Shown here piece after piece: positions 1 to 64,000 of a stretch of DNA of 64,000 nt. The stretch covers positions 1 to 64,000 of the forward strand of contig NZ_QGMQ01000006.1 of NCBI RefSeq assembly GCF_003259155.1. Reading direction: 5' to 3'. The translations under genes were made by a program, and so were the position numbers. How positions within the stretch are numbered: the first letter of the stretch is position 1; every line of letters starts with the position of its first letter. Below the pieces are notes generated by a model that searched no databases, had not been told where the DNA came from, and worked only from the letters and a program-made list of their open reading frames with translations. Source of the stretch: Marinimicrobium alkaliphilum. Lineage in GTDB: Bacteria; Pseudomonadota; Gammaproteobacteria; Pseudomonadales; Cellvibrionaceae.

Positions 1-53
1 ACAGCGGCCTAAGCCTCCCACTGAACCCCTCTCTTCCGTTGAGCGAGGCGCGC

Positions 54-81
54 ATTATACGCCCTAAAGTCCGTTTGTAAA
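54..81 (-). promoter_or_regulatory. Leftward sigma70 promoter with GC-rich discriminator (proximal of two)
   Basis: On the minus strand a -35 TTTACA (76-81) and a perfect -10 TATAAT (54-59) are separated by 16 bases. The -10 is followed by GCGCGCC, the GC-rich discriminator typical of stringently controlled rRNA and tRNA promoters. It points out of the window to the left. In Pseudomonas an rRNA operon lies next to the tyrosyl-tRNA synthetase gene, so the likely target is a 16S operon or another stable-RNA operon just beyond base 1. The target itself is not visible. Confidence 0.6.
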
Positions 82-156
82 CCCCTTAATGTGCAGAAGT
101 TTTTACCGCCAGAACAACCGCTCTGACCGCCCTGCCGTTCCGTGGAGGAGGCGCGC

Positions 157-184
157 ATTATACGCACCGGGTTCGGCCTTGCAA
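157..184 (-). promoter_or_regulatory. Leftward sigma70 promoter with GC-rich discriminator (distal of two)
   Basis: The minus strand has a -35 TTGCAA (179-184), a 16-base spacer and a -10 TATAAT (157-162), followed by GCGCGCC. The stretch around the -10, from GCG before it to GCGCGCCTC after it, is identical to the promoter at 54-81 about 103 bases further on. The pair therefore resembles a tandem P1/P2 arrangement of an rRNA operon. The DNA just upstream is moderately AT-rich and could be an UP element. It starts within 30 bases of the tyrS stop codon. Confidence 0.6.
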
Positions 185-212
185 GCCTTTTTCGCAACTA
201 TTTCGTGACGCC

Positions 213-1520
213 TTATACAACTTCGAACAAGTGGTACTTCTTCTTACCCAGCTTACAGATAAAGAAGCGGTCGTAGGCGGCGCGCTCGGGCGCGAAGCAC
301 GCCTGGACGGCCATATTGTCATCCATCGAAAGCGCCACACCATTCAGCCAGACCGCGCTGCGTCCAAGCGCATCCTTTACCTGCTTGCCCGATGCCGCCA
401 TCCCGGCATCCACCAACACCTGGGTCAGCGGGTCTCCACCCAAGCTGGCGCGCTCAAGGCAGGTCGCCGGCAGGCCATCCAGCTTGAGCTGCTCCAGGTC
501 AGCCTCGCTCAACCCTGCCGTTTCGCCGCTAAACAGCGCTTCGGTGATTCGCTGGGCGCCCAGCAAGCCCTGCTCACCGTGCACCAGGCGCGTCATCTCT
601 TCGGCCAGCACCCGCTGAGCCTCCGGACGCCCCGCGCGGGCCTGATCCTCAGCCTCTATAGTCGCGATCTGCGCCAACGGCAAAAAGGTAAAGTAGCGCA
701 GAAACTTGTACACGTCCGCGTCCGCGGTATTCAACCAGAACTGGTAGAAAGCATAGGGCGACGTCTTGGCCGGATCCAGCCACACCGTGCCGGTCTCGGT
801 TTTTCCGAATTTGGTGCCATCCGCCTTGGTCACCAGCGGCATGGTCAAACCGTAAACCTGGCCACTGTGCAGGCGCCGGGTGAGGTCGATCCCCCCGGTG
901 ATATTGCCCCACTGGTCGCTGCCGCCTATCTGTAGGCTGCAGCCATAACGATTGTACAGCTCCGCAAAGTCGTAAGACTGCAGCAGCATGTAGGTAAACT
1001 CGGTAAACGAAATCCCCTCGCCCTCACGCTCAATGCGCTGTCTGACCGACTCCTTGTTGATCATATTGTTAACGGAGAAATGCTTCCCTACGTCGCGCAG
1101 AAAGTCGAGCACGCTCATCTGGCCGACCCAGTCGAGGTTGTTCACCACTTCGGCCGAGTTGTCACCACAGTCAAAATCGATAAAACGGCTGACCTGGCCT
1201 TTCAGGCGCTCTGCCCACCCGGCAACGACGTCCGGGGTGTTGAGCTTGCGCTCCTGCGCCTTGAAACTGGGATCCCCCACCATACCCGTGGCACCGCCCA
1301 CCAAGGCAATGGGCTTATGGCCGGCCATCTGGAAGCGCTTGAGCGCCAACAGGGGTACCAGGTGCCCAATATGCAGACTGTCGGCGGTCGGGTCGAAGCC
1401 GCTATACAGTGTCCGGCCACCCCCTGCCAGATACTCTCCAAGGGCATCGCCGCCGGAGGTCTGTGCGACCAGGCCTCGGGCCTGTAAATCGTCAAGTAAG
1501 GAGGGGTCTACTGCCGTCAT
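213..1520 (-). CDS. tyrS: Tyrosyl-tRNA synthetase
   Basis: Class I aminoacyl-tRNA synthetase that charges tRNA-Tyr with tyrosine in the cytoplasm. At 435 residues it has the usual bacterial length. The HIGH signature is literal (HIGH, residues 50-53). The second signature is KFGKT (237-241), the variant seen in E. coli-type TyrS. The tyrosine-binding stretch GGSDQWGNI is near residue 199, and a C-terminal S4-like RNA-binding domain covers about 365-430. The ATG start has a weak AGGA about 11 bases upstream. The gene is divergent from the M23 peptidase gene, and no clear terminator was seen before the leftward promoters that follow its stop. The arrangement next to an M23 peptidase and anmK matches the Pseudomonas tyrosyl-tRNA synthetase region. 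Confidence 0.97.
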
Positions 1521-1726
1521 CTGCTTAGCATCCTGTTACTGAGTGAATGAGCGCGCACCCTTTAGTGGCGGCACGCGGGCGGAACAAGATACCCGATTTA
1601 TATCGAAAAACAAGGCCAAAGCCAGACGCAGTCCGCATTTCCGGCTAACAACGGGGTGTCATTAAGGCGGTTTTCTGTTATAACTGGCAGATAATGTCAC
1701 TGTTCACCTACGGGTTTAACTAGCTT

Positions 1727-3142
1727 ATGGAACCCTCTGAAAAGTCAACCAAAACGCTCGACATCGCTGCGTTGCGTCGTTTTCCCCGCTCACATGCGGT
1801 TGCCGCCGGGTCACTCGTGGCCAGCCTGTGCCTGCTGTTTATGCTGTTTCCATCGAAGGATGCCTCCGCGACGCGCGACCTGCAGGAGACTCTGACCCTA
1901 CCTTTGGATCGCGACGCCCCCCTCTCGTCAGCCTTGAGCCTTGAGGCTGAAAGCGCCGAGGAGCCCGAGACGGCACTTGAACTCGCCTTGATTATCGAGG
2001 AAGAGCCTCCAGCAGCTGCCGAGCGGCCCTGGAATGAGTACGAAGTAAAAAGTGGTGACAGCCTCGCGCTGCTGTTCAGGCGCGCCGGCTTGAGCGAGCG
2101 CGATCTGTACGAACTGCTTAACCAGAGCCCGGAAGCGCGCGCCCTGCGTCGCATCATGCCCGGTCACAGCATTGCTTTTCAGATTGAAGACGATCGCCTC
2201 GAAGGCCTGCGTTACACCCGCAGCCGCACCAGCAGCCTGGAGTTTTTGCGCGAAGACGGCAGCTTTGTCGCCCAGGAAGTGGAGCGCCAGCCGGATGTGC
2301 ACTTGGCCTACCGTCAAGCTACGATCAACAGTTCCCTCTTCCTCGCCGGGCAGCGCGCCGGTCTGGCACACAACCTGATTATGGAACTGGCCAATATTTT
2401 TGGCTGGGATGTCGACTTCGCCCTGGATATTCGCCGAGGCGACAGTTTCAACCTGCTCTACGAAGAACTGTACCTGGATGGTGAGCGCATCGGTACCGGC
2501 GGAATTTTAGCCGCAGAGTTTACCAACCGGGGGCGGACCTTCCGCGCCGTGCGCTACACTCACGAAAATGGCAGCACTCATTACTATACGCCCGATGGCA
2601 ACAGTATGCGGCGGGAGTTCCTGCGTACGCCGGTAGAATTCGCACGCATCAGCTCGCATTTCAATCCCAACCGGCGCCACCCCATATTGCACACCATCCG
2701 CGCTCACCGGGGCACGGATTACGCGGCTCCCACGGGCACGCCCATCCGCGCTGCGGGCGACGGCCGCGTCGTTCACGCGGGCCGCAAAGGTGGCTATGGG
2801 ACGACCGTTGTCATCCAGCACGGGCAGACCTACCAGACCCTATACGCCCATATGAATAACCTGCACCGCGGCATCCGCAACGGTGTGCGGGTACGTCAGG
2901 GGCAAACCATTGGCTATGTGGGCTCCACAGGCATGGCCACAGGCCCTCACCTGCACTACGAGTTTTTGGTCAATGGCGTGCACCGCAACCCGGTCACCGT
3001 CGATCTGCCCCAAGCCAGCTCCATCGGCAGCGGAGAGATGGATCGCTTTGAGCGCGAAACCGGCCCGATCCTGGCACGGCTGGCGCAACATCACTTGGCA
3101 ACCGAACTCGCCATGTCCGATGACGAGCTCAACGTCAACTAG
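1727..3142 (+). CDS. M23 family peptidoglycan endopeptidase with OapA/LysM-like domain
   Basis: Cell-wall zinc endopeptidase predicted to cleave peptide cross-links in peptidoglycan. An N-terminal signal anchor (about 24-42) places the rest in the periplasm. A LysM/OapA-like segment follows at about 103-155 (starting YEVKSGDSLALLF), and the M23 (LytM/lysostaphin) catalytic domain covers about 305-425. Zinc ligands are visible as H327 and D331 in the HRGTD motif and H410 in GPHLH; H375 in YAHM fits the catalytic position. All ligands are intact, so it should be an active enzyme rather than an EnvC/NlpD-type activator. The domain order resembles MepM/YebA. It ends three bases before anmK starts, so the two genes couple peptidoglycan cleavage with recycling of the released anhydro-muropeptides. 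Confidence 0.92.
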   Translation: MEPSEKSTKTLDIAALRRFPRSHAVAAGSLVASLCLLFMLFPSKDASATRDLQETLTLPLDRDAPLSSALSLEAESAEEPETALELALIIEEEPPAAAERPWNEYEVKSGDSLALLFRRAGLSERDLYELLNQSPEARALRRIMPGHSIAFQIEDDRLEGLRYTRSRTSSLEFLREDGSFVAQEVERQPDVHLAYRQATINSSLFLAGQRAGLAHNLIMELANIFGWDVDFALDIRRGDSFNLLYEELYLDGERIGTGGILAAEFTNRGRTFRAVRYTHENGSTHYYTPDGNSMRREFLRTPVEFARISSHFNPNRRHPILHTIRAHRGTDYAAPTGTPIRAAGDGRVVHAGRKGGYGTTVVIQHGQTYQTLYAHMNNLHRGIRNGVRVRQGQTIGYVGSTGMATGPHLHYEFLVNGVHRNPVTVDLPQASSIGSGEMDRFERETGPILARLAQHHLATELAMSDDELNVN

Positions 3143-3145
3143 CCT

Positions 3146-4270
3146 GTGACACAAGAACTTTATATAGGCCTGATGTCGGGCACCAGCGCCGATGCTATCG
3201 ACACGGCGCTGGTAAGTTTTGAAGGGGCGCAAAGCCCACAGCTCATTGCCACCCACTCCACCCCCATCCCCTCTGATCTGCGCGCGGACATCCGGGCGCT
3301 TTGCCAGCCGGGCACCGGCGAACTGGACCGCTTTGGCCACCTCGACGGTGTACTGGGCGAGACCTTTGCCGACGCCTGCCTGGCACTGCTGGTAAACACC
3401 GGTATTGAGGCAAGCGCTGTTACCGCCATCGGCAGTCACGGCCAGACCCTGCGCCACCGTCCACCAAGCCCTGATGCCCGAGCCTTCAGTTTGCAGGCCG
3501 GCGACCCAAACATTATCGCCCAGCGCACGGGCATCACCACGGTTGCCGACTTTCGGCGTAAGGACATCGCCGCCGGTGGTCAGGGCGCGCCGTTAGTGCC
3601 CGCCTTCCACCGGGCAGTGTTTGGCTGCGCCCACGAAAACCGGGCATTGATCAATATCGGGGGCATTGCCAATATTTCCTGGCTGCCAAGCGAGGGGCCG
3701 ACCCTGGGCTTCGATACCGGGCCCGGGAATGCCCTGATGGACGACTGGATCGGTCAGCATCGGCGCGAACGGTACGACCGCGACGGGCTCTGGGCAGCCC
3801 AGGGCAAGCCCAACAGTATGCTGCTTGAATATCTGCTCGCGCATCCTTACTTTGTGCAGCCTCCCCCAAAAAGTACCGGCCGAGAAATCTTCAACCTGCA
3901 ATGGCTCGACACCCAACTGGAACAGATGGATCCCATGCCGGCACCGGAAGATGTGCAGGCATCACTGCTGCTGCTGACGGCCCACGCTATCGCCAGTGCC
4001 GTCACCGGCCTGGCCGACCAGGGGCCGGCGCGGGCGTACGTCTGCGGCGGCGGCGCCCATAACAGCCAACTGATGAATACACTAGAGGCCCTTTTGGGCG
4101 AACAGGTACCCGTTGCCTCCACCGAAGCGCTGGGCATAGCGCCCGACTGGGTCGAGGCAATGGCTTTCGCCTGGCTTGCTCGCCAGACGCTTAAAGGGTT
4201 AGCCGGCAACTTACCGGAGGTGACCGGCGCTCACAGCGCTCAGGTACTGGGGGGGATCTATCCCGCCTGA
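3146..4270 (+). CDS. anmK: Anhydro-N-acetylmuramic acid kinase
   Basis: Converts 1,6-anhydro-N-acetylmuramic acid from peptidoglycan turnover into MurNAc-6-phosphate in the cytoplasm, using ATP and water. At 374 residues it matches family length. The N-terminal phosphate-binding loop GLMSGTSADAID, the central GFDTGPGN motif and the C-terminal CGGGAHN motif of the ASKHA kinase fold are all visible. The start is GTG at 3146, giving MTQELYIGL, three bases after the stop of the M23 peptidase gene, so translational coupling is likely. A small hairpin (TCCCGC/GCGGGA, 4261-4276) overlaps the stop codon but has no T-run. The gene converges on erpA with a gap of about 15 bases. Confidence 0.96.
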   Translation: MTQELYIGLMSGTSADAIDTALVSFEGAQSPQLIATHSTPIPSDLRADIRALCQPGTGELDRFGHLDGVLGETFADACLALLVNTGIEASAVTAIGSHGQTLRHRPPSPDARAFSLQAGDPNIIAQRTGITTVADFRRKDIAAGGQGAPLVPAFHRAVFGCAHENRALINIGGIANISWLPSEGPTLGFDTGPGNALMDDWIGQHRRERYDRDGLWAAQGKPNSMLLEYLLAHPYFVQPPPKSTGREIFNLQWLDTQLEQMDPMPAPEDVQASLLLLTAHAIASAVTGLADQGPARAYVCGGGAHNSQLMNTLEALLGEQVPVASTEALGIAPDWVEAMAFAWLARQTLKGLAGNLPEVTGAHSAQVLGGIYPA

Positions 4271-4285
4271 GCGGGACGGCAGGTA

Positions 4286-4642
4286 TCAAACAGAGAAGGA
4301 CGAGCCACAACCACACGTGGTCGTCGCATTGGGGTTATTGACCACAAAGCGGGCCCCTTGCAAGCCCTCCTGGTAATCCACTTGCGATCCCGCAAGATAG
4401 GGATAACTCATCGCATCGAGTACCACCTTAACGCCATCGCGGTCGACAATCGTGTCGTCCTCCGCCAGCGCTTCATCAAAGGTGAAACCGTACTGAAACC
4501 CTGAGCAACCGCCGCCGGTCACATAGACCCGCAACATCAGATCAGGGTTACCCTCCTCCTCGACCAGGCTCTTAACCTTGGCCAGCGCCGCCTGAGACAC
4601 CTGCAGAGGATCGGGGGTGTAAACTTCGGGAGCGGACATCAA
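4286..4642 (-). CDS. erpA: Iron-sulfur cluster insertion protein ErpA
   Basis: A-type carrier that delivers Fe-S clusters to apo-proteins, including those of isoprenoid synthesis. The 118-residue length is typical. The three cluster-ligand cysteines are present: C46 in [11 protein letters not shown] and C110 and C112 in the C-terminal CGCGSSF. The first two codons are both ATG, and either could be the start. The gene is preceded on its strand by the terminator at 4667-4697 that closes the bactofilin gene, so it should have its own promoter in the short space between, which was not identified. Its position beside anmK is conserved in pseudomonads. Confidence 0.96.
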
Positions 4643-4666
4643 TTTCTCCGGACAGCTGGAAACGCT

Positions 4667-4697
4667 AAAAAAGGCCCAACGGCAAGTGCCGTGGGCC
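4667..4697 (-). terminator. Rho-independent terminator of the bactofilin gene
   Basis: Read on the minus strand, a stem of about 11 base pairs (GGCCCACGGC / GCCGTTGGGCC, one mismatch) is closed by a short loop. It is followed directly by TTTTTT (4667-4672). It lies 30 bases beyond the stop codon of the bactofilin gene and before erpA, in the correct orientation. Confidence 0.85.
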
Positions 4698-4727
4698 CCT
4701 TATTATGGCTTTACCTGAGTAAAACAG

Positions 4728-5156
4728 TCAACTATTGCTCTGAGCGGCCTTCTCAGGGGTCTCTGCCGCTTTGAGCTCCACTTTGCGCTCGCCCTTGGCG
4801 CCACCAAAGACCAGGCTACCATTGACCTGGGAGCCCTTGACCATCTCGATCAACTGGTACTCAACGTTACCCTCGACCACCGCCTTGGCCGCCAACTCTA
4901 TGTGCTTGGCAGAATAGACATTGCCCACCACACGGCCATTGATGACCACCATCGGGGCGCGAATTTCGCCCTCGACCACACCTTTCTCGGCCACCACCAA
5001 CTTCGCGTCATTGCCATTTTCCGCAATGATATTGCCGCTGACGTGCCCCTCAATTTGCAAATCACCGCTGAAATGCAGGTCACCAACGATCTTGGTACCA
5101 CGGGAAATCAGGGTGTGATTGTTGGAAAAAGCCATATCGTTTCGTTTGCCCCACAT
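4728..5156 (-). CDS. Bactofilin (polymer-forming cytoskeletal protein)
   Basis: Bactofilins form nucleotide-independent filaments of stacked beta-helical subunits that scaffold cell-shape and envelope enzymes. The 142-residue protein has the family pattern: a short polar N-terminus, the core starting at TLISRGTKIVGDLHFSG, then repeated six-residue beta-helix turns such as IEGHVSGNI and VVEGEIRAPMVVINGRVVG, and a charged, disordered C-terminal tail. A second ATG at codon 8 (MAFSNNHT) is a plausible alternative start; neither start has a strong ribosome-binding site. It lies 15 bases after the DUF6776-type gene and probably shares its transcript. Proximity to an M23 peptidase recalls bactofilin-peptidase modules, but here the two are on opposite strands and separated. 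Confidence 0.9.
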   Translation of the reverse strand: MWGKRNDMAFSNNHTLISRGTKIVGDLHFSGDLQIEGHVSGNIIAENGNDAKLVVAEKGVVEGEIRAPMVVINGRVVGNVYSAKHIELAAKAVVEGNVEYQLIEMVKGSQVNGSLVFGGAKGERKVELKAAETPEKAAQSNS

Positions 5157-5171
5157 AAGCCTAATCTGCAG

Positions 5172-5912
5172 TTAATTTTCTTCAGCCAACCAGCCGAATT
5201 TCTTTTCGACCGTGGTGGCACCCTGCCCGGTAGATCGGGCAACCAATTCGATGCGCTCCGGCTCAAAACCCTCAGGGAGCGTCAGGCGCCCCTCGATATT
5301 CTGGAAGTACCGAAAACGCAGCCGGATATCTTCGCTTTCGACATCGCCGGACAGTTCGTACAGCGGCAGCTCCAAAAGCTCGCCGTTCTGACGCCCAATG
5401 ACAGTAAAATTCAATGCACCATTCAGCACCTGATGATTGGTCGCCAACTGCTGCACTACCAGTTTGTAGCCATACTCTCGAGCGTTATTGGTCGACAGAA
5501 CGTTGAGAGAACCAATTGTCAGGCCTCCACGATTCTCCGAAGGCTCCATCAGGCCACGGTAGAACGTAATATCTTCTTCGAGCGAAGCAATCTGGGCTTT
5601 GAGATCCATCGCTTGATGGCGCAGCTCCTCAGTGGCCCGATTGTCCACCTTGGATCCCAGGGTCAGATTGGCCTCGACCTGACGCAGCTCGTTCACGGTT
5701 TCCTGCAAGCGGCGATTCTCGACCCGCAGACGATCGCGTTCGGCAACGGCGTTGGACTGTTCACGGGCACTCTGATAATGCCCGCCAGCGTAGCTACCAA
5801 CCACCGCAGCAACCACCACTACAGCGGCGACGCTGCCCCAGAGAATGCGCTGCCAGGGGCGGTACCGGACCACCACCAGGCGTTCGGGTTTGCTTCCTTT
5901 AACAACCGACAT
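5172..5912 (-). CDS. DUF6776-like membrane-anchored coiled-coil protein
   Basis: 246 residues of unknown function. It shows a short basic cytoplasmic N-terminus, one transmembrane helix (about 23-44, rich in Val and Ala) and a coiled coil (about 50-125, with heptads such as RDRLRVENRRLQETVNEL). A compact C-terminal beta-rich domain of about 100 residues follows, ending at the stop. This layout and the position between argC and a bactofilin gene match the family annotated DUF6776 in Pseudomonas relatives; that name is from memory. It is probably co-transcribed with the bactofilin and may link filaments to the envelope, which is inference only. Confidence 0.75.
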   Translation of the reverse strand: MSVVKGSKPERLVVVRYRPWQRILWGSVAAVVVVAAVVGSYAGGHYQSAREQSNAVAERDRLRVENRRLQETVNELRQVEANLTLGSKVDNRATEELRHQAMDLKAQIASLEEDITFYRGLMEPSENRGGLTIGSLNVLSTNNAREYGYKLVVQQLATNHQVLNGALNFTVIGRQNGELLELPLYELSGDVESEDIRLRFRYFQNIEGRLTLPEGFEPERIELVARSTGQGATTVEKKFGWLAEEN

Positions 5913-5957
5913 TGCTGCCTCTCGACTCGTTATTTGCGCTCAGCGGCCCACGCTGCC

Positions 5958-7004
5958 TCACGGCAGCGGAGCGACAATATCCAGGCCGGCTTTTTCGTCC
6001 AGACCGAACATGATGTTCATATTCTGTACCGCCTGGCCCGACGCACCCTTGGTGAGGTTATCAATAACGGACAGCACCACAACGGTATCACGATCCTGGG
6101 GCCGGAACACGGAAATACGACACATATTCGAATGCCGAACCGTGCGGGTTTGTGGGTGCTCACCCACCGGGAGAACGTCGACAAACGGCTCGTCAGCATA
6201 GCGTTGCTCATAGAGCGCCTGCAAGTCAGGGACCTTGCTCGCATCCAGTAACTGGGCGTACAGCGTTGCATGAATGCCGCGAATCATGGGCAGCAAGTGA
6301 GGCACAAACGTCAGGCGCGCCATTTGTGCGCCGGCCGGCTGAATGTCACGGAGGCCCTGCTCGATTTCCGGCAAGTGGCGATGACCGTGGGCCGCGTAGG
6401 CTTTAAAGCTGTCGCTGACCTCGGTCACCAGGTTGGCCACTTTGGCCTGACGCCCGGCGCCGCTGGCGCCACTGGCGGCATTGACCACCAGACGCGAGGC
6501 ATCCACGAGATCATTTTCCAGCAACGGCAGCAGCCCCAACTGGGCCGCCGTCGGGTAGCAGCCTGGGCAGGCCACCAACCGGGCGGTGCGAATCTGTGCC
6601 CGGTTGACCTCGGGCAGGCCATAGACAGCCTCGGACACCAGTTCCGGGCAGCCGTGCGCCTGGCCATACCACTCTGCCCAGAGCCCGGTATCGCGAATAC
6701 GGAAATCCGCCGACAGGTCCACCACGCGTATATCCCGGGCCATCAGCTCGGGCATCAGGTTTTGGGCAACGCCGTGGGGGGTCGCAAAAAATACCACGTC
6801 ACAGGCGGCCAATGCGTCCACATCCGGCTCACTGAAGGCCAGGTCCAGATGCCCACGCAGGTTCGGGAACATGTCCGCCACCGGCACCCCTGCCTCCGCG
6901 CGCGACGTGATCACGGCAACCTCGACGTCCGGGTGCTTGGCCAGCAGCCGCAACAGCTCTACGCCGGTATAGCCTGTACCCCCTACAATGCCTGCCTTGA
7001 TCAC
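5958..7004 (-). CDS. argC: N-acetyl-gamma-glutamyl-phosphate reductase
   Basis: Third step of arginine synthesis: NADPH-dependent reduction of N-acetylglutamyl phosphate to the semialdehyde, in the cytoplasm. The 348-residue length fits the type 1 family. The Rossmann glycine motif [10 protein letters not shown] is at residues 5-14. The catalytic cysteine is C149 in the signature PGCYPT (147-152), and the C-terminal HLLPMIRGI motif is present. It begins 144 bases from the divergent hemJ gene, the same order as in Pseudomonas aeruginosa. No ARG-box was identified in that gap. Confidence 0.97.
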
Positions 7005-7148
7005 ACTATCCCCCTGCTTTCCAGTCTGGTTTCGGTTACGCTATGGCCACCGGAGCTTTGCGGCCCCGGTGCGCGAGAATTGCCTATGATAAAAGCCTGA
7101 CCGCCAAAGAGAAAGCCAGGCTGCCAAATTATTCGACAAGGAGCCTCT

Positions 7149-7571
7149 ATGCTTTGGGTTAAGGCCTTTCACTTGATTGCTGTGGTCTGCTGGTTTGCGG
7201 CCATTTTCTACCTGCCCCGACTGTTTGTGTACCACGCCATGAGCGAGGACCAAGCCAGCCGCGAGCGCTTCAAAGTCATGGAACGCAAGCTCTATCGCGG
7301 GATTGGCACCCCCTCAATGATCGCCACTATCGTTTTGGGCTTCTGGCTGGTGAGCTACAACTGGGGCTATTACCACAGTGCCGGCTGGTTCTGGCTCAAG
7401 CTGGCACTCGTGGTGCTGTTGGTGGTCTATCATTACCTGTGCGGCTATTACCTGCGCCAATTCCGGGATGAGCGCTGTGAGCGCGGCCACGTGTTCTTCC
7501 GCTGGTTTAATGAAGTCCCCGTGGTGATGCTGCTTGGCATTGTCATCCTTGCGGTCGTAAAACCCTTTTAA
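7149..7571 (+). CDS. hemJ: Protoporphyrinogen IX oxidase HemJ
   Basis: Membrane enzyme that oxidises protoporphyrinogen IX to protoporphyrin IX in haem synthesis where HemY or HemG are not used. The 140 residues form four hydrophobic helices (about 5-27, 52-72, 80-100 and 118-138). The N-terminal histidine at residue 8 (KAFHLIAVV), one of the conserved haem/function residues of the family, is present, as is the RKLYRGIGTPSM loop. An AAGGAG ribosome-binding site precedes the ATG. It is followed 19 bases later by thiD. Confidence 0.93.
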   Translation: MLWVKAFHLIAVVCWFAAIFYLPRLFVYHAMSEDQASRERFKVMERKLYRGIGTPSMIATIVLGFWLVSYNWGYYHSAGWFWLKLALVVLLVVYHYLCGYYLRQFRDERCERGHVFFRWFNEVPVVMLLGIVILAVVKPF

Positions 7572-7590
7572 CCTTGTCAGAGACACAATC

Positions 7591-8400
7591 ATGGCGTCAC
7601 TGTCCACCACCACACCGATCGTTCTCAGTCTGTCCAGTCATGACCCTTCAGGCAGCAGCGGCATCCAGGCAGACATTGAAGCCTGTATCAGCCTCGGCTG
7701 CCACTGCACGCCGGTGATTTCCGCGCTCTGCGCCCGGGATACCCGAGAGCTGAAGGATATTCAGGCCGTGGATGCGCTGCTGCTGGTCGAACAGGTGCGC
7801 GCCATACTCGAAGATATGCCGGTGGACGTGATCAAGCTCGGCTTTATCGCCAGTGCCGCCCACGCCGAGGCCATGTACACCATCCTCCAGGATTACCCGA
7901 ACATACCGTTAATCCTCGATCCGGTAACCCATCTGGGCAGTAACCAGCCGAGCGACAATCCATCGCTGGTGGACGTCATCAAAACCCTGCTGCTACCGCG
8001 GGCCCTGCTCGCCACCCCCGACCTGGTAGAGGCCAGGGAGCTGGCACCACAAGGGGATACGCTCGATGCCTGCGCTCAGGAAATCCTCCACAGCGGTTGC
8101 GAGCACCTGTTGATTACCGGTACCCGACGGGATCAATTTCATCTCGACAACACGCTCTACAATGCCCAAGGGGTCATCCGCCACTACCGCTGGGATCGTA
8201 TCAACGCTTTCAGTCACGGCTGCGGCGCGACGCTTTCGGCGGCGATCAGTGCCTATCTGGCCCACGGGCTGAGCCTCATGGATGCGGTCGAACAGGGGCA
8301 AACCTTCACCTGGCGCGCCCTGCACGCCAGTCGTCGGTTGGGCAGCGGGCGGTGCGTTCCCAACCGGCTCTATTGGGCCGAGCGCGACAACCTTCATTGA
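7591..8400 (+). CDS. thiD: Hydroxymethylpyrimidine/phosphomethylpyrimidine kinase, divergent
   Basis: Predicted to phosphorylate HMP and HMP-phosphate to give the pyrimidine pyrophosphate used by ThiE in thiamine synthesis. The 269 residues follow the ribokinase-like fold, with the substrate loop SHDPSGSSGIQADI near residue 16 and LLITGTRRD near 172. The motif usually written HG(S/T)GCTL, whose Cys occupies the anion-hole/catalytic position, reads HGCGATL here (bases about 8217-8237). The Cys is replaced by Ala, and a Cys appears two residues earlier. Either the enzyme uses the shifted Cys or activity is reduced. The thiD-thiE-hemL order is the same as in Pseudomonas, which supports the assignment. 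Confidence 0.82.
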   Translation: MASLSTTTPIVLSLSSHDPSGSSGIQADIEACISLGCHCTPVISALCARDTRELKDIQAVDALLLVEQVRAILEDMPVDVIKLGFIASAAHAEAMYTILQDYPNIPLILDPVTHLGSNQPSDNPSLVDVIKTLLLPRALLATPDLVEARELAPQGDTLDACAQEILHSGCEHLLITGTRRDQFHLDNTLYNAQGVIRHYRWDRINAFSHGCGATLSAAISAYLAHGLSLMDAVEQGQTFTWRALHASRRLGSGRCVPNRLYWAERDNLH

Positions 8401-8468
8401 AGGCGCCGCCTTTGCCGAGACCGCGGTTCGCGCTACACTAGCGGGCTAAATGACACCCAGCCCGCCAC

Positions 8469-8484
8469 GAGGAGCGACACCATC
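8469..8484 (+). promoter_or_regulatory. Strong ribosome-binding site preceding the AUC start of thiE
   Basis: GAGGAG at 8469-8474 is followed by a seven-base spacer and ATC at 8482. No ATG, GTG or TTG lies at a suitable distance in the thiE frame, and the conserved N-terminal residues begin directly after this codon. The site therefore decides the start of thiE. Confidence 0.6.
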
Positions 8485-9117
8485 GAGCCCGCCCGCCTGT
8501 ACGCCATTACCGATACTCTCCTGACGCCCGGCGCGCACCTGTTTCAGGCTGTGGAAGCGGCCCTGGCAGGTGGCTGTCGCTGGGTGCAATACCGGGACAA
8601 ATCCGGCGACCACGAGCGCCGGGCGCGCGAGGCGCAACAACTGCTCGACCTATGCGAACAGGCCGGTGCGCGCTTGATTATCAACGACGACCTGGCGCTG
8701 GCGCTGCGCGTGGAGGCCCACGGCGTGCACCTGGGCCAGGGCGATGGTGACCCGGCCGAGGCCCGACGGTTACTCGGGCCGACAGCGATTCTCGGGGTCA
8801 CCTGCCACGACTCCCTGCCCCTGGCCCGGCAGGCGGTGGTCAACGGCGCCAGCTATGTGGCCTTCGGGCGCTTTTTCCCGTCGCGCACCAAGCCCGAGGC
8901 GTCGCCTGCACCGCTGTCGCTGCTGCGCGAGGCCCGGGCAGCGCTGCCCAACACCCCCCTAGTGGCGATTGGTGGCATCACCCTCGACAACGCTCACACA
9001 TTGATTGCCGCGGGGGCCGACACTCTCGCAGTGAGCCACAGCTTGTTTGGCGCCGACGCGATCGAGGCGCGTGCGCGCACCTTTACCACCCTTTTCAACC
9101 AACATTCATCGACGTAA
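8482..9117 (+). CDS. thiE: Thiamine-phosphate synthase, apparent AUC start codon
   Basis: Joins HMP-pyrophosphate and thiazole phosphate to thiamine monophosphate. Family motifs are visible: QYRDKSGD, the [12 protein letters not shown] stretch, GVHLGQGD, the [14 protein letters not shown] loop and LVAIGGIT. The reading frame is open upstream of the first in-frame GTG (8551), and the conserved N-terminus ARLYAITD is encoded there. The only well-placed initiation site is ATC at 8482, seven bases after GAGGAG (8469-8474). It gives 211 residues, the usual family length. A CTG at 8497 is the alternative, but it lacks a ribosome-binding site at the right distance. An ATG at 8450 is in another frame. 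Confidence 0.85.
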
Positions 9118-9129
9118 ACAGGAATTTCC

Positions 9130-10410
9130 ATGAGCCGTTCTGAAACCTTGTTTAGCCAAGCCCAGCGCCACATCCCCGGGGGCGTCAACTCCCCAGTTCG
9201 CGCTTTCAAAGCCGTCGGCGGGACGCCGGTATTTTTCGAGCGCGCTGAGGGCGCCTATCTCTGGGACGCCGACGACCAGCGCTATATCGACTATGTGCTC
9301 TCCTGGGGCCCCATGGTCATGGGTCACGCCCACCCGGTCGTGATCGACGCGGTCATCGAGGCCGCGCGCAAGGGTCTGAGTTTTGGTGCGCCAACTGAAC
9401 GGGAAACCCAGCTTGCCGACCTGCTGTGCGCCCGGGTTCCCAACATGGACATGGTGCGCCTGGTCAACTCGGGCACCGAAGCCACCATGACCGCCATTCG
9501 GCTGGCGCGGGCCTACACCGGACGCGACACCATCGTAAAATTTGAAGGCTGCTACCACGGCCACTCGGACTCGCTCCTGATCAAAGCCGGCTCCGGCGCG
9601 CTGACCCTGGGCGTACCCAGCTCCCCCGGGGTGCCCGAAGTGCTGGCCAAACACACCCTGACCCTGAACTACAACGACCCGGAGCAGGTGCGTCGGGTAT
9701 TTGCCGAAATGGGCGACAAGATCGCCGGCATCATCGTGGAACCCGTGGCGGGCAATATGAACTGCGTGCCGCCCGTGCCCGGTTTTCTCGAAAGCCTGCG
9801 CGAGGTGTGCGACCAATACGGCAGCCTGTTGATCCTGGACGAAGTCATGACCGGCTTTCGCGTGCACCCCGAAGGTGCACAAGGCCGCTACAGCATCAAA
9901 GCCGACCTGGTCACCCTGGGCAAGGTCATCGGCGGCGGCATGCCAGTCGGCGCCTTTGGCGGCCGCCGGGAGGTAATGGAAACCGTTGCCCCCACCGGCC
10001 CGGTCTATCAGGCCGGCACCCTGTCTGGCAATCCGGTGGCCATGGCCGCAGGCCTGGCAACCCTGAGCCTGTTGGCCGACGACGCCGTCTACCCGCAGCT
10101 CTACGCCCGTACCGAGCAACTGATGACCGGCTTGCAGACGCTGGCGGACAAGGCCGGCATTCCCATGACCACCAACCACGTGGGCAGCATGTTCGGGTGC
10201 TTTTTCACCGCCGAGGACAAGGTCACCAACTTCAAACAGGTGATGGCCTGTGATACCGAGCGTTTTAACCGTTTTTACCACGGTATGCTGACCCGGGGGG
10301 TCTACCTGGCACCAGCGTCCTACGAAGCCGGCTTTATGTCCTTCGCGCACACCGAGGCGGATATTCAGGCGACGCTGGATGCGGCCGAAGCGGTATTTGC
10401 GGAGCTTTAG
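9130..10410 (+). CDS. hemL: Glutamate-1-semialdehyde 2,1-aminomutase
   Basis: PLP enzyme that converts glutamate-1-semialdehyde to 5-aminolevulinate, the C5-route entry to haem. The 426-residue length is standard. Visible are the N-terminal [16 protein letters not shown] motif, the [14 protein letters not shown] cofactor loop and the PLP-Asp motif [11 protein letters not shown]. The Schiff-base lysine lies in [19 protein letters not shown]. An AGGAA ribosome-binding site lies just upstream of ATG 9130, twelve bases after thiE. A composite REP-like element begins about 30 bases after its stop. Confidence 0.98.
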
Positions 10411-10441
10411 ACGCGCTCCGGGCGGGTCCGGTGCCTCAGGT

Positions 10442-10529
10442 GTCGGATTACGCCTTCGGCTAATCCGACCTACGAGAAACAGCGTGCCAAGACACAAGTA
10501 GGTCGGATTAGGCCCAGCCGTAATCCGAC
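10442..10529 (+). repeat. Composite REP-like element (two palindromes), copy 1
   Basis: Two palindromes with the same 9-base arms, GTCGGATTA and TAATCCGAC, occupy 10442-10469 and 10502-10529. The linker between them runs CTAC-gagaaacagcgtgccaaga-CAAGTAGG. The same pair with a closely similar linker and flank (gtgcctcag before the first palindrome) recurs at 14608-14693. This is the form of a bacterial interspersed mosaic of REP sequences, probably moved by a RAYT transposase encoded elsewhere. It lies between hemL and the guanidine operon. Confidence 0.8.
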
Positions 10530-10572
10530 AAAACGGCACCAACCCCCCTACAATGTGGCAATGCTCAAGCAG

Positions 10573-10600
10573 GTCGGATTAGCCGAAGGCGTAATCCGAC
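10573..10600 (+). repeat. Solitary REP-like palindrome
   Basis: A single palindrome with GTCGGATTA / TAATCCGAC arms around GCCGAAGGCG. It is the third such unit in the hemL to riboswitch gap and lies 43 bases from the composite copy, in the orientation of that copy's second palindrome. Confidence 0.75.
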
Positions 10601-10749
10601 AAAGCGGCACTGACTCACTTCATACTGGGCCACTTGCACAAAAATACCCCGCACATCGAACCAAATCAGTGCGAAGCACCCTCGAGTCGCACCACTATGG
10701 CGCACAAAAGAGCCTGTTCGCGGACATTCCTGGCCGCTCATGCACCATT

Positions 10750-10776
10750 GCCGAGCCCCGCATAACGGGGGCTCGG
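10750..10776 (+). terminator. GC-rich hairpin in the gap before the guanidine riboswitch
   Basis: GCCGAGCCCCG pairs with CGGGGGCTCGGC around a short loop, with one bulged G. There is no T-run after it, so it is at best a weak or factor-dependent terminator isolating hemL from the guanidine operon. Nothing else recognisable was seen in 10601-10868, and no confident promoter for the operon could be assigned. Confidence 0.35.
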
Positions 10777-10868
10777 CCTGGTTTCGACGTCTTTGGCATT
10801 CATCTTGCGGTAATAACCGCGACACATTGTCCGCACTCTGGTAGTCAGGACAACCGACAATTTGCAAT

Positions 10869-10977
10869 GGAGAGCTAGGGTTCCGACTGCCGACGGCAGT
10901 GACTGGTCCGAGAGCTCTCGACCTCCGCGACTCCTGTGGGTCTGAGGTTACACGGCGGGACAAAAGCCCGGGAGATC
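10869..10977 (+). ncRNA. Guanidine-I (ykkC) riboswitch
   Basis: The segment matches the conserved core of the guanidine-I aptamer. CTAGGGTTCCG (10875-10885) is followed by a short hairpin and GGTCCGAGAG. A second stem (ACCTC 10921-10925 with GAGGT 10944-10948) comes next, then the 3' block ACACGGCGGGACAAAAGCCC (10950-10969) and GGGAGA. It lies about 60 bases upstream of the start of an ABC transporter operon for guanidine, a classical genomic setting. ACCTCC (10921-10926) is complementary to the GGAGGT ribosome-binding site at 11025-11030, suggesting translational ON-switching when guanidine holds the aptamer together. The identification is by eye from known conserved blocks. Confidence 0.93.
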
Positions 10978-11035
10978 GATGGCCTTAACAGCCAGAGTGC
11001 TCCTGTATCCCGACGTTAACCCTTGGAGGTTTGTC

Positions 11036-12085
11036 ATGAAGCGCCTTGCCACTCTACTTTTTGCCGGTCTGGTACCGGTTCTCGCCTCGGCCCATGCGTC
11101 GGCCGATTCCTTCCGTATTTGCTGGTCCATCTATGTCGGCTGGATGCCCTGGGGCTACGGTGCCGAACAGGAAATTGTCAAAAAATGGGCCGACAAGTAC
11201 GACATCGAGATCGAAGTCGTGCAGATCAACGACTACATCGAATCCATCAACCAATACACCCTGGGCCAATTTGACGGCTGCACCATGACCAATATGGATG
11301 CGCTGACCATTCCCGCCGCTGGCGGTGTGGACAGCACCGCCTTGATCGTGGGCGACTTCTCCGACGGCAACGACGGTATCGTACTCAAGGGTAAAGACAG
11401 CCTCGAAGACATTCGCGGCCAGCGAGTCAACCTGGTGGAGCTGAGCGTATCGCACTACCTGCTGGCGCGTGGCCTGGAAAGCGTCGGTATGCGCGAATCA
11501 GATGTGCGCGTGGTCAATACCGGCGATGCCGATATGGTCGCTGCTTACGGCACTCGCGATGTCTCCGCGGTGGTGACCTGGAACCCCTTGCTGAACGAGA
11601 TCTTGCGCGCGCCGGACGCTAACCTGGTGTTCGATTCCTCCCAGATTCCCGGTGAAATCATGGACCTGTTGGTCGTGAACACGGAAACCCTGAAGCAGAA
11701 CCCGGCCCTGGGTAAAGCGCTGGTGGGCGCCTGGTACGAGATCATGGGTCTGATGAGCGGTGACGACGAACAGGCCATCGCCGCCCGCACCGCCATGGCC
11801 GAAGACGCCGGCACCGATCTGGCCGGCTATGAAGCTCAGTTGGCCAGCACTCGCATGTTCTATACCCCCGAAGAAGCCCTGGCGTTGGTCAACAGCGACG
11901 AGTTGTTAGCCACCATGGAGCGGGTGGCGGAGTTCTCCTTCGAACACGGCATTCTGGGTGAAGGTGCCCCCAATGCGCGCTTTATCGGGATCGAAGGTCC
12001 TAATGGGGTGTTTGGCAATGAAGGCAATGTGCGCTTGCGGTTTGATCCGACGTTTATGCAGATGGCCGCGGATGATGAGCTTTGA
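11036..12085 (+). CDS. ABC transporter substrate-binding protein of the guanidine operon
   Basis: Periplasmic binding protein of the NrtA/SsuA-like fold, of the type annotated 'urea carboxylase-associated' (putative urea ABC transporter). In this setting its ligand is probably guanidine. ATG 11036 is preceded by GGAGG at 11025-11029 and begins an obvious signal peptide ending around ASAHASA (residue 23), so the upstream in-frame extension is not used. The mature protein opens with SFRICWSIYVGWMPWGYG, a pattern characteristic of this group. At 349 residues it has the expected size. It is the first gene after the guanidine-I riboswitch, with the permease and ATPase following. Confidence 0.9.
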   Translation: MKRLATLLFAGLVPVLASAHASADSFRICWSIYVGWMPWGYGAEQEIVKKWADKYDIEIEVVQINDYIESINQYTLGQFDGCTMTNMDALTIPAAGGVDSTALIVGDFSDGNDGIVLKGKDSLEDIRGQRVNLVELSVSHYLLARGLESVGMRESDVRVVNTGDADMVAAYGTRDVSAVVTWNPLLNEILRAPDANLVFDSSQIPGEIMDLLVVNTETLKQNPALGKALVGAWYEIMGLMSGDDEQAIAARTAMAEDAGTDLAGYEAQLASTRMFYTPEEALALVNSDELLATMERVAEFSFEHGILGEGAPNARFIGIEGPNGVFGNEGNVRLRFDPTFMQMAADDEL

Positions 12086-12126
12086 TCCATTGTTTTCGCA
12101 CCGCCCCGGAATAGCTCGGTGGCGGT

Positions 12127-12223
12127 GATTGGGTACTCGGGTGTGAGACACGCTGTAAATACATCCCTGTAAGCTCGACGCCGACCTCCTGTCGGCGACG
12201 GTCTCACACCCGAGTACCCAATC
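12127..12223 (+). repeat. Co-varying long-hairpin element, copy A
   Basis: Perfect 23-base inverted arms (12127-12149 and 12201-12223) enclose a 51-base core. The core begins ACGCTGTAAATAC and contains two small hairpins: TACA-TCCC-TGTA, and CGCCGAC-CTCCT-GTCGGCG. Copies B and C share the core plan but have different arms and different inner stems that remain self-complementary. The element fills the gap between the binding-protein and permease genes. I do not recognise a named family. Confidence 0.85.
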
Positions 12224-12293
12224 CCCTCTGACCATCGCGGCCGCACCACCGAAGGGTGGAAACAAACACTGAATAAAGCGAAGAGAGAGTTGA

Positions 12294-13115
12294 ATGAGAC
12301 GGTTGATTAACCTGAAACCTTCCCGATCGGTGGGTGTGATGCTGGGGTTGTTGCCCTTTGCGTTGATTGTGATTATCTATATCGCGGCGTCGGATAAGCG
12401 TCTGGCGGAGAATCCGGACGATCGCTTGTTGCCGAGCTTTACCCAGATGGGTGAGGCGGTTGAGCGGCTAGCGTTTGAGCCGAGTCGGCGCACGGGCGAG
12501 TATGTGTTTTGGGAAGATACCAAGAGCAGTTTGCAGCGTCTGGGCCTCGGGATCGGGATCGCAGCGCTGATCGGTTTCAGTATCGGGACGCTGACCGGTT
12601 CGATTCCCTTGGTGAATTCGCCGCTGTCGCCGCTGTTGACGGTGATTTCGTTAGTGCCGCCATTGGCGCTTTTGCCGATTCTGTTTATTGTCTTCGGCTT
12701 GGGGGAGCTGGCCAAAGTGGCCTTGATTGTCATTGGGGTTGCGCCCTTCATTGCCCGGGACATTCAACGTTCGGCTCAGGAGATTCCCACTGAGCAGTTG
12801 GTCAAGGCACAGACCTTGGGCGCGTCTACCTGGCATATTCTGTTGCGGGTCCTCATTCCCCAGTTGACCCCCCGCCTGATTGCAGCCGTGCGCTTGTCGC
12901 TCGGGACCGGCTGGTTGTTTCTGATCGCCGCCGAGGCCATCGCGTCCACCGACGGCCTCGGCTATCGCATCTTTCTCGTTCGCCGTTATATGTCCATGGA
13001 CATCATTCTGCCCTACGTGGCCTGGATCACCTTTCTTGCTTTCCTGTTTGATTGGCTGCTTGCGCAATTGAGCCGCAAAGCCTTTCCCTGGCATCACCAA
13101 GGAGGTAAGGCATGA
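12294..13115 (+). CDS. ABC transporter permease of the guanidine operon
   Basis: Inner-membrane permease of the binding-protein-dependent type (SsuC/TauC-like), 273 residues with about six hydrophobic helices; the first is at 13-33. The cytoplasmic EAA-like loop that contacts the ATPase is visible as QLVKAQTLGASTWHILLRVL near residues 166-185. A GAGAGAG ribosome-binding site lies before ATG 12294. Its stop overlaps the ATPase start by four bases. Together with the binding protein and ATPase it forms the uptake system for the operon's substrate. Confidence 0.92.
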   Translation: MRRLINLKPSRSVGVMLGLLPFALIVIIYIAASDKRLAENPDDRLLPSFTQMGEAVERLAFEPSRRTGEYVFWEDTKSSLQRLGLGIGIAALIGFSIGTLTGSIPLVNSPLSPLLTVISLVPPLALLPILFIVFGLGELAKVALIVIGVAPFIARDIQRSAQEIPTEQLVKAQTLGASTWHILLRVLIPQLTPRLIAAVRLSLGTGWLFLIAAEAIASTDGLGYRIFLVRRYMSMDIILPYVAWITFLAFLFDWLLAQLSRKAFPWHHQGGKA

Positions 13116-13873
13116 GTGCACCGATGATTGAAGTCAAAAACCTCTGGAAAGAGTACGGCAATAATGTCGTCCTTGAGCGCATGAACCTTCAGGTCAAAGC
13201 GGGCGAATTCATCACTATGGTGGGGGCCTCCGGCTGCGGTAAAAGCACCTTCCTGAAAATGCTGCTGGGCATGGAAGAGCCAACTCGAGGCCAATTGCTA
13301 CTCGACGGCAAACCCATTCCCAACGAGCCGGATCAGGCGCGCGGCATTGTGTTCCAGCAGTACTCGGTGTTCCCGCACCTGAGTGTCGAACAGAATGTGA
13401 TTCTCGCGCGTGAGTTCGAGCGCTCACCGCTGCTGGGCAAGCTCTTTGGTCGCGCCCGGCGCGAGGTTCTTGAAGAGGCGCGCGCGCTGCTCGCCAAAGT
13501 CGGCCTTAGCCACGCGGCCAAACAGTATCCCCACGAGCTTTCCGGCGGTATGCGCCAGCGTCTGGCCATCGCCCAGGCGCTGATTCGCAGACCGCGCATT
13601 CTGTTGCTCGACGAACCCTTTGGCGCGCTGGACCCGGGCATCCGCAAAGATATGCACACACTCGTGCATCAGTTGTGGCAGGAGCACGAGCTCACCGTTT
13701 TTATGGTCACCCACGATATCAGCGAAGGTTTCGCCCTGGGCACCCGGTTATGGGTGTTCGACAAACTGCGTCGCGACGACCAGGCACCCGAAGCCTACGG
13801 GGCCAATATCACTTACGACTTGCCCGTGAACCGGGAATCACTGGCACAGCTAAAGGAGCGTGACTATGGGTAA
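13112..13873 (+). CDS. ABC transporter ATP-binding protein of the guanidine operon
   Basis: 253-residue ATPase of the SsuB/TauB/NrtD type that powers the transporter. Walker A (GASGCGKST), the Q-loop region (FQQYSVFPHL), the signature LSGGMRQR, Walker B (ILLLDEP) and the switch histidine (VTHD) are all intact. It begins inside the end of the permease gene (ATGA overlap) after AAGGAGG. It also overlaps the start of the following DUF1989 gene by eight bases, so the three are translationally coupled. Confidence 0.95.
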   Translation: MSAPMIEVKNLWKEYGNNVVLERMNLQVKAGEFITMVGASGCGKSTFLKMLLGMEEPTRGQLLLDGKPIPNEPDQARGIVFQQYSVFPHLSVEQNVILAREFERSPLLGKLFGRARREVLEEARALLAKVGLSHAAKQYPHELSGGMRQRLAIAQALIRRPRILLLDEPFGALDPGIRKDMHTLVHQLWQEHELTVFMVTHDISEGFALGTRLWVFDKLRRDDQAPEAYGANITYDLPVNRESLAQLKERDYG

Positions 13874-14588
13874 GCCTAAGTACACCACCCGCATTCCCGG
13901 CGCCGGCCATTGGTCGCTGGAAATGCGCCGGGGCAGTTACCTTAAACTGACCGACCTCGAAGGCGGCGCCAATGCCGGCATGTTGTTTTACAACCCGCGT
14001 AACCTGCTGGAGCGCTACAACGGCCCGGACACCCTCAAGTGCCAGCACACCTTCAAGCTGCACAAAGGCCACTGCCTTTACTCGGACATGGGCCGAATTT
14101 TTGCGTCGGTGACCGACGATTCCTTTGGCTGGCACGACACCGTGTGCGGCAACAGTCGCGCCGACCAGGTCGCGCAACGCTGGGGCGCACGGGACTACCA
14201 GAAAGACCGCAACGATTGGCACCAGAACGGCTACGACGCCTTTCTGGTAGAACTGGCCAAATACGGCCTGGGCCGGGCCGACCTGGCCTCGAATATCAAC
14301 TGGTTCAGCAAGGTGGTCAGCGACGCCGAAGGCAATATCCGCCTGGATGACAGCGCCGCCAAAGCCGGTGCCAGCGTCACCTTGCGTTTTGAAATGGATA
14401 CCCTGGTATTGCTGCACGCCTGCCCGCACCCGTTGAGCCGGGCGGAACGCTATCCGTTCAAACCGGTGGAGATCGAGCTGGGTGAGGCCGACCCGGTAAC
14501 CGACGACGACTATTGCCTGAACTTCCGCCCAGAGAACCGGCGCGGGTTTGAGAACAACCGGATTTATCACATTGCCGGGGGGCGCTAG
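13866..14588 (+). CDS. Carboxyguanidine deiminase subunit (DUF1989, 'urea carboxylase-associated protein 2' type)
   Basis: 240-residue member of the DUF1989 family. The tandem DUF1989 pair found with urea/guanidine carboxylases (CgdA and CgdB) forms carboxyguanidine deiminase, which removes ammonia from carboxyguanidine to give allophanate. The longer member of the pair is this one. ATG 13866 is chosen over GTG 13860 because AAGGAG (13853-13858) lies seven bases before it. Family features are the early GSYLKLTDLEGGANAGMLF stretch, the CSxP-like segment HACPHPL and a C-terminal tyrosine-rich end. It is paired with the next gene, from which a REP pair separates it. Confidence 0.88.
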   Translation: MGKPKYTTRIPGAGHWSLEMRRGSYLKLTDLEGGANAGMLFYNPRNLLERYNGPDTLKCQHTFKLHKGHCLYSDMGRIFASVTDDSFGWHDTVCGNSRADQVAQRWGARDYQKDRNDWHQNGYDAFLVELAKYGLGRADLASNINWFSKVVSDAEGNIRLDDSAAKAGASVTLRFEMDTLVLLHACPHPLSRAERYPFKPVEIELGEADPVTDDDYCLNFRPENRRGFENNRIYHIAGGR

Positions 14589-14607
14589 GCGGGCTGGGTG
14601 CCTCAGT

Positions 14608-14693
14608 GTCGGATTACGCTGCGCTAATCCGACCTACAGGAAACACAGTGCCAACGCTCAAGTAGGTCGGATTAGCCGGAGGCGTAATCCGAC
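14608..14693 (+). repeat. Composite REP-like element (two palindromes), copy 2
   Basis: Palindromes at 14608-14633 and 14666-14693 with GTCGGATTA / TAATCCGAC arms. They are joined by CTACAGGAAACACAGTGCCA and a following CAAGTAGG, and the flank and linker are close to those of the copy at 10442-10529. The element sits between the two DUF1989 genes and may protect or process the polycistronic mRNA. Confidence 0.8.
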
Positions 14694-14726
14694 ACAAAAC
14701 CGATTTGACCAGCAGAGGTTCAAACA

Positions 14727-15368
14727 ATGCCACTACAGGAAAGCACACTCAACCCCGACGCCGCCAGCGCCAAACACTGGGTGGGCGCGGGCGATTACTT
14801 TCTCGGGGTTTTAAAAAAAGGCCAGACCGTGCGCATCCTCGACCTGGAGGGCAACCAGGCCGCCGACACCCTGTTTTACAACGCCGAGGACCCGAGCGAA
14901 CACTACAGCGCCATGGACACCGTGCGCGAGCAGGGCAACCTCTATCTGAGCGCGGGCACCGCGCTCATGTCCAACGCCCAGCGCCCGCTGCTCAAGATCG
15001 TCGCCGACACCTGCGGCCGCCACGACACCCTGGGCGGCGCCTGTGCCACCGAGAGCAACACCGTGCGCTACGACCTGGAAAAACGCTGCATGCACGCCTG
15101 CCGCGACAGTTGGATGCTCGCCATTGCCGAACACCCGGAGTACGGGCTGACGAAGCGGGACATTACCCACAACATCAATTTCTTTATGAATGTGCCGGTG
15201 ACCGAAGACGGTGGTCTCACCTTTGAAGACGGTATCTCGGCGCCGGGCAAGTACGTGGAGCTGCAAGCGCAGATGGATGTGTTGATGCTGGTGTCCAACT
15301 GCCCCCAGCTCAACAACCCCTGTAACGGCTACAACCCCACACCGATCGAACTGTTGGTATGGGATTAA
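14727..15368 (+). CDS. Carboxyguanidine deiminase subunit (DUF1989, 'urea carboxylase-associated protein 1' type)
   Basis: 213-residue DUF1989 protein, partner of the preceding gene. Together such pairs make carboxyguanidine deiminase (CgdAB), downstream of guanidine carboxylase. Visible features are the early [18 protein letters not shown] segment that mirrors its paralogue, a [15 protein letters not shown] motif, and the C-terminal [19 protein letters not shown], where Cys and Asn residues are typical of the family. ATG 14727 is followed directly by conserved sequence. A 361-base gap with two structured elements separates it from the carboxylase gene. Confidence 0.88.
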
Positions 15369-15397
15369 CTCGGGCTGGTGCCCACTTTTGACACTAC

Positions 15398-15499
15398 GGA
15401 ATGGGGTGAAGGGGTGTGAGACACGCCGTGAATACGTCCCTGTAGGCTCGGCACCCGCATCCATGCGGGCGACGGTCTCAAACCCCTTCACCCCATTCC
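15398..15499 (+). repeat. Co-varying long-hairpin element, copy B
   Basis: 25-base inverted arms with one mismatch (15398-15422 and 15475-15499) enclose a 52-base core starting ACGCCGTGAATAC. The inner hairpins are TACG-TCCC-TGTA (one G-T pair) and CCCGCAT-CC-ATGCGGG. The arms are unrelated in sequence to copy A beyond the GTGAGAC/GTCTC ends, yet still pair. It occupies the first half of the gap before the carboxylase gene. Confidence 0.85.
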
Positions 15500-15570
15500 T
15501 CTATCTTAATAACCTTCAGTGGACGACCACTGTCGCAACTGTTGGGTAGGACACAGAGCTTTAATGCGAA

Positions 15571-15674
15571 GGGACTTGGGCAACCCCTTCCCAGACCGTC
15601 ACGCGCGGGACAGCGCGTGCCGAGCCCCCAGGGATGGGTTCACGGCGTGTCTGGGAAGGGGTTGCCCAAGTCCC
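15571..15674 (-). repeat. Co-varying long-hairpin element, copy C (inverted)
   Basis: Perfect 26-base arms (15571-15596 and 15649-15674) enclose a 52-base core that matches copies A and B when reverse-complemented. It starts ACGCCGTGAACCC; the inner hairpins are CCCA-TCCC-TGGG and CACGCGC-TGTCCC-GCGCGTG. Outside the perfect arms, AGAGCTTT near 15556 and AAAGCTCT near 15681 extend the pairing. It lies 72 bases from copy B in the opposite orientation and ends about 55 bases before the carboxylase start. Confidence 0.85.
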
Positions 15675-15729
15675 GCCCCAAAGCTCTTACCCACAGAAAT
15701 TCCTGCGGGACGGCCCGCTGGAGAACACT

Positions 15730-18700
15730 ATGTTTGATAAAGTATTGATCGCCAACCGCGGCGCTATCGCCGTTCGTATTATTCGCACCTTGAAAAAGCT
15801 AGGTGTGAAGTCCGTCGCCATCTATGCCGAATCCGATGCCGACAGCCTGCACGTACGCCACGCCGATGAGGCTTACAGTCTCGGCGACGGCAACGCCACC
15901 CAGACCTACCTCAACCGCGACAAGATCCTCGCCATCGCCAAAGACACCGGTGCCAAAGCCATCCACCCGGGCTACGGTTTCCTGAGCGAAAACGCCGACT
16001 TTGTGCGCCAGTGCGAAGCCGCCGGCATCGCCTTTGTCGGGCCCACCCCCGAACAGATGACCGGCTTTGGCCTCAAGCACAAAGCCCGCGCCCTGGCCGA
16101 AGAGGCGCAGGTGCCTCTGTGCCCGGGCAGCGAACTGCTCACCGACCTGAGCGATGCGCAGCGCGAAGCCGAGCGCATCGGCTATCCGATCATGCTCAAA
16201 AGCACCGCCGGCGGCGGCGGCATCGGCATGCAACTGTGCCACGAAAAAGCCGACCTGGACGCGGCTTTCGATTCGGTCAAACGACTGGGCGCCAACAACT
16301 TCGCCGACGACGGTGTGTTTCTGGAAAAATTTATCGCCCGCGCCCGCCACATCGAGGTGCAGGTATTCGGCGACGGCAAGGGTCAGGCGGTGGCGCTGGG
16401 CGAGCGCGATTGCTCCAGCCAACGCCGCAACCAGAAAGTCGTGGAAGAGTGTCCCGCGCCCAACCTGAGCGACGCCCAGCGCGAGGCCATGCACCGTACC
16501 GCCGAACAGCTCGCCGGTGCGGTCAACTACCGCAACGCCGGCACCGTGGAGTTTATCTTCGACGATCAGGATCAAAAGTTTTATTTTCTGGAAGTGAACA
16601 CCCGTCTGCAGGTGGAGCACGGGGTCACCGAGGAAGTTTATGGTGTGGATCTGGTGGAGTGGATGCTCAAGCTCGCTGCCGGCGAACTGGACGACCTCGA
16701 ACAGTTACGCGCACAACTCAAACCCCAGGGCCACGCCATTCAGGTGCGTGTCTACGCCGAAGACCCGGCCCACGACTTTCAGCCCTGTGCCGGGCTGCTG
16801 AGCAAAGTCAGCTGGCCGGAACAGCAGGGGCTGCGCATCGACCACTGGATCGAAAGCGGCATTGAAGTGCCCGCCGATTTTGATCCCATGCTCGCCAAGG
16901 TGATTGTCAAAGCCGCCGATCGCGAACAAGCGCTGGCGCAACTGTCGAACGCGCTGGAGCAGAGCGAACTCTACGGCATTGTCACCAACCTGGACTATCT
17001 GCGCCAACTGATTCAGGACGACACCCTGGTCAACGGGCAGATGACCACCCGTTACCTGAACGACTTTGTCTACCGCCCGGCGCGCATTGAAGTGCTTCAG
17101 GGCGGCACCATGACCACCATCCAGGACTACCCCGGGCGCGCCGGCTACTGGCATATCGGGGTGCCGCCCTCCGGTCCCTTCGACAACTACGCCTTTCGCC
17201 TCGCCAATCGCCTGCTGGGCAACGACAAGAAAGCGGCCGGGCTGGAAATCACCCTGCAGGGCCCGACGTTCAAGTTCACCTGCGCCACCACCATCGCCCT
17301 CACCGGCGGTGCCATCGGCGCAACCCTCGACGGCGAACCACTACCCTTGTGGCAGGGTGTCACCGTGAGCGCCGGACAGACCTTGCAGCTGGGTCGCATC
17401 CGCGACGCCGGCGCACGCGCCTACCTGGCGGTGGCCGGTGGCATTCAGTGCCCGGACTACCTGGGCACCAAATCCACCTTCACCCTGGGCCAGTTTGGTG
17501 GCCACAACGGCCGCGCCCTGCGCGCCGGCGATATGCTGACCATCGACCCGACGGCACAGGCGACGCCCGCTGAATTGCCCGCCGAGCAGCAACCCGCGCT
17601 GGGCAACGAATGGCAACTGCGGGTCATCTACGGGCCCCACGGCGCGCCGGACTTTTTTACCGATCAGGATATCGAGACCTTTTTCTCCCACGCCTGGGAA
17701 GTGCACTACAACTCCAGCCGCACCGGCGTGCGCCTGATCGGCCCCAAACCCCAATGGGCGCGCAACTCCGGCGGCGAAGCGGGCATGCACCCGTCCAACA
17801 TCCATGACAACGCCTATGCCTTCGGCACCGTGGATTTTACCGGCGATATGCCGGTCATCCTGGGCCCGGACGGCCCGTCCCTGGGCGGCTTTGTCTGCCC
17901 GGCGACAGTCATCACCGCCGACCTGTGGAAGCTCGGGCAACTGCGCGCCGGTGACAAAATCCGATTCGTTTCGGTCACTGTGGACGATGCCGTGCGCCTG
18001 GAGGCCGATCAACAAACGGCCATCGAGCAATTGCGACCTGCTGAAGACACGGTCTCACCCGCACCCCTATCCAGCCCCATTGTCGACCGCTTGAGTGCCA
18101 ATGAGGTGGGTGAGGACATTGTCTATCGGGTCGCAGGCGATCACTTCCTGCTGGTGGAATACGGGCCGCTGGAACTGGATATCCGCCTGCGCTTTCGAGC
18201 CCACGCCCTGATGCAGTGGCTGGAGCAGAACTCCCTGCCCGGCCTGCGCGAACTCACCCCGGGCATTCGCTCGCTGCAGGTTCACTACGACAGCCAACAG
18301 CTTTCCCTGCAAACACTGGTGGCCCATGTGCAAAAAGGCGAGCGCGAGCTGAGCCAGCAACTGGCGGAGCTGAGCGTGCCCTCGCGCATCGTGCACATCC
18401 CGCTGAGCTGGGACGACGAGGCCTGCCACACCGCCATTGAGAAGTACATGCAATCCGTGCGCGCCAACGCCCCCTGGTGCCCGAGCAACCTGGAATTCAT
18501 CCGTCGGATCAACGGCCTAGACTCCATTGATCAGGTCAAGGACATCGTCTTCAACGCCTCCTACCTGGTGATGGGCCTGGGGGATGTCTACCTGGGCGCG
18601 CCCGTGGCCACCCCGGTGGACCCGCGCCACCGCCTGGTGACTACCAAGTACAACCCGGCGCGCACCTGGACTGCGGAAAATTCCGTGGGCATCGGCGGCT

Positions 18701-19317
18701 CCTATATGTGCGTGTACGGCATGGAGGGCCCGGGCGGCTACCAGTTTGTGGGCCGTACTTTGCAGATGTGGAACCGCTACCGCACCACCCGGGAATTCAA
18801 ACAACCCTGGCTGCTGCGCTTTTTCGATCAGGTGCGCTTTTACGAAGTGAGCCACGACGAGCTGCAACAGATCCGCCGAGACTTTCCCCAGGGGCGCTAC
18901 CCCATCGAGATTGAGGAAACCTCGTTCAGCCTGAGCGATTACGAAGCTTTCCTGGCCGAACACCAGACGGATATCGAGCAGTTCACCCATCAACGGGAAC
19001 AGGCCTTCGACGAAGAACTGGCACGCTGGCACGCCAACGGCCAGTTCAACTTCGAAGCCGAAGAAGCGGTGGAAGAAGAAAGCGCCGACGACTTCCCCGA
19101 AGACGCCATTCGCGTGGACTCTTCAGTATCGGGTAGCGTCTGGCAGGCAGTGGTCAGTGAAGGCCAACAGGTCAAAGCCGGCGAGGTGCTGCTGGTGCTG
19201 GAATCCATGAAAATGGAGATCAACATCACCGCGCCCAGTGACGGCAAAGTGTTGCAGGTATTGAAGTCTGAAGGTGCCCGGGTGCAGGCGGGTCAGACGC
19301 TGGTGGTGCTGACCTGA
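15730..19317 (+). CDS. Biotin-dependent guanidine carboxylase (annotated as urea carboxylase)
   Basis: 1,195-residue multidomain enzyme that carboxylates guanidine (or urea) with ATP and bicarbonate on a covalent biotin. ATG 15730 follows GGAG by six bases and starts [16 protein letters not shown], the standard biotin-carboxylase opening; the upstream extension is not used. Domains in order are biotin carboxylase (about 1-450, with the GGGGIGM ATP-grasp loop and a [12 protein letters not shown] motif) and a carboxyltransferase built from KipA/KipI-like halves (about 465-1020). A biotinyl carrier domain (about 1125-1195) carries the lysine in LESMKMEI. The riboswitch and deiminase genes argue for guanidine as substrate. 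D576 in [11 protein letters not shown] lies in the carboxyltransferase substrate region, where urea- and guanidine-specific enzymes are reported to differ. Confidence 0.93.
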
Positions 19318-19391
19318 CCTGAAACCCGCATCACCCACTTCGATGCCCTCGAACACAAGACTCCGGGTTGTAGACAGATCAAATACTCGGG

Positions 19392-21020
19392 CTAGGTCCG
19401 AAACTGCTCCACAAGTCGGCTTACCTGAGCGGCGATGCGGGCCACCTCTTGGCTCGAAGCGGCGGTTTGCGTGGCTCCGGCCGTGTTTTCGTTGGCGATC
19501 GTGCTGATGGTAGTGATGTTGCGGTTGATCTCTTCGGCTACGGCGCCCTGCTGCTCGGCCGCACTGGCTATCTGGGTAGTCAGGCTGTGAATGATACTGA
19601 CCGCCCCGGTAATGCTGTCCAGGGCCCCGGCCGCACGCCGGGCCTCTTCGGCGTTGCTGTCCGCAAGTTGATGGCCGCGCTGCATGGCGTTGACCGCCTC
19701 GTCAGTTTCAGCCTGCAGACGCTCGATCTTGATACGGATGTCGTCAGTGGACACCTGGGTACGCCCGGCCAGGGTCCGGACCTCGTCGGCAACTACGGCA
19801 AAGCCTCGACCCTGCTCACCAGCGCGGGCGGCCTCAATGGCTGCGTTCAAGGCCAGCAGATTGGTCTGCTCGGAAACGCCGCGAATAACGTCGAGTATGC
19901 CGCCGATCTCCCGGCTTTGTTCGGCCAAGCGATTGATATTCTCCGCGCTCCGGCCGACCTCGGTAGCCAGCTCGCCAATGGAGTCGATAACACCGCTGAT
20001 AATACTGCCGCCCTGGTTGGCCTCTTTGTCGGCCAGGCCGCCGGCGTTTGCGGCTTCGCCTGCGTTGCGGGCTACTTCCTGAATGGTCTGGGCCATTTCG
20101 TTCATGGCGGTGGCGACCTCATCGGTCTCCCGTTGCTGTAGCTTGATGTTCTGGTCGGTCTGGATGCTGACCGCAGACAGCTCTTCGGCAGCGGAGGCCA
20201 GCTGTAGCGTCTGTTCGGCAATATCGTGCACCGCTGCGCGGATTGCCTCGAACGTCTGGTTCAGGGACTCGGCCGTGGTGCCCAGCTCGTCCCGGCTGGT
20301 GACGTCCAGGCGCAGGTTGAGATCCCGGGTTCTACCGATCTGCTCAATGGTTGTGCGCATGCGCTGCAGGGGCGGCGCCACGGAGCGATAAGTGACAGTG
20401 CCAGCGAAGGCAACCAACAGAATAACAAGAGCGCTCCCCCCCAGGAAAAGCGTCACAGAGCGCTGGTAGAGCGCCACCGTCTCCTGGTGCAGCTGCTCGG
20501 CTTCGTTGAGCTGCAGCTCCACCAGCTCCGTAATTTTGTTGCTGATGGGGTCAATGCTGGCGTACAGCGGCCCGTTAAAGTCCCCCAGCTCGCCCCCAAC
20601 ATTGCCAGACAGCTGCGCCAACCGCGTTTCCAGGCGGTCAAGGGCGCGATTGGCCTGTTCGAACAGCCCGCGCGCCTGTTGCGCCAACGTTTCTTCCCGG
20701 CGCGTCAACCGGGTTGCCGTATAGTCCCGCCAGTAGCTATCGATATTGGTGCGTGCCAGGCGCACGTCCTGCAGGGCTCTCTCGGCGGATACCAAGCCGG
20801 CGTCAGCTTTGTTCACCGCATCCACTACCCGCACCGCATACTCATCAGCGATGGTTTTGAGTTGGCGCAGCGGTACCACCCGGTCGCTGTAGAGCGTTTC
20901 CATCCGCCGTTCGATGCTGCTTATGATCCACACCGAGGAGCCGGCAAGCAGGGCGAGCGCCAGCAGGGGCAGAATTAGGGTGACGATAAGCTTGGTTCTA
21001 ACGGTCGTAGCCAACAGCAT
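19392..21020 (-). CDS. Methyl-accepting chemotaxis protein
   Basis: 542-residue transmembrane chemoreceptor that relays a periplasmic signal to CheA/CheW. The first transmembrane helix is at about 11-33 and the second at about 190-212. Between them lies a periplasmic domain of about 155 residues that looks like a four-helix bundle. A HAMP domain follows (about 213-267), then a long signalling coiled coil whose hairpin tip carries the invariant [18 protein letters not shown] block near residue 385. There is no C-terminal NWETF-like CheR tether. It converges with the carboxylase gene, 74 bases apart. A role in sensing guanidine is possible from location only and is not supported by sequence. 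Confidence 0.95.
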
Positions 21021-21419
21021 GCGTTACTTCCTTCGGGGGGTTCAGAGATGGGAGGGAGCCATACCGCTAGTTTATCGGCGCGAACGCCGAAACTTTAAGG
21101 AATACTCCTTCTCCGGGGCAATTGAAATCTCTGACTGCTTTATTGCGAGTCGACCGGGGCCGCTCCACTTGATGTCGTTTATGGGCGCAGCTAACCACAA
21201 TCTATCCAGGCGAGCACTACCTCCAATCGGGTATTGCCCCCATCGAATAATTCCCAAACAAGTTGGCGGGCGTAACGGTGGACAGGTTCGTTATCGTCAT
21301 TGAGGAATAACGCGGCGACAAGGGGTAGCGGTTGAACGATCGTATCTCAAAAAGTAGCCAACTCACCGGCGGGAGGGAACCCGCCGGCACCAAGATATAC
21401 CAAGCGCCCGATAAATCCA
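21021..21419. other. Intergenic region between MCP and DUF6484 genes
   Basis: No convincing gene was found. A stem (CCGGCGGG 21366-21373 with CCCGCCGG 21380-21387) follows the DUF6484 stop on the minus strand, with TTTTT about 15 bases further; it is the likely end of the vgrG transcript. The part next to 21020 should hold the promoter of the chemoreceptor, but none stands out. Confidence 0.5.
21366..21387 (-). terminator. Probable terminator of the hcp-vgrG-DUF6484 transcript
   Basis: An eight-base-pair GC stem with an AGGGAA loop starts 33 bases after the stop of the DUF6484-type gene. A T-run appears only about 15 bases later on the minus strand, so the terminator is imperfect. Confidence 0.5.
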
Positions 21420-21947
21420 TCAGTTCATCTGGATGGATCCACCGAGAATGCGGTTGACGCCGCTTGAACGGCTTACCAGGTGTTTGCCGCGCAGAATGAT
21501 TTTTCCGGCCTTGGTGAGGGTAATACTGGCGTCCCCGCAGCGTAGCACCACTTGCTCTTTGCCCTCAATGATACGGCTCTGGCCATCGACATCGGCATAG
21601 GGTTCAGCTTCCGGTTCGGACATGCCGTCAAGGGTAACGGCCTGCTGCAACACCGTATCCAAGGGCGAGTGCACCAGCCCCACCAGAACCAGCGCCTTAA
21701 TCTCTCCGTTGGCCATCATGGCGACGCCCTGTCGCCCCACATGCTTGGGCGTCATACTGATCATCGGTACGGCTGCTACCGTACGCCAGGCACCATCCAG
21801 CATAAAACGTAGCTGAGGTGAGCCCTCTTCGGTAATGCCGGTGATGGTTCCGATAAGCAGCTCACCTTCGGGCACATTCAGATCAGCCTCTGTGTCGAAA
21901 CGCTCTTCGCGTGTTGGCAGGATGTCATCCTGGGCCTGGCTATCCAT
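21420..21947 (-). CDS. DUF6484-like T6SS-associated protein
   Basis: 175-residue protein that follows vgrG by 21 bases. Its N-terminal half (about 28-110) matches the pattern I associate with DUF6484 (GTITGITEEGSPQLRF). Its C-terminal 45 residues (VVLRCGDASITLTKAG, then a LRGKHLVSRSSGVNRI stretch) look like the beta-helical tail of VgrG-type spikes, where glycine and beta-branched residues alternate. It is therefore probably an accessory piece of the T6SS spike, perhaps capping or adapting VgrG in place of a PAAR protein. No PAAR gene is present in the window. The function is inference. Confidence 0.7.
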   Translation of the reverse strand: MDSQAQDDILPTREERFDTEADLNVPEGELLIGTITGITEEGSPQLRFMLDGAWRTVAAVPMISMTPKHVGRQGVAMMANGEIKALVLVGLVHSPLDTVLQQAVTLDGMSEPEAEPYADVDGQSRIIEGKEQVVLRCGDASITLTKAGKIILRGKHLVSRSSGVNRILGGSIQMN

Positions 21948-21968
21948 GAGAACTACTCCTGACTAAGC

Positions 21969-23951
21969 TTAGTTACTGACAACTTTACTGCCTTTGATGA
22001 CAACATTGCCCGAACCCTTCACGTTAATATTCTTGCCACTGATGGTGATGTCACCATTACTTTTGAGCTGAATGGTGGCCGATCCCGTTTTCAAGGTTAT
22101 CTCATCATCCGCTTGCAGATTGATAGTCTTAGCCTTTAGGCCGTAAGCCTTGTCTACGGTTTCATGGTAGCTGCCCTTGATCGCTTCCGCCAGGTCGCCC
22201 TTGACTGAAATCGTCATATCCTTACCAATCGACTCGGTATGATTCTTGGCTACCTCAAGCTTCTTGTTACCGTCGATCCGCTCCGAGTGGTCTTCACCCA
22301 CTTCAATCGACTTGTTCTTCCCCACCACCTCTGACTGATTGTTATCCACCTTCTTTGAGCGGTCATTGAGAATGTGCGCATGCTCGTCACGGCGCACTGT
22401 CTTGCGCCGGTCGTTATCGACCGTCAATGACTGGTCGTTCTCTACCTCGACGTCGTAGTTTTTCTCGGCATGAAGAAGTATCTGCTCAGCACCTTTCTTA
22501 TCATCAAAGCGGAACTCATTGTAGTTTTCAGGGCTACCGCCTTTGGTCGATCGAGTTTTTATCCCACTTTGCGTCTTGCTGCTGTAAACCGCCTTGTTCT
22601 TTCCGTTATAGACCGCACCGGTCACCAGCGGTCGATCGGGGTCGCCATTGATAAAATCGACCACCACTTCCTGCCCAATCCGAGGAATGAAAAAACTTCC
22701 CCACTGGTTCCCCGCCCACGCCTGGGCAACACGCATATAACAGGAACTGTTCTCGTCCTTCTGGCCCAGACGATCCCAATGAAACTGCACTTTTATTCGG
22801 CCCTGATCATCGGTATAAATTTCTTCCCCTTCCGGACCGACCACCAGCGCCGTATGTGGACCCCGCATCAGGGACCGCGCACGCATAATTCGGGGCCGGA
22901 CCGTCACCTCGGCCGGCACCGCGACAAATTCATTCCGATAACTCTGGCCGACACCATCCCCTGTACCCTGGGTATCATCTTTGATGATGTGGCGCACTTC
23001 GAGGAGCGTGTAGGCCCCCTTCTGCGCGTTGGACTCATGCTTGTCGAGGGAGAATTTTCCGCCCGCCAACAGTTGGCTGGCGTTGGACTCACCCAGCACA
23101 ACATCGCGACCAGACTCCTCTGCCTCCATACGTTTTCGTGCCAATGCATCACCCAGATCGGGGTGGTAAAGCGCACCTGTAAAATGGCGTTCAAACTGTT
23201 GTATACGCGCATGGTTCTCGGAGGTCTTGGCGCTCGACAGAAGGGCCTTATCCGGCTCCTGAAAATCATAGTCGCTGAGGGTTACATTACCGGTATGATA
23301 CTGATGCCGATGCTCCCAACGCGTAATCTGAACGCCAGACGACGAACCTTTGGAATACTCAAGCTTGGCATCTGGCAACGCCATGAAGGCATGAGGCTGG
23401 TCCACCAGAATCAGCTTGTGATTACTGCGACTGTGCTCAAAATAGAAGCTGATACCCTCTTCTTCCAACAGTCGAAGTACGAAATCGAGGTCGCTTTCGC
23501 CGTACTGAACGCAATATTCCCTGCTTTCGCCGGGCATCGCCCGGAACTCGTAATCCGCCAGTCCCTGCTCAGAAAAGAGCTCCTCGATGATGTCACGAGC
23601 GGTCTTTTCCTGGAAAATTCGATAGTTATGGGTGTAACCAAGAAACGCCAACCAAGGCTGAAGAGTGATTTCGTAGCTACGCAGATGGCTGCTCTCAATC
23701 TCGCCGACGACAAAGTCGCTGACATAACCAAAAAATTGGCGCTCATGTTCATCCTGAAGGGAGACACAGCCACTTTTCCCCAGCAGTTGATCCGCACTGA
23801 TGGCGAGGTTCTCGGATATGACATTGACGCGAAAGTGATACAGGCCCGATATGCTTTCGGTGCCCTGAAAAGATTTAACCAGAAAGGTGTCTTTACCGAG
23901 GGAAAAATCGCTAATGGCGACCAATCGTTCTTCCTGAGTCAGCTGCCCCAT
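21969..23951 (-). CDS. vgrG: T6SS spike protein VgrG
   Basis: 660-residue trimeric puncturing spike (TssI) placed at the tip of the Hcp tube. The N-terminal gp27-like part covers about 1-375, including FHFDRLG-type sequence (QFHWDRLG) and the hallmark SCYMRVAQAWAGNQWG near 405. The gp5 OB-fold follows with FIPRIGQEVVVDFINGDPDRP. Next come repeated charged hydrophilic beta turns (about 505-600: NDRRKTVRRDEH, DNNQSEVVGKNKS and similar) and a beta-helical end at residue 660. There is no extra C-terminal effector domain. It lies 123 bases after hcp, with a GC hairpin between, and is followed by the DUF6484-type gene. Confidence 0.96.
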   Translation of the reverse strand: MGQLTQEERLVAISDFSLGKDTFLVKSFQGTESISGLYHFRVNVISENLAISADQLLGKSGCVSLQDEHERQFFGYVSDFVVGEIESSHLRSYEITLQPWLAFLGYTHNYRIFQEKTARDIIEELFSEQGLADYEFRAMPGESREYCVQYGESDLDFVLRLLEEEGISFYFEHSRSNHKLILVDQPHAFMALPDAKLEYSKGSSSGVQITRWEHRHQYHTGNVTLSDYDFQEPDKALLSSAKTSENHARIQQFERHFTGALYHPDLGDALARKRMEAEESGRDVVLGESNASQLLAGGKFSLDKHESNAQKGAYTLLEVRHIIKDDTQGTGDGVGQSYRNEFVAVPAEVTVRPRIMRARSLMRGPHTALVVGPEGEEIYTDDQGRIKVQFHWDRLGQKDENSSCYMRVAQAWAGNQWGSFFIPRIGQEVVVDFINGDPDRPLVTGAVYNGKNKAVYSSKTQSGIKTRSTKGGSPENYNEFRFDDKKGAEQILLHAEKNYDVEVENDQSLTVDNDRRKTVRRDEHAHILNDRSKKVDNNQSEVVGKNKSIEVGEDHSERIDGNKKLEVAKNHTESIGKDMTISVKGDLAEAIKGSYHETVDKAYGLKAKTINLQADDEITLKTGSATIQLKSNGDITISGKNINVKGSGNVVIKGSKVVSN

Positions 23952-24047
23952 AGTTATAGCAACCCTTGTCCTAACAACGCGAGAAGCGGTGTCGTTCCTT
24001 GTTTCCCAGAATTTACTCTGGGCCCGAGAGATGTGCGGGGTAAGAGC

Positions 24048-24067
24048 GCCCCGGGAAACCCCGGGGC
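24048..24067 (-). terminator. Hairpin between hcp and vgrG
   Basis: GCCCCGGG and CCCGGGGC form an eight-base-pair stem seven bases after the hcp stop on the minus strand, followed by GCTCTTACC without a full T-run. It may act as a partial terminator or 3' stabiliser that lets Hcp be made in excess of VgrG. Confidence 0.5.
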
Positions 24068-24074
24068 GACCAAA

Positions 24075-24557
24075 TTACAACGGCTTCGCGGTCGTCAAGT
24101 CGTAGCCCACGCGCTGCGGGTTGGAGGACTTGTTAGACTTGTCAAAGTCGTTGTAGTTGACCATGATCTTTGAATAGCTCAAAGAAATGGTTTCAACGGG
24201 ATCACCGTCTTCGGAACCACTAATCTGATAGCCGCTGACCAGGCAGTCTTCCAGGACATAGTCCATGTACTCAACCACTTTATCAGCACCGGTTTGAACA
24301 AACTTGATGGTGACCTTCTTGCCCGCAGAACCGGTAACGGCTTCTTTGAACAAAGCAGTTGCCGAGTTATCAGCAACTTTGGTCAGATTGATTTCACTCA
24401 GGGTGGGGCGGGTCGCTTCACGGTTGGCCAGGTTACCCGGCTCCATGGAGATGCCGCGGCCAATACCGAAATTCAGAGACTGCACAGCAATATGGTCCTT
24501 GTAACCCTCTGCTGTTACGTTTCCTTTAACACCTTCGTACTCCAGATAAATCGCCAT
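24075..24557 (-). CDS. hcp: T6SS tube protein Hcp
   Basis: 160-residue subunit (TssD) of the hexameric inner tube that is expelled with the spike. It begins MAIYLEYEGVKGNVTAEGY and carries the family's SLNFGIGRGI, TALFKEAVTG and EDCLVSGYQISGSEDGDPVE segments. The ATG follows AAGGAG by eight bases. It heads the hcp-vgrG-DUF6484 island, which is separated from the T6SS core cluster by the two-partner secretion locus. Confidence 0.95.
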   Translation of the reverse strand: MAIYLEYEGVKGNVTAEGYKDHIAVQSLNFGIGRGISMEPGNLANREATRPTLSEINLTKVADNSATALFKEAVTGSAGKKVTIKFVQTGADKVVEYMDYVLEDCLVSGYQISGSEDGDPVETISLSYSKIMVNYNDFDKSNKSSNPQRVGYDLTTAKPL

Positions 24558-24911
24558 TTACTTTTCTCCTTGCGTTTGCAGTTAACAGATACACGCTTCA
24601 AAGCAGCCACCGAGGCCAAGCGATTATCTACCTGCAATTCTCCCTTTTGCGTTGAAGAATCCTTAAGACAAGCGCTCCTTGATGTCTGGGTGACTTACTC
24701 ATCAACTCTAGTACCCAGCCCGAATACTAGCCAAATAGAATTGCGTAAACAACCGTAAACCGCGATAAAAAAACGTTTTTTTATCATTGGCGCGATATGC
24801 TTTTACTCACTCACACGAACCTGAATTTTAATGTGAACTCGATCATAAAAAGAGAACTAAAAATGCGACATCAGGATTTTAATGAGACCACGTGATGACG
24901 CAGAATAAACC
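24558..24911. other. Intergenic region upstream of hcp
   Basis: 354 bases between hcp and the end of the TpsB-type gene, distinctly more AT-rich than its surroundings. It should hold the hcp promoter on the minus strand (a GTAGATAAT -10-like string lies near 24633) and the end of the TpsB transcript. The only strong structure is the 22-base palindrome at 24764-24785. No gene was recognised. Confidence 0.4.
24764..24785. terminator. Perfect 22-base AT-rich palindrome, possible bidirectional terminator
   Basis: GATAAAAAAACG and its complement form a perfect palindrome with an A7 and a T7 run. It lies 126 bases beyond the stop of the TpsB-type gene and upstream of hcp. It could end transcription in either direction, or be an operator; the two cannot be told apart from sequence. 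Confidence 0.35.
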
Positions 24912-26786
24912 TCAAAACGAGTATTGAATATCAAAGTAAGCGCGCACACCTTCATCCATTGCGCCTCGATCATCCATCGCCGTATTGCGAGAGGTCAAAG
25001 GTTGAGCAATTGTCAGCGAGCCGCGCATCGCCCTTCCCGCATTAAACCGAAAGCCGAGACCAATGTTGCTCATTTCACCGATAGTATCGTCGACACCTTC
25101 CAGCAGTTGGTAGGCGATGCCATAACCATAATCTGCAAAAACCAAGGGTTGCAAATGGCGGGCGCTGGCACCGATGCCAGGGAATATCCAGTCTATCCCC
25201 GCGTGCACCCCGTCATCGGCAAAGAAGGCGTTGAGCGCATAGCCTCGGGAGCGGTTAGGGCCGGAGAGCGAGAACTGATTGATAGACGACAGCGACGTTC
25301 CTGAATACTGCCCTGAAAGACGCAGAAGGACCCGTGTTTGAGTATCCGTAAAGGGCAGCTGCCAAAACCCCAAAAGAGTATAATCCAACGGCAGAATAAA
25401 GGGGTTCTGATCCTGCTCTTCAATATGTTCGGCTTGTTCTACAAACCGGCTTGCGGTGACTCCAATGCCCCCTTGATGCAGAACGCGTCTGCGTTCATCG
25501 AGCACATCGAAGCGGTAGCTCAGATTGATATTTTCGACTTTGCTATCCAGTGCCACGCCTCCGGCATCGCCAAAACGCAAGCGTGACCCAATTTGCGACC
25601 AGGTCATATGTAGGGCGCTGTTCTTCACCCGGGTTCGGTTCAGGTGGTACTCAAATCCAGCATCGACCACTTGAGAGCGGCCACTGATTCGCAGAGCGTC
25701 GATGGCCTCTGACTGTGTTCTCGCCAACACAAAATCGTTATTGGAGGCACCCACAGAGAAACGCAACCGCGGAAAGTACGCCGGCACACGGTAACGCACG
25801 GAGCCGTACAGAGAGTTATCAGGCTCAAACGAGTTGAGCACGCCGATCTGCAGCTGATCGCCAATGCCAGTCGGATTGTGCCAGTAGAAGTCGCCGTATA
25901 AACGATACTCACCAGAGCTCTGCGAACCATGGTTGTCCAGACGCAGGTTGGCGTTGTACCAGCGCTCGTCCGTGACATTTACGACCATTCGGGAGTCACC
26001 CACTTGCGTCCCTGGCTCAAAGTAGCCCTGAGCCCGGAGGCCAGGCAGGTCATTCACGAGAAATAGTCGTTCCTCAATCACTCCTGCCTTAACGGGCTGA
26101 TCGATAATGTCATCAAACACTCTGGCAATGGTGCGATCCCGGTAGCGTCCATTGTTCTCAACCTGCACCTCCCCCAGATTTCCCAGGAGCACGGTCAGAT
26201 TGACAATGCCTTCGCGCACCCGCTGCTCTGGAATATAGGCTTTGGCCAGGATGAAACCGCGCTCGCGGTAATACTGAGTGATCGTATCCGCAACCGTTTC
26301 GATCATACCCAGGGACAGGCCCCGCTGGCGACGCTGCTCGCGGACATGGAATACCAGTCGCTGCACCTCCATGGGCCCGACATGACGATCCCGGGTATCC
26401 CGCTCGATTTCAACAATCAGATCGGAAATCGCTGCCAACTCTTCGAGGGTGTACCCCGACTCAAGAATGGCATCCTCATTCATCAGGTCAAACCGGATCG
26501 CCTCGACCTTGTCGATGATCTCCTGTCGATAGATGCCGAGGTGCGGGTACTCGACGATGCCCTGGACACGGAACTCCCGCACGTTCAGGCGCGGCCCGGC
26601 ACGGGGATCAGGATCTCGATCTCGCACCCCGGGCACATCCATATCGAGGAGCATACTGTCGCGTTCCAGTGCCGGCACTTCCGTGGTATCGGGCATCTCC
26701 AGAAAGCCAGCCGCTAACGCATTCGACGCCAACCCCAGCAACAACCACAACACCGCACCCCGGCATCCAAATATAACAAGGTTCAT
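24912..26786 (-). CDS. TpsB outer-membrane transporter (FhaC/ShlB family)
   Basis: 624-residue outer-membrane beta-barrel that exports its partner TpsA exoprotein. A signal peptide (about 1-25, ending SNALAAG) is followed by two POTRA domains (about 45-245). The first is interrupted by a charged insertion of about 60 residues. The 16-strand barrel then runs to the end, with the conserved SRGYALNAFFADDG motif of the substrate-gating loop and a terminal aromatic residue (YSF). It starts 38 bases after the stop of the giant exoprotein gene, with GGAAG before the ATG, so the two genes form one operon in the order tpsA-tpsB. Confidence 0.93.
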   Translation of the reverse strand: MNLVIFGCRGAVLWLLLGLASNALAAGFLEMPDTTEVPALERDSMLLDMDVPGVRDRDPDPRAGPRLNVREFRVQGIVEYPHLGIYRQEIIDKVEAIRFDLMNEDAILESGYTLEELAAISDLIVEIERDTRDRHVGPMEVQRLVFHVREQRRQRGLSLGMIETVADTITQYYRERGFILAKAYIPEQRVREGIVNLTVLLGNLGEVQVENNGRYRDRTIARVFDDIIDQPVKAGVIEERLFLVNDLPGLRAQGYFEPGTQVGDSRMVVNVTDERWYNANLRLDNHGSQSSGEYRLYGDFYWHNPTGIGDQLQIGVLNSFEPDNSLYGSVRYRVPAYFPRLRFSVGASNNDFVLARTQSEAIDALRISGRSQVVDAGFEYHLNRTRVKNSALHMTWSQIGSRLRFGDAGGVALDSKVENINLSYRFDVLDERRRVLHQGGIGVTASRFVEQAEHIEEQDQNPFILPLDYTLLGFWQLPFTDTQTRVLLRLSGQYSGTSLSSINQFSLSGPNRSRGYALNAFFADDGVHAGIDWIFPGIGASARHLQPLVFADYGYGIAYQLLEGVDDTIGEMSNIGLGFRFNAGRAMRGSLTIAQPLTSRNTAMDDRGAMDEGVRAYFDIQYSF

Positions 26787-26824
26787 AACTCGTACAGCTT
26801 CCGTTTTGTGGAATTGATCTCCGT

Positions 26825-29800
26825 TTAGTAACCCAGTGAGTACTGGTCGTCATCTTCATAGCGTTGATCGGCAGGCATAAGAATGGAGATCGCATCAAAA
26901 AAGTAGTTGCGCACCTCGGTAAAAACCGCCGGATCGATATCCACCAGATTTTCCACTTCTACCATCTGCTCGCCTCCGGCACGCAACAGATCCTGTTGGT
27001 TGACCTGAATGGTCGATTGGTTGTCTACCGTTGTTGGCCGCTCACCAAAACCCCAGACCGGAGGCCAGCTGCGCAGGCCCTGTAGAAACAGATCATTATT
27101 GAAATACATCACCAGCGGGCGATTGGGCGCACCGATGTTACCTGCCACCACGATACTGCCGCTGCGAGCAACCAGGTCAGGCTGTTCACTATTTACCGGG
27201 CCCAGTGCCGTCAGGTCGCCACCGGTAATTGTGATACTGAGCGTGCCAGTATCATAGTTGGCGTTGACGGTGCCACCAGCCTGCACGGCATCATCAGAGC
27301 CCCCGTCAAACATAGGCCCTTCGCGACCGTCGAGTTGCATATGCCCATCGTTCCGCAAACTGATACTGCCATTGTTGGCCAGCCGCTCAATGGTGATATC
27401 GCCACTGTTCTCCAGCGCAACCGTACCGGTCCGGTTGGTCAGCCACAGGTTCTCGACGGCCAACACCAGGCGCTGGTCAGCGCCCACCCCCTGGTCACTT
27501 TCAATAGTCAACCCGCGCGCGCTCAGGTTTTCACTATCCGAACGGACATTGTTCACCGCCCCGCCCGAGCGCAACCGAATGTCGCCGGCACCGGCGAGAA
27601 TACGGGCAATGTGAATGTCGTCACCGGCGAGGTACTCGATAGAGCCATTGGTCGTTTGGGTTATCGTACTCTGACTCATACGAATGCTTTGCTCTGCGTC
27701 TATGCGAACACTGCCCCCCGCCTGAATCTGACCTTGCTGTTCCAGGGCGTGTGCAGTCAGCGCAACGGCGCCGTCAGCTTCAATGGCCTCAACGGTCAGA
27801 TCGCGTGCGCTGGTCAAACGCAGCTCTTCGGCCCGGTCTACCCTTAACCGACCCAGGGTGTTGGCGCCATCCATCAGGTAGATATCGCCGGCTCGCTGGA
27901 CGTTGAGCGTTTCGAGCGCCACGACGCCCTGGCCCACGACATCACCTTCCACCGCGAGGGTCATCCGTTCAGCACGGACATCGCCCAATTGCAGGTTGCC
28001 GGCGCTGGCGACGTGGATAGCATTTTCCGCGCTCAACGCGAGCTCACCCCGAAAGCGGTTGTCCCCCAACAGCAGCAGATCACCGCGATGAGCATTGAAC
28101 GAGAGCAAGTCATAACTCCGGAGCGTACCTTCGCCGGTGATGGTGCCCATGGCGTCAATGGTGCCAGGCCCGCCCAGATCAAGGTCATGAATGACCAAGG
28201 GGCCATCGTTGTGCAGAAACAGCCCCCCCTCAACTGCCGCACTCAGCTGCGCGACATCCGTTGCAATCGCCTGCTCAGCACTGCCGAATTGCGTGACCCC
28301 CGTAAGCCGCAACTGTTGTGCCACCAACCGGTGCTGATCGCCCTCGGACATGACATGGGCATTGCGAATATCGAGCGTGCCCGGAACATCAATAGCGCCC
28401 GACAGCATCAGTTGATCATCGATACCTGCGGCTATCAAGAGGTTAGCCTTGTTACGCCAGGTCAACTCGGTAAGCCCTTCCACCTGATAGCCCTGATTCC
28501 ACAAAGTCAGGTTATCGCGCTCGGGGCTGCTGGTCAGGCGCAGCCAGTCCGCGCGCGCCCGATCTTCGAAACGATCAATGCCCGAGAACACCAATGCGTA
28601 AACCGCGTCATTCGCACTGGTGTAAGTCATGCGTTCGCGCCCGTCGTGACTCGCGCGGTACTCCGTGTGGTAACCACTGCCACCACCCGTAATCAGGATA
28701 CGATTGTCGCCGCCTTCGCCTCCGTCGATGACAACCCGGCCCTGCATGTCCTGAGCCACGGTCAGTTCAAAATTGTCGTCACCGCGCCCACCCGTCAGAC
28801 CACCGGTCACGGTACCGCCGGTGAGATAGAAGCTGTTGCCACCGTCGCCGCCCTGCAAATCCGTGACGCCCTCAAATGCCAGTCCACTGTTGAGCGTACC
28901 TCGGTTCTGCCCGTCGTTCAGACGCCACTGGTTGTTCGCATCCAGTCCGATCAAGCGAGTATCACTGTCATTCCCCCGCAGGTGCTGAATGTTCCGGACC
29001 TCGCCGGACTCGCCGTACACCACTACCGCGTCGGCCAACTCGGCAACGTTCAGGCGGTTTCCGTCACTGTGACCGCGGCCATCCAGGTAGCCGCTAAGGC
29101 TGGCACCGCGCTGAAAGACAAAATGGTCATCCTGGTCAGCGCCAATCAACCACCCGATGCCGGTAAAAGCAAGGTCGTTTAGCTGGCCCTGATTGTGCCC
29201 CGTCAATGTCCACTGGTTGTTCTGGTTTTGGGCTTTCAGCCGGTGCTCGGCGGCATTGGGAGCATCAATTAGCTGAATATTCGCGAGCCGTAGATCCGCG
29301 CCCTGATCGGGGGCTAAGCTCAGGGTCAGCGCGCGCGCCTCGTCAAGTCCGTGTAGATCCAGGCGATTATGGCCAGCGCCTCCGTCAAGTTGCCCGGTCA
29401 GTTCGCCATTGCCAACGACGAAAAAGTGATCGTCAGCACTGCCGCCCTGCAGAGACGCGATACCCGAAAACACCAGGTGCTCATTCAAATCACCGGCATT
29501 GCGGCCATCGATACGCCAACGATTACTCTGTGCGGCCCCTATCAAGGTATGCCCGGCATCCGACGTCGCACTCAGTTGGTGAATGTTGTCGACCATCAGA
29601 TCGGCCGGGACCTGCTCGTCGAGCGAAATATCAAGCCCATCCACCAGCGCCGTCAGATCCACCCTATTATCGCCGCCGCCTCCCGAGATCCGGCTTACAT
29701 TCGCACCGGCCTCAAATAAGAAAGCATCGTCATTCGCTCCGCCAATCAGTGACGAGAAGCCGGAGAACCTGAGCTCATCATTCAGGTCACTGAGAGTCTC

Positions 29801-32800
29801 CCTCAAGCGCCAGTGGTTGTTGCCATCGGCTGCCTTCAACCGGTTGTCGTAGGCACCCGAGGCAAGAAGGGTCCCAATGCCCTCCAGACGCACACCCTCG
29901 CCCTCAACGCCGAGGCGCACGGCATGCACGGCGGTCGCGTTCGAGGCGTCGTAGGTGTTGTCGCCCCCCACTCCGTCGATTCGTCCGGTAACCTGGCCGC
30001 CCTCTACAAAGGTAAAGGTGTCGTTGCCCTCGCTGCCTTCGAGAATATTGAAGTTCACAAACGCAATCTCATCCGCACTGCCCGCCCGGTAGCGGCCGTC
30101 ATTGATGCCATCGCTATCGACGATATCCGCCAGCTCGGTCAGTGCTTCGATCCGCCACTGGTAATCTGCGCCCGCCTGCCCGGCACTGCCTACCCGCAGG
30201 GTGCTATTGAAGCTGTTGGCGTCACTGGCGTCGTGGTTACCGATAATGCCGTTAATCTGACTGATACTCAGACCCGACTCGTTGTCGGACAAGTCGCCCA
30301 GCACCACCAGTACGTCGTCTTGGCGGGTAGACAAATCAAGCAGGTTGGTCCCGCCCATGCCGTCGATAGCGCCGCTCAAGCTCCCTTGATCGAGAACTGT
30401 AAAGCGGTCGCCGACATTGCCCCCGTACAGATAGCCAAAACCACTGAACTGCATCTGCCAATCATTCGATTCCGCATCGCGCCAAAGTAACTCTCCCTGG
30501 TCAACGCCGGTGATACGCCATTGATACGCGATATCCGGTGCACCGCGCAGCCGATTACTTTGAGCACTGGCATCAAGCACCGAGAAGTGCCGCACCTGTA
30601 TAGGGTTGAGAGCGTCAGCCGGGTGGGCGCCAAGGCTGATATCCAGCGGTGCATCGTCGACCTGAATGAGATTGAGCGTGTTGTAACCGCCCGCCCCGCC
30701 GTCGATAAGCGTGTAACCTGCCAAGGCCTCGGCAGTGAGTCCGGGGAGCGCCTGAAAGCGATCATCACCGGTCCCGCCTATCAGGTCGCGCATGCCGGAA
30801 AACAACGTGCGCTCGTCCGGGCTTCCGGGCGCTGCCAACCATCCCGCTTGAGCGCCACTGAGGGTCCAGTCGGTGTTGGTGTTCGTCCCCAGCAGGCGGT
30901 GGTTGTCACCTCGTACCCTAAGCTCGCGCATACCACTGAAGGCCTGGCCGTTAAAAGTACCCGCCGTCAAACTGGACAACTGCCAGTCATAGCCGTCGGC
31001 GCTCACATCCAGGGTATTGTGGCCAGCGCCGCCGTGCACGTCGCCAACAAACAACGTCGGGCCCGCTATAACGAAGCGGTCGTTACCGCTATTGCCGCGC
31101 ACTTCACTGATACCGGAAAATAGCAGTCGGTCATCACTACCGAGGACACCCAACGAGCCAGCATGGCTATCGTTCAGCAGCCAGTGATTGTCGTGCGCAC
31201 TACCGGTCAGACGGTGCACGCCGTGACGGGCACGTAATTGATGAATATCAGTAAAGATAATACGGTTCTCGAACGCGCCGTCGAAGGTATCCGACAACAG
31301 CCACTGGCCGCTGCCGTACACTTCGAGTTGATTGTCGCCGCCACCGCCCTCTATTTGCACCGACCCGGTGTAGCTGCCCACCACAAAATTGTCAGCCTGG
31401 TCACCGCCGATCCAGCGGTCCATACCGCCGAACAGAATGCGATCAGCGTTGTCCCCAGTCTGGCTCAGTTCCCAGGCGTCGCTGTCCGTGTGCGAGCGCC
31501 AATGGTTGTCTTGCCCGGCGCGAGCACGCAGCGTATCCGTACCACTGCCGGTGAGGGTCTGCATGCCGGTCCACGTCAAAGAGCCGCGCCCATCGTGGGT
31601 CAGCTCGCCGGCGTGGGCCTGATTGTCGGCCAAAGCCCACTCGGCGCTGGCGTGCCCTGATTGCAATGCATTGTCACCACCGGTGCCGTGGATTCCGTCG
31701 CGGATAAAACCCGCCGTGCCCAGGGTGAATGTATCGTCGCCCTCACCCCCGACCAGTTCGGTGATGTGGCTAAAGTGCCCGACGCGATTGTGCACCTGCC
31801 CGGCGCCCACGTCGGTGACCTCCCAGTGGTGCTCTGCACCGGCATTGCTGCGCACCGTCAGGGTGTTGCGACCGGACTCAGAGCCGGTGATGCTGCTCAG
31901 ACTCTGGCCAACATCCAGGGTGAAGGTGTTATCACCCAGTTCACCAACCAGATGCTGAAAGCCGGTAAAGGCCTGATCGCCATTCACGAGGGAAGCCGCC
32001 CCGATATACCATTGGTTGTCAGGGCCCTGCACGGCCAGGGTGTTCTCGCCTGCACCGCCATCCAGCAGCCCTTGTACCCGTGCACCTTCGGCCAGCGTAA
32101 AGTGATCGTCCCCGGTTCCGCCGAGCAAGGCGTGGAGGCCGGTAAAGGTCAGATCATCGTTCAGAGTACCGGCACCAACCGCCGTCACCTGCCAATCGTT
32201 GTCGCGATCCTCAGCGCGCAGACGCTGGGATTGGTTGGCGTTGCCATGGATGGCGCCGATGGCGGTGATCAACAGATCGTCCGGGTGCTCGGTGTTCAGG
32301 GAAAGGCTCAGGTCGAGGTTACTGGCACTCAGGCTCAGCGTGTTACCCGCAGCCGTACCACCGCCGTCGATGCGACTCACCGCCCCTTCGTCGTTCAGGA
32401 CAAAACTGTCTGCGCCGCTGCCGCCGTGCAGGTGCTGAATGCCAGTAAAGTGCAGGCTGGTATTGAGCGACCCACGCCCCGACTCAGTCACTGTCCACGT
32501 GTTGTTCGTGTTGGCCGCACTCAAACGATTGTGCTCGACCTCATTGGCCGTGATCTGTCCAATGGCGGTTATTTCAGTGGCGCCGGGCGTGTCCGCCCGC
32601 AAAGAAAAGTGATGGCCACGGGTCGCGCCCAGAGTGTCAATGCTGTTGTCGCCCCCGCCGCCAGAGATGGAGCCGGAGATAACGCCCTCACCTTCGAGCA
32701 GGAAGCTGTCGTCGCCGCCGCCCCCTACCAGGCGATTCATGTTCAGAAAATAGAAGGTCTCGCCATCACTGGTAGTCACCTGACCGTCGTTGATCCCGTC

Positions 32801-35800
32801 ACTGCCATTGACATCTGACAGCTCTCCGATGATCCAGGTGTTGTCTGTGCCAAGGTTGTCAGCAATCTTAAGAGTACTGTTAAAGCGAGCCGAGTCCGAG
32901 CCATCGTTATTGCCCACGACACCGTTAATGTTGCGAATATTGAGGTTACCGGTGGACAGATCGCCTCCAACCTCAATAACTCTGTCACCCTGATACAGAG
33001 AGTAATCGAGCACGTTAATGCCACCGCGACCATCGATCAGACCGGTAATGTGAGCCTGGTCGCGCAACAGGAAGGTGTCTGACTGGTCGCCACCCATCAG
33101 ATTGCCAAAACCGTTGAATACCAACGTGTGGTCCCGCCCCTCGTCGCGCCAACTCAAGGTGCCGGCATTGATGCCGGTAATATCCCAGTGGTACGCGTGT
33201 TCGGTATGACCGCGCAGAGTGCTGAACTCGGTTTGGGTATCAAGCGCAAGAGGAGCGCGCACCACATTAAAGTGCGCGATATTCAGATCAACATCGCCAT
33301 GATCGCCCAAGCTGATATCCAGCACTTCACCGGGGATCATGTTATCGAGCAGCAGTCGGTTGGTCACCGCGCCGCTGTTGGCACCACCATCGATTCGACC
33401 AAAAGCACTGAGCTGGGTCGCACTCAGGCCCTGAGCGCGAAAGGTATCTGAGCCCGCGCCACCGATCAGGTCGCGCATGCCAAAGAACAGCGTATGCTCA
33501 TCCGGATTTTGGGGCGATGCCATCTGACCGGACTGCCCAGCCGTCAGTGTCCAATCGGTATCAATGTTCGCCCCAAGTAGGCGGTGATTTTCGCCTTGTG
33601 CCGTAAGCTCGCGCATACCACTGAAGGCCTGGCCGTTAAAAGTACCCGCCGTCAAACTGGACAACTGCCAGTCAAAGCCGTCGGCGCTCACATCCAGGAT
33701 ATTGTGGCCAGCGCCCCCGTGCACGTCGCCAACAAACAACGTCGGGCCCGCTATAACGAAGCGGTCGTCACCGCTGTTGCCGCGCACCTCGCTGATACCG
33801 GAGAACACCAGGCGATCAGTGCTACCGTCGACGCCCAATGAACCCGCGTGGCTATCGTCCAGAGTCCAATGGTTGTTGTGCGCGCTTCCGGTCAGGTGAT
33901 GAACGCCCTGATCGGCATGCAGTTGACGAATATCGGTAAAGGCGATGCGGCTGCCGAACGTCCCGTCGAAGGTGTCCGACAGCAGCCAGTGGCCACTACC
34001 GTGTACCTCTAGGCGGTTATCACCATCGCCGGCGTCCAGTTGCAGCGATCCGCTGTAACCACCCACCACAAAATTGTCAGCCTGATCACCGCCGATCCAG
34101 CGGTCCATACCGCCGAACAGAATGCGATCAGCGTTGTCCCCAGTCTGGCTCAGTTCCCAGGCGTCGCTGTCCGTGTGCGAGCGCCAATGGTTGTCTTGCC
34201 CGGCGCGAGCACGCAGCGTATCCGTACCACTGCCGGTGAGGGTCTGCATGCCGGTCCACGTCAAAGAGCCGCGCCCATCGTGGGTCAGCTCGCCGGCGTG
34301 GGCCTGATTGTCGGCCAAAGCCCACTCGGCGTTGGCGTGCCCTGATTGCAATGCATTGTCACCACCGGTGCCGTGGATTCCGTCGCGGATAAAACCCGCG
34401 GTGCCCAGGGTGAATGTATCGTCGCCCTCACCCCCGACCAGTTCGGTGATGTGACTAAAGTGCCCGACGCGATTGTGCACCTGCCCGGCGCCCACGTCGG
34501 TGACCTCCCAGTGGTGCTCTGCACCGGCATTGCTGCGCACCGTCAGGGTGTTGCGACCGGACTCAGAGCCGGTGATGCTGCTCAGACTCTGGCCAACATC
34601 CAGGGTGAAGGTGTTATCACCCAGTTCACCAACCAGATGCTGAAAGCCGGTAAAGGCCTGATCGCCATTCACGAGGGAAGCCGCCCCGATATACCATTGA
34701 TTGTCAGGGCCCTGCACGGCCAGGGTGTTCTCGCCTGCACCGCCATCCAGCAGCCCTTGTACCCGTGCACCTTCGGCCAGCGTAAAGTGATCGTCCCCGG
34801 TTCCGCCGAGCAAGGCGTGGAGGCCGGTAAAGGTCAGATCATCGTTCAGAGTACCGGCACCAACCGCCGTCACCTGCCAATCGTTGTCGCGATCCTCAGC
34901 GCGCAGACGCTGGGATTGGTTGGCGTTGCCATGGATGGCGCCGATAGCGGTGATCAACAGATCGTCCGGGTGCTCGGTGTTCAGGGACAGACTCAGGTCG
35001 AGGTTACTGGCACTGAGGCTCAGCGTGTTGCCCGCAGCCGTACCACCGCCGTCGATGCGACTCACCGCCCCTTCGTCGTTCAGGACAAAACTGTCTGCGC
35101 CGCTGCCGCCGTGCAGGTGCTGAATGCCAACAAACGTCAAACCATCGTTTAACGTTCCCTCGGTATTGCCGGTCACTGTCCACGTGTTGTCGGTGTCGGC
35201 GGCACTCAAACGGTTAGATGCGTGAGTGTTGGCGGTGATCAACGCAATGCCATCAATTTCGGTGGCGCCGCTTCGCGCCGTGAGGGAGAAATGTTGGTCA
35301 CGGGTCGCGTTCACCGTGTCGATGCTGTTTTCACCACTGCCGCCCGAAATGGAGCCGGAGATAAAGCCGTCTCCTTCCAGCCGGAAGCTGTCGTTCCCAC
35401 TGCCCCCTACCAGACGATTCACGTTCAGAAAGTAAAAGGTCTCGCCATCACTGGTGGTCACCTGACCGTCGTTGATCCCGTCGCTGCCGTCAACCTCTGA
35501 CAGCTCCCCGATGGTCCAGGTGTTGTCGGTGCCAACGCCGTCGGCAATCTTCAGGGTGCTGTTGAAGCTGGCATCGCTCGAGCCGTCATTATTACCCACG
35601 ACGCCGTTGATGTTGCGAATCGTGAGGTTACCGGTGGACAGATCGCCCCCAACCTCAATAACTCTGTCACCCTGATACTGAGAGTAATCGAGCACGTTAA
35701 TGCCACCTCGACCATCGATCAGACCGGTAATGTGGGCCTGGTCGCGCAACAGGAAGGTGTCTGACTGGTCGCCGCCCATCAGATTGCCAAAGCCATCAAA

Positions 35801-38800
35801 CGTCAGCGTGTGATCCTCTTTCCCATCGCTCCAGCGCAAGGTACCGGCATTGGTACCGGTGATATCCCAGTGGTACGCGTGTTCAGTATGACCGCGCAGA
35901 GTGCTGAACTCGGTTTGGGTATCAAGCGCAAGAGGAGCGCGCACCACATTAAAATGCGCGATATTCAGATCGACATCGCCATGATCGCCCAAGCTGATAT
36001 CCAGCACTTCACCGGGGATCATGTTATCGAGCAGCAGTCGGTTGGTCACCGCGCCGCTGTTGGCACCGCCATCGATTTGACCAAAAGCACGGAGCTGAGC
36101 CGCACTCAGGTCCTCGGCGCGAAAGGTATCTGAGCCCGCGCCACCGACCAGGTCGCGCATGCCCAGAAAATCTATTCGGTGCTGCGCATCCCCGCCCGGC
36201 ACCAAATGGCCACTCAATGCGTCAGTCAATGTCCACACATTCGTGGCGGAATCATTGACCGTCAAACGGCTCTCGCCGATAGCAGATTCCAGGGTGCGAA
36301 TACCGACAAAACTGTTGCCATCAAACTGACCAGACGCTGCCGTCACATCATCAAGTGCCCAATCAATCCCTGCGCCCGTATAGGTCAACCGGTTATCGCC
36401 GCCAGCGCCAATTAGTGTGCCAGCAAAGCCATCGTCAGCAGCAATAACAAAGCGGTCGTCCTGTGCACCGCCGATCCATTGGTGCATTCCAGAGAACGTC
36501 AAGCGGTCGTCAGCTTCGGCCGAGTCCTCGCTCAACCACCAGTCACCGTCATCACCCGCACGCCAATGGTTGTTCTGGGCTGCGCGGGCATGGAGACTGT
36601 CAGAGCCACTGCCACCCAGTCTGTGAATGTCACTGAACGGAATGACATCAGCCGAGCCGGTATTCAGGTCCCCAGAGAAAGCCTCTTCGTCGCTCAAGTT
36701 CCAGTGGCTATCAGCCACATGGTTAAACAGCGTGTTTTCGCCCGTACCGCCATCGATTCGCCCTGAGAGACTCGCGCCGGCCTGCACCACGAAGTGGTCG
36801 TTGGCCTCACTGCCGTGTAAGTTGTGAATACCCACAAACTGGATGACACGACCGTCATCAGGATTGCCTACGGTGCCTTCGCCCTGGCTCGTCAGGGTCC
36901 AGTCAAGCACGCTGTCGGCCGCCGCATCGACCCGGAGAGTGTTGCTGCCCGAAGCACCGGCCTCGGGGTCAAAGCCGGAGATTTCCGGCACCGGGCCAGT
37001 ACCAGTCACCCGGAAGTGATCATCGCCGGCACCGCCATAAATCCGCTGAAGAGACGAGAAAATCAGGCTGCCGTTCAGGCTATGGGTCTCTTCGCCCAGC
37101 AGCCATTGGTTGTCCTGGCTGTGCGCAAACAACCGGTTACTGCCTTCACCGCCCCGGATTTTCAGGTCGGTAATGGCGTCCGTGCGCAGGTAAAATGCAT
37201 CGTCTTCACCGCCGCCCGTTAAAGCGCCAAAGCCCTCAAAGCGGATGCTTTCCGCATCGCACCCGAGCGCGCCTACACAGCCGTCACCATCGCCGTCAAT
37301 GTCCCAACGGGCGTCTTGATCCTGCCCCAAGAACGTTGACTGAGTACCGTTTCCGGTCACCGTTTGAATCTGGCTCAACGTCCAGTCGGCCTCGGCGTTG
37401 TCAACGCTTACCACCAGCTCGCCCGCCAGAGCGCTCAGGTTCAGGTGGTTGTCACTTCCGCCACCGCCACTGATAGCGATCTCGCCGGTCGCCGCGCCGA
37501 CAACAAACGTGTCATTGGCAGCGCCACCCACCAGCGCCGCCATGCCGCTGATGTCAGCCAGGCGCTCGTCAGTATCGGCGCTAAAGAGTTGCCATGCATC
37601 GCCGCTACCCCCGCTCCAACGCTGGTTACCAGCGTCACTCACCAGGGTATCGCTCCCGGCGCCGGCCAAGGTAGCCACACCATTGAAGGTGGCCCGCAAC
37701 GCGCCGGCCTCTCCGTCTTCATCAAGCGCCACGCTGCCAGCGTAAGCGTCGTTCAATTGCCAGTGATTGTTGCCGTCGGCCAGGGTGAGGCTGTTGGCTC
37801 CAGCGCCGCCGGTAAAGGTCAGTTCACGGCCTGTGCCGGTGAGAACAAAATGGTCATTGCCCTCATCGCCCACAAACTGTGTCACATCGGTAAAGCTGCC
37901 GACCCGGTCAGTCACGCTGCCGCTGCCATTGCCCGCAACCGTCCACTGTTGGCCGCTGCCTTGAGCGCTCATTACCGTCAGGGTATTCACGGCATCAGCG
38001 ATCGAACCCGAGGGATTACCGTAGAGCGCGCCAATAACGCCATCGGCTCTAAGAACGAAGTGATCGCTTCCGTCGCCACCGGTCAGCGTTGCCATGCCTT
38101 CAAACGTCACCGTTTCGCCGTTGGCAACGCGGTTGCCTTCACCGGCCCCGGTGATCTCCCAGTGGGCGTTGTGGTCATTGCCCGCCAGGGTATCGCTGCC
38201 GGCGCCCACCAGTCGGTCGATCTGTTCAAAAAAGATTTCGCCATCGCCTTGGATCAGACTATGCCCGTCGTCGTCCAGCCGCCAGTGATTGCTCCCGTCT
38301 GCATAGGCATTCAGGGTGTTCTCTCCCCCGCCGCCATCAAGCCTGAATGCCGCATCGGACAAACGCACGTCAAAGGTGTCGTTGTGGCCGCCGCCAACCA
38401 ACGCGTAGAAACCGGAAAAGGTCACTTCTCCGTTGAGGGTGTTGTCCGGTTCGCCCTCGGCGTCAGAATCTTTATACAGTAGCCAGTGATTCTCGGTGCC
38501 GGTCGCCGACAGGCGTCGATCAGCCGCGCTCCCGGTGCCCTGGACGTGAATGCTCTGGCCCTCGACGAACGCACTGCCGTTGAAGGTGACCGATTCGGAG
38601 GCGTTCACCGTCATGGCATCAAGGGTATGGGTTGCCCCCAGCGTATCCTCAAAGGTGATGTTGCGGCCCGTCACTACCAGGCTATTGGGTCCCTCCTCGG
38701 TGCCATCGACCGTGCTGCTCAAGTGGATATCGCCTGCGGTGATGCGCGCCTCCGACGACGCCGCGTAGAGAGGGCCGTGGAGCGTGACACTGTTGGGGCT

Positions 38801-41800
38801 GCCGTCAGGCGCCGCCCCACCACCGGAGCCGCGTGCACTGCCCTGGGAGGAAATTGCACCGAAGAGGTGGACGCTCGCGGCGTCTATGGTAATACGACCG
38901 CCATCATAGCCTGGCCGCGGCGATCCACTGGTCGAGGCGGCACCGCCATTGGCGATCAACTCATCAATCGACAAGGCGTGCCCAGACGTCAACACAATGT
39001 CGCCCGCGTTCTGTCCTTGAGCTCCGGATGTATCGACAGACAATTGGCCGCCCAGAGACGCGCGTACGTCGATACGCACATCAGACAGACTGCGTAACGA
39101 TACATCACCCAGGCCGCCATCGAGCACCAGGTCGCCAGCGACGGTCAGGTAAGTGTCCGGGTTCCGGGTGACCGACACAGCCCCCTCAGCGTCCAGACCG
39201 GACAGCGTCAGACGGCCCTCGCACAACACGTGATTACAAGTTCCCCCGGCCTCCACTTGGCCCAGCGCCATATCGTTTTGAGCAGTCAGGGTGATGTTGC
39301 TACCGGTAGACCAGCCCGCGTCAGGCGAATTATCATCGCCGATAAAATTTCCGCTGCGCGCCCGCGCGGTGCTGAGGAGGGTATTGCCGGCAAAAACAAT
39401 ACGCTCGCCCGTCAGGAACAGATTGCCGCCCGCGGTATACACCGAGGCGTTAAGGGCAATATCGCCCCCGGCCGTCAGATCGACGTTGAGTGCGTCACGC
39501 TGGTCACCGAAAAAGTCATAGATTTCGGCGTCCAGGGTAATCTTTCCGCCAGCATTGACGGTAAAACTCACTTCATCGGCGCCATGGGAATCACCGCTAG
39601 CCGAGCGCGGACCGGTGTCGTTAAAATTGAACGCCTGCCCCAGTAAAAAATCGCCTGCCGCTTCGACGAAAATTGAGCCCGTGCGCTCGGCGCCGCCGTG
39701 TGCGTCGACATCGGCGTAGCTGTAACTCAGGTTGAGAGCACCGAGATCAACATCACCACCCGAATAAATCTGAATATGCCCAGCCACCCTACGATTATTC
39801 GACGGATCGGGACCCAGAATGGCCGTGCCCGTGTTGATAGTGCCAACTCGCCCCGCCGCTTCATAGCTGATAAATCCGCTGGGGCGCGCAAGCGGATCAG
39901 AAGCGCTACCTACCGTAAAATTCCCGCCGTGGGTTCTCGCATCACCAAACACGCGCACCAGCCCGGTTGTGTTCAGGACGACATCGCCACCCTGCGTACT
40001 CAAGTTTCCCTCGATCAGCAAATCACCGTTCGCGTTTAGCGGGGCAGTGACGAGCAGGTTATGACCCGCGGTGAAGGTTACGTCGCCCGATGTGGCATTG
40101 ATGGTGGCACTATTGTTAATGTCTATCGCATTGGCGGAGGTGAGTGTTGCGCTGCCGGTATTGAGGGTGCCACCGATGTTGATAAAGTCGCTGGCGTTGA
40201 AGGTTAGGGTGCCGGTTGTGGTTATGGTTTCATTCGCGGCCAAGGTTACCCCACGACTTCCGTCAGTGCCCATACAGGCAGAGGCGCCGATTTCCCCGCA
40301 GTTGATGTGGCCAGCGATCACCGAAAGGTCGGCGCTCCCGATGTTCACACCTTGATTGAAGTTGACAGATTGTCCGGCTTCGAGGGTCAGGCTTCCGCTG
40401 GCAGTTTCCGCATTAACAATACTTTCAAAATTGATATCTCTCAGCGCACGTAAGATGACATGACTGCCCCCATTTTCGCCCGAAGTCAACAGCAAACGCA
40501 AAGCGCTCGATGATATCGTGAACCGGTCGGAGCCCTCATCGTCAGGCTTATCAAAATCAACGACCGGCTCAGAGACAGTCCCCCCATGGGTGTTAATCAC
40601 GATATCCGTTGGATCCAACAGCAACTGCCCAGCCCCCGCCGCCCCCGACATGTCCGCAGAACCCCGAAATGCCAGAAACCGCTTACCGGACACTTCCGCA
40701 AAACCGCCTTTTCCTGAGCCACGCCCAACCCCAAAGATATCCCCGTAAAACCGGGTCAGGTCATCGGCCCAAACAATCATCTGCCCACCATCGCCATCCA
40801 GCGTCGCGCTGGCATCGATACGCGCAGCCGGCGCCACCAGGGTGCGAAAGGCATTGGGCAGGTACGGGTTTTCGCCCTGATAGTCTCCCCCCACGTAAAT
40901 TGAGCCGCCGCCGAGTGCACCCGTCGCCTGCACCTGAGCCTGATCAAACAACCCCACCTGGTGGCCGAGCAACTTGACCTCGCCCCCTTGCCCGGAAACG
41001 GCAGAGGACGCGCTGATAAGCCCATCGCCCTTGGCAACCAGCGTATCCCGCGCGTGCAGTTCAATGTGGCCCGCATCCACTGTACCGGTGTCAGCCACAA
41101 TGGTTCCGCTCTGTGAAACCTGCTCTCCCAGCAGGACGGCACTGCCGGCCATCTCCGAGTGGCTAACGCTGATATCACCGGTGTTGACGACATCCGCGCC
41201 GGCGCCCAGGGTATAGCTGCCGTCATCGTGCATCACCACGCTGCGGGCTTGCGCCAGATCACCCGTATTGACCGCTTGGGAAAACACATCCCGGCTGGCA
41301 CTTGCGCTCATCAGCACCCTACCTCCGGCGGCGGTCAACTGCCCACTGTTCACCAGCGCCGGATCGACCCCGAGCTCATCCTGAAGTATCGCGTCAGTCA
41401 CCCGTACGCCCATTAAACCGGCGTCGTCAAAGGTCACCACCGCCTGGTGTCCCGCCGCCAGATTGATCGCGCCCAGGTGTGCAGACACCACGCCTTCGTT
41501 GCGCACTTCCCGCCCCAAAAGGGTGACGGACCCACCGGATGCAGCCTCGATAATGCCCCGGTTGATCACATGGCCAGCGGTGCCTTCGAGGGACGAGAAA
41601 GTCACCTCGCCATTCAAGAAATCGTCCGCATTGACACTCAGGCCGCTGGCGATCAGCCCCCCCACATTCACTTGCGCGCCTTCACCAAAGACGATGCCAT
41701 TGGGATTGACAAGCACTACCTGACCGTTGGCATTGATCTGCCCCAAAATCTCGGAGCCACTGTGGTCCAGGATAAAGTTGAGCGCGACCGATTCCCGCCC

Positions 41801-42061
41801 CGGCTGCCGATAATTGACGACATCCTCCGGGCTAAGGTTGTAGCTGTCCCACTGGATCGTAATCAGGTCCGTCGCCTGGTCGATGGTCGTGGTCGGGCCC
41901 GACTGGTGAATCTGGCCAGCGCCACTCACTACCTGTCCGCCCTGGGGGCCGGCAACCGCGTCAGCACTCAGTAACAACGGTGAACTGGCAAACATGGCCA
42001 GATACAGCTTGTGACGAGCGACATTGAAAAACGGGGAAAGGGGGCGGCTGACCTTGCGCAT
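26825..42061 (-). CDS. Giant two-partner secretion exoprotein with Trp/GGxGxD repeats
   Basis: About 5,078 residues, secreted through the TpsB partner. ATG 42061 is preferred to ATG 42085 because AAGGA lies seven bases before it; it yields a long signal peptide (1-38, ending ADAVAG). The TPS domain (about 40-300) contains the NPNGIVFG motif. Haemagglutinin-type beta-helix repeats follow to about 1180. From about 1190 to 4400 there are more than forty modules of about 70 residues, each with an N-x-W segment, an F-x-G turn, a GGxGxD(D)xF calcium-loop-like motif and a GGxGxNxL turn. A further beta-helix and a conserved-looking tail (about 5040-5078, ending DDQYSLGY) close it. No C-terminal toxin domain is evident. 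Likely an adhesin or surface filament. Confidence 0.92.
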   Translation of the reverse strand: MRKVSRPLSPFFNVARHKLYLAMFASSPLLLSADAVAGPQGGQVVSGAGQIHQSGPTTTIDQATDLITIQWDSYNLSPEDVVNYRQPGRESVALNFILDHSGSEILGQINANGQVVLVNPNGIVFGEGAQVNVGGLIASGLSVNADDFLNGEVTFSSLEGTAGHVINRGIIEAASGGSVTLLGREVRNEGVVSAHLGAINLAAGHQAVVTFDDAGLMGVRVTDAILQDELGVDPALVNSGQLTAAGGRVLMSASASRDVFSQAVNTGDLAQARSVVMHDDGSYTLGAGADVVNTGDISVSHSEMAGSAVLLGEQVSQSGTIVADTGTVDAGHIELHARDTLVAKGDGLISASSAVSGQGGEVKLLGHQVGLFDQAQVQATGALGGGSIYVGGDYQGENPYLPNAFRTLVAPAARIDASATLDGDGGQMIVWADDLTRFYGDIFGVGRGSGKGGFAEVSGKRFLAFRGSADMSGAAGAGQLLLDPTDIVINTHGGTVSEPVVDFDKPDDEGSDRFTISSSALRLLLTSGENGGSHVILRALRDINFESIVNAETASGSLTLEAGQSVNFNQGVNIGSADLSVIAGHINCGEIGASACMGTDGSRGVTLAANETITTTGTLTFNASDFINIGGTLNTGSATLTSANAIDINNSATINATSGDVTFTAGHNLLVTAPLNANGDLLIEGNLSTQGGDVVLNTTGLVRVFGDARTHGGNFTVGSASDPLARPSGFISYEAAGRVGTINTGTAILGPDPSNNRRVAGHIQIYSGGDVDLGALNLSYSYADVDAHGGAERTGSIFVEAAGDFLLGQAFNFNDTGPRSASGDSHGADEVSFTVNAGGKITLDAEIYDFFGDQRDALNVDLTAGGDIALNASVYTAGGNLFLTGERIVFAGNTLLSTARARSGNFIGDDNSPDAGWSTGSNITLTAQNDMALGQVEAGGTCNHVLCEGRLTLSGLDAEGAVSVTRNPDTYLTVAGDLVLDGGLGDVSLRSLSDVRIDVRASLGGQLSVDTSGAQGQNAGDIVLTSGHALSIDELIANGGAASTSGSPRPGYDGGRITIDAASVHLFGAISSQGSARGSGGGAAPDGSPNSVTLHGPLYAASSEARITAGDIHLSSTVDGTEEGPNSLVVTGRNITFEDTLGATHTLDAMTVNASESVTFNGSAFVEGQSIHVQGTGSAADRRLSATGTENHWLLYKDSDAEGEPDNTLNGEVTFSGFYALVGGGHNDTFDVRLSDAAFRLDGGGGENTLNAYADGSNHWRLDDDGHSLIQGDGEIFFEQIDRLVGAGSDTLAGNDHNAHWEITGAGEGNRVANGETVTFEGMATLTGGDGSDHFVLRADGVIGALYGNPSGSIADAVNTLTVMSAQGSGQQWTVAGNGSGSVTDRVGSFTDVTQFVGDEGNDHFVLTGTGRELTFTGGAGANSLTLADGNNHWQLNDAYAGSVALDEDGEAGALRATFNGVATLAGAGSDTLVSDAGNQRWSGGSGDAWQLFSADTDERLADISGMAALVGGAANDTFVVGAATGEIAISGGGGSDNHLNLSALAGELVVSVDNAEADWTLSQIQTVTGNGTQSTFLGQDQDARWDIDGDGDGCVGALGCDAESIRFEGFGALTGGGEDDAFYLRTDAITDLKIRGGEGSNRLFAHSQDNQWLLGEETHSLNGSLIFSSLQRIYGGAGDDHFRVTGTGPVPEISGFDPEAGASGSNTLRVDAAADSVLDWTLTSQGEGTVGNPDDGRVIQFVGIHNLHGSEANDHFVVQAGASLSGRIDGGTGENTLFNHVADSHWNLSDEEAFSGDLNTGSADVIPFSDIHRLGGSGSDSLHARAAQNNHWRAGDDGDWWLSEDSAEADDRLTFSGMHQWIGGAQDDRFVIAADDGFAGTLIGAGGDNRLTYTGAGIDWALDDVTAASGQFDGNSFVGIRTLESAIGESRLTVNDSATNVWTLTDALSGHLVPGGDAQHRIDFLGMRDLVGGAGSDTFRAEDLSAAQLRAFGQIDGGANSGAVTNRLLLDNMIPGEVLDISLGDHGDVDLNIAHFNVVRAPLALDTQTEFSTLRGHTEHAYHWDITGTNAGTLRWSDGKEDHTLTFDGFGNLMGGDQSDTFLLRDQAHITGLIDGRGGINVLDYSQYQGDRVIEVGGDLSTGNLTIRNINGVVGNNDGSSDASFNSTLKIADGVGTDNTWTIGELSEVDGSDGINDGQVTTSDGETFYFLNVNRLVGGSGNDSFRLEGDGFISGSISGGSGENSIDTVNATRDQHFSLTARSGATEIDGIALITANTHASNRLSAADTDNTWTVTGNTEGTLNDGLTFVGIQHLHGGSGADSFVLNDEGAVSRIDGGGTAAGNTLSLSASNLDLSLSLNTEHPDDLLITAIGAIHGNANQSQRLRAEDRDNDWQVTAVGAGTLNDDLTFTGLHALLGGTGDDHFTLAEGARVQGLLDGGAGENTLAVQGPDNQWYIGAASLVNGDQAFTGFQHLVGELGDNTFTLDVGQSLSSITGSESGRNTLTVRSNAGAEHHWEVTDVGAGQVHNRVGHFSHITELVGGEGDDTFTLGTAGFIRDGIHGTGGDNALQSGHANAEWALADNQAHAGELTHDGRGSLTWTGMQTLTGSGTDTLRARAGQDNHWRSHTDSDAWELSQTGDNADRILFGGMDRWIGGDQADNFVVGGYSGSLQLDAGDGDNRLEVHGSGHWLLSDTFDGTFGSRIAFTDIRQLHADQGVHHLTGSAHNNHWTLDDSHAGSLGVDGSTDRLVFSGISEVRGNSGDDRFVIAGPTLFVGDVHGGAGHNILDVSADGFDWQLSSLTAGTFNGQAFSGMRELTAQGENHRLLGANIDTDWTLTAGQSGQMASPQNPDEHTLFFGMRDLIGGAGSDTFRAQGLSATQLSAFGRIDGGANSGAVTNRLLLDNMIPGEVLDISLGDHGDVDLNIAHFNVVRAPLALDTQTEFSTLRGHTEHAYHWDITGINAGTLSWRDEGRDHTLVFNGFGNLMGGDQSDTFLLRDQAHITGLIDGRGGINVLDYSLYQGDRVIEVGGDLSTGNLNIRNINGVVGNNDGSDSARFNSTLKIADNLGTDNTWIIGELSDVNGSDGINDGQVTTSDGETFYFLNMNRLVGGGGDDSFLLEGEGVISGSISGGGGDNSIDTLGATRGHHFSLRADTPGATEITAIGQITANEVEHNRLSAANTNNTWTVTESGRGSLNTSLHFTGIQHLHGGSGADSFVLNDEGAVSRIDGGGTAAGNTLSLSASNLDLSLSLNTEHPDDLLITAIGAIHGNANQSQRLRAEDRDNDWQVTAVGAGTLNDDLTFTGLHALLGGTGDDHFTLAEGARVQGLLDGGAGENTLAVQGPDNQWYIGAASLVNGDQAFTGFQHLVGELGDNTFTLDVGQSLSSITGSESGRNTLTVRSNAGAEHHWEVTDVGAGQVHNRVGHFSHITELVGGEGDDTFTLGTAGFIRDGIHGTGGDNALQSGHASAEWALADNQAHAGELTHDGRGSLTWTGMQTLTGSGTDTLRARAGQDNHWRSHTDSDAWELSQTGDNADRILFGGMDRWIGGDQADNFVVGSYTGSVQIEGGGGDNQLEVYGSGQWLLSDTFDGAFENRIIFTDIHQLRARHGVHRLTGSAHDNHWLLNDSHAGSLGVLGSDDRLLFSGISEVRGNSGNDRFVIAGPTLFVGDVHGGAGHNTLDVSADGYDWQLSSLTAGTFNGQAFSGMRELRVRGDNHRLLGTNTNTDWTLSGAQAGWLAAPGSPDERTLFSGMRDLIGGTGDDRFQALPGLTAEALAGYTLIDGGAGGYNTLNLIQVDDAPLDISLGAHPADALNPIQVRHFSVLDASAQSNRLRGAPDIAYQWRITGVDQGELLWRDAESNDWQMQFSGFGYLYGGNVGDRFTVLDQGSLSGAIDGMGGTNLLDLSTRQDDVLVVLGDLSDNESGLSISQINGIIGNHDASDANSFNSTLRVGSAGQAGADYQWRIEALTELADIVDSDGINDGRYRAGSADEIAFVNFNILEGSEGNDTFTFVEGGQVTGRIDGVGGDNTYDASNATAVHAVRLGVEGEGVRLEGIGTLLASGAYDNRLKAADGNNHWRLRETLSDLNDELRFSGFSSLIGGANDDAFLFEAGANVSRISGGGGDNRVDLTALVDGLDISLDEQVPADLMVDNIHQLSATSDAGHTLIGAAQSNRWRIDGRNAGDLNEHLVFSGIASLQGGSADDHFFVVGNGELTGQLDGGAGHNRLDLHGLDEARALTLSLAPDQGADLRLANIQLIDAPNAAEHRLKAQNQNNQWTLTGHNQGQLNDLAFTGIGWLIGADQDDHFVFQRGASLSGYLDGRGHSDGNRLNVAELADAVVVYGESGEVRNIQHLRGNDSDTRLIGLDANNQWRLNDGQNRGTLNSGLAFEGVTDLQGGDGGNSFYLTGGTVTGGLTGGRGDDNFELTVAQDMQGRVVIDGGEGGDNRILITGGGSGYHTEYRASHDGRERMTYTSANDAVYALVFSGIDRFEDRARADWLRLTSSPERDNLTLWNQGYQVEGLTELTWRNKANLLIAAGIDDQLMLSGAIDVPGTLDIRNAHVMSEGDQHRLVAQQLRLTGVTQFGSAEQAIATDVAQLSAAVEGGLFLHNDGPLVIHDLDLGGPGTIDAMGTITGEGTLRSYDLLSFNAHRGDLLLLGDNRFRGELALSAENAIHVASAGNLQLGDVRAERMTLAVEGDVVGQGVVALETLNVQRAGDIYLMDGANTLGRLRVDRAEELRLTSARDLTVEAIEADGAVALTAHALEQQGQIQAGGSVRIDAEQSIRMSQSTITQTTNGSIEYLAGDDIHIARILAGAGDIRLRSGGAVNNVRSDSENLSARGLTIESDQGVGADQRLVLAVENLWLTNRTGTVALENSGDITIERLANNGSISLRNDGHMQLDGREGPMFDGGSDDAVQAGGTVNANYDTGTLSITITGGDLTALGPVNSEQPDLVARSGSIVVAGNIGAPNRPLVMYFNNDLFLQGLRSWPPVWGFGERPTTVDNQSTIQVNQQDLLRAGGEQMVEVENLVDIDPAVFTEVRNYFFDAISILMPADQRYEDDDQYSLGY
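30797..33481 (-). repeat. 2.7-kb tandem duplication inside the exoprotein gene, second copy
   Basis: This stretch aligns with 33482-36165 at an offset of 2,682 to 2,685 bases. Blocks such as 31380-32450 are almost identical to 34065-35135, while others (32450-32600) are clearly diverged. The unit encodes about 895 residues, roughly a dozen Trp/GGxGxD modules. A more diverged third partial copy continues at about 30480-30796. Confidence 0.9.
33482..36165 (-). repeat. 2.7-kb tandem duplication inside the exoprotein gene, first copy
   Basis: First copy in reading order. It begins just after a GGTCGCGCATGCC string shared by all copies (near 36160, 33478 and 30793). The offset to the second copy is a multiple of three, so the frame is kept. 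The mosaic of near-identical and diverged blocks suggests gene conversion after the duplication. Confidence 0.9.
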
Positions 42062-42092
42062 AACGTCGTCCTTGGGGGTAGTCATTTACACA

Positions 42093-42115
42093 GCCCGCCG
42101 GTGCTACCGGCGGGC
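42093..42115 (-). terminator. Hairpin between the lipoprotein and exoprotein genes
   Basis: GCCCGCCGGT pairs with ACCGGCGGGC around a 3-base loop, 25 bases after the lipoprotein stop on the minus strand and about 30 bases before the exoprotein start. The T-run (GTTTT) lies on the plus-strand side, so for the leftward transcript it may be an attenuator rather than a full stop. Confidence 0.45.
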
Positions 42116-42139
42116 GTTTTCAAAAACAGTTTATGGGAG

Positions 42140-44002
42140 TTAGTCGATAGGGAAAAAAGACTTGGATATCGTTACGATTTCCTTGGTGGTCATATCCACG
42201 GCAAACAAACCAAACGTCAAATCGCGAGTCGGAAACGACTCTTGGTGAATGAGCGCCAGGTAAATAATTCCCGCTTCGTCGAGAAGCTCCATCCTGGCGC
42301 TCCTCCAATGCTCCCAGACGTCCTCCTCGAACGTCAGAAATCGTGTCCACTGCCCTGATGCCGGATCAAACCTGTGCATCCCTTCCGGAACCGGTCCAAT
42401 ATAATTCGTTCCCACATATAGCGTCCCCTCGGCCTCAGAAATCACGATATCTTCCAGCCATGCCACGTCCAGGTAACTGTGAGGGTACCCCTCAAAAGAG
42501 ACGATCTGACTATCGCCCGTCGCCAGGTCAACCCGACGCAGTGAATTCCTATCCTGATCCGTTGCGACATAGGCGCTACCCTCGTCACTCGGGTCCAACA
42601 CTATGGAAACTGGGCTTGAAAAAATGGGTTCTTTATCCACATCCCGCTCAAGTACCACGCTCCGCGCGCCCGTATTCAAGTCCACCTGCAAGACACGGCT
42701 GTCAAACATTAGCGCGAGATACCCCGTCTCTGGGTCATCACGACTAAACGCAAAACTAGTGGCACGGCTCAGACTATTCTCCCCCGTGCCGCCCTCCATA
42801 AAAAGTGAGAGCTCACCCTTATCCAGGTCCACCGCGTAAACTCCCTCAAGCGCCCCACCCTCTCCCATCAGCAGCCGATTTCGAGCCGAGTCAACACCCA
42901 GAGCGGTGATCGATAGGGGCCAATACTCAGCCTCTGGGGGGCGTGGCCCCACGAACTCAGAGCGCTTACCCGTTGAGACATCAATGGCTGTCACAAAACC
43001 ATAGCTAGGCACCTCGTTGTGAGTTCCGCGCATGCCGGACACAAAAACGCGCTCAGACGCGGGATCGTAGGTCATTTGCTCAAATCGTTCACCAATCGCC
43101 AACGCATTATCCGGAAACGGCACCCCAAACGCCTGCTGATGTACCTTGACCACCGGGCTTTGCTCCAGCGACGTCTCGTTACCGTGGTCGTCGGCGGCAA
43201 TCAGCGACACTGTGTTCAAACCGGGCGCGAGCGTGACCTCGGCCGTCCACACCTCAAACCCGTTCTCGGAACCCGCCTCGTAGGTTTCTACGCCACCGTC
43301 GTTCTCCACATACAAAGTCACTGACGCTATGGGACTCATCTCGTCATGGGCCGTGCCGCGAACAGTCAGGGTCTCGGCATGGGTGGCCGTCGTGGGCGTT
43401 GGGAATACGATCGCGACCTCAGGGGGCACATCATCCACTGGTGTGCGCACCACGAAGGTGGCGCCGCCCTCGCCCACGCTGACAGTGACTTCGCGGATGC
43501 CGTTGGCAGAATCCGGCGCCTGCGTGCGGAGCGTCAATGATTGACCGGATGCGATCTCGCCGGGTTCGGTGGTGAACTCGCCGCCATCAATTGCGTACTC
43601 ACCCTGATCGACCGATACCGCAACGGGAACAGTGATTCCGGTGATGGTCGCCGACTCGGACTCAACCTCTGTACCCGGGGGTACATCATCAACGGTGGGA
43701 AAACTGAACGCGTCCGGCGTCGTCACATCCGGCTCGGGCTCAGGCTCGCTGGACGACGAGCTGCTGGAGTCGCTGCTTTGGCTGGAATCGCTGCTATGAC
43801 TGGAGTCACTACTGGCGCTGGACTCACTGGATGAGCTTGATGAACTACTGCTGGAGCTGTTGCCTGACTCGTCGGGCAACGAACTTGACGATTGGTTGTT
43901 GCCGTTATCGGGGAGAGGGTTATTGTCGCTATTGCCACCGCAGGCACTCAAAACAACAATCAAAAAAAGTGCGCCAACAGCGCGATTTGCGAAGGACAGC
44001 AT
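42140..44002 (-). CDS. Lipoprotein with polyserine linker, Ig-like segment and beta-propeller
   Basis: 620-residue predicted outer-surface or periplasmic lipoprotein. The signal peptide ends in a lipobox (LSAC, Cys21). Residues 37-90 are a serine-rich linker ending in an EPEPEP run, of the kind common in Saccharophagus and Teredinibacter secreted proteins. A region of about 200 residues with two Ig/cadherin-like strands follows (DDVPPEVAIVFP, AETLTVRGTAHD). Then comes a YncE/NHL-like beta-propeller (about 305-620) with repeated ID(V/L)xTGxR, VDLDKGE and VDLATGD turns. Its function is unknown. It lies directly upstream of the exoprotein gene on the same strand and may be co-expressed with it. 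Confidence 0.75.
   Translation of the reverse strand: MLSFANRAVGALFLIVVLSACGGNSDNNPLPDNGNNQSSSSLPDESGNSSSSSSSSSSSESSASSDSSHSSDSSQSSDSSSSSSSEPEPEPDVTTPDAFSFPTVDDVPPGTEVESESATITGITVPVAVSVDQGEYAIDGGEFTTEPGEIASGQSLTLRTQAPDSANGIREVTVSVGEGGATFVVRTPVDDVPPEVAIVFPTPTTATHAETLTVRGTAHDEMSPIASVTLYVENDGGVETYEAGSENGFEVWTAEVTLAPGLNTVSLIAADDHGNETSLEQSPVVKVHQQAFGVPFPDNALAIGERFEQMTYDPASERVFVSGMRGTHNEVPSYGFVTAIDVSTGKRSEFVGPRPPEAEYWPLSITALGVDSARNRLLMGEGGALEGVYAVDLDKGELSLFMEGGTGENSLSRATSFAFSRDDPETGYLALMFDSRVLQVDLNTGARSVVLERDVDKEPIFSSPVSIVLDPSDEGSAYVATDQDRNSLRRVDLATGDSQIVSFEGYPHSYLDVAWLEDIVISEAEGTLYVGTNYIGPVPEGMHRFDPASGQWTRFLTFEEDVWEHWRSARMELLDEAGIIYLALIHQESFPTRDLTFGLFAVDMTTKEIVTISKSFFPID
43733..43894 (-). repeat. 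Serine-codon low-complexity tract (polyserine linker)
   Basis: Encodes residues 37-90 of the lipoprotein, about two-thirds of which are Ser, using mixed TCN and AGY codons. The codon mixture argues against recent slippage and for selection on the protein linker. Confidence 0.8.
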
Positions 44003-44157
44003 GACGTTAAACGCTCCTTGTATTCCTTGTCAGATTTTCAATGGCGACATTGTGCCACAGTTCACACAGCCATTGTGTGAACTGGTTAAAACTTGAGGCT
44101 CCTGGCGCAATAAGCCACCGTGAAGGCTGCTATCCTTCGCGATAGTTACGAGAATCT

Positions 44158-45162
44158 CTAGCGGGTGAGAATCCATTCGCCGCCTTCTCGACGGAAGTGT
44201 AATGCGTATACGGCAGCTCCGCCTTCATCGCGTAGCAGCATAATCGCTGGCGCAAAATTTTCCCTATCAAGACTGACTATTTTCCTGTTCAGCTCCTGAA
44301 CAACACCCACATGATCAGGTACCAGAGGAACCAAGGTAAGCGATTCGTTGCTTGCGGCTCGCTCTAGATCACCCCTGATTCCTGCTTCTGTCGTGCCTTT
44401 TTCGAAATAGAACGCCTGGTCTGTCTCTCTATTTCGCTCATCGAAAAGGTGTATAATGCTGTCAATATCGTTACTTTCTATACCGCGATGTATCACCTTA
44501 TGCGCCTCAAGCAAGCTATCCCTTGCAGCGTAGTAATCTTCGTCACTGGCAGCGTAGTAGTCAGGTAGCACGTCACTATTAAAAAAGGCCCACAGTGGCA
44601 ATGAATTGGGTGCGTTCACGTTCCGATAGATAACCTTCGCACCTTCGTAAGATCCCTCGGCTTCCACAATAGGATCCGATACGGTGACATCTTCACCACC
44701 CGCTATAAGCCGCCCATTGTTGAAATGGTAACCGCCAGACTCAGAGTGCTCCAGCGTGTACCCCTGTTCCGCATCACTATCTGATTTAAACGTCATGCTC
44801 AAAATCGTGATTTTGGATTCCTGTTCTCCTTGGGGATGTACGTTTAGAGACACTTTCAACAGAGCTCCGGCATTGAACCGCCCACTTTCATCCAGAGGAG
44901 CGACCATAAACCCCACTTGATTATTTTCTGGGTGAAAGTAGTGATTGGCCGGAAGAGTTAGCGCCATACTGCCGCCGTGATAGTACTCATCGAACAAAGA
45001 GACTCCGTTGATGACCACCTTGAAGCTCAGGCTACGAGCTTCAAAATCAACTGTAAAAACTGGTTTTTCATTTAAAACATTCACGACATCCCCTTCCATC
45101 TTTTCTGAAAACGCTTTGTTAGTTGCTAATAAAACAATAAGTACGCTAGTAATCCATTTCAT
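44158..45162 (-). CDS. Secreted protein of unknown function, candidate immunity protein
   Basis: 334 residues, not recognised. A signal peptide (about 1-19, MKWITSVLIVLLATNKAFS) predicts a periplasmic location. The N-terminal half looks beta-rich (DFEARSLSFKVVINGVSLF). The C-terminal 110 residues (HKVIHRGIESNDIDSIIHLF onward, ending FRREGGEWILTR) resemble a small alpha+beta, NTF2-like fold, by eye only. The start codon lies inside the end of the preceding 718-residue gene (overlap 17 bases), so the two are translationally coupled. The DNA is visibly more AT-rich than its neighbours. Overlap, composition and export signal fit an immunity protein for a periplasm-acting T6SS effector, but this is inference. 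Confidence 0.6.
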   Translation of the reverse strand: MKWITSVLIVLLATNKAFSEKMEGDVVNVLNEKPVFTVDFEARSLSFKVVINGVSLFDEYYHGGSMALTLPANHYFHPENNQVGFMVAPLDESGRFNAGALLKVSLNVHPQGEQESKITILSMTFKSDSDAEQGYTLEHSESGGYHFNNGRLIAGGEDVTVSDPIVEAEGSYEGAKVIYRNVNAPNSLPLWAFFNSDVLPDYYAASDEDYYAARDSLLEAHKVIHRGIESNDIDSIIHLFDERNRETDQAFYFEKGTTEAGIRGDLERAASNESLTLVPLVPDHVGVVQELNRKIVSLDRENFAPAIMLLRDEGGAAVYALHFRREGGEWILTR

Positions 45163-47302
45163 CTAATTTGTACCCATACTCATTTTTCGGATACCGTGCG
45201 GACGGCAATACATCTACAAGCTTTTTTAGATTACTTTCTCTTACTGAAACTTCATCCGCTCTCAAGAAATTACCCCGCCGCCTTCGGCCACCACCTACAT
45301 CGTCATCACTCGCAAGTCCCTCTCTCGACACCTCCGCATAGTACGTATAGTAAATCGCCGCGCCTGTAAACTCCACACAGCCAGATAGCGCAGGTTTTCC
45401 TCCCTGAGTTGTCGCACTGAGGTTGAATACCGCGCCCACACCCTCTGACTCGCTGGAGGCGCTGGCGACTGACATGGCCATCCCCACGGTGACTTTGACA
45501 TAGAACACTCTAGTCTCCGCCTGAATTTTGGCCCGCAGTGCAACGGTCAGACTGGCACTACCACCTCCGCTCACTCCGGCATCGGCGTCTTTGCTATTCC
45601 AGGGCTTACCGGCCACTTTGTTCCATTCGAGCTTTCCGGCCAGTTCGCCCGAAATCTCCAGATCTATGCGAACCACAGCCGACGCATCGACCCGTTCATT
45701 GCCTATCCCCTCCTCAGCACGCGCCCGAATATCTTCCAAAAATCGGCTATAACCGGTCGCGGCGAAACGAATAAGCCAGCCGAGAATATCAATCTTTACG
45801 TTGGCCCCCAACAAGGGAGAAAGGCTCAGGGCTACTGTTCCGCCCACATCGATCCGATGACTACGCTGAACTTCTTGTAGCTCCACGCCTCCCGCCAGCT
45901 CAACGCTGGGCCATTTCACATCAAAGTGTGTGAGCCGTTTTCCCTCACCTTCCTCCCGAAAACTGCTTAACCGATCGATCATCGGCTTAACGGTATCGTA
46001 AAGCTCTGGAAAGTAGTCGCGCAGGTCATTGGCGCTAGACGATTCCAGATTCCAATGTTGCGTCCCGATGTTACCCGCGAGCCCTACCCCCAGAGACCAG
46101 CCTGCATTCGTATCCTCAGAACTCTCTCCGTCTGGCGGCGTAAATCCCATCGCGGCCTTGCCTTGCCACTTCCAAGTAGGAAAAGCATGCACGATAGCCT
46201 CAGCGGATTCTATGCCATCGCAGCCCTTTGTTGTGATGGTGTAGCTGTTGTGGCCCAAGGCGCCAAAATTAGGGATCAGGTGATTGCGGATAAAATCCGT
46301 AAAGGTATTGACCTCTTGTGTACTGTCCGGAGGGACAACGCGCAGCTTATAGGGACTTTGTCCGGTTGTGATATCTGTATCCGGACCCCGAATGCTGACC
46401 GCCGGGCAATCCGAGCTCCCCTTACCGCAGTAACCCCCAAAGGCAATGTTGACCTCATCGGCATCGGCGTCATCTTGGGTAAGCACCTGAATGACTTTAT
46501 CGGTACCGTTGACGTTGGGTTCAGCGTGAAGGGCGTCGAGTATATAGCCGCGATCGCCAAAATGGTTGCAGCGCAAGGTGAGTCGATCAAACTCACATAC
46601 CGGTTCGTCGGCAAGCTGGACGGCCTCTACTTCGACACCCGGAATTTGCGTGTGAGCCAAGGCGGGGCTTACGGGCTCTGCCAGCGCATCCAGCATCGCA
46701 TCTCCTTTTGCTGGTGGGGCTGCAGGTATTACAGACTGCTCGGCAACCACCAGATTGCCCTCAAGCAACTCCCTTGCAATGGACCGCCTTGGCTGGGCGG
46801 GGCTCCAATGGTTACGCCCGGCCAATTGGCTCATAGCCTTGAGTTGCGCAGGTTCGGGGTCCAGCGCCTGTAACAGCGCCATGGCTTCCTCGAACGTATT
46901 GCAAGGCTTAGTACTCGCGCTGGAGGGAATCGCTACCGGTGGCATCACCCTGAGCGCAGTTGTCGCGCCTTGAAGAAACACCGTTTGTAAGCCTAGCCGG
47001 GCCAGCTTGTGTGGGCACGGGACTTTGTAGACACTGAGACGCCTGTGGACAATCAGCGTAGCCACCAGATCGATGGGGTTCCTGTCGTACGGATCAACGG
47101 GAGGGCCACTGTGTACCGAATACAACAACTCAAGCCACTTTGTGGGCGGCACGTCGAACGCCGCCAAAAACTGTCGGGCGTAAACCCTATCATTGAATTC
47201 CAGCGGTTTGGCAGCGGCAGGGACACTGGCATCGTTGGCGGCGACCAGCCGATAATGATCACCGAAGGTATCCCTGGCTTCAATGGTTTGACCGTTCATC
47301 AT
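45146..47302 (-). CDS. Large protein of unknown function at the end of the T6SS operon, candidate effector
   Basis: 718 residues, not recognised. No signal peptide is present. An N-terminal domain of about 110 residues (QFLAAFDVPPTKWLELLYSV) is followed by an Ala/Pro-rich linker (about 165-240). A Cys-containing middle follows (CEFDRLTLRCNHFGDRGYIL; GYCGKGSSDCPAV). A long C-terminal half (about 380-690) of alternating hydrophobic beta segments comes next (WSLGVGLAGNIG, ASLTVALRAKIQAETRVFYV, AIYYTYYAEV), reminiscent of a pore-forming or membrane-inserting fold. It starts 15 bases after the AgmX/TonB-like gene and overlaps the next gene. Alternatives are an envelope component served by the ExbBD motor, or a T6SS cargo effector. 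Confidence 0.6.
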   Translation of the reverse strand: MMNGQTIEARDTFGDHYRLVAANDASVPAAAKPLEFNDRVYARQFLAAFDVPPTKWLELLYSVHSGPPVDPYDRNPIDLVATLIVHRRLSVYKVPCPHKLARLGLQTVFLQGATTALRVMPPVAIPSSASTKPCNTFEEAMALLQALDPEPAQLKAMSQLAGRNHWSPAQPRRSIARELLEGNLVVAEQSVIPAAPPAKGDAMLDALAEPVSPALAHTQIPGVEVEAVQLADEPVCEFDRLTLRCNHFGDRGYILDALHAEPNVNGTDKVIQVLTQDDADADEVNIAFGGYCGKGSSDCPAVSIRGPDTDITTGQSPYKLRVVPPDSTQEVNTFTDFIRNHLIPNFGALGHNSYTITTKGCDGIESAEAIVHAFPTWKWQGKAAMGFTPPDGESSEDTNAGWSLGVGLAGNIGTQHWNLESSSANDLRDYFPELYDTVKPMIDRLSSFREEGEGKRLTHFDVKWPSVELAGGVELQEVQRSHRIDVGGTVALSLSPLLGANVKIDILGWLIRFAATGYSRFLEDIRARAEEGIGNERVDASAVVRIDLEISGELAGKLEWNKVAGKPWNSKDADAGVSGGGSASLTVALRAKIQAETRVFYVKVTVGMAMSVASASSESEGVGAVFNLSATTQGGKPALSGCVEFTGAAIYYTYYAEVSREGLASDDDVGGGRRRRGNFLRADEVSVRESNLKKLVDVLPSARYPKNEYGYKLDEMDY

Positions 47303-47317
47303 CCTTGGTCCTTTTGG

Positions 47318-48280
47318 TTAAGACGGCAAAAATTCTATCGGATAGATAATAGTGATGGTTTCCGCTTGACGTTGTTCAAATCGAAATTGCAACACACGGT
47401 GGCGGATCTGTTGTTCCAGACTCGGGTTGTTGAGCTCGCTCGAGACAACATCAACAGCGGTGACTTCTCCTGTCGGCTCAATGGTGACCTCCAGAACCAG
47501 ACGCCCTTCCAGGCCGGGGTGCTGACGGCGAGCCCTGTTGTACAATGAGTAGAGCGTCCCCCGATTCTGATCGAATACCAGAGACACTTCCTCTTCGCTA
47601 CGACCGGTTTCTGCAAAGCTCGCCCGTCGCACCTCATCACCGCCGCCCTCATCGGCGACCTCCTCGGGACCGCTGACCGCAGCCAGTTCGCGCCGTGCCA
47701 GGCGACTTTCGCCCACAGCGACAGCGGAAACAGGCGCGGGGCCCGCGCTATCCGCTCGGCCAGCCGCAGTCAGCACCTCGGTGCCACTGTAACCGGACGC
47801 TGTTTGCGCGTCGCTCGTTCGGGCGCTCGACTGGGTATCGACCAAAGCGTCGACGTCGGAAGTATCCATCAAGCTGTCCAGTTGTTCGCCCATGGCTAGC
47901 AACCCGGTTTGGGCGGCTCGCTCCCGGGCCTCCTGCTGCGCTTCGGTCAGAGGTGCGGCTTCACGCTCGGGGCGCTCGCGCTCGACCACTGGTCGCGGCT
48001 CAACCACGGGAGGGGGGCGGCGCTCCGGGGGCGGCTCTGCAGGCTCGGGTTCGGGCCTGGGCCGCTCGGTAATGTAGCGTGCGACCCGCTCGGGTATATC
48101 TGCGCGGGTCATCCGTTCTGGCTCGGGCACGTTGATGCCCCTCAGAAGCGCACCCACAAGCAAAGCGGCCGCCACACAGCCAACGACAAGCCAGCGGTAA
48201 GTGCCATCAGCGTTGCGGGCCGGCTGCCATTGGACCGTCAAATCACAGTAGTTGGGCGGAAAGTTCTCTCGCTTAGTCAT
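47318..48280 (-). CDS. AgmX/PglI-type TonB-like periplasmic protein
   Basis: 320 residues from ATG 48280, chosen because it overlaps the ExbD stop by eight bases and has AGGTGG upstream; an ATG 51 bases earlier would lie deep in that gene. One transmembrane helix (about 30-48) is followed by a proline/glutamate-rich, periplasm-spanning segment (about 70-115). The C-terminal domain (about 225-320) has the pattern SLYNRARRQHPGLEGRLVLE...LEQQIRHRVLQFRF typical of the TonB-like AgmX/PglI C-terminal domain. With ExbB and two ExbD genes upstream it completes an energy-transducing complex. In Myxococcus a similar set (AglRQS plus AgmX) powers gliding. Confidence 0.82.
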   Translation of the reverse strand: MTKRENFPPNYCDLTVQWQPARNADGTYRWLVVGCVAAALLVGALLRGINVPEPERMTRADIPERVARYITERPRPEPEPAEPPPERRPPPVVEPRPVVERERPEREAAPLTEAQQEARERAAQTGLLAMGEQLDSLMDTSDVDALVDTQSSARTSDAQTASGYSGTEVLTAAGRADSAGPAPVSAVAVGESRLARRELAAVSGPEEVADEGGGDEVRRASFAETGRSEEEVSLVFDQNRGTLYSLYNRARRQHPGLEGRLVLEVTIEPTGEVTAVDVVSSELNNPSLEQQIRHRVLQFRFEQRQAETITIIYPIEFLPS

Positions 48281-48785
48281 GGCCACCTGCCGCCAACTCT
48301 GAGCGCTCCAAGGATGTCTGATCGGCAGCAAACGCTATACGGCTGTATTCCAGTTCCCGACCAGTCTGAATAACTCGGCGAATAATATCGTAAGGGATGC
48401 TTTGATCGGCAATGACTGTCAGGGTGTCACGTCCTTCGCCCGCGGCCAGTGATCGACGATAGGCCAGTTCTTCACGCAAGGGCGCGAGCGTCTCGCCTTG
48501 AGCCTGGGCAATGTCGGCCAGCGTCATTACTCTGCGGTTCTGCACCAGGACATCATCTTCTGTGAGGATAATGCGCAGGGTTTCTTCCGGAGCGGTTTGC
48601 GATACGCTCGCGGGCAAGGTCAATACTTTCGCGCTTGGCAAGGCTTTCTCTGTCGATGTATTGATCAGCAGAAAGAACACCAAAATGGTGAAGATGTCCA
48701 TCAGGGACACCAGATTGATACCGGGCTTTTTGCGCAGCTGGTTGTAACGGCCCAGGCGCCGCGCCCGAAAACTCGCTGGCTTCAT
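48273..48785 (-). CDS. exbD: ExbD/TolR-type protein, proton-path Asp present
   Basis: 170 residues. A short basic cytoplasmic N-terminus and a single transmembrane helix (about 23-43) carry Asp30 in SLMDIFTILVFFLLI, the position of the essential Asp of ExbD and TolR. A periplasmic domain of about 120 residues follows, with the usual D(T/L)LTVIADQSIPYDIIRRVI segment. The start overlaps the stop of the first ExbD gene (ATGA). It is the likely working ExbD of the cassette. Confidence 0.9.
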   Translation of the reverse strand: MKPASFRARRLGRYNQLRKKPGINLVSLMDIFTILVFFLLINTSTEKALPSAKVLTLPASVSQTAPEETLRIILTEDDVLVQNRRVMTLADIAQAQGETLAPLREELAYRRSLAAGEGRDTLTVIADQSIPYDIIRRVIQTGRELEYSRIAFAADQTSLERSELAAGGHD

Positions 48786-49297
48786 GACTGCCCTCCCTGT
48801 AATTCCTCAGGCGCATCGCCCAGGGAAATATCCGGAAACAGCTCGACGATTTCCAGAGTTCCAACCTGAACTTGCTGCGTACTCGCAACCCGGTCCATTA
48901 CCTGAATCATGGTGTTGTATGAGATACCTGGCTCCAGAAGCAGCGCAATAGCGGTCTCCTCGGGAAAGCGGCCTTTGACTTCTACCAACAGGCTGCGAAG
49001 GGTTCGCCATTGGGCATCGTCGTCGGTACGCGCGATGCGCTGAATCAAACCAACGTTAGCATCACGCAGGTACAGGTGACGTTCCCCCACAATCAGCTGC
49101 AACTGCAGCCGCACCTCTTCATCATCAGCACTCTGCTCGAGGGCATCCAGTGCCGGCAAGTTAAGCTCGAGTACGGTCATCCGTGAAAACACCGTCATTA
49201 TCAGTAGAAAGGGTACCAGGATGACCATCAGGTTCATAAAGGCCGTGATGTTAAGCTCGGCCGCTTCCTGGCTCTGTCTTTTTTTTCGCAAGCGCAT
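48782..49297 (-). CDS. exbD: ExbD/TolR-type protein, proton-path Asp replaced by Asn
   Basis: 171 residues from ATG 49297 (GGGAG nine bases upstream, five bases after the ExbB stop). The layout is ExbD-like: transmembrane helix about 17-38 and a periplasmic domain with LLLEPGISYNTMIQVMDRV. The membrane motif, however, reads NITAFMNLMVILVPFLLI. Asn22 occupies the place of the conserved Asp found in ExbD, TolR and MotB. The substitution was checked in the DNA (codon AAC). It may be a structural, non-proton-conducting partner of the second ExbD. Confidence 0.88.
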   Translation of the reverse strand: MRLRKKRQSQEAAELNITAFMNLMVILVPFLLIMTVFSRMTVLELNLPALDALEQSADDEEVRLQLQLIVGERHLYLRDANVGLIQRIARTDDDAQWRTLRSLLVEVKGRFPEETAIALLLEPGISYNTMIQVMDRVASTQQVQVGTLEIVELFPDISLGDAPEELQGGQS

Positions 49298-49302
49298 TGT
49301 GC

Positions 49303-49920
49303 TTACTCCCGGGTCATCAGGTTCAGGCACTTCACCGCCGAGGTTTCGATGATGTCGACGACCTTGGTCGCTTTGGTGGACAGATACGAGTGCAGAAGCA
49401 ACAAGGGGATGGCGGCGATGAGACCAAACGCCGTGGTGTTCATCGCCAGCGAGATACTTGCCGACAGCATGTCAGCCTTCTCGGAAGGATCAGCCTCGGC
49501 CACTGCGGTGAAGGCGCTGATCAGACCGATGATGGTCCCCAAAAGTCCTAGTAGAGTCGCGACGTTGGCCAGAGTCGCCAGGTAGTGTGTGCGCTGCTCT
49601 ACCTGCGGCATGACTTCCATGACGCCCTCTTCCATCGCCGACTCAATGGCCTCGCGCCGAGCGCCGGGCTCAAACCGGGAAAAGCCGTAGCTGAGTACCC
49701 GCCCGAGTGGATCGTTCATATCGGTGACCTGGCGGGAGGCCCGCTCATAGTCCTGCGCTTTCAGCATGGGTGATATCTTCTGCCAGACACGCTGAACTTT
49801 ACTCTGGGTTCTGCTCAAGTAAAGAAAGCGGTCGATGGTTATCGCCAGACCAAGCGCCATAACGGCGAGGATGGCCCACATAAACAGGCCGCCTGATTGG
49901 AAAAAGCTTACAACGTTCAT
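49303..49920 (-). CDS. exbB: ExbB/TolQ/MotA-family motor protein
   Basis: 205 residues with three transmembrane helices (about 10-30, 113-137 and 155-178) and a cytoplasmic loop between the first and second, the MotA/TolQ/ExbB plan. The family's TLLGLLGTIIGLISAF and AMNTTAFGLIAAIPLLL blocks are clear. It uses the proton gradient together with the two ExbD proteins that follow. It lies downstream of the kinase PpkA and a 66-residue gene in the T6SS transcript, which is an unusual place for such a motor. Confidence 0.93.
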   Translation of the reverse strand: MNVVSFFQSGGLFMWAILAVMALGLAITIDRFLYLSRTQSKVQRVWQKISPMLKAQDYERASRQVTDMNDPLGRVLSYGFSRFEPGARREAIESAMEEGVMEVMPQVEQRTHYLATLANVATLLGLLGTIIGLISAFTAVAEADPSEKADMLSASISLAMNTTAFGLIAAIPLLLLHSYLSTKATKVVDIIETSAVKCLNLMTRE

Positions 49921-49934
49921 ACCTTGCCTCTGGG

Positions 49935-50135
49935 TTAGTCGTCTTTACGACGGGTGATTAAATCAGTGTCCGCCGGGACTGCACGGGATTGGGGCAGCTG
50001 CACACCATTGATGCGGGCATCGAGCTGGTTAAGCAGGTCGCGCCGATAATGACGATAATCGACCGTCGACAACCCGCGCTGGTGGTAATCCAGCACCAAC
50101 TGATGCAACTGCTCAACGGTTTGTTCGGTGGTCAT
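49935..50135 (-). CDS. Small conserved-looking protein between ppkA and exbB
   Basis: 66 residues from ATG 50135, two bases after the ppkA stop and with GGAGG nine bases upstream. The longer upstream frame overlaps ppkA and is discarded. It is soluble, mostly helical and charged (MTTEQTVEQLHQLVLDYHQR... ARINGVQLPQ... RRKDD), with a YRHYRRDLLNQLDARI helix. It is not recognised. Tight spacing on both sides indicates a true operon member, perhaps a regulator or adaptor between the kinase and the ExbB motor. Confidence 0.65.
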   Translation of the reverse strand: MTTEQTVEQLHQLVLDYHQRGLSTVDYRHYRRDLLNQLDARINGVQLPQSRAVPADTDLITRRKDD

Positions 50136-50137
50136 AC

Positions 50138-52660
50138 CTAGCGGCCTCCGTTGTCGGTATTCAGCTCGCGTAGCACGCGAAAGCCGGTCGCGCCGTCGGG
50201 GCGACCGTCGTGCGCCTGGCGCGCATCGAGATGGCAATCTTCCATCGGGGTTTGGTAGTTGCCCCCCAACGCCCAAAGCCGCCCCTCACGGTCCCGCGCC
50301 CATTCGCTGGCGTTACCCAAATGATTGAGTAAACCCCAACGGTTCTGCTGGCCGACACCGACCCGCGCGAGACTGTCGCCGCGCTGGATACCGCGCGAGT
50401 CGAGTCGGCAATTGCGGTTGGAATCGCGCGCGGAACCGCCGGCATCCGCCGCGTGACGCCACTCGCTGGCGCTGGGCAGCCGGTAGTGGTACCCGGTCAC
50501 ATCGCTCAGCCAGGCCAGAAAACGCTCGGCGTCGTGGATCGATATGTCGGTCGCCGGCCAGTCGCGACGGCGACCCGCTATGGGTGTACAGCCGGTGAGT
50601 TCACAATAGCGGTTGTATTCCCCTACGCTCACTTCTTCCTTTCCGATGGCAAACGCCCGACCTCCGGCGGGTGCCGGTATGACCACCAGCGCCGGGCCAG
50701 CGCCCAGCGCAGCAGCCCGGTCACGGCAGCCTGCACGCTGTCCACGTGCGCCCATGCCGGCGAGCGACAAGCCACAAGGGTCGCGCGGCGAAATACTGAT
50801 GGCTGCGATGCGGGCACTGCCCGGGAATATCTGTTGCGCCTGTTGCTTGAACACCTGGGCGCGATCCGAAAAGCTGGTGCCGACAGTTTCAATACAACTC
50901 GCAAGCTCGGTAATAATGCGCGCTTCCTGCTGCTGGTAGCGCGGGCGATCAAGCTCACGTAATTTATCGACGGCGATACGCAAATCGTCCATGTTGAGCT
51001 GTTGACGACAAGCGGTCTGGTCGTCGACGTTGGCCAGCGCCGCATCAAACGCGCGATTGATCGCCGCCTGCTGCTCGCGACGTTGCTGCTGACGCACCGC
51101 CATGGCCTCTGCCGCCGCACGCGCCGTCTCTTGCTCCTGGAGCTCTTCACGCTGACGCTCGGCAACGTTGCGCAGCTGGGCCGAAAGGGCGTCGAGCTCT
51201 TCATGGGCCTGACTGTAACGGTAGGCATTCTTGAGAATATTCTGGGCAGTGTTCAACTCCCCCGCGCCAATGCGCTCAGTGACGGCTTCCAGGTACAAGT
51301 GGTAGATGGTCTCCCGCTGGACACTGAACCAGGGGTCGTCGTCGCCCAGCGTATCGCGCAGCTCGGAATAGGTATCCCACAGGGTCGCTTCCCAGGCAGC
51401 GCTGAAGGTGCCTGCCGCAATCAGGTCAGTCAGAACCTCCTGGCGCATTTCCAGGCGCAACGCCTGCTCGATCTCCGAGCGCACTTCCTGCTCCGAGAAC
51501 TGAGGCCAGAGTTCGTCCTGATATTGGTATGCCGCAACCGCCATGGAGGTGGTAACCACCAGCGTACCGACAACGTACTTCAGTTTGGCGACCGGGCGCA
51601 CGCTGAACTGGCGCCAGAACTCAGCCACGGAGGCCATCCGTTGTTCGCGCCGGAATGCCAGGCAACTCTCGATGGCACGCCATTGGTGCTTGGGCAGCCC
51701 CGGTATGCGTTTCACTTTCATCTTGTCGCGACAGGCCTGGTCGGCATGGGCGCGTTTAAATGGGTGTTCTCCAGCAAACAGCTCGTACGCAATACAGCCC
51801 AGCGCATAGATGTCGTCGCGCGCGTCCGGCGGCGCCCCTTCAAGCATTTCCAGGCTGGCGTACGCGGGCGTAAGCGCTCCCAGGCTCCCCGCGTCAAACA
51901 CGGTCTTATCGTCCGTGCTTTCATCGGTACGCTCAGCTTTGGCCACGGCGCGCGCGATGCCAAAATCAAATACCTTGGGCGTTCCCCGATGGGTCACAAA
52001 GATGTTGCCAGGCTTAAGATCCGAATGAATGATGTTTTCGGCGTGGGCATAGACCAACGCCGAGCAGATTCCCTCCAGAATGGAGCAGCATTCCTCTTCC
52101 GATAAGCCGATACCGCGATACTGATCCAGCAGCTTGTCGAGGGGTTTACCGTCGAGAAACTCCATGGTCATAAACACGGTATCACCGTCGCGATCAAAAT
52201 CGTGCACATTCACGATATTGGGATGGGCAATACGTTGGGTTTTCCGAGACTCCCGCTGCAGCGCGATAAACGCCTCCGGGTGACTCTTGAACTCGTCGCT
52301 AAGCACTTTGATGGCAACGTAGGGATCGCTGTCCTGGGCTTCGATTTTCAGACTGTCTTTGGCCTTGTAGACCACACCCATGCCGCCTGCGCCAAGCACA
52401 TCTTGCAAAATAAAGCGGCTTTTCAGTCGTCCGGCAGGTGCGGCGGGTGCACCTGTCTGCTGGTGGGCAGGGACATCGGGATTGATCTGGGTGCGGTCGA
52501 CCGGTGTTACCGGTGGAATGGTAACGATTTTTTTCGCCGGCGGCGCGAATCGGGTTTGGTCATCACCACCGGTGCGCGCGACAAATACCGTGGCATCAGC
52601 AGCCACCTTGTCATCCCTGCGCTGAATACGGGTACGCTGTTCCTTATCCTGCTCTGTCAT
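50138..52660 (-). CDS. ppkA: T6SS serine/threonine kinase PpkA with SUMF1-like C-terminal domain
   Basis: 840-residue membrane kinase of the threonine-phosphorylation switch, which activates the T6SS by phosphorylating the FHA protein. A disordered N-terminus (1-80) precedes the kinase domain (about 83-345). It has the glycine loop GAGGMGVVY, K118, the catalytic loop HSDLKPGN (212-219, Ser in place of the Arg of HRD) and DFG at 232-234. A transmembrane helix (about 355-375) leads to a periplasmic coiled coil (about 390-600). A formylglycine-generating-enzyme-like (SUMF1) domain follows (about 650-835; EVSVGEYNRYCELTG, YRLPSASEWRHAA, ATGFRVLREL). The outer part probably senses envelope cues. 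Confidence 0.92.
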   Translation of the reverse strand: MTEQDKEQRTRIQRRDDKVAADATVFVARTGGDDQTRFAPPAKKIVTIPPVTPVDRTQINPDVPAHQQTGAPAAPAGRLKSRFILQDVLGAGGMGVVYKAKDSLKIEAQDSDPYVAIKVLSDEFKSHPEAFIALQRESRKTQRIAHPNIVNVHDFDRDGDTVFMTMEFLDGKPLDKLLDQYRGIGLSEEECCSILEGICSALVYAHAENIIHSDLKPGNIFVTHRGTPKVFDFGIARAVAKAERTDESTDDKTVFDAGSLGALTPAYASLEMLEGAPPDARDDIYALGCIAYELFAGEHPFKRAHADQACRDKMKVKRIPGLPKHQWRAIESCLAFRREQRMASVAEFWRQFSVRPVAKLKYVVGTLVVTTSMAVAAYQYQDELWPQFSEQEVRSEIEQALRLEMRQEVLTDLIAAGTFSAAWEATLWDTYSELRDTLGDDDPWFSVQRETIYHLYLEAVTERIGAGELNTAQNILKNAYRYSQAHEELDALSAQLRNVAERQREELQEQETARAAAEAMAVRQQQRREQQAAINRAFDAALANVDDQTACRQQLNMDDLRIAVDKLRELDRPRYQQQEARIITELASCIETVGTSFSDRAQVFKQQAQQIFPGSARIAAISISPRDPCGLSLAGMGARGQRAGCRDRAAALGAGPALVVIPAPAGGRAFAIGKEEVSVGEYNRYCELTGCTPIAGRRRDWPATDISIHDAERFLAWLSDVTGYHYRLPSASEWRHAADAGGSARDSNRNCRLDSRGIQRGDSLARVGVGQQNRWGLLNHLGNASEWARDREGRLWALGGNYQTPMEDCHLDARQAHDGRPDGATGFRVLRELNTDNGGR

Positions 52661-52669
52661 AGCCTTCCA

Positions 52670-53446
52670 TTAGCTCTGTTGAGTCTCCTGACGGACGATA
52701 GCCCCAGGGATGCCTTTGGTCACCACGGCAGTTACATTGTCAGGCGCGCCCGCCTGCATGGCCGCCGCCATTAGTGCTTCCACACTCTGCGCCGGTTCGC
52801 GGCATTCGAGCCTATCGGCAATGGCTTCATCGCTGAGAACACCGTGCAGCCCATCGCTGCACAGCAAGTACATATCGCCGAGTTGAACGTCGAAAACCCG
52901 AAGGTCTAGCAGTAGGTTTTCTTCCACGCCTACCGCGCGGGTAATCACATTACTGCACTGATGGGTGCGCGCCTCTTCGGCCGATATCAGGCCCATCGTC
53001 ACCATATCCTCGACCTGACTATGATCGCGGGAAATACGCGTCAAGGTCTGGCGCCGGTATCGATACAAACGTGAGTCTCCTGCCCATAAGCACACCCCAA
53101 CACGCCCGCAAATAATCAGGTCCACCAGGGTGCTGCCAATGGTCGCACCGCCCAGGTTCTGGCGGGCATAGCGTTGCAAGGAACCGTTCACCCCGAGCAA
53201 GCAATCTTCAATACAGTCAACCGCGCCGGCTAACTCGTTGGGGACTGCCAGGCGCGCGAGCGCCGAAACGATCTCCTGACTGGCCACATCTCCCACCGCG
53301 TGTCCACCCATGCCATCGGCCACCGCCCAATGGTTGCAGGCGCCGCGCGACAGGTACGCATCTTCATTATGCTCGCGCACGGCGCCCGGGTGTGTTGCCG
53401 CGTGACTTTCCCAATAGATGGGACGACGATAGGTAGTGTCCTGCAC
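52670..53446 (-). CDS. pppA: T6SS PP2C-type phosphatase PppA
   Basis: Mn-dependent Ser/Thr phosphatase that reverses PpkA phosphorylation of the FHA protein. It carries the PP2C motifs REHNEDAYL, VADGMGGH, LWAGDSRLYRYR, CSDGLHGVLSD and DNVTAVV. The frame is open far into tagF. GTG 53446 (VQDTTYRRPIYW), with an AGGGG upstream and just past the tagF stop, gives 258 residues and is the preferred start; an earlier ATG at 53494 would overlap tagF by 37 bases. It precedes ppkA by nine bases. Confidence 0.88.
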   Translation of the reverse strand: MQDTTYRRPIYWESHAATHPGAVREHNEDAYLSRGACNHWAVADGMGGHAVGDVASQEIVSALARLAVPNELAGAVDCIEDCLLGVNGSLQRYARQNLGGATIGSTLVDLIICGRVGVCLWAGDSRLYRYRRQTLTRISRDHSQVEDMVTMGLISAEEARTHQCSNVITRAVGVEENLLLDLRVFDVQLGDMYLLCSDGLHGVLSDEAIADRLECREPAQSVEALMAAAMQAGAPDNVTAVVTKGIPGAIVRQETQQS

Positions 53447-53457
53447 GGTTCGCGCCC

Positions 53458-54159
53458 CTAGCCCTGGATCCGGGCGGCACCAAGCTGCTGCCACTGCCAG
53501 TCACGCCACTGACCGGTCAACATCGCGGTCGCACGAGCGACGGGCGGCAAGCCGCCGGTGCTTGCCAGGCAGGGATCGACTCGATCTGAGCCCTGGGTCG
53601 ACCATACGCTGTACGATGGCAACTGGCTCGCCAAGCAGCGATCCAGCATGAGCGGGTAAGCATCGAGCGGAAATACGCTCGGATCGGTCAGTGGCGCCGA
53701 CAACGCCAGTTCCGAGAAAGCTGCTTGAATCGGCGTGTGTGCCAGAGCGTCGGCCAACTCGTCAATACGAAGCTGGCCATCCAGCGCTTGCAGGGCGAGC
53801 GTCTCCACATCTTCAAACCAGGTGGCGTTAGTGGCCAAAGTCCCGACGGGCGCTGCCGAACCGGGCAGTTGAGTCATAATTGAAAAAGGGAAATATCGCC
53901 CCACCCGGTCGACACTGGGCAGCACCACGCCCGCCCACACGTGCTCATCGAGCACGCCCGGGGAAAGTACAAAATGCCAGATGGGGCTGGTCAAATACAC
54001 ATCCAGCCAATGCTCGCCGAGCTGCTCGCGTGCCGTTCCCACCAGCGCTTGAAGCCATTCGTCCCACACATGAATACAGGCCGTAGGCAGGCCCCGGTAA
54101 ACAAAATCACCGTGGGCGGGCAGCTTGCCGTAAAAGCCGGCGGCGGTTGCCATGCTCAT
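53458..54159 (-). CDS. tagF: T6SS post-translational repressor TagF (SciT/ImpM family)
   Basis: 233 residues. TagF proteins hold the T6SS in check, in Pseudomonas by acting on the FHA protein independently of the phosphorylation pathway. The N-terminal signature GFYGKLPAHGDFVYRGLP and the central VGRYFPFSIM, a hallmark of the family, are present. ATG 54159 overlaps the tssM stop (TAATG) and has GGAGG seven bases upstream, so it is chosen over an ATG 18 bases earlier. It continues the core T6SS operon into its regulatory genes pppA and ppkA. Confidence 0.92.
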   Translation of the reverse strand: MSMATAAGFYGKLPAHGDFVYRGLPTACIHVWDEWLQALVGTAREQLGEHWLDVYLTSPIWHFVLSPGVLDEHVWAGVVLPSVDRVGRYFPFSIMTQLPGSAAPVGTLATNATWFEDVETLALQALDGQLRIDELADALAHTPIQAAFSELALSAPLTDPSVFPLDAYPLMLDRCLASQLPSYSVWSTQGSDRVDPCLASTGGLPPVARATAMLTGQWRDWQWQQLGAARIQG

Positions 54160-57100
54160 TAGAGTACCTCCGGGCACCGGTACTGGCGCAAAGGGTTATC
54201 GTTGAAAATGTTATTGACACTTTGCGCTCTGACCTCGTATACAATTTCATCACGCCCGTCGGGCGCATCGGTACGGCTGTCGGCCGAAAACGTCAAGCGA
54301 TAGACGTCGGCCCGGGAGGTGCGCTCGACCCGGGCGTCCTCAAGTGCCCTGAGCCAGGCCCAGCCCCCCTCATAACGCCGTTCACGCACTGCGCCGTTGA
54401 CCCCTTCGAAGCGCAGGCGCAAACGACTCTCGGCCCGATCGCCCGCCCACGTAACCGGCCGCCACAAGCGCGGCCCGTGATTGTAGCTGAGGGCTTCGCC
54501 CCCCATGTCGAGGGAGAAGCGGGCATTTTCGGCACTCAAATCCATGGGTCGGAATTCCAGATCCAGCCTCGGCGTTGGTTCGCTACCCCGAAACATAACG
54601 TCGGTGACCTCCAGGCCTTGGCGAATACGCTCCAGGCTATCGCCCGAGAGGCCGAGAGTGTAGCCATCCACCTGTCGATTGCTCCAACGCCCGCGAGTGT
54701 GAACAAAGGGTTCAACATACTCCTGAAAAAAACGCTGGTGCGTGCCCCCGGGTTTAAAAAACTCAGTGAAGTCATACATCGATATTTCAGCGGAGGCGCC
54801 AGCGGTGAGCGGATACCGCCCCGATGCAAAGCGCTGGTAGGGGCGGTAGACCTGTTCGTGCCACTCGCGACTGACGTGATTGCGTGCCGAACCCAAGATG
54901 ACCCGCCAGGTTTGTGCCGACAGCTCCTCAAGCCAACCCTGCATCGGCTCGGGCATCGTGCGCGCATAGCTGCGCAGCTGAGTCATCGCGTTTCCGCTGC
55001 CATTTTGGTAGCGATCCCGGGCGATCTCGAAGGCACGCTGATCCGGGTTGGGGGCCATGCGGATTTCCTCGACGAAGTCGGCAAGCTTGCGCACCTCTTG
55101 CAGCGTCGCATGAACCGGTGCGGCGCTATCGTCACCACCGGCCATCAGGCGATGCAGATCCCGGTAGTGACGATCCACCGGTGTGTCATCTATCCTGCTG
55201 GCGGCCAGCTGTGCCGCCTGACTCGAGCGCTGACCTCGCCCTGCCCCCGCAACCGCATCGCGGACACGCGAATCGGTCAAGCGGGTTTGATCAACCTTGG
55301 CCTGAAGCACCGCGTGCAATGGCGAATTCAGGGTGTCAGCTGCACGCCCGAGAATGTCACCGGCATGGTTCAGGCTGGTGAAGGGCTTGATCTTGATTTC
55401 CGCCATGGCGTTGTTCCAGGTGCGGATATAATCGTTGTGATAAAGCCGGTTTACCTGCTCACTGAGAGCACTCAGATCGTCGTCGCTGATGGACACATCG
55501 GTGCTATCGAGACTGGCGAAGATCCACCGGTCATTGACCAGTTCGCGCAGTACTGGGGAGCGGCGAGACAAATCAATCGCCCGATAGCCTTCGCGGGTGT
55601 ACAGCCAAGGGACTTGGTTGACCTGCCGGGCCCGGCTGTCGTAATCAAAAACGATACTCAGCTGATCCCCGTACCGCACCTGCATATCCACCCGGCGCTG
55701 ATACTCGGGCTCGGTCTGGATACGGTTGTACACCCGCGTTGCCAGGGGTACCTGCTGCAGGCGCTCGGCAACCTGACGTGAGAGCGGCTGGTTTAAAGGC
55801 TGGGACTCAAGCTCCAGACTCAGCAACTGCGCCAGATGGGCCTGAACCTGACGCTGCTCGGCAGCACTGAGTAAGTCAGCCTCTGCCCAGTAACGGCGGA
55901 ACCACTCATTGACCGCACCCGGCGCGAGGCGCTCGACATCGCCAAACATCTGATAAACCCGAAAACGACCATACAGGGCGAGATCTTCATCTGTTTCGGT
56001 GAGCGCCCGCTCCAACTCTGCCAGCAGTCCGCGCATAAAGGGTCCGCGCAAGTAATCGTGGTACGCCTGCCGGGTACGCCGCTCAATGCGTCCGTCATAG
56101 AGCCCGACACCGGTAAGCCAGGGATGATTTTCCTGCGCATAGACGTCACTGGCCATCGACAGAGACGCCAAGGGCCCCAGCGTGGCACGCACGCTGCGAT
56201 CCCACTGGGGGGTTTCCCGGGCCGAGGCCTCGAAGGCGCTCAGGTGATGGCGCACATCCTCCATCGACCCCGCGTGGCGGCCGACACTGCCCGTCCAAAT
56301 TACCAGTAGCCCGGCGACGCAGGCCGCGAGGGCGCCGTAGGCTCCACGCTGCCCCCACCGGCGCCAACGCTCGTAGCGCGGATTGGTCCCCACAAGTTCC
56401 GATTCGGGGAAGATCACATCGCGGAACAGGCGTCCAAGGAAGAAGCTTTTACCCCGGCCAAGCGCGACGGCCTGAGGTTCGCGGTCAATACCAAACTGGC
56501 TCGAAACCGCTGTCATCAAACGATCAATCGGCGTCCCATCCTGGGTCCCGCTGGAAAAGTAAACGCCCCGCAAGTAAGGCTGAAAACGGTAGCGGTTAGG
56601 GGCGAAGGTCTCACGCACAAAAGCCTGCACCAACGGGTGAACCTGCTCCATCTGGCGCGGAAACTGCTCAATGGCGGTCCGCCGCTCGCGGTCGCGTTCC
56701 TGGTGCATCCGCCATACCAGGCGTTCATAAAGTCGCGCTTCCAATTCTCCGAGTTCGCTGTCAATATCCTCAAAGTCTGGCGCGCCGTCCGCGTGAGGTG
56801 AATCCGATAACGTGACACCCCACACCTGGTCGCGCTCATCTCGCCCCAGGTCCTCAAAGAACTCATTGAACCCGGAAATGAGATCCGCCTTGGTAAACAA
56901 CAGGTAAACGGGAAAGCGGACCTCAAGCTTGGTCATCAGTTCATCGATGCGGGTCCGAATGGTGCGCGCATGACGAAGCCGCTCCTCCTCTGGCTGTGTC
57001 AGCAGATCCTGAATACTGATGGCAACAATGACACCGTTAATGGGACGGCGGCGGCGATGTTTTTTGAGCAAATCAAGAAAACCCTCCCACGCCGAACCAT

Positions 57101-57713
57101 CGACAACCCGGTGGCTGTCCTGAGTGGTGTAGCGTCCAGCGGTATCTACAAGCACCGCCTCGTTCGTAAACCACCAATCACAATGTCGAGTACCGCCGAC
57201 GCCCTGCAGGGCGCCTCGGCCGAATTGCTCTGCAAGCGGAAACTCGAGCCCGGAGTTGACTAGCGCGGTGGTTTTCCCCGCGCCCGGCGGGCCGACGATG
57301 ATGTACCAGGGAAGCTCATACAGGGCTCGCGTTTTGTTGGCACGCCCGCGAAATTTGTGTCCCCGGAGTGTGGTCAGCGCATTAAAAAAGCGCTGCTGAA
57401 TTTCCTTGACCTCTTCCCCCGCCTGCGTGGATGCATAATCCTGGCCGCCGACCGGCGGGCTCTCCTGAATATCCTCTACCAATTGTTTGTTCTGTTTGTG
57501 GTTCCGCGCCTGGATACGCAGGTTGTTCAAACCCCAAATGATCAGAACCACCATTATGGCGACCAACCGGGCCTGGCTGCCGGCCAAAGGGGCGACGTTG
57601 GCATCGCCAAACTTGATCGCGGGACCCACAAACCAGATCAGCAAAGCAATCACCACCACGCCAAGGAGCGATAAGGTTACGGGGTGAATGAGTCGAGCAA
57701 ATAGTTTTTTCAT
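54159..57713 (-). CDS. tssM: T6SS membrane complex protein TssM (IcmF)
   Basis: 1,184-residue inner-membrane backbone of the T6SS membrane complex. Transmembrane helices lie at about 13-33, 47-63 and 450-472. The cytoplasmic part carries a complete nucleotide-binding site (GPPGAGKTT, 141-149; VLVDTAGRY near 190; FTKADLISGF), which in many TssM proteins is degenerate. A periplasmic domain of about 700 residues follows and ends in the all-beta C-terminus that binds TssJ. It is followed by tagF (overlapping) and preceded by tssL. Confidence 0.96.
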   Translation of the reverse strand: MKKLFARLIHPVTLSLLGVVVIALLIWFVGPAIKFGDANVAPLAGSQARLVAIMVVLIIWGLNNLRIQARNHKQNKQLVEDIQESPPVGGQDYASTQAGEEVKEIQQRFFNALTTLRGHKFRGRANKTRALYELPWYIIVGPPGAGKTTALVNSGLEFPLAEQFGRGALQGVGGTRHCDWWFTNEAVLVDTAGRYTTQDSHRVVDGSAWEGFLDLLKKHRRRRPINGVIVAISIQDLLTQPEEERLRHARTIRTRIDELMTKLEVRFPVYLLFTKADLISGFNEFFEDLGRDERDQVWGVTLSDSPHADGAPDFEDIDSELGELEARLYERLVWRMHQERDRERRTAIEQFPRQMEQVHPLVQAFVRETFAPNRYRFQPYLRGVYFSSGTQDGTPIDRLMTAVSSQFGIDREPQAVALGRGKSFFLGRLFRDVIFPESELVGTNPRYERWRRWGQRGAYGALAACVAGLLVIWTGSVGRHAGSMEDVRHHLSAFEASARETPQWDRSVRATLGPLASLSMASDVYAQENHPWLTGVGLYDGRIERRTRQAYHDYLRGPFMRGLLAELERALTETDEDLALYGRFRVYQMFGDVERLAPGAVNEWFRRYWAEADLLSAAEQRQVQAHLAQLLSLELESQPLNQPLSRQVAERLQQVPLATRVYNRIQTEPEYQRRVDMQVRYGDQLSIVFDYDSRARQVNQVPWLYTREGYRAIDLSRRSPVLRELVNDRWIFASLDSTDVSISDDDLSALSEQVNRLYHNDYIRTWNNAMAEIKIKPFTSLNHAGDILGRAADTLNSPLHAVLQAKVDQTRLTDSRVRDAVAGAGRGQRSSQAAQLAASRIDDTPVDRHYRDLHRLMAGGDDSAAPVHATLQEVRKLADFVEEIRMAPNPDQRAFEIARDRYQNGSGNAMTQLRSYARTMPEPMQGWLEELSAQTWRVILGSARNHVSREWHEQVYRPYQRFASGRYPLTAGASAEISMYDFTEFFKPGGTHQRFFQEYVEPFVHTRGRWSNRQVDGYTLGLSGDSLERIRQGLEVTDVMFRGSEPTPRLDLEFRPMDLSAENARFSLDMGGEALSYNHGPRLWRPVTWAGDRAESRLRLRFEGVNGAVRERRYEGGWAWLRALEDARVERTSRADVYRLTFSADSRTDAPDGRDEIVYEVRAQSVNNIFNDNPLRQYRCPEVL

Positions 57714-57725
57714 GCCACGATATCC

Positions 57726-58613
57726 TTAATCCCTTGGCGACTGATCACGTCGTTCCCTGGTTTCAATGCCGCCGATGACCTGTTCGAGCTGATCGACAAC
57801 CGGGTTGGAGCTGCTGTAAAGCCAGTAGCGAAAGCCCGAGTAGGTCATGACCAGAACCAATGCCACACTCGCGGCCAACACCCACAGAGGCACGTACTCG
57901 CTCAACGTGGAACGCGTCTTGCCCAGCCCCTTCCAGCGTCTGGACAGAGCCCTTTCGTGCTCGCCCCGGTAGCGCCGAATGGTTCGATAGAGATCATCTT
58001 TTAATTGTTCAAGCGCATCCCGCCCCCGGGTCGACAACCGGTAGCGCCCCTCAAATCCGAGGCTCAGACACAGGTACATCAACTCCAGCATGTCGATATG
58101 CTCAGCCGGTGCCTGAAGCATCCGCTCAAGAATCTGAAAGAACTTTTCACCGCCCGATGTTTCGTTGTGAAAACGGCTCAGAAGGCTGCCTTGCGCCCAG
58201 GGGCTGTCACTCCCCCAAGGTGTGTTCAGTACCGCCTCATCCAGAACCGAGCAGAGCACATAGCGCGCCGCCAATATGATCTCCGGCTTGATTCCGCGCA
58301 CCCTGGCCCGTTCCTCGAACTGCCGAATCTCATAGCTCAGCTGACGATAGAGGCCTGAGACATCCGTGTGCCGAGCGGTGCCACTGACTCGGGCATGCAC
58401 CGCCAACAACGTATCGGCGGCGCTCACCAGCGGATTGAGTCCTCGCCCGGGAACAATCAAGGCCAATGTCTCAGTGTTGGGTGTCGGGACAGGCGCGGGC
58501 TGTGCGGCCTGTACAGCAGCGCCACTGAGAGGTTCAGCACCGCCTTTCATGCGGGTTCGATCCCCCCCGGGACGCGGCTGTCGAAAAACGGTTTTGTCGA
58601 CGTTATCCATCAC
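57726..58613 (-). CDS. tssL: T6SS membrane complex protein TssL (DotU), short form
   Basis: 295 residues. A Pro-rich N-terminus is followed by the cytoplasmic DotU domain (about 60-240; SYEIRQFEERARVRG, CSVLDEAVLNTPWG, YLCLSLGFEGRYR) and a single transmembrane helix (about 250-270), then a short periplasmic tail. There is no OmpA-like peptidoglycan-binding extension. Anchoring to the wall must therefore come from another protein. It lies 12 bases before tssM. Confidence 0.94.
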   Translation of the reverse strand: MMDNVDKTVFRQPRPGGDRTRMKGGAEPLSGAAVQAAQPAPVPTPNTETLALIVPGRGLNPLVSAADTLLAVHARVSGTARHTDVSGLYRQLSYEIRQFEERARVRGIKPEIILAARYVLCSVLDEAVLNTPWGSDSPWAQGSLLSRFHNETSGGEKFFQILERMLQAPAEHIDMLELMYLCLSLGFEGRYRLSTRGRDALEQLKDDLYRTIRRYRGEHERALSRRWKGLGKTRSTLSEYVPLWVLAASVALVLVMTYSGFRYWLYSSSNPVVDQLEQVIGGIETRERRDQSPRD

Positions 58614-58643
58614 AACTCCTGTCGGCTAAGGCGAAGGCGGGCG

Positions 58644-59978
58644 CTACTGCCGAATTGCCCAGAACTCCATTTCCAGGCCGGGGAAATCCCCACCCACATG
58701 CAGGGCGAAACCCCCCGAGGTTTTCAGCTCGGGCCAGAACGCACCCTGCTTATCCAGCTCAAAATAGGCGTAGCCCGAGCGGTAGGGAATCTGCCGAGGA
58801 GCAACCGGCAACGGACGTATGGCGATGCCCGGCATTGCAGCGTTGACGAGCTGGCGGATACGCTCCACCGGGCCGATTTTGATCTGGCCCGGCAAACGCG
58901 AGCGCAGAACCTCTTCCGACACATCCGCGCGCACGGCCAGGACGAAACTTCCGGAATCCAGCAATGAGCGGTCAGTAATGGTCGCCACACGAATACCGTA
59001 CTTTTTTTCCTCCAACTGCAAAGCGGTAGCCGTTTGTTCGTACACCATTGACAGGTAAGTGCGCAGGGTACTCCAAAGCGGGCCGAAGCTGGCTTGCAGA
59101 TCGTCGTGGCGGTAGGGTGCAAACTCAGGAGGACGCTTGGTCTTGGCCACAAAGGTTGCAAACTCGCCCGCCATCTGCAGCAGCAGTTGATAAAGCGCCA
59201 AGGGATGAAGGTTGCGAAGCTGAACTAGATGATTGATCAACGGCTCAAAACGGTTAATCATTTGCAGCATCATGTAGTCGGCAATCTCGGCGCTGCCACC
59301 GCGCCGGGCGTCGGCAAGCCGGCCGGCGATGGCCTCGCCCCGGTGATGCAAAAGCCCGCCAAGCTCGGGAATGAAGCCGTTCAGCCGCGGCGCCGCCGAA
59401 CAGTCCAGGCATGCGGGTATGAACTGTTCGTCCAGGAGTACATTGCCGTCATCCCGCGTTTCGGCGATCCGCAGAACCCCGATACAGGCATAGCCACTGA
59501 GGTCTTCAGTCTCAAGCATCAAACGAACCCGCAGCTTGCCAATGTCCACCGGGCGAGTATCACCGCCCTCTGCGCTGCAATCGCGGGTGCTCATTTCAGA
59601 AACGTAATAACGTGCCAACGCCTGGCTGTCATCACCCCGGGATACGTCGACGGCGCCGGGTCGGCGGACGGGCACGGTCAGGTAAACCAGTGTGTCGTGC
59701 ACCCCCTCAGGTAACGCCAACACCGCAGGCGCGTCGTCCACGTCCGGAAAATTAAAGGGGGTTCCATCGGGAAATACACCCTGACCGCGCAGTACCGACA
59801 GCTTGCCCAGCTTCAATAACTGTTGATCCAGCTCAAACGCCTGCAAGCCCCACGCATGAACGCCCAGCGCCGAGCACTTGGCATCGACATAGCGCTCCAC
59901 GTAGCGATCATACTGCTGAAAATGCTGAGGATTGAGAAACATTCCCTCAGACCAGATAACTTTACTGCTGAGTGACAT
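58644..59978 (-). CDS. tssK: T6SS baseplate protein TssK
   Basis: 444-residue cytoplasmic protein linking the baseplate to the TssL/TssM membrane complex. The N-terminus VIWSEGMFLNPQHFQQYDRY is the family signature. LVQLRNLHPLALYQLLLQMAGE lies in the central helical domain, and a phage-receptor-binding-like C-terminal head ends at residue 444. Gene order tssJ-tssK-tssL-tssM is the standard core arrangement. Confidence 0.96.
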   Translation of the reverse strand: MSLSSKVIWSEGMFLNPQHFQQYDRYVERYVDAKCSALGVHAWGLQAFELDQQLLKLGKLSVLRGQGVFPDGTPFNFPDVDDAPAVLALPEGVHDTLVYLTVPVRRPGAVDVSRGDDSQALARYYVSEMSTRDCSAEGGDTRPVDIGKLRVRLMLETEDLSGYACIGVLRIAETRDDGNVLLDEQFIPACLDCSAAPRLNGFIPELGGLLHHRGEAIAGRLADARRGGSAEIADYMMLQMINRFEPLINHLVQLRNLHPLALYQLLLQMAGEFATFVAKTKRPPEFAPYRHDDLQASFGPLWSTLRTYLSMVYEQTATALQLEEKKYGIRVATITDRSLLDSGSFVLAVRADVSEEVLRSRLPGQIKIGPVERIRQLVNAAMPGIAIRPLPVAPRQIPYRSGYAYFELDKQGAFWPELKTSGGFALHVGGDFPGLEMEFWAIRQ

Positions 59979-59996
59979 AACGGCTATTCCCTGTTG

Positions 59997-60470
59997 TTAA
60001 TGCACCTGCGTGATGGTGTTGCCTGAAATCCGGATCCAGAGCCGATCGCGAAATACATTTTTGGCCGTCACCGGCACAACCAATTTATAGGTGGCATCAT
60101 CGTATTGGTAAAACTCGGCCAGTATGCCCACGTACCGGGTTTCCCGATCCAGAACCATCTCGTACTCACGCAGCTCCGTGGGCGCCACGCGGGACAGCTG
60201 TCGACGATTCACCAGACTGTCCCCGAGCACGTTCTGATCCCGCTCGTACAACTCGATAAAGTCGGCTCGCGCAAACGCATCGGGGCTGCGCAGTTCGTAC
60301 AGTCGAATGAAAACCGGCGCCGGCTCATCCCGGGTGTTCGGATTGATATCCTCAGCGGCGCTCACGCTCAGGGTAAAATCCGTATTCAGATTGAAGACGC
60401 GCCCCACCCGGCTCTCCTGGGATGAGCAGCCCACCAGCATCAAAGCGCCCAACAGCACCAATATGCGCAT
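59997..60470 (-). CDS. tssJ: T6SS outer-membrane lipoprotein TssJ
   Basis: 157 residues. A lipobox ends in LVGC with Cys15, giving a lipid anchor in the outer membrane. A transthyretin-like beta-sandwich domain follows (about 35-157; PAPVFIRLYELRSPDAFARADF, VGILAEFYQYDDATYK) that binds the TssM C-terminus. It lies 18 bases before tssK and 24 bases after tagH. Confidence 0.95.
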   Translation of the reverse strand: MRILVLLGALMLVGCSSQESRVGRVFNLNTDFTLSVSAAEDINPNTRDEPAPVFIRLYELRSPDAFARADFIELYERDQNVLGDSLVNRRQLSRVAPTELREYEMVLDRETRYVGILAEFYQYDDATYKLVVPVTAKNVFRDRLWIRISGNTITQVH

Positions 60471-60494
60471 GATTCTTCCCTCTCCAGACAGTGG

Positions 60495-61820
60495 CTATTT
60501 CGACCGCGAAGCCGCAAGGCTTCTGAGTTGATCCTGATAGGCCTGAACAAATTCATCGCCGAAAATCTGCTGAAATGAGCGATCAATATTATCGTTCAGA
60601 GTTTCGTAATGTGCCTGGTACTGACGCCAGTAACGCCCCGACTGCAAAGAGCCAAAAGCGCCGGGCTTTTTCTGCTTATCAAAGGCCGCCTGAAGCCGGT
60701 GCGGATCAAAGTCCTCCAACATATGCTCAAATGCGCTGCGCATACCGGCAATCATGGCCAACTGATGCTCGGCGATTTCCTGAAAGCCTTCGTGAATAGC
60801 GTCCAGCGGCGCCTTGTAGGCTTGGCTCCGGCGCACAAAGATGTTGTCGATGGCCTCGTCGACATCAGCGGAGAACTTGAGCGGATTATTCTCGACGGGC
60901 TGGATGGTGGTTACGTTCATCCGAAACTCATTCTTGATGCTCGCGCGCGAGCGCAACACCTGCATCAGGCCGGCAATGACCTCCCGGATCATACGACCTA
61001 CCAGGGGAGAAAGTTCGGCGCGATCGGCCGGAGACAGGCGACTACTGTCCAGTCCCATGGCCTCGATCAGGGCATCTACCGGGCCACCTGCAGACTCAGT
61101 CTGTGGCGGAATTTTCGCTACCGCGGGCTTGGGCACGGGTGACGCAACCTCAACGGGCGCGGGCATAGATTCGGGCTCTGCAGCGCTCGACGCTGCCTGA
61201 ACCTCGTCGAGCCAATCGTCAGGGATCAAACTCTCGGGCGCAGCCTCAGGCCAGGCAATCGCCTCCGCCGCCGGGCTGGCAGACGCAGCCGTTTCGCCGA
61301 TGGTCCAAGGCTCTGGCGCCACATCACTGTCAGCGAGACCATCCAGGGCCTGCAGCGGGTCGACTGACGCACCACTGTCTACCAGCACAGAATCGCCAGG
61401 GCCAAAAGGATCCTCGCCAAAGGCAGTACCCGATGAGGCCGGAGGCGGCGCAGCGCCGGGCAAATCATCGAAGGGCGACAGGGGGTCAGGCGTACAGGCG
61501 GCTGACATCTCAACGGCGAAACTGTAGTCGCCGAGACTAATGGAGTCACCATGAGTAAGACTGGCACGCGAGCCTTTACCCAGCGGCTCTGACGATTGAT
61601 TGAGAAAGGTACCGTTGGTACTGAGATCAATAATCTGGTAATGATTGTTTTGAAAAACAAGCTCACAGTGCCGTGACGAGAGAATTCGCTCAGGATCGGC
61701 GAGAACCCAGGTGTTGCCGGCGCCTCGACCGATGGTTCCGCCCTGCTCGCCGAAAGTATGGGAAGGTTGTGAAAGCGGTATGCCGTCCGGTGCTTTGGTA
61801 ATCCTTAACTGTAAAGTCAT
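60495..61820 (-). CDS. tagH: T6SS FHA-domain protein TagH (Fha1-like)
   Basis: 441 residues and first gene of the leftward T6SS operon. An N-terminal FHA domain (about 1-105) carries GRGAGNTWVL, SSRHC and the phospho-threonine pocket NGTFLNQ. A low-complexity Ala/Pro/Glu linker (about 110-245) leads to the conserved C-terminal domain (about 250-435; SRLSPADRAELSPLVGRMIREV, GRYWRQYQAHYE) of the TIGR03354-type family. It is the expected substrate and partner of PpkA and PppA, triggering T6SS assembly when phosphorylated. Confidence 0.93.
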   Translation of the reverse strand: MTLQLRITKAPDGIPLSQPSHTFGEQGGTIGRGAGNTWVLADPERILSSRHCELVFQNNHYQIIDLSTNGTFLNQSSEPLGKGSRASLTHGDSISLGDYSFAVEMSAACTPDPLSPFDDLPGAAPPPASSGTAFGEDPFGPGDSVLVDSGASVDPLQALDGLADSDVAPEPWTIGETAASASPAAEAIAWPEAAPESLIPDDWLDEVQAASSAAEPESMPAPVEVASPVPKPAVAKIPPQTESAGGPVDALIEAMGLDSSRLSPADRAELSPLVGRMIREVIAGLMQVLRSRASIKNEFRMNVTTIQPVENNPLKFSADVDEAIDNIFVRRSQAYKAPLDAIHEGFQEIAEHQLAMIAGMRSAFEHMLEDFDPHRLQAAFDKQKKPGAFGSLQSGRYWRQYQAHYETLNDNIDRSFQQIFGDEFVQAYQDQLRSLAASRSK

Positions 61821-62232
61821 CCTGTTACTGTCCCGAAACTATCCATTTTTTCACTGTGACTATTTGGGCGTCAGGCACCCAGCTGTGCTTGGCAAAGCTA
61901 CAAGGAAAGACACGACAGGTTGTCGCAAAATTCCCTCCATGGAAGGAGGCTATCCATGCGAAACGCATTCTGCCACAGTTTTTTTTGGCGGGCGATAACA
62001 CCTTTGTTTTTTTGCACATGAATTCTCAAAAAGTTGAACCGGCTCATACTTTTTGAAAATTCTTTGTTTAATTTGGCGCAATTTTCTTGTTGTCTATTTA
62101 AATAACGAATCTGCTTGTGGTAAGTTTCTGCGCATTGTCATCACTGCAAATCAGCGCCAGCACGCGAAAGACGGAACGGCATCCGCTAGTTAATCAGTCA
62201 CTAGAGAAACACAATAGGGATATTGTCAATTC
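61821..62232. promoter_or_regulatory. Divergent promoter region of the two T6SS operons
   Basis: 412 bases between tagH (leftward) and tssA (rightward), AT-rich in the second half. A possible rightward sigma70 promoter is TTGGCG (62073-62078), 17 bases, then ATTTAA (62096-62101). A sigma54-type site was looked for near TTGGCG and does not fit (no GC twelve bases on). Control proteins acting here were not identified. No gene was recognised. Confidence 0.5.
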
Positions 62233-63345
62233 ATGGCCTCAGAACGCGTTATCGACTTAGATGCACTCCTTGCGCCCATCGCCGAAACCACGCCTGCGGG
62301 CAATGATCCGCGAGAAGATGCGTCGCCTCAATCGCTCTACCAAACCCTGAAAAGAGAGCGTTCCTCTGCCCGTGCGGCTGAACGAAAAACCGTGCACGAT
62401 GGTAACGATCAGGAAGCGGACAGCCATTGGCAGAACGTATTGAGTATGGCCCCGACACTCATTCAGGAGCAGGCAAAAGACCTCGAAGTCGCGAGCTGGC
62501 TGACGGAAGCCCTGGTACGCAAGCACGGATTTAGAGGCCTGCGGGATGCATTTGCGTTAATACACGGACTGGTGCAAAACTTCTGGAACGACCTCTACCC
62601 CCGCCCGGATGAAGACGGCATCGAAACCCGCGTGGCACCGCTGTCTGGCCTCAACGGCGAAGGTGCCGAAGGTGTCCTGATTGCCCCCATCCGCAAAGTG
62701 TCAATCACGGAGGGCAATCCTCCAGCCCCCTTTAGCCTGTGGCAGTATCAGCAGGCGCTGGATATTCAGAAGCTCCCCGACGAAGATGCCCGGCAGACAA
62801 AAGAACAGACGCTGGGTTACAGCCTTTACGATATCGAGCGGGCTGTGGCCGAGTCGTCGGACACCTTCTTTATCGAACAACGGGACCATCTTGACGAAGC
62901 ATTGGCGCATTATCGCGCCTGTAGCGAGACACTCGACAATCATTGCGGCGCGGAATACGCGCCCCCCGTGCGCAATATTCTCTCGGTGCTGGAAGAGTGT
63001 CGCGGTGCTATGAGTCACCTCGGCAAAGACAAGTATCCGGTTGCCGGAGAACACACGGAAAGTGCCAGTTCCGACGGCGATAAATCCGCCAACAGTGACG
63101 TCCCCGTATCCACAAACCACATCAAGAAGAAAGCGCTCGACCGAGAAGAAGCCTTCCGGCAACTGCGGGAGATTTCCGACTTCTTTCTCAAGACGGAGCC
63201 GCATTCGCCGGTCTCCTACGTGCTTCAGAAAGCGGTCAAGTGGGGCAATATGCGGCTTGATGAGCTGATCGCAGAACTCATCCCCGACTCATCTTCTCGC
63301 GCGCATTACAGCGAGCTGACCGGCGTCGACATTAACGATGACTGA
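62233..63345 (+). CDS. tssA: T6SS assembly protein TssA
   Basis: 370 residues. The N-terminal ImpA domain (about 8-140) includes IAETTPAGNDPREDASPQSL and the FWNDLYPRPDEDG motif, followed by the middle domain and a charged linker (about 270-300). The C-terminal helical part (about 305-365) contains REEAFRQLREISDFFLKTEPHSPVSYVLQKAVKWG, which fits the TssA C-terminal ring-forming domain of the short class. It primes and caps growth of the sheath and tube. It heads the rightward operon tssA-tssB-tssC. Confidence 0.93.
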   Translation: MASERVIDLDALLAPIAETTPAGNDPREDASPQSLYQTLKRERSSARAAERKTVHDGNDQEADSHWQNVLSMAPTLIQEQAKDLEVASWLTEALVRKHGFRGLRDAFALIHGLVQNFWNDLYPRPDEDGIETRVAPLSGLNGEGAEGVLIAPIRKVSITEGNPPAPFSLWQYQQALDIQKLPDEDARQTKEQTLGYSLYDIERAVAESSDTFFIEQRDHLDEALAHYRACSETLDNHCGAEYAPPVRNILSVLEECRGAMSHLGKDKYPVAGEHTESASSDGDKSANSDVPVSTNHIKKKALDREEAFRQLREISDFFLKTEPHSPVSYVLQKAVKWGNMRLDELIAELIPDSSSRAHYSELTGVDINDD

Positions 63346-63402
63346 TGCCTGCTGAACGAAAGGAAACTGAAACTCAATCACAACCCAAGAGGAATAGGGA
63401 TT

Positions 63403-63933
63403 ATGTCCGATAGCATCCACGATAAGCTTAAACGCGTGCGCAAACCGCGCGTACATATTACATACGATGTAGAGACCAACGGCGCAATCGCCGAAAAGGA
63501 GTTGCCTTTTGTGATGGGCGTCATGGGTGACTACTCTGGCGACAATACTGAGGGCAAGAAGTCTCTGAAGGAGCGTAAATTCTCCCAAATTGATCGGGAT
63601 AACTTCAATGACCTGATGGGTAAGATCAACCCAAAACTGAGCTTCAAGGCCGAAAACCGCCTGGAGGGCGATGGCAGCGAGATGAACGTCGACCTCGACT
63701 TCAACCGCATGGAAGACTTCGAACCGCACCGGGTGGTGCAGCAAGTGGAGCCATTGCGAAAGCTGATGGAAACCCGGAACAAGCTGCGCGATCTGCTCAC
63801 CAAGGCAGACCGTTCAGAAGACCTGGAAGCGCTGCTGGAGAACATACTCAGCGATACCGAGGCACTGTCGTCTCTCTCAGGGGAGCTGGGCGTAGGCGAA
63901 ACTGACAAAGAGGAGCAGAAAGATGGCGAGTAA
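63403..63933 (+). CDS. tssB: T6SS sheath small subunit TssB
   Basis: 176 residues of the contractile sheath subunit that pairs with TssC. It begins [21 protein letters not shown] and contains [30 protein letters not shown] and [13 protein letters not shown], all hallmark segments. AGAGGAA lies upstream of the ATG. Its last codons overlap the start of tssC by 11 bases. Confidence 0.97.
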
Positions 63934-64000
63934 CGAAGAAGCCGTTGTAGAACAGCAGGAAGCAGACGTCCAGGAACTCAGCTTCCTTGAACAAGCCATT
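63923..64000 (+). CDS. tssC: T6SS sheath large subunit TssC, cut by the window end
   Basis: Only the first 26 codons are present ([18 protein letters not shown], then LSFLEQAI). The charged start followed by SFLEQAI, the AGAGGAGCAGAAAG leader and the overlap with tssB identify it as tssC. The remaining core genes (tssE, tssF, tssG, tssH) are expected to the right of the window. Confidence 0.9.

Follow-up and report, generated by a model that had tools for sequence, protein, structure and literature searches.

In gammaproteobacteria, an AglRQS-GltC/D/E/G core, known from the gliding machinery of Myxococcus, was described by Luciano et al. 2011 (their group B genes) with its function then unknown, and duplicated core complexes were counted in Teredinibacter (T. 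turnerae) and Saccharophagus (S. degradans) in the same paper, where type VI secretion is unmentioned (PMC3169522). Among type VI secretion systems (T6SS), the tagQRST genes of Pseudomonas aeruginosa (PA0070-0073) adjoin ppkA (PMC6657622), and TagQRST signals mechanical damage of the outer membrane through PpkA (PMC11881912) and then Fha. PpkA partners other than TagQRST are TssW in Acidovorax (PMC12607579) and RtkS in Serratia (PMC10482370).

The window analyzed here is a stretch of 64,000 nucleotides from Marinimicrobium alkaliphilum, in which a preliminary description had placed an ExbB-ExbD-ExbD-AgmX/TonB-like cassette after a series of T6SS genes. All four cassette genes were confirmed there, on the minus strand, via Pfam or NCBIfam matches. 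The cassette and the T6SS genes around it are:

47318..48331, minus strand, AgmX/GltG-like TonB-type force transducer (NF033768; likelier start ATG 48280, giving 320 aa)
48273..48785, minus strand, ExbD2 (PF02472, E 3.1e-14; Asp30 kept at the proton site)
48782..49330, minus strand, ExbD1 (PF02472, E 3.2e-12; ATG 49297 is the likelier start)
49303..49920, minus strand, ExbB/AglR-type proton channel subunit, 205 aa (PF01618, E 1.1e-29)
49935..50135, minus strand, small conserved ORF of 66 aa between ppk and exbB (motif like YRxxRRxLLxxID...NG)
50138..52660, minus strand, Ppk Ser/Thr kinase (PF00069, 1.3e-40) with an FGE-sulfatase-like domain (PF03781, 7.7e-13)
52670..53494, minus strand, PppA-like PP2C phosphatase (PF13672, 1.6e-8)
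53458..54177, minus strand, TagF (PF09867, 1.8e-48)
54159..57713, minus strand, TssM (IcmF), used as survey marker (PF14331, 5.6e-100)
57726..58613, minus strand, TssL (DotU) (PF09850, 8.4e-74)
58644..59978, minus strand, TssK (PF05936, 2.6e-160)
59997..60470, minus strand, TssJ-like lipoprotein (from its position and from homologs at the same spot in relatives)
60495..61820, minus strand, Fha (TagH) (PF20232, 1e-58; PF00498, 2.3e-14)
62233..63345, plus strand, TssA, first gene of the divergent T6SS operon (PF06812, 4.2e-34)

The minus-strand genes from fha to that of the AgmX-like protein were spaced by at most 30 bases, with several overlaps, and would form one transcript; a scan for promoters and terminators returned no more sites than in shuffled sequences. 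The overlaps and gaps of a few bases noted earlier held for the run from Ppk to AgmX, with spacings (revised starts) of +2 from Ppk to the small ORF, +14 to ExbB, about +5 to ExbD1, -4 to ExbD2 and -8 to AgmX. The small ORF itself had been missed by the preliminary description. Recognizable homologs occupied the same position in most relatives, and the 66-aa product matched no Pfam family; a SHOCT identity was discarded, as the likeness was seen by eye only and came without a Pfam match. The AgmX-like protein scored 67.4 bits (cut-off 40) against NF033768, the NCBIfam AgmX/PglI C-terminal domain, and 29.1 (cut-off 27.1) against TIGR01352 (TonB); hydropathy indicated one TM helix, with the C-terminal domain in the periplasm.

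The two ExbDs differed at the proton site, where ExbD1 carried Asn33 (182-aa reading) in place of the usual Asp. Across loci that were not deduplicated, Asn was found at this site of ExbD1 in 110 of 112 and Asp at that of ExbD2 in 111 of 111, and the same Asn-ExbD1/Asp-ExbD2 pairing was present in Glt-type operons without a T6SS link. The simplest reading would be that ExbD1 and ExbD2 form a heterodimer in which there is only one proton site. Since ExbD1 is without the usual proton-carrying Asp, the putative proton-motor activity would depend on ExbD2.

The T6SS core was represented by TssA, B, C (two), E, F, G, H, J, K, L and M, Hcp and VgrG. The two VipB/TssC-type sheath genes stood in tandem (contig C31:63923-67019; L250:3924-7020), and such tandem pairs were also seen in several related genomes. 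In Ppk, the catalytic K, HxD and DFG were invariant across 55 alignment rows; the TM helix was seen as a segment of at least 1.6 in 46 of the 55 rows and was weak in the window copy (1.37), and the C-terminal FGE-sulfatase-like domain ends the predicted periplasmic part. Fha is the likely substrate of the kinase. Located 3' of AgmX were two proteins without family match, a 620-aa lipoprotein-like protein, a 5086-aa two-partner-secretion protein, TpsB, Hcp and VgrG. The two without family match, of 718 and 334 aa, were encoded in tandem (44158-47302), the shorter with a signal-peptide-like start; distant relatives of the pair in the same order adjoined the T6SS in Colwellia and Aliikangiella (L119, L120, L122), and an effector/immunity pair is possible. 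The 5086-aa protein carried an N-terminal TPS secretion domain and was encoded together with its TpsB (24912-42085); TpsA-like genes 3' of the T6SS motor were also present in the relatives L054, L065, L068-L071 and L103.

A further set of genes that the preliminary description had missed closes the divergent operon. This operon (tssA-B-C-C-E-F-G-H) starts in the window and continues past it on C31 in the same numbering, where it ends with:

73187-74503 (C31), TPR438, after TssH
74493-77288 (C31), TPR931, a lipoprotein of 931 aa
77285-77893 (C31), TPR202, a lipoprotein of 202 aa
77890-78159 (C31), a small secreted protein of 89 aa, last in the operon

TPR438, TPR931 and TPR202 were homologous to genes located 5' of Glt-type motors; for the 89-aa protein, the likeness to one encoded beside such motors was seen by eye. 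TPR931 and TPR202, as lipoproteins, are predicted to sit at the outer membrane. TPR931 of the T6SS type was found in exactly the 30 family genomes with window-type TssM (one as a partial match), on the TssM contig and within about 25 kb in 24 of the 30, and in 16 of the 18 genomes checked outside the family. Thus with the TPR genes closing the divergent operon and the motor closing the other, the T6SS cluster encodes the core complex in full, one part at each of its ends.

As in the AglRQS-Glt core, there is a single ExbB together with a pair of ExbDs, a transducer of the AgmX/PglI type and TPR proteins of the envelope, the likeness of GltC/D/E to TPR438/931/202 being drawn through the genes that precede Glt-type motors and not from direct identity. 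The present system differs in that the complex is split over the two T6SS cluster ends and paired with the Ppk kinase, that its AgmX-like transducer had no FHA match whereas GltG has an N-terminal FHA (PMC3169522), and that no gliding is known for it. With TagQRST-PpkA-Fha of the P. aeruginosa H1-T6SS it shares the kinase, the phosphatase, TagF and Fha, as well as trans-envelope accessory genes directly beside ppkA, but the cluster proteins scanned here included no ABC transporter domain, a proton-type motor and TPR lipoproteins being encoded instead, and an FGE-like domain is fused to the kinase. ExbBD-TonB and TolQRA have the same channel and stator families and a TonB-like C-terminal domain in the transducer; on the other hand, the two ExbDs of the cassette are unlike each other (Asn occupies the proton site of one), the SHLS-type His (motif role per PMC12204202) was missing from the transducer TM helix in the copies inspected, and equivalog models were not reached. 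TssW-PpkA-Fha of Acidovorax citrulli is similar in that an envelope partner of PpkA sets the place and time of T6SS assembly, yet TssW is a single outer-membrane protein without a motor (PMC12607579). The T6SS clusters of T. turnerae and S. degradans, which are related bacteria, have a high similarity to HSI-I, and their PpkA has a periplasmic extension (PMC2699552); the published T. turnerae range is TERTU_1668-1639, with ppkA as 1640, and ExbD and TonB are unmentioned there (PMC2699552). In a paper on T. turnerae TonB, where type VI is unmentioned, the TonB2 and TonB3 clusters resemble vibrio TonB clusters. The duplicated core complexes counted in T. turnerae and S. degradans may include copies of the T6SS type. 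No such cassette was reported in the T6SS survey of Boyer 2009, and a search of open-access full text returned no account of a T6SS locus with this kind of motor; an earlier report in subscription papers or supplements, which were outside its scope, is possible.

The association was then surveyed from the sides of ExbB, TssM and the kinase. The ExbB survey (144 genomes of the family) clearly set apart 25 other genomes, with 62-79% identity, from paralogs at 58% or less, and the gene order tssM-tagF-pppA-ppk-exbB-exbD-exbD-agmX was found for all 25 orthologs (at least 62% identity). The TssM survey (143 family genomes) found the window type (at least 1079 bits, all others 932 bits or less) in 30 genomes, and in 29 of these the full motor set lay directly 3' of ppk: the window genome, the 25 orthologs, L081 (broken frames), and L082 and L083 (a different motor). 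The thirtieth (locus L084 of G031, an incomplete MAG) kept the small ORF and AgmX but had neither ExbB nor the two ExbDs, with no Ns in the locus. The cassette was absent from all 16 fetched T6SS loci of other TssM types, the larger group of which mostly had tagF followed directly by tssA. Moreover, in the genera g3, g9, g18, g19, g25 and g28 the T6SS type and the motor were jointly present or jointly absent; as all six genera include both carrier and non-carrier species, inheritance as a single block does not account for the association.

The kinase survey (369 genomes of the class) found ExbB 3' of 9/9 window-type kinases (eight besides that of the window), all in T6SS loci. Its weaker matches were FGE domains, mostly in frames of 1400-1800 aa; the two examined (L245:7755-12098, minus strand, and L246:4141-8463) were related kinases of about 1440 aa that had the same C-terminal FGE-like domain and no motor. 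A protein with a start resembling that of the small 66-aa ORF followed many such FGE-domain kinase-type genes. Outside the family, the T6SS-motor arrangement was found in Colwellia, Aliikangiella, Kangiellaceae and Psychromonas among named bacteria. Harmless, culturable carriers include Marinimicrobium agarilyticum (L101), Colwellia echini (L120) and Aliikangiella coralliicola (L122). Eight loci, several of them in MAGs, had the kinase together with the motor on contigs that carry no T6SS genes; they were not accepted as proof of independence, since seven of the eight genomes encode TssC elsewhere, several of the contigs are short and L123, L145 and L126 are close relatives, and they weakly support the link between kinase and motor, which would hold even where the tie to tss genes is lost. 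The co-occurrence survey proposed in the preliminary description was strongly positive from every side, and the motor is co-inherited with this T6SS type across many marine bacteria. Its reading of the cassette as a motor of the AglRQS/AgmX type, foreign to the standard T6SS set but placed in a T6SS operon, was also right.

A regular occurrence of the cassette away from T6SS genes, which would have spoken against this link, was a matter of lineage: the T6SS motor lineage stayed with T6SS genes in most genomes, apart from a few MAG contigs, whereas a paralogous Glt-type operon without T6SS link was present elsewhere in nearly all relatives. The window genome encoded 11 ExbD genes and two AgmX-domain proteins, and its second ExbB-ExbD-ExbD-AgmX cassette (C23:372120-374740; ExbB 56% identical to the T6SS copy) was preceded by large and TPR-like genes in the AglRQS-GltC/D/E/G core layout, a layout shared by dozens of loci in gammaproteobacteria. 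At L013 (C34:161194-162649) there was also a third ExbB-ExbD-ExbD-TonB-like cassette, which differs in type and has as its neighbor what looks like a TonB-dependent receptor gene.

In a phylogeny built on all four motor proteins (51 loci), the T6SS- and kinase-linked motors formed one well supported clade nested among Glt-type motors, with the exception of L082 and L083. The motors of these two were nested, via several strongly supported branches, among the housekeeping motors found in the genus to which they belong, and monophyly of all T6SS motors was rejected (AU p 5.5e-59). For L083, the housekeeping motor of its own genome was 65% identical, against 37-41% for other T6SS motors. In both genomes TssM, Ppk and TPR931 were still of the native T6SS type. 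Therefore a paralogous motor came to fill the slot 3' of ppk; the slot is under selection, which speaks for the need of a motor at this position. The cassette is best explained as the motor half of a Glt/Agl relative that is now a fixed accessory of one T6SS lineage.

Of the three functions proposed in the preliminary description, a link between sensing by PpkA and the envelope is favored here. The motor takes the position of tagQRST, TPR lipoproteins are encoded at the opposite end of the cluster and an FGE-like domain is fused to the kinase; these features point to an energized (proton-driven) trans-envelope sensor or activator of Ppk, a reading to which we give about an even chance. Under this model, i) proton flow through ExbB and the ExbD1/ExbD2 pair would move the AgmX-like transducer across the periplasm; ii) the transducer would reach TPR931 and TPR202 on the outer membrane, together with the TPR and small secreted proteins, and the complex would probe the envelope or keep it under tension; iii) a breach or touch of the outer membrane would change load or contact, and this change would reach Ppk through its FGE-like domain in the periplasm; iv) Ppk would then phosphorylate Fha, and the T6SS would assemble at that place; and v) PppA and TagF would reset the response. 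Proton-driven force would in this way do the job of TagQRST in P. aeruginosa. The coupling of Ppk to the motor, the proton flow, the membership in one complex and the sensing are predictions from gene content and order. A sensor is not required by logic, as PpkA without TagQRST can act constitutively or with other partners, and the AgmX retained without ExbB and ExbDs in the incomplete MAG (L084) is a point against it.

Energizing or positioning of the membrane complex, another of the three proposals, is the principal rival of the sensor. The motor may act on the apparatus itself by positioning, anchoring or driving TssJLM through peptidoglycan, or by re-aiming it between shots, with the kinase a mere operon neighbor. 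The position 3' of TssM-TagF-PppA-Ppk would suit such a role, AglRQS-Glt complexes of M. xanthus form moving focal adhesions (PMC3169522, PMC9120999), and the outer-membrane protein TssW positions the Acidovorax T6SS via binding to TssM and PpkA (PMC12607579). However, several MAG loci pair the motor with the kinase on a contig without TssM, TagF and PppA, and every window-type kinase in the class survey has the motor; the tightest link is thus with the kinase, and we consider the apparatus reading possible but rather unlikely. A complete gliding-like proton-driven complex that serves as a structural accessory and tethers, moves or aims the injector under the control of Ppk, which would give the T6SS its own positioning motor, is a tentative variant that we hold to be unlikely. 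Neighborhood alone cannot separate a sensor from a positioning device.

Readings that detach the motor from the T6SS fare worse. An independent Glt-type envelope system with a surface or cargo function could merely travel with the T6SS cluster, in line with the paralogous operon that nearly all relatives (including the window genome, at C23:372120-374740) have without a T6SS link; yet TPR931 tracks the T6SS type in 30/30 genomes and the motor in 29/30, and re-recruitment into the same slot fits poorly, so that we regard it as improbable. The remaining idea of the preliminary description, that the motor works with the proteins encoded next (the 718/334-aa pair, the 620-aa lipoprotein or TpsA/TpsB), draws on a next gene that begins 15 bases past AgmX and on the TpsA-like genes at this place in several relatives. 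It is disfavored, because the genes 3' of AgmX change from genome to genome (Hcp-VgrG, TpsA, TpsB, unrelated genes or tssA) while the upstream Ppk link is constant, and we judge it very improbable. A TonB nutrient-uptake system located here by chance would agree with the ExbB, ExbD and TonB_C family matches, but all the ExbB, ExbD, TolQ, TolR and TonB equivalog models stayed far under their cut-offs, the AgmX TM helix had no His in the copies inspected and no TonB-dependent receptor gene was seen near the cassette, which leaves this explanation scarcely credible.

The arrangement suggests an undescribed route for the sensing of envelope damage or cell contact. How PpkA senses the envelope in most T6SSs and what the Glt core does outside gliding bacteria are two questions that meet in this T6SS lineage. 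With a Glt-type complex of its own next to the kinase, the lineage offers a direct genetic test of both and, if the reading made from these genes is true, a proton-driven motor would help to control or place a contractile injection system.
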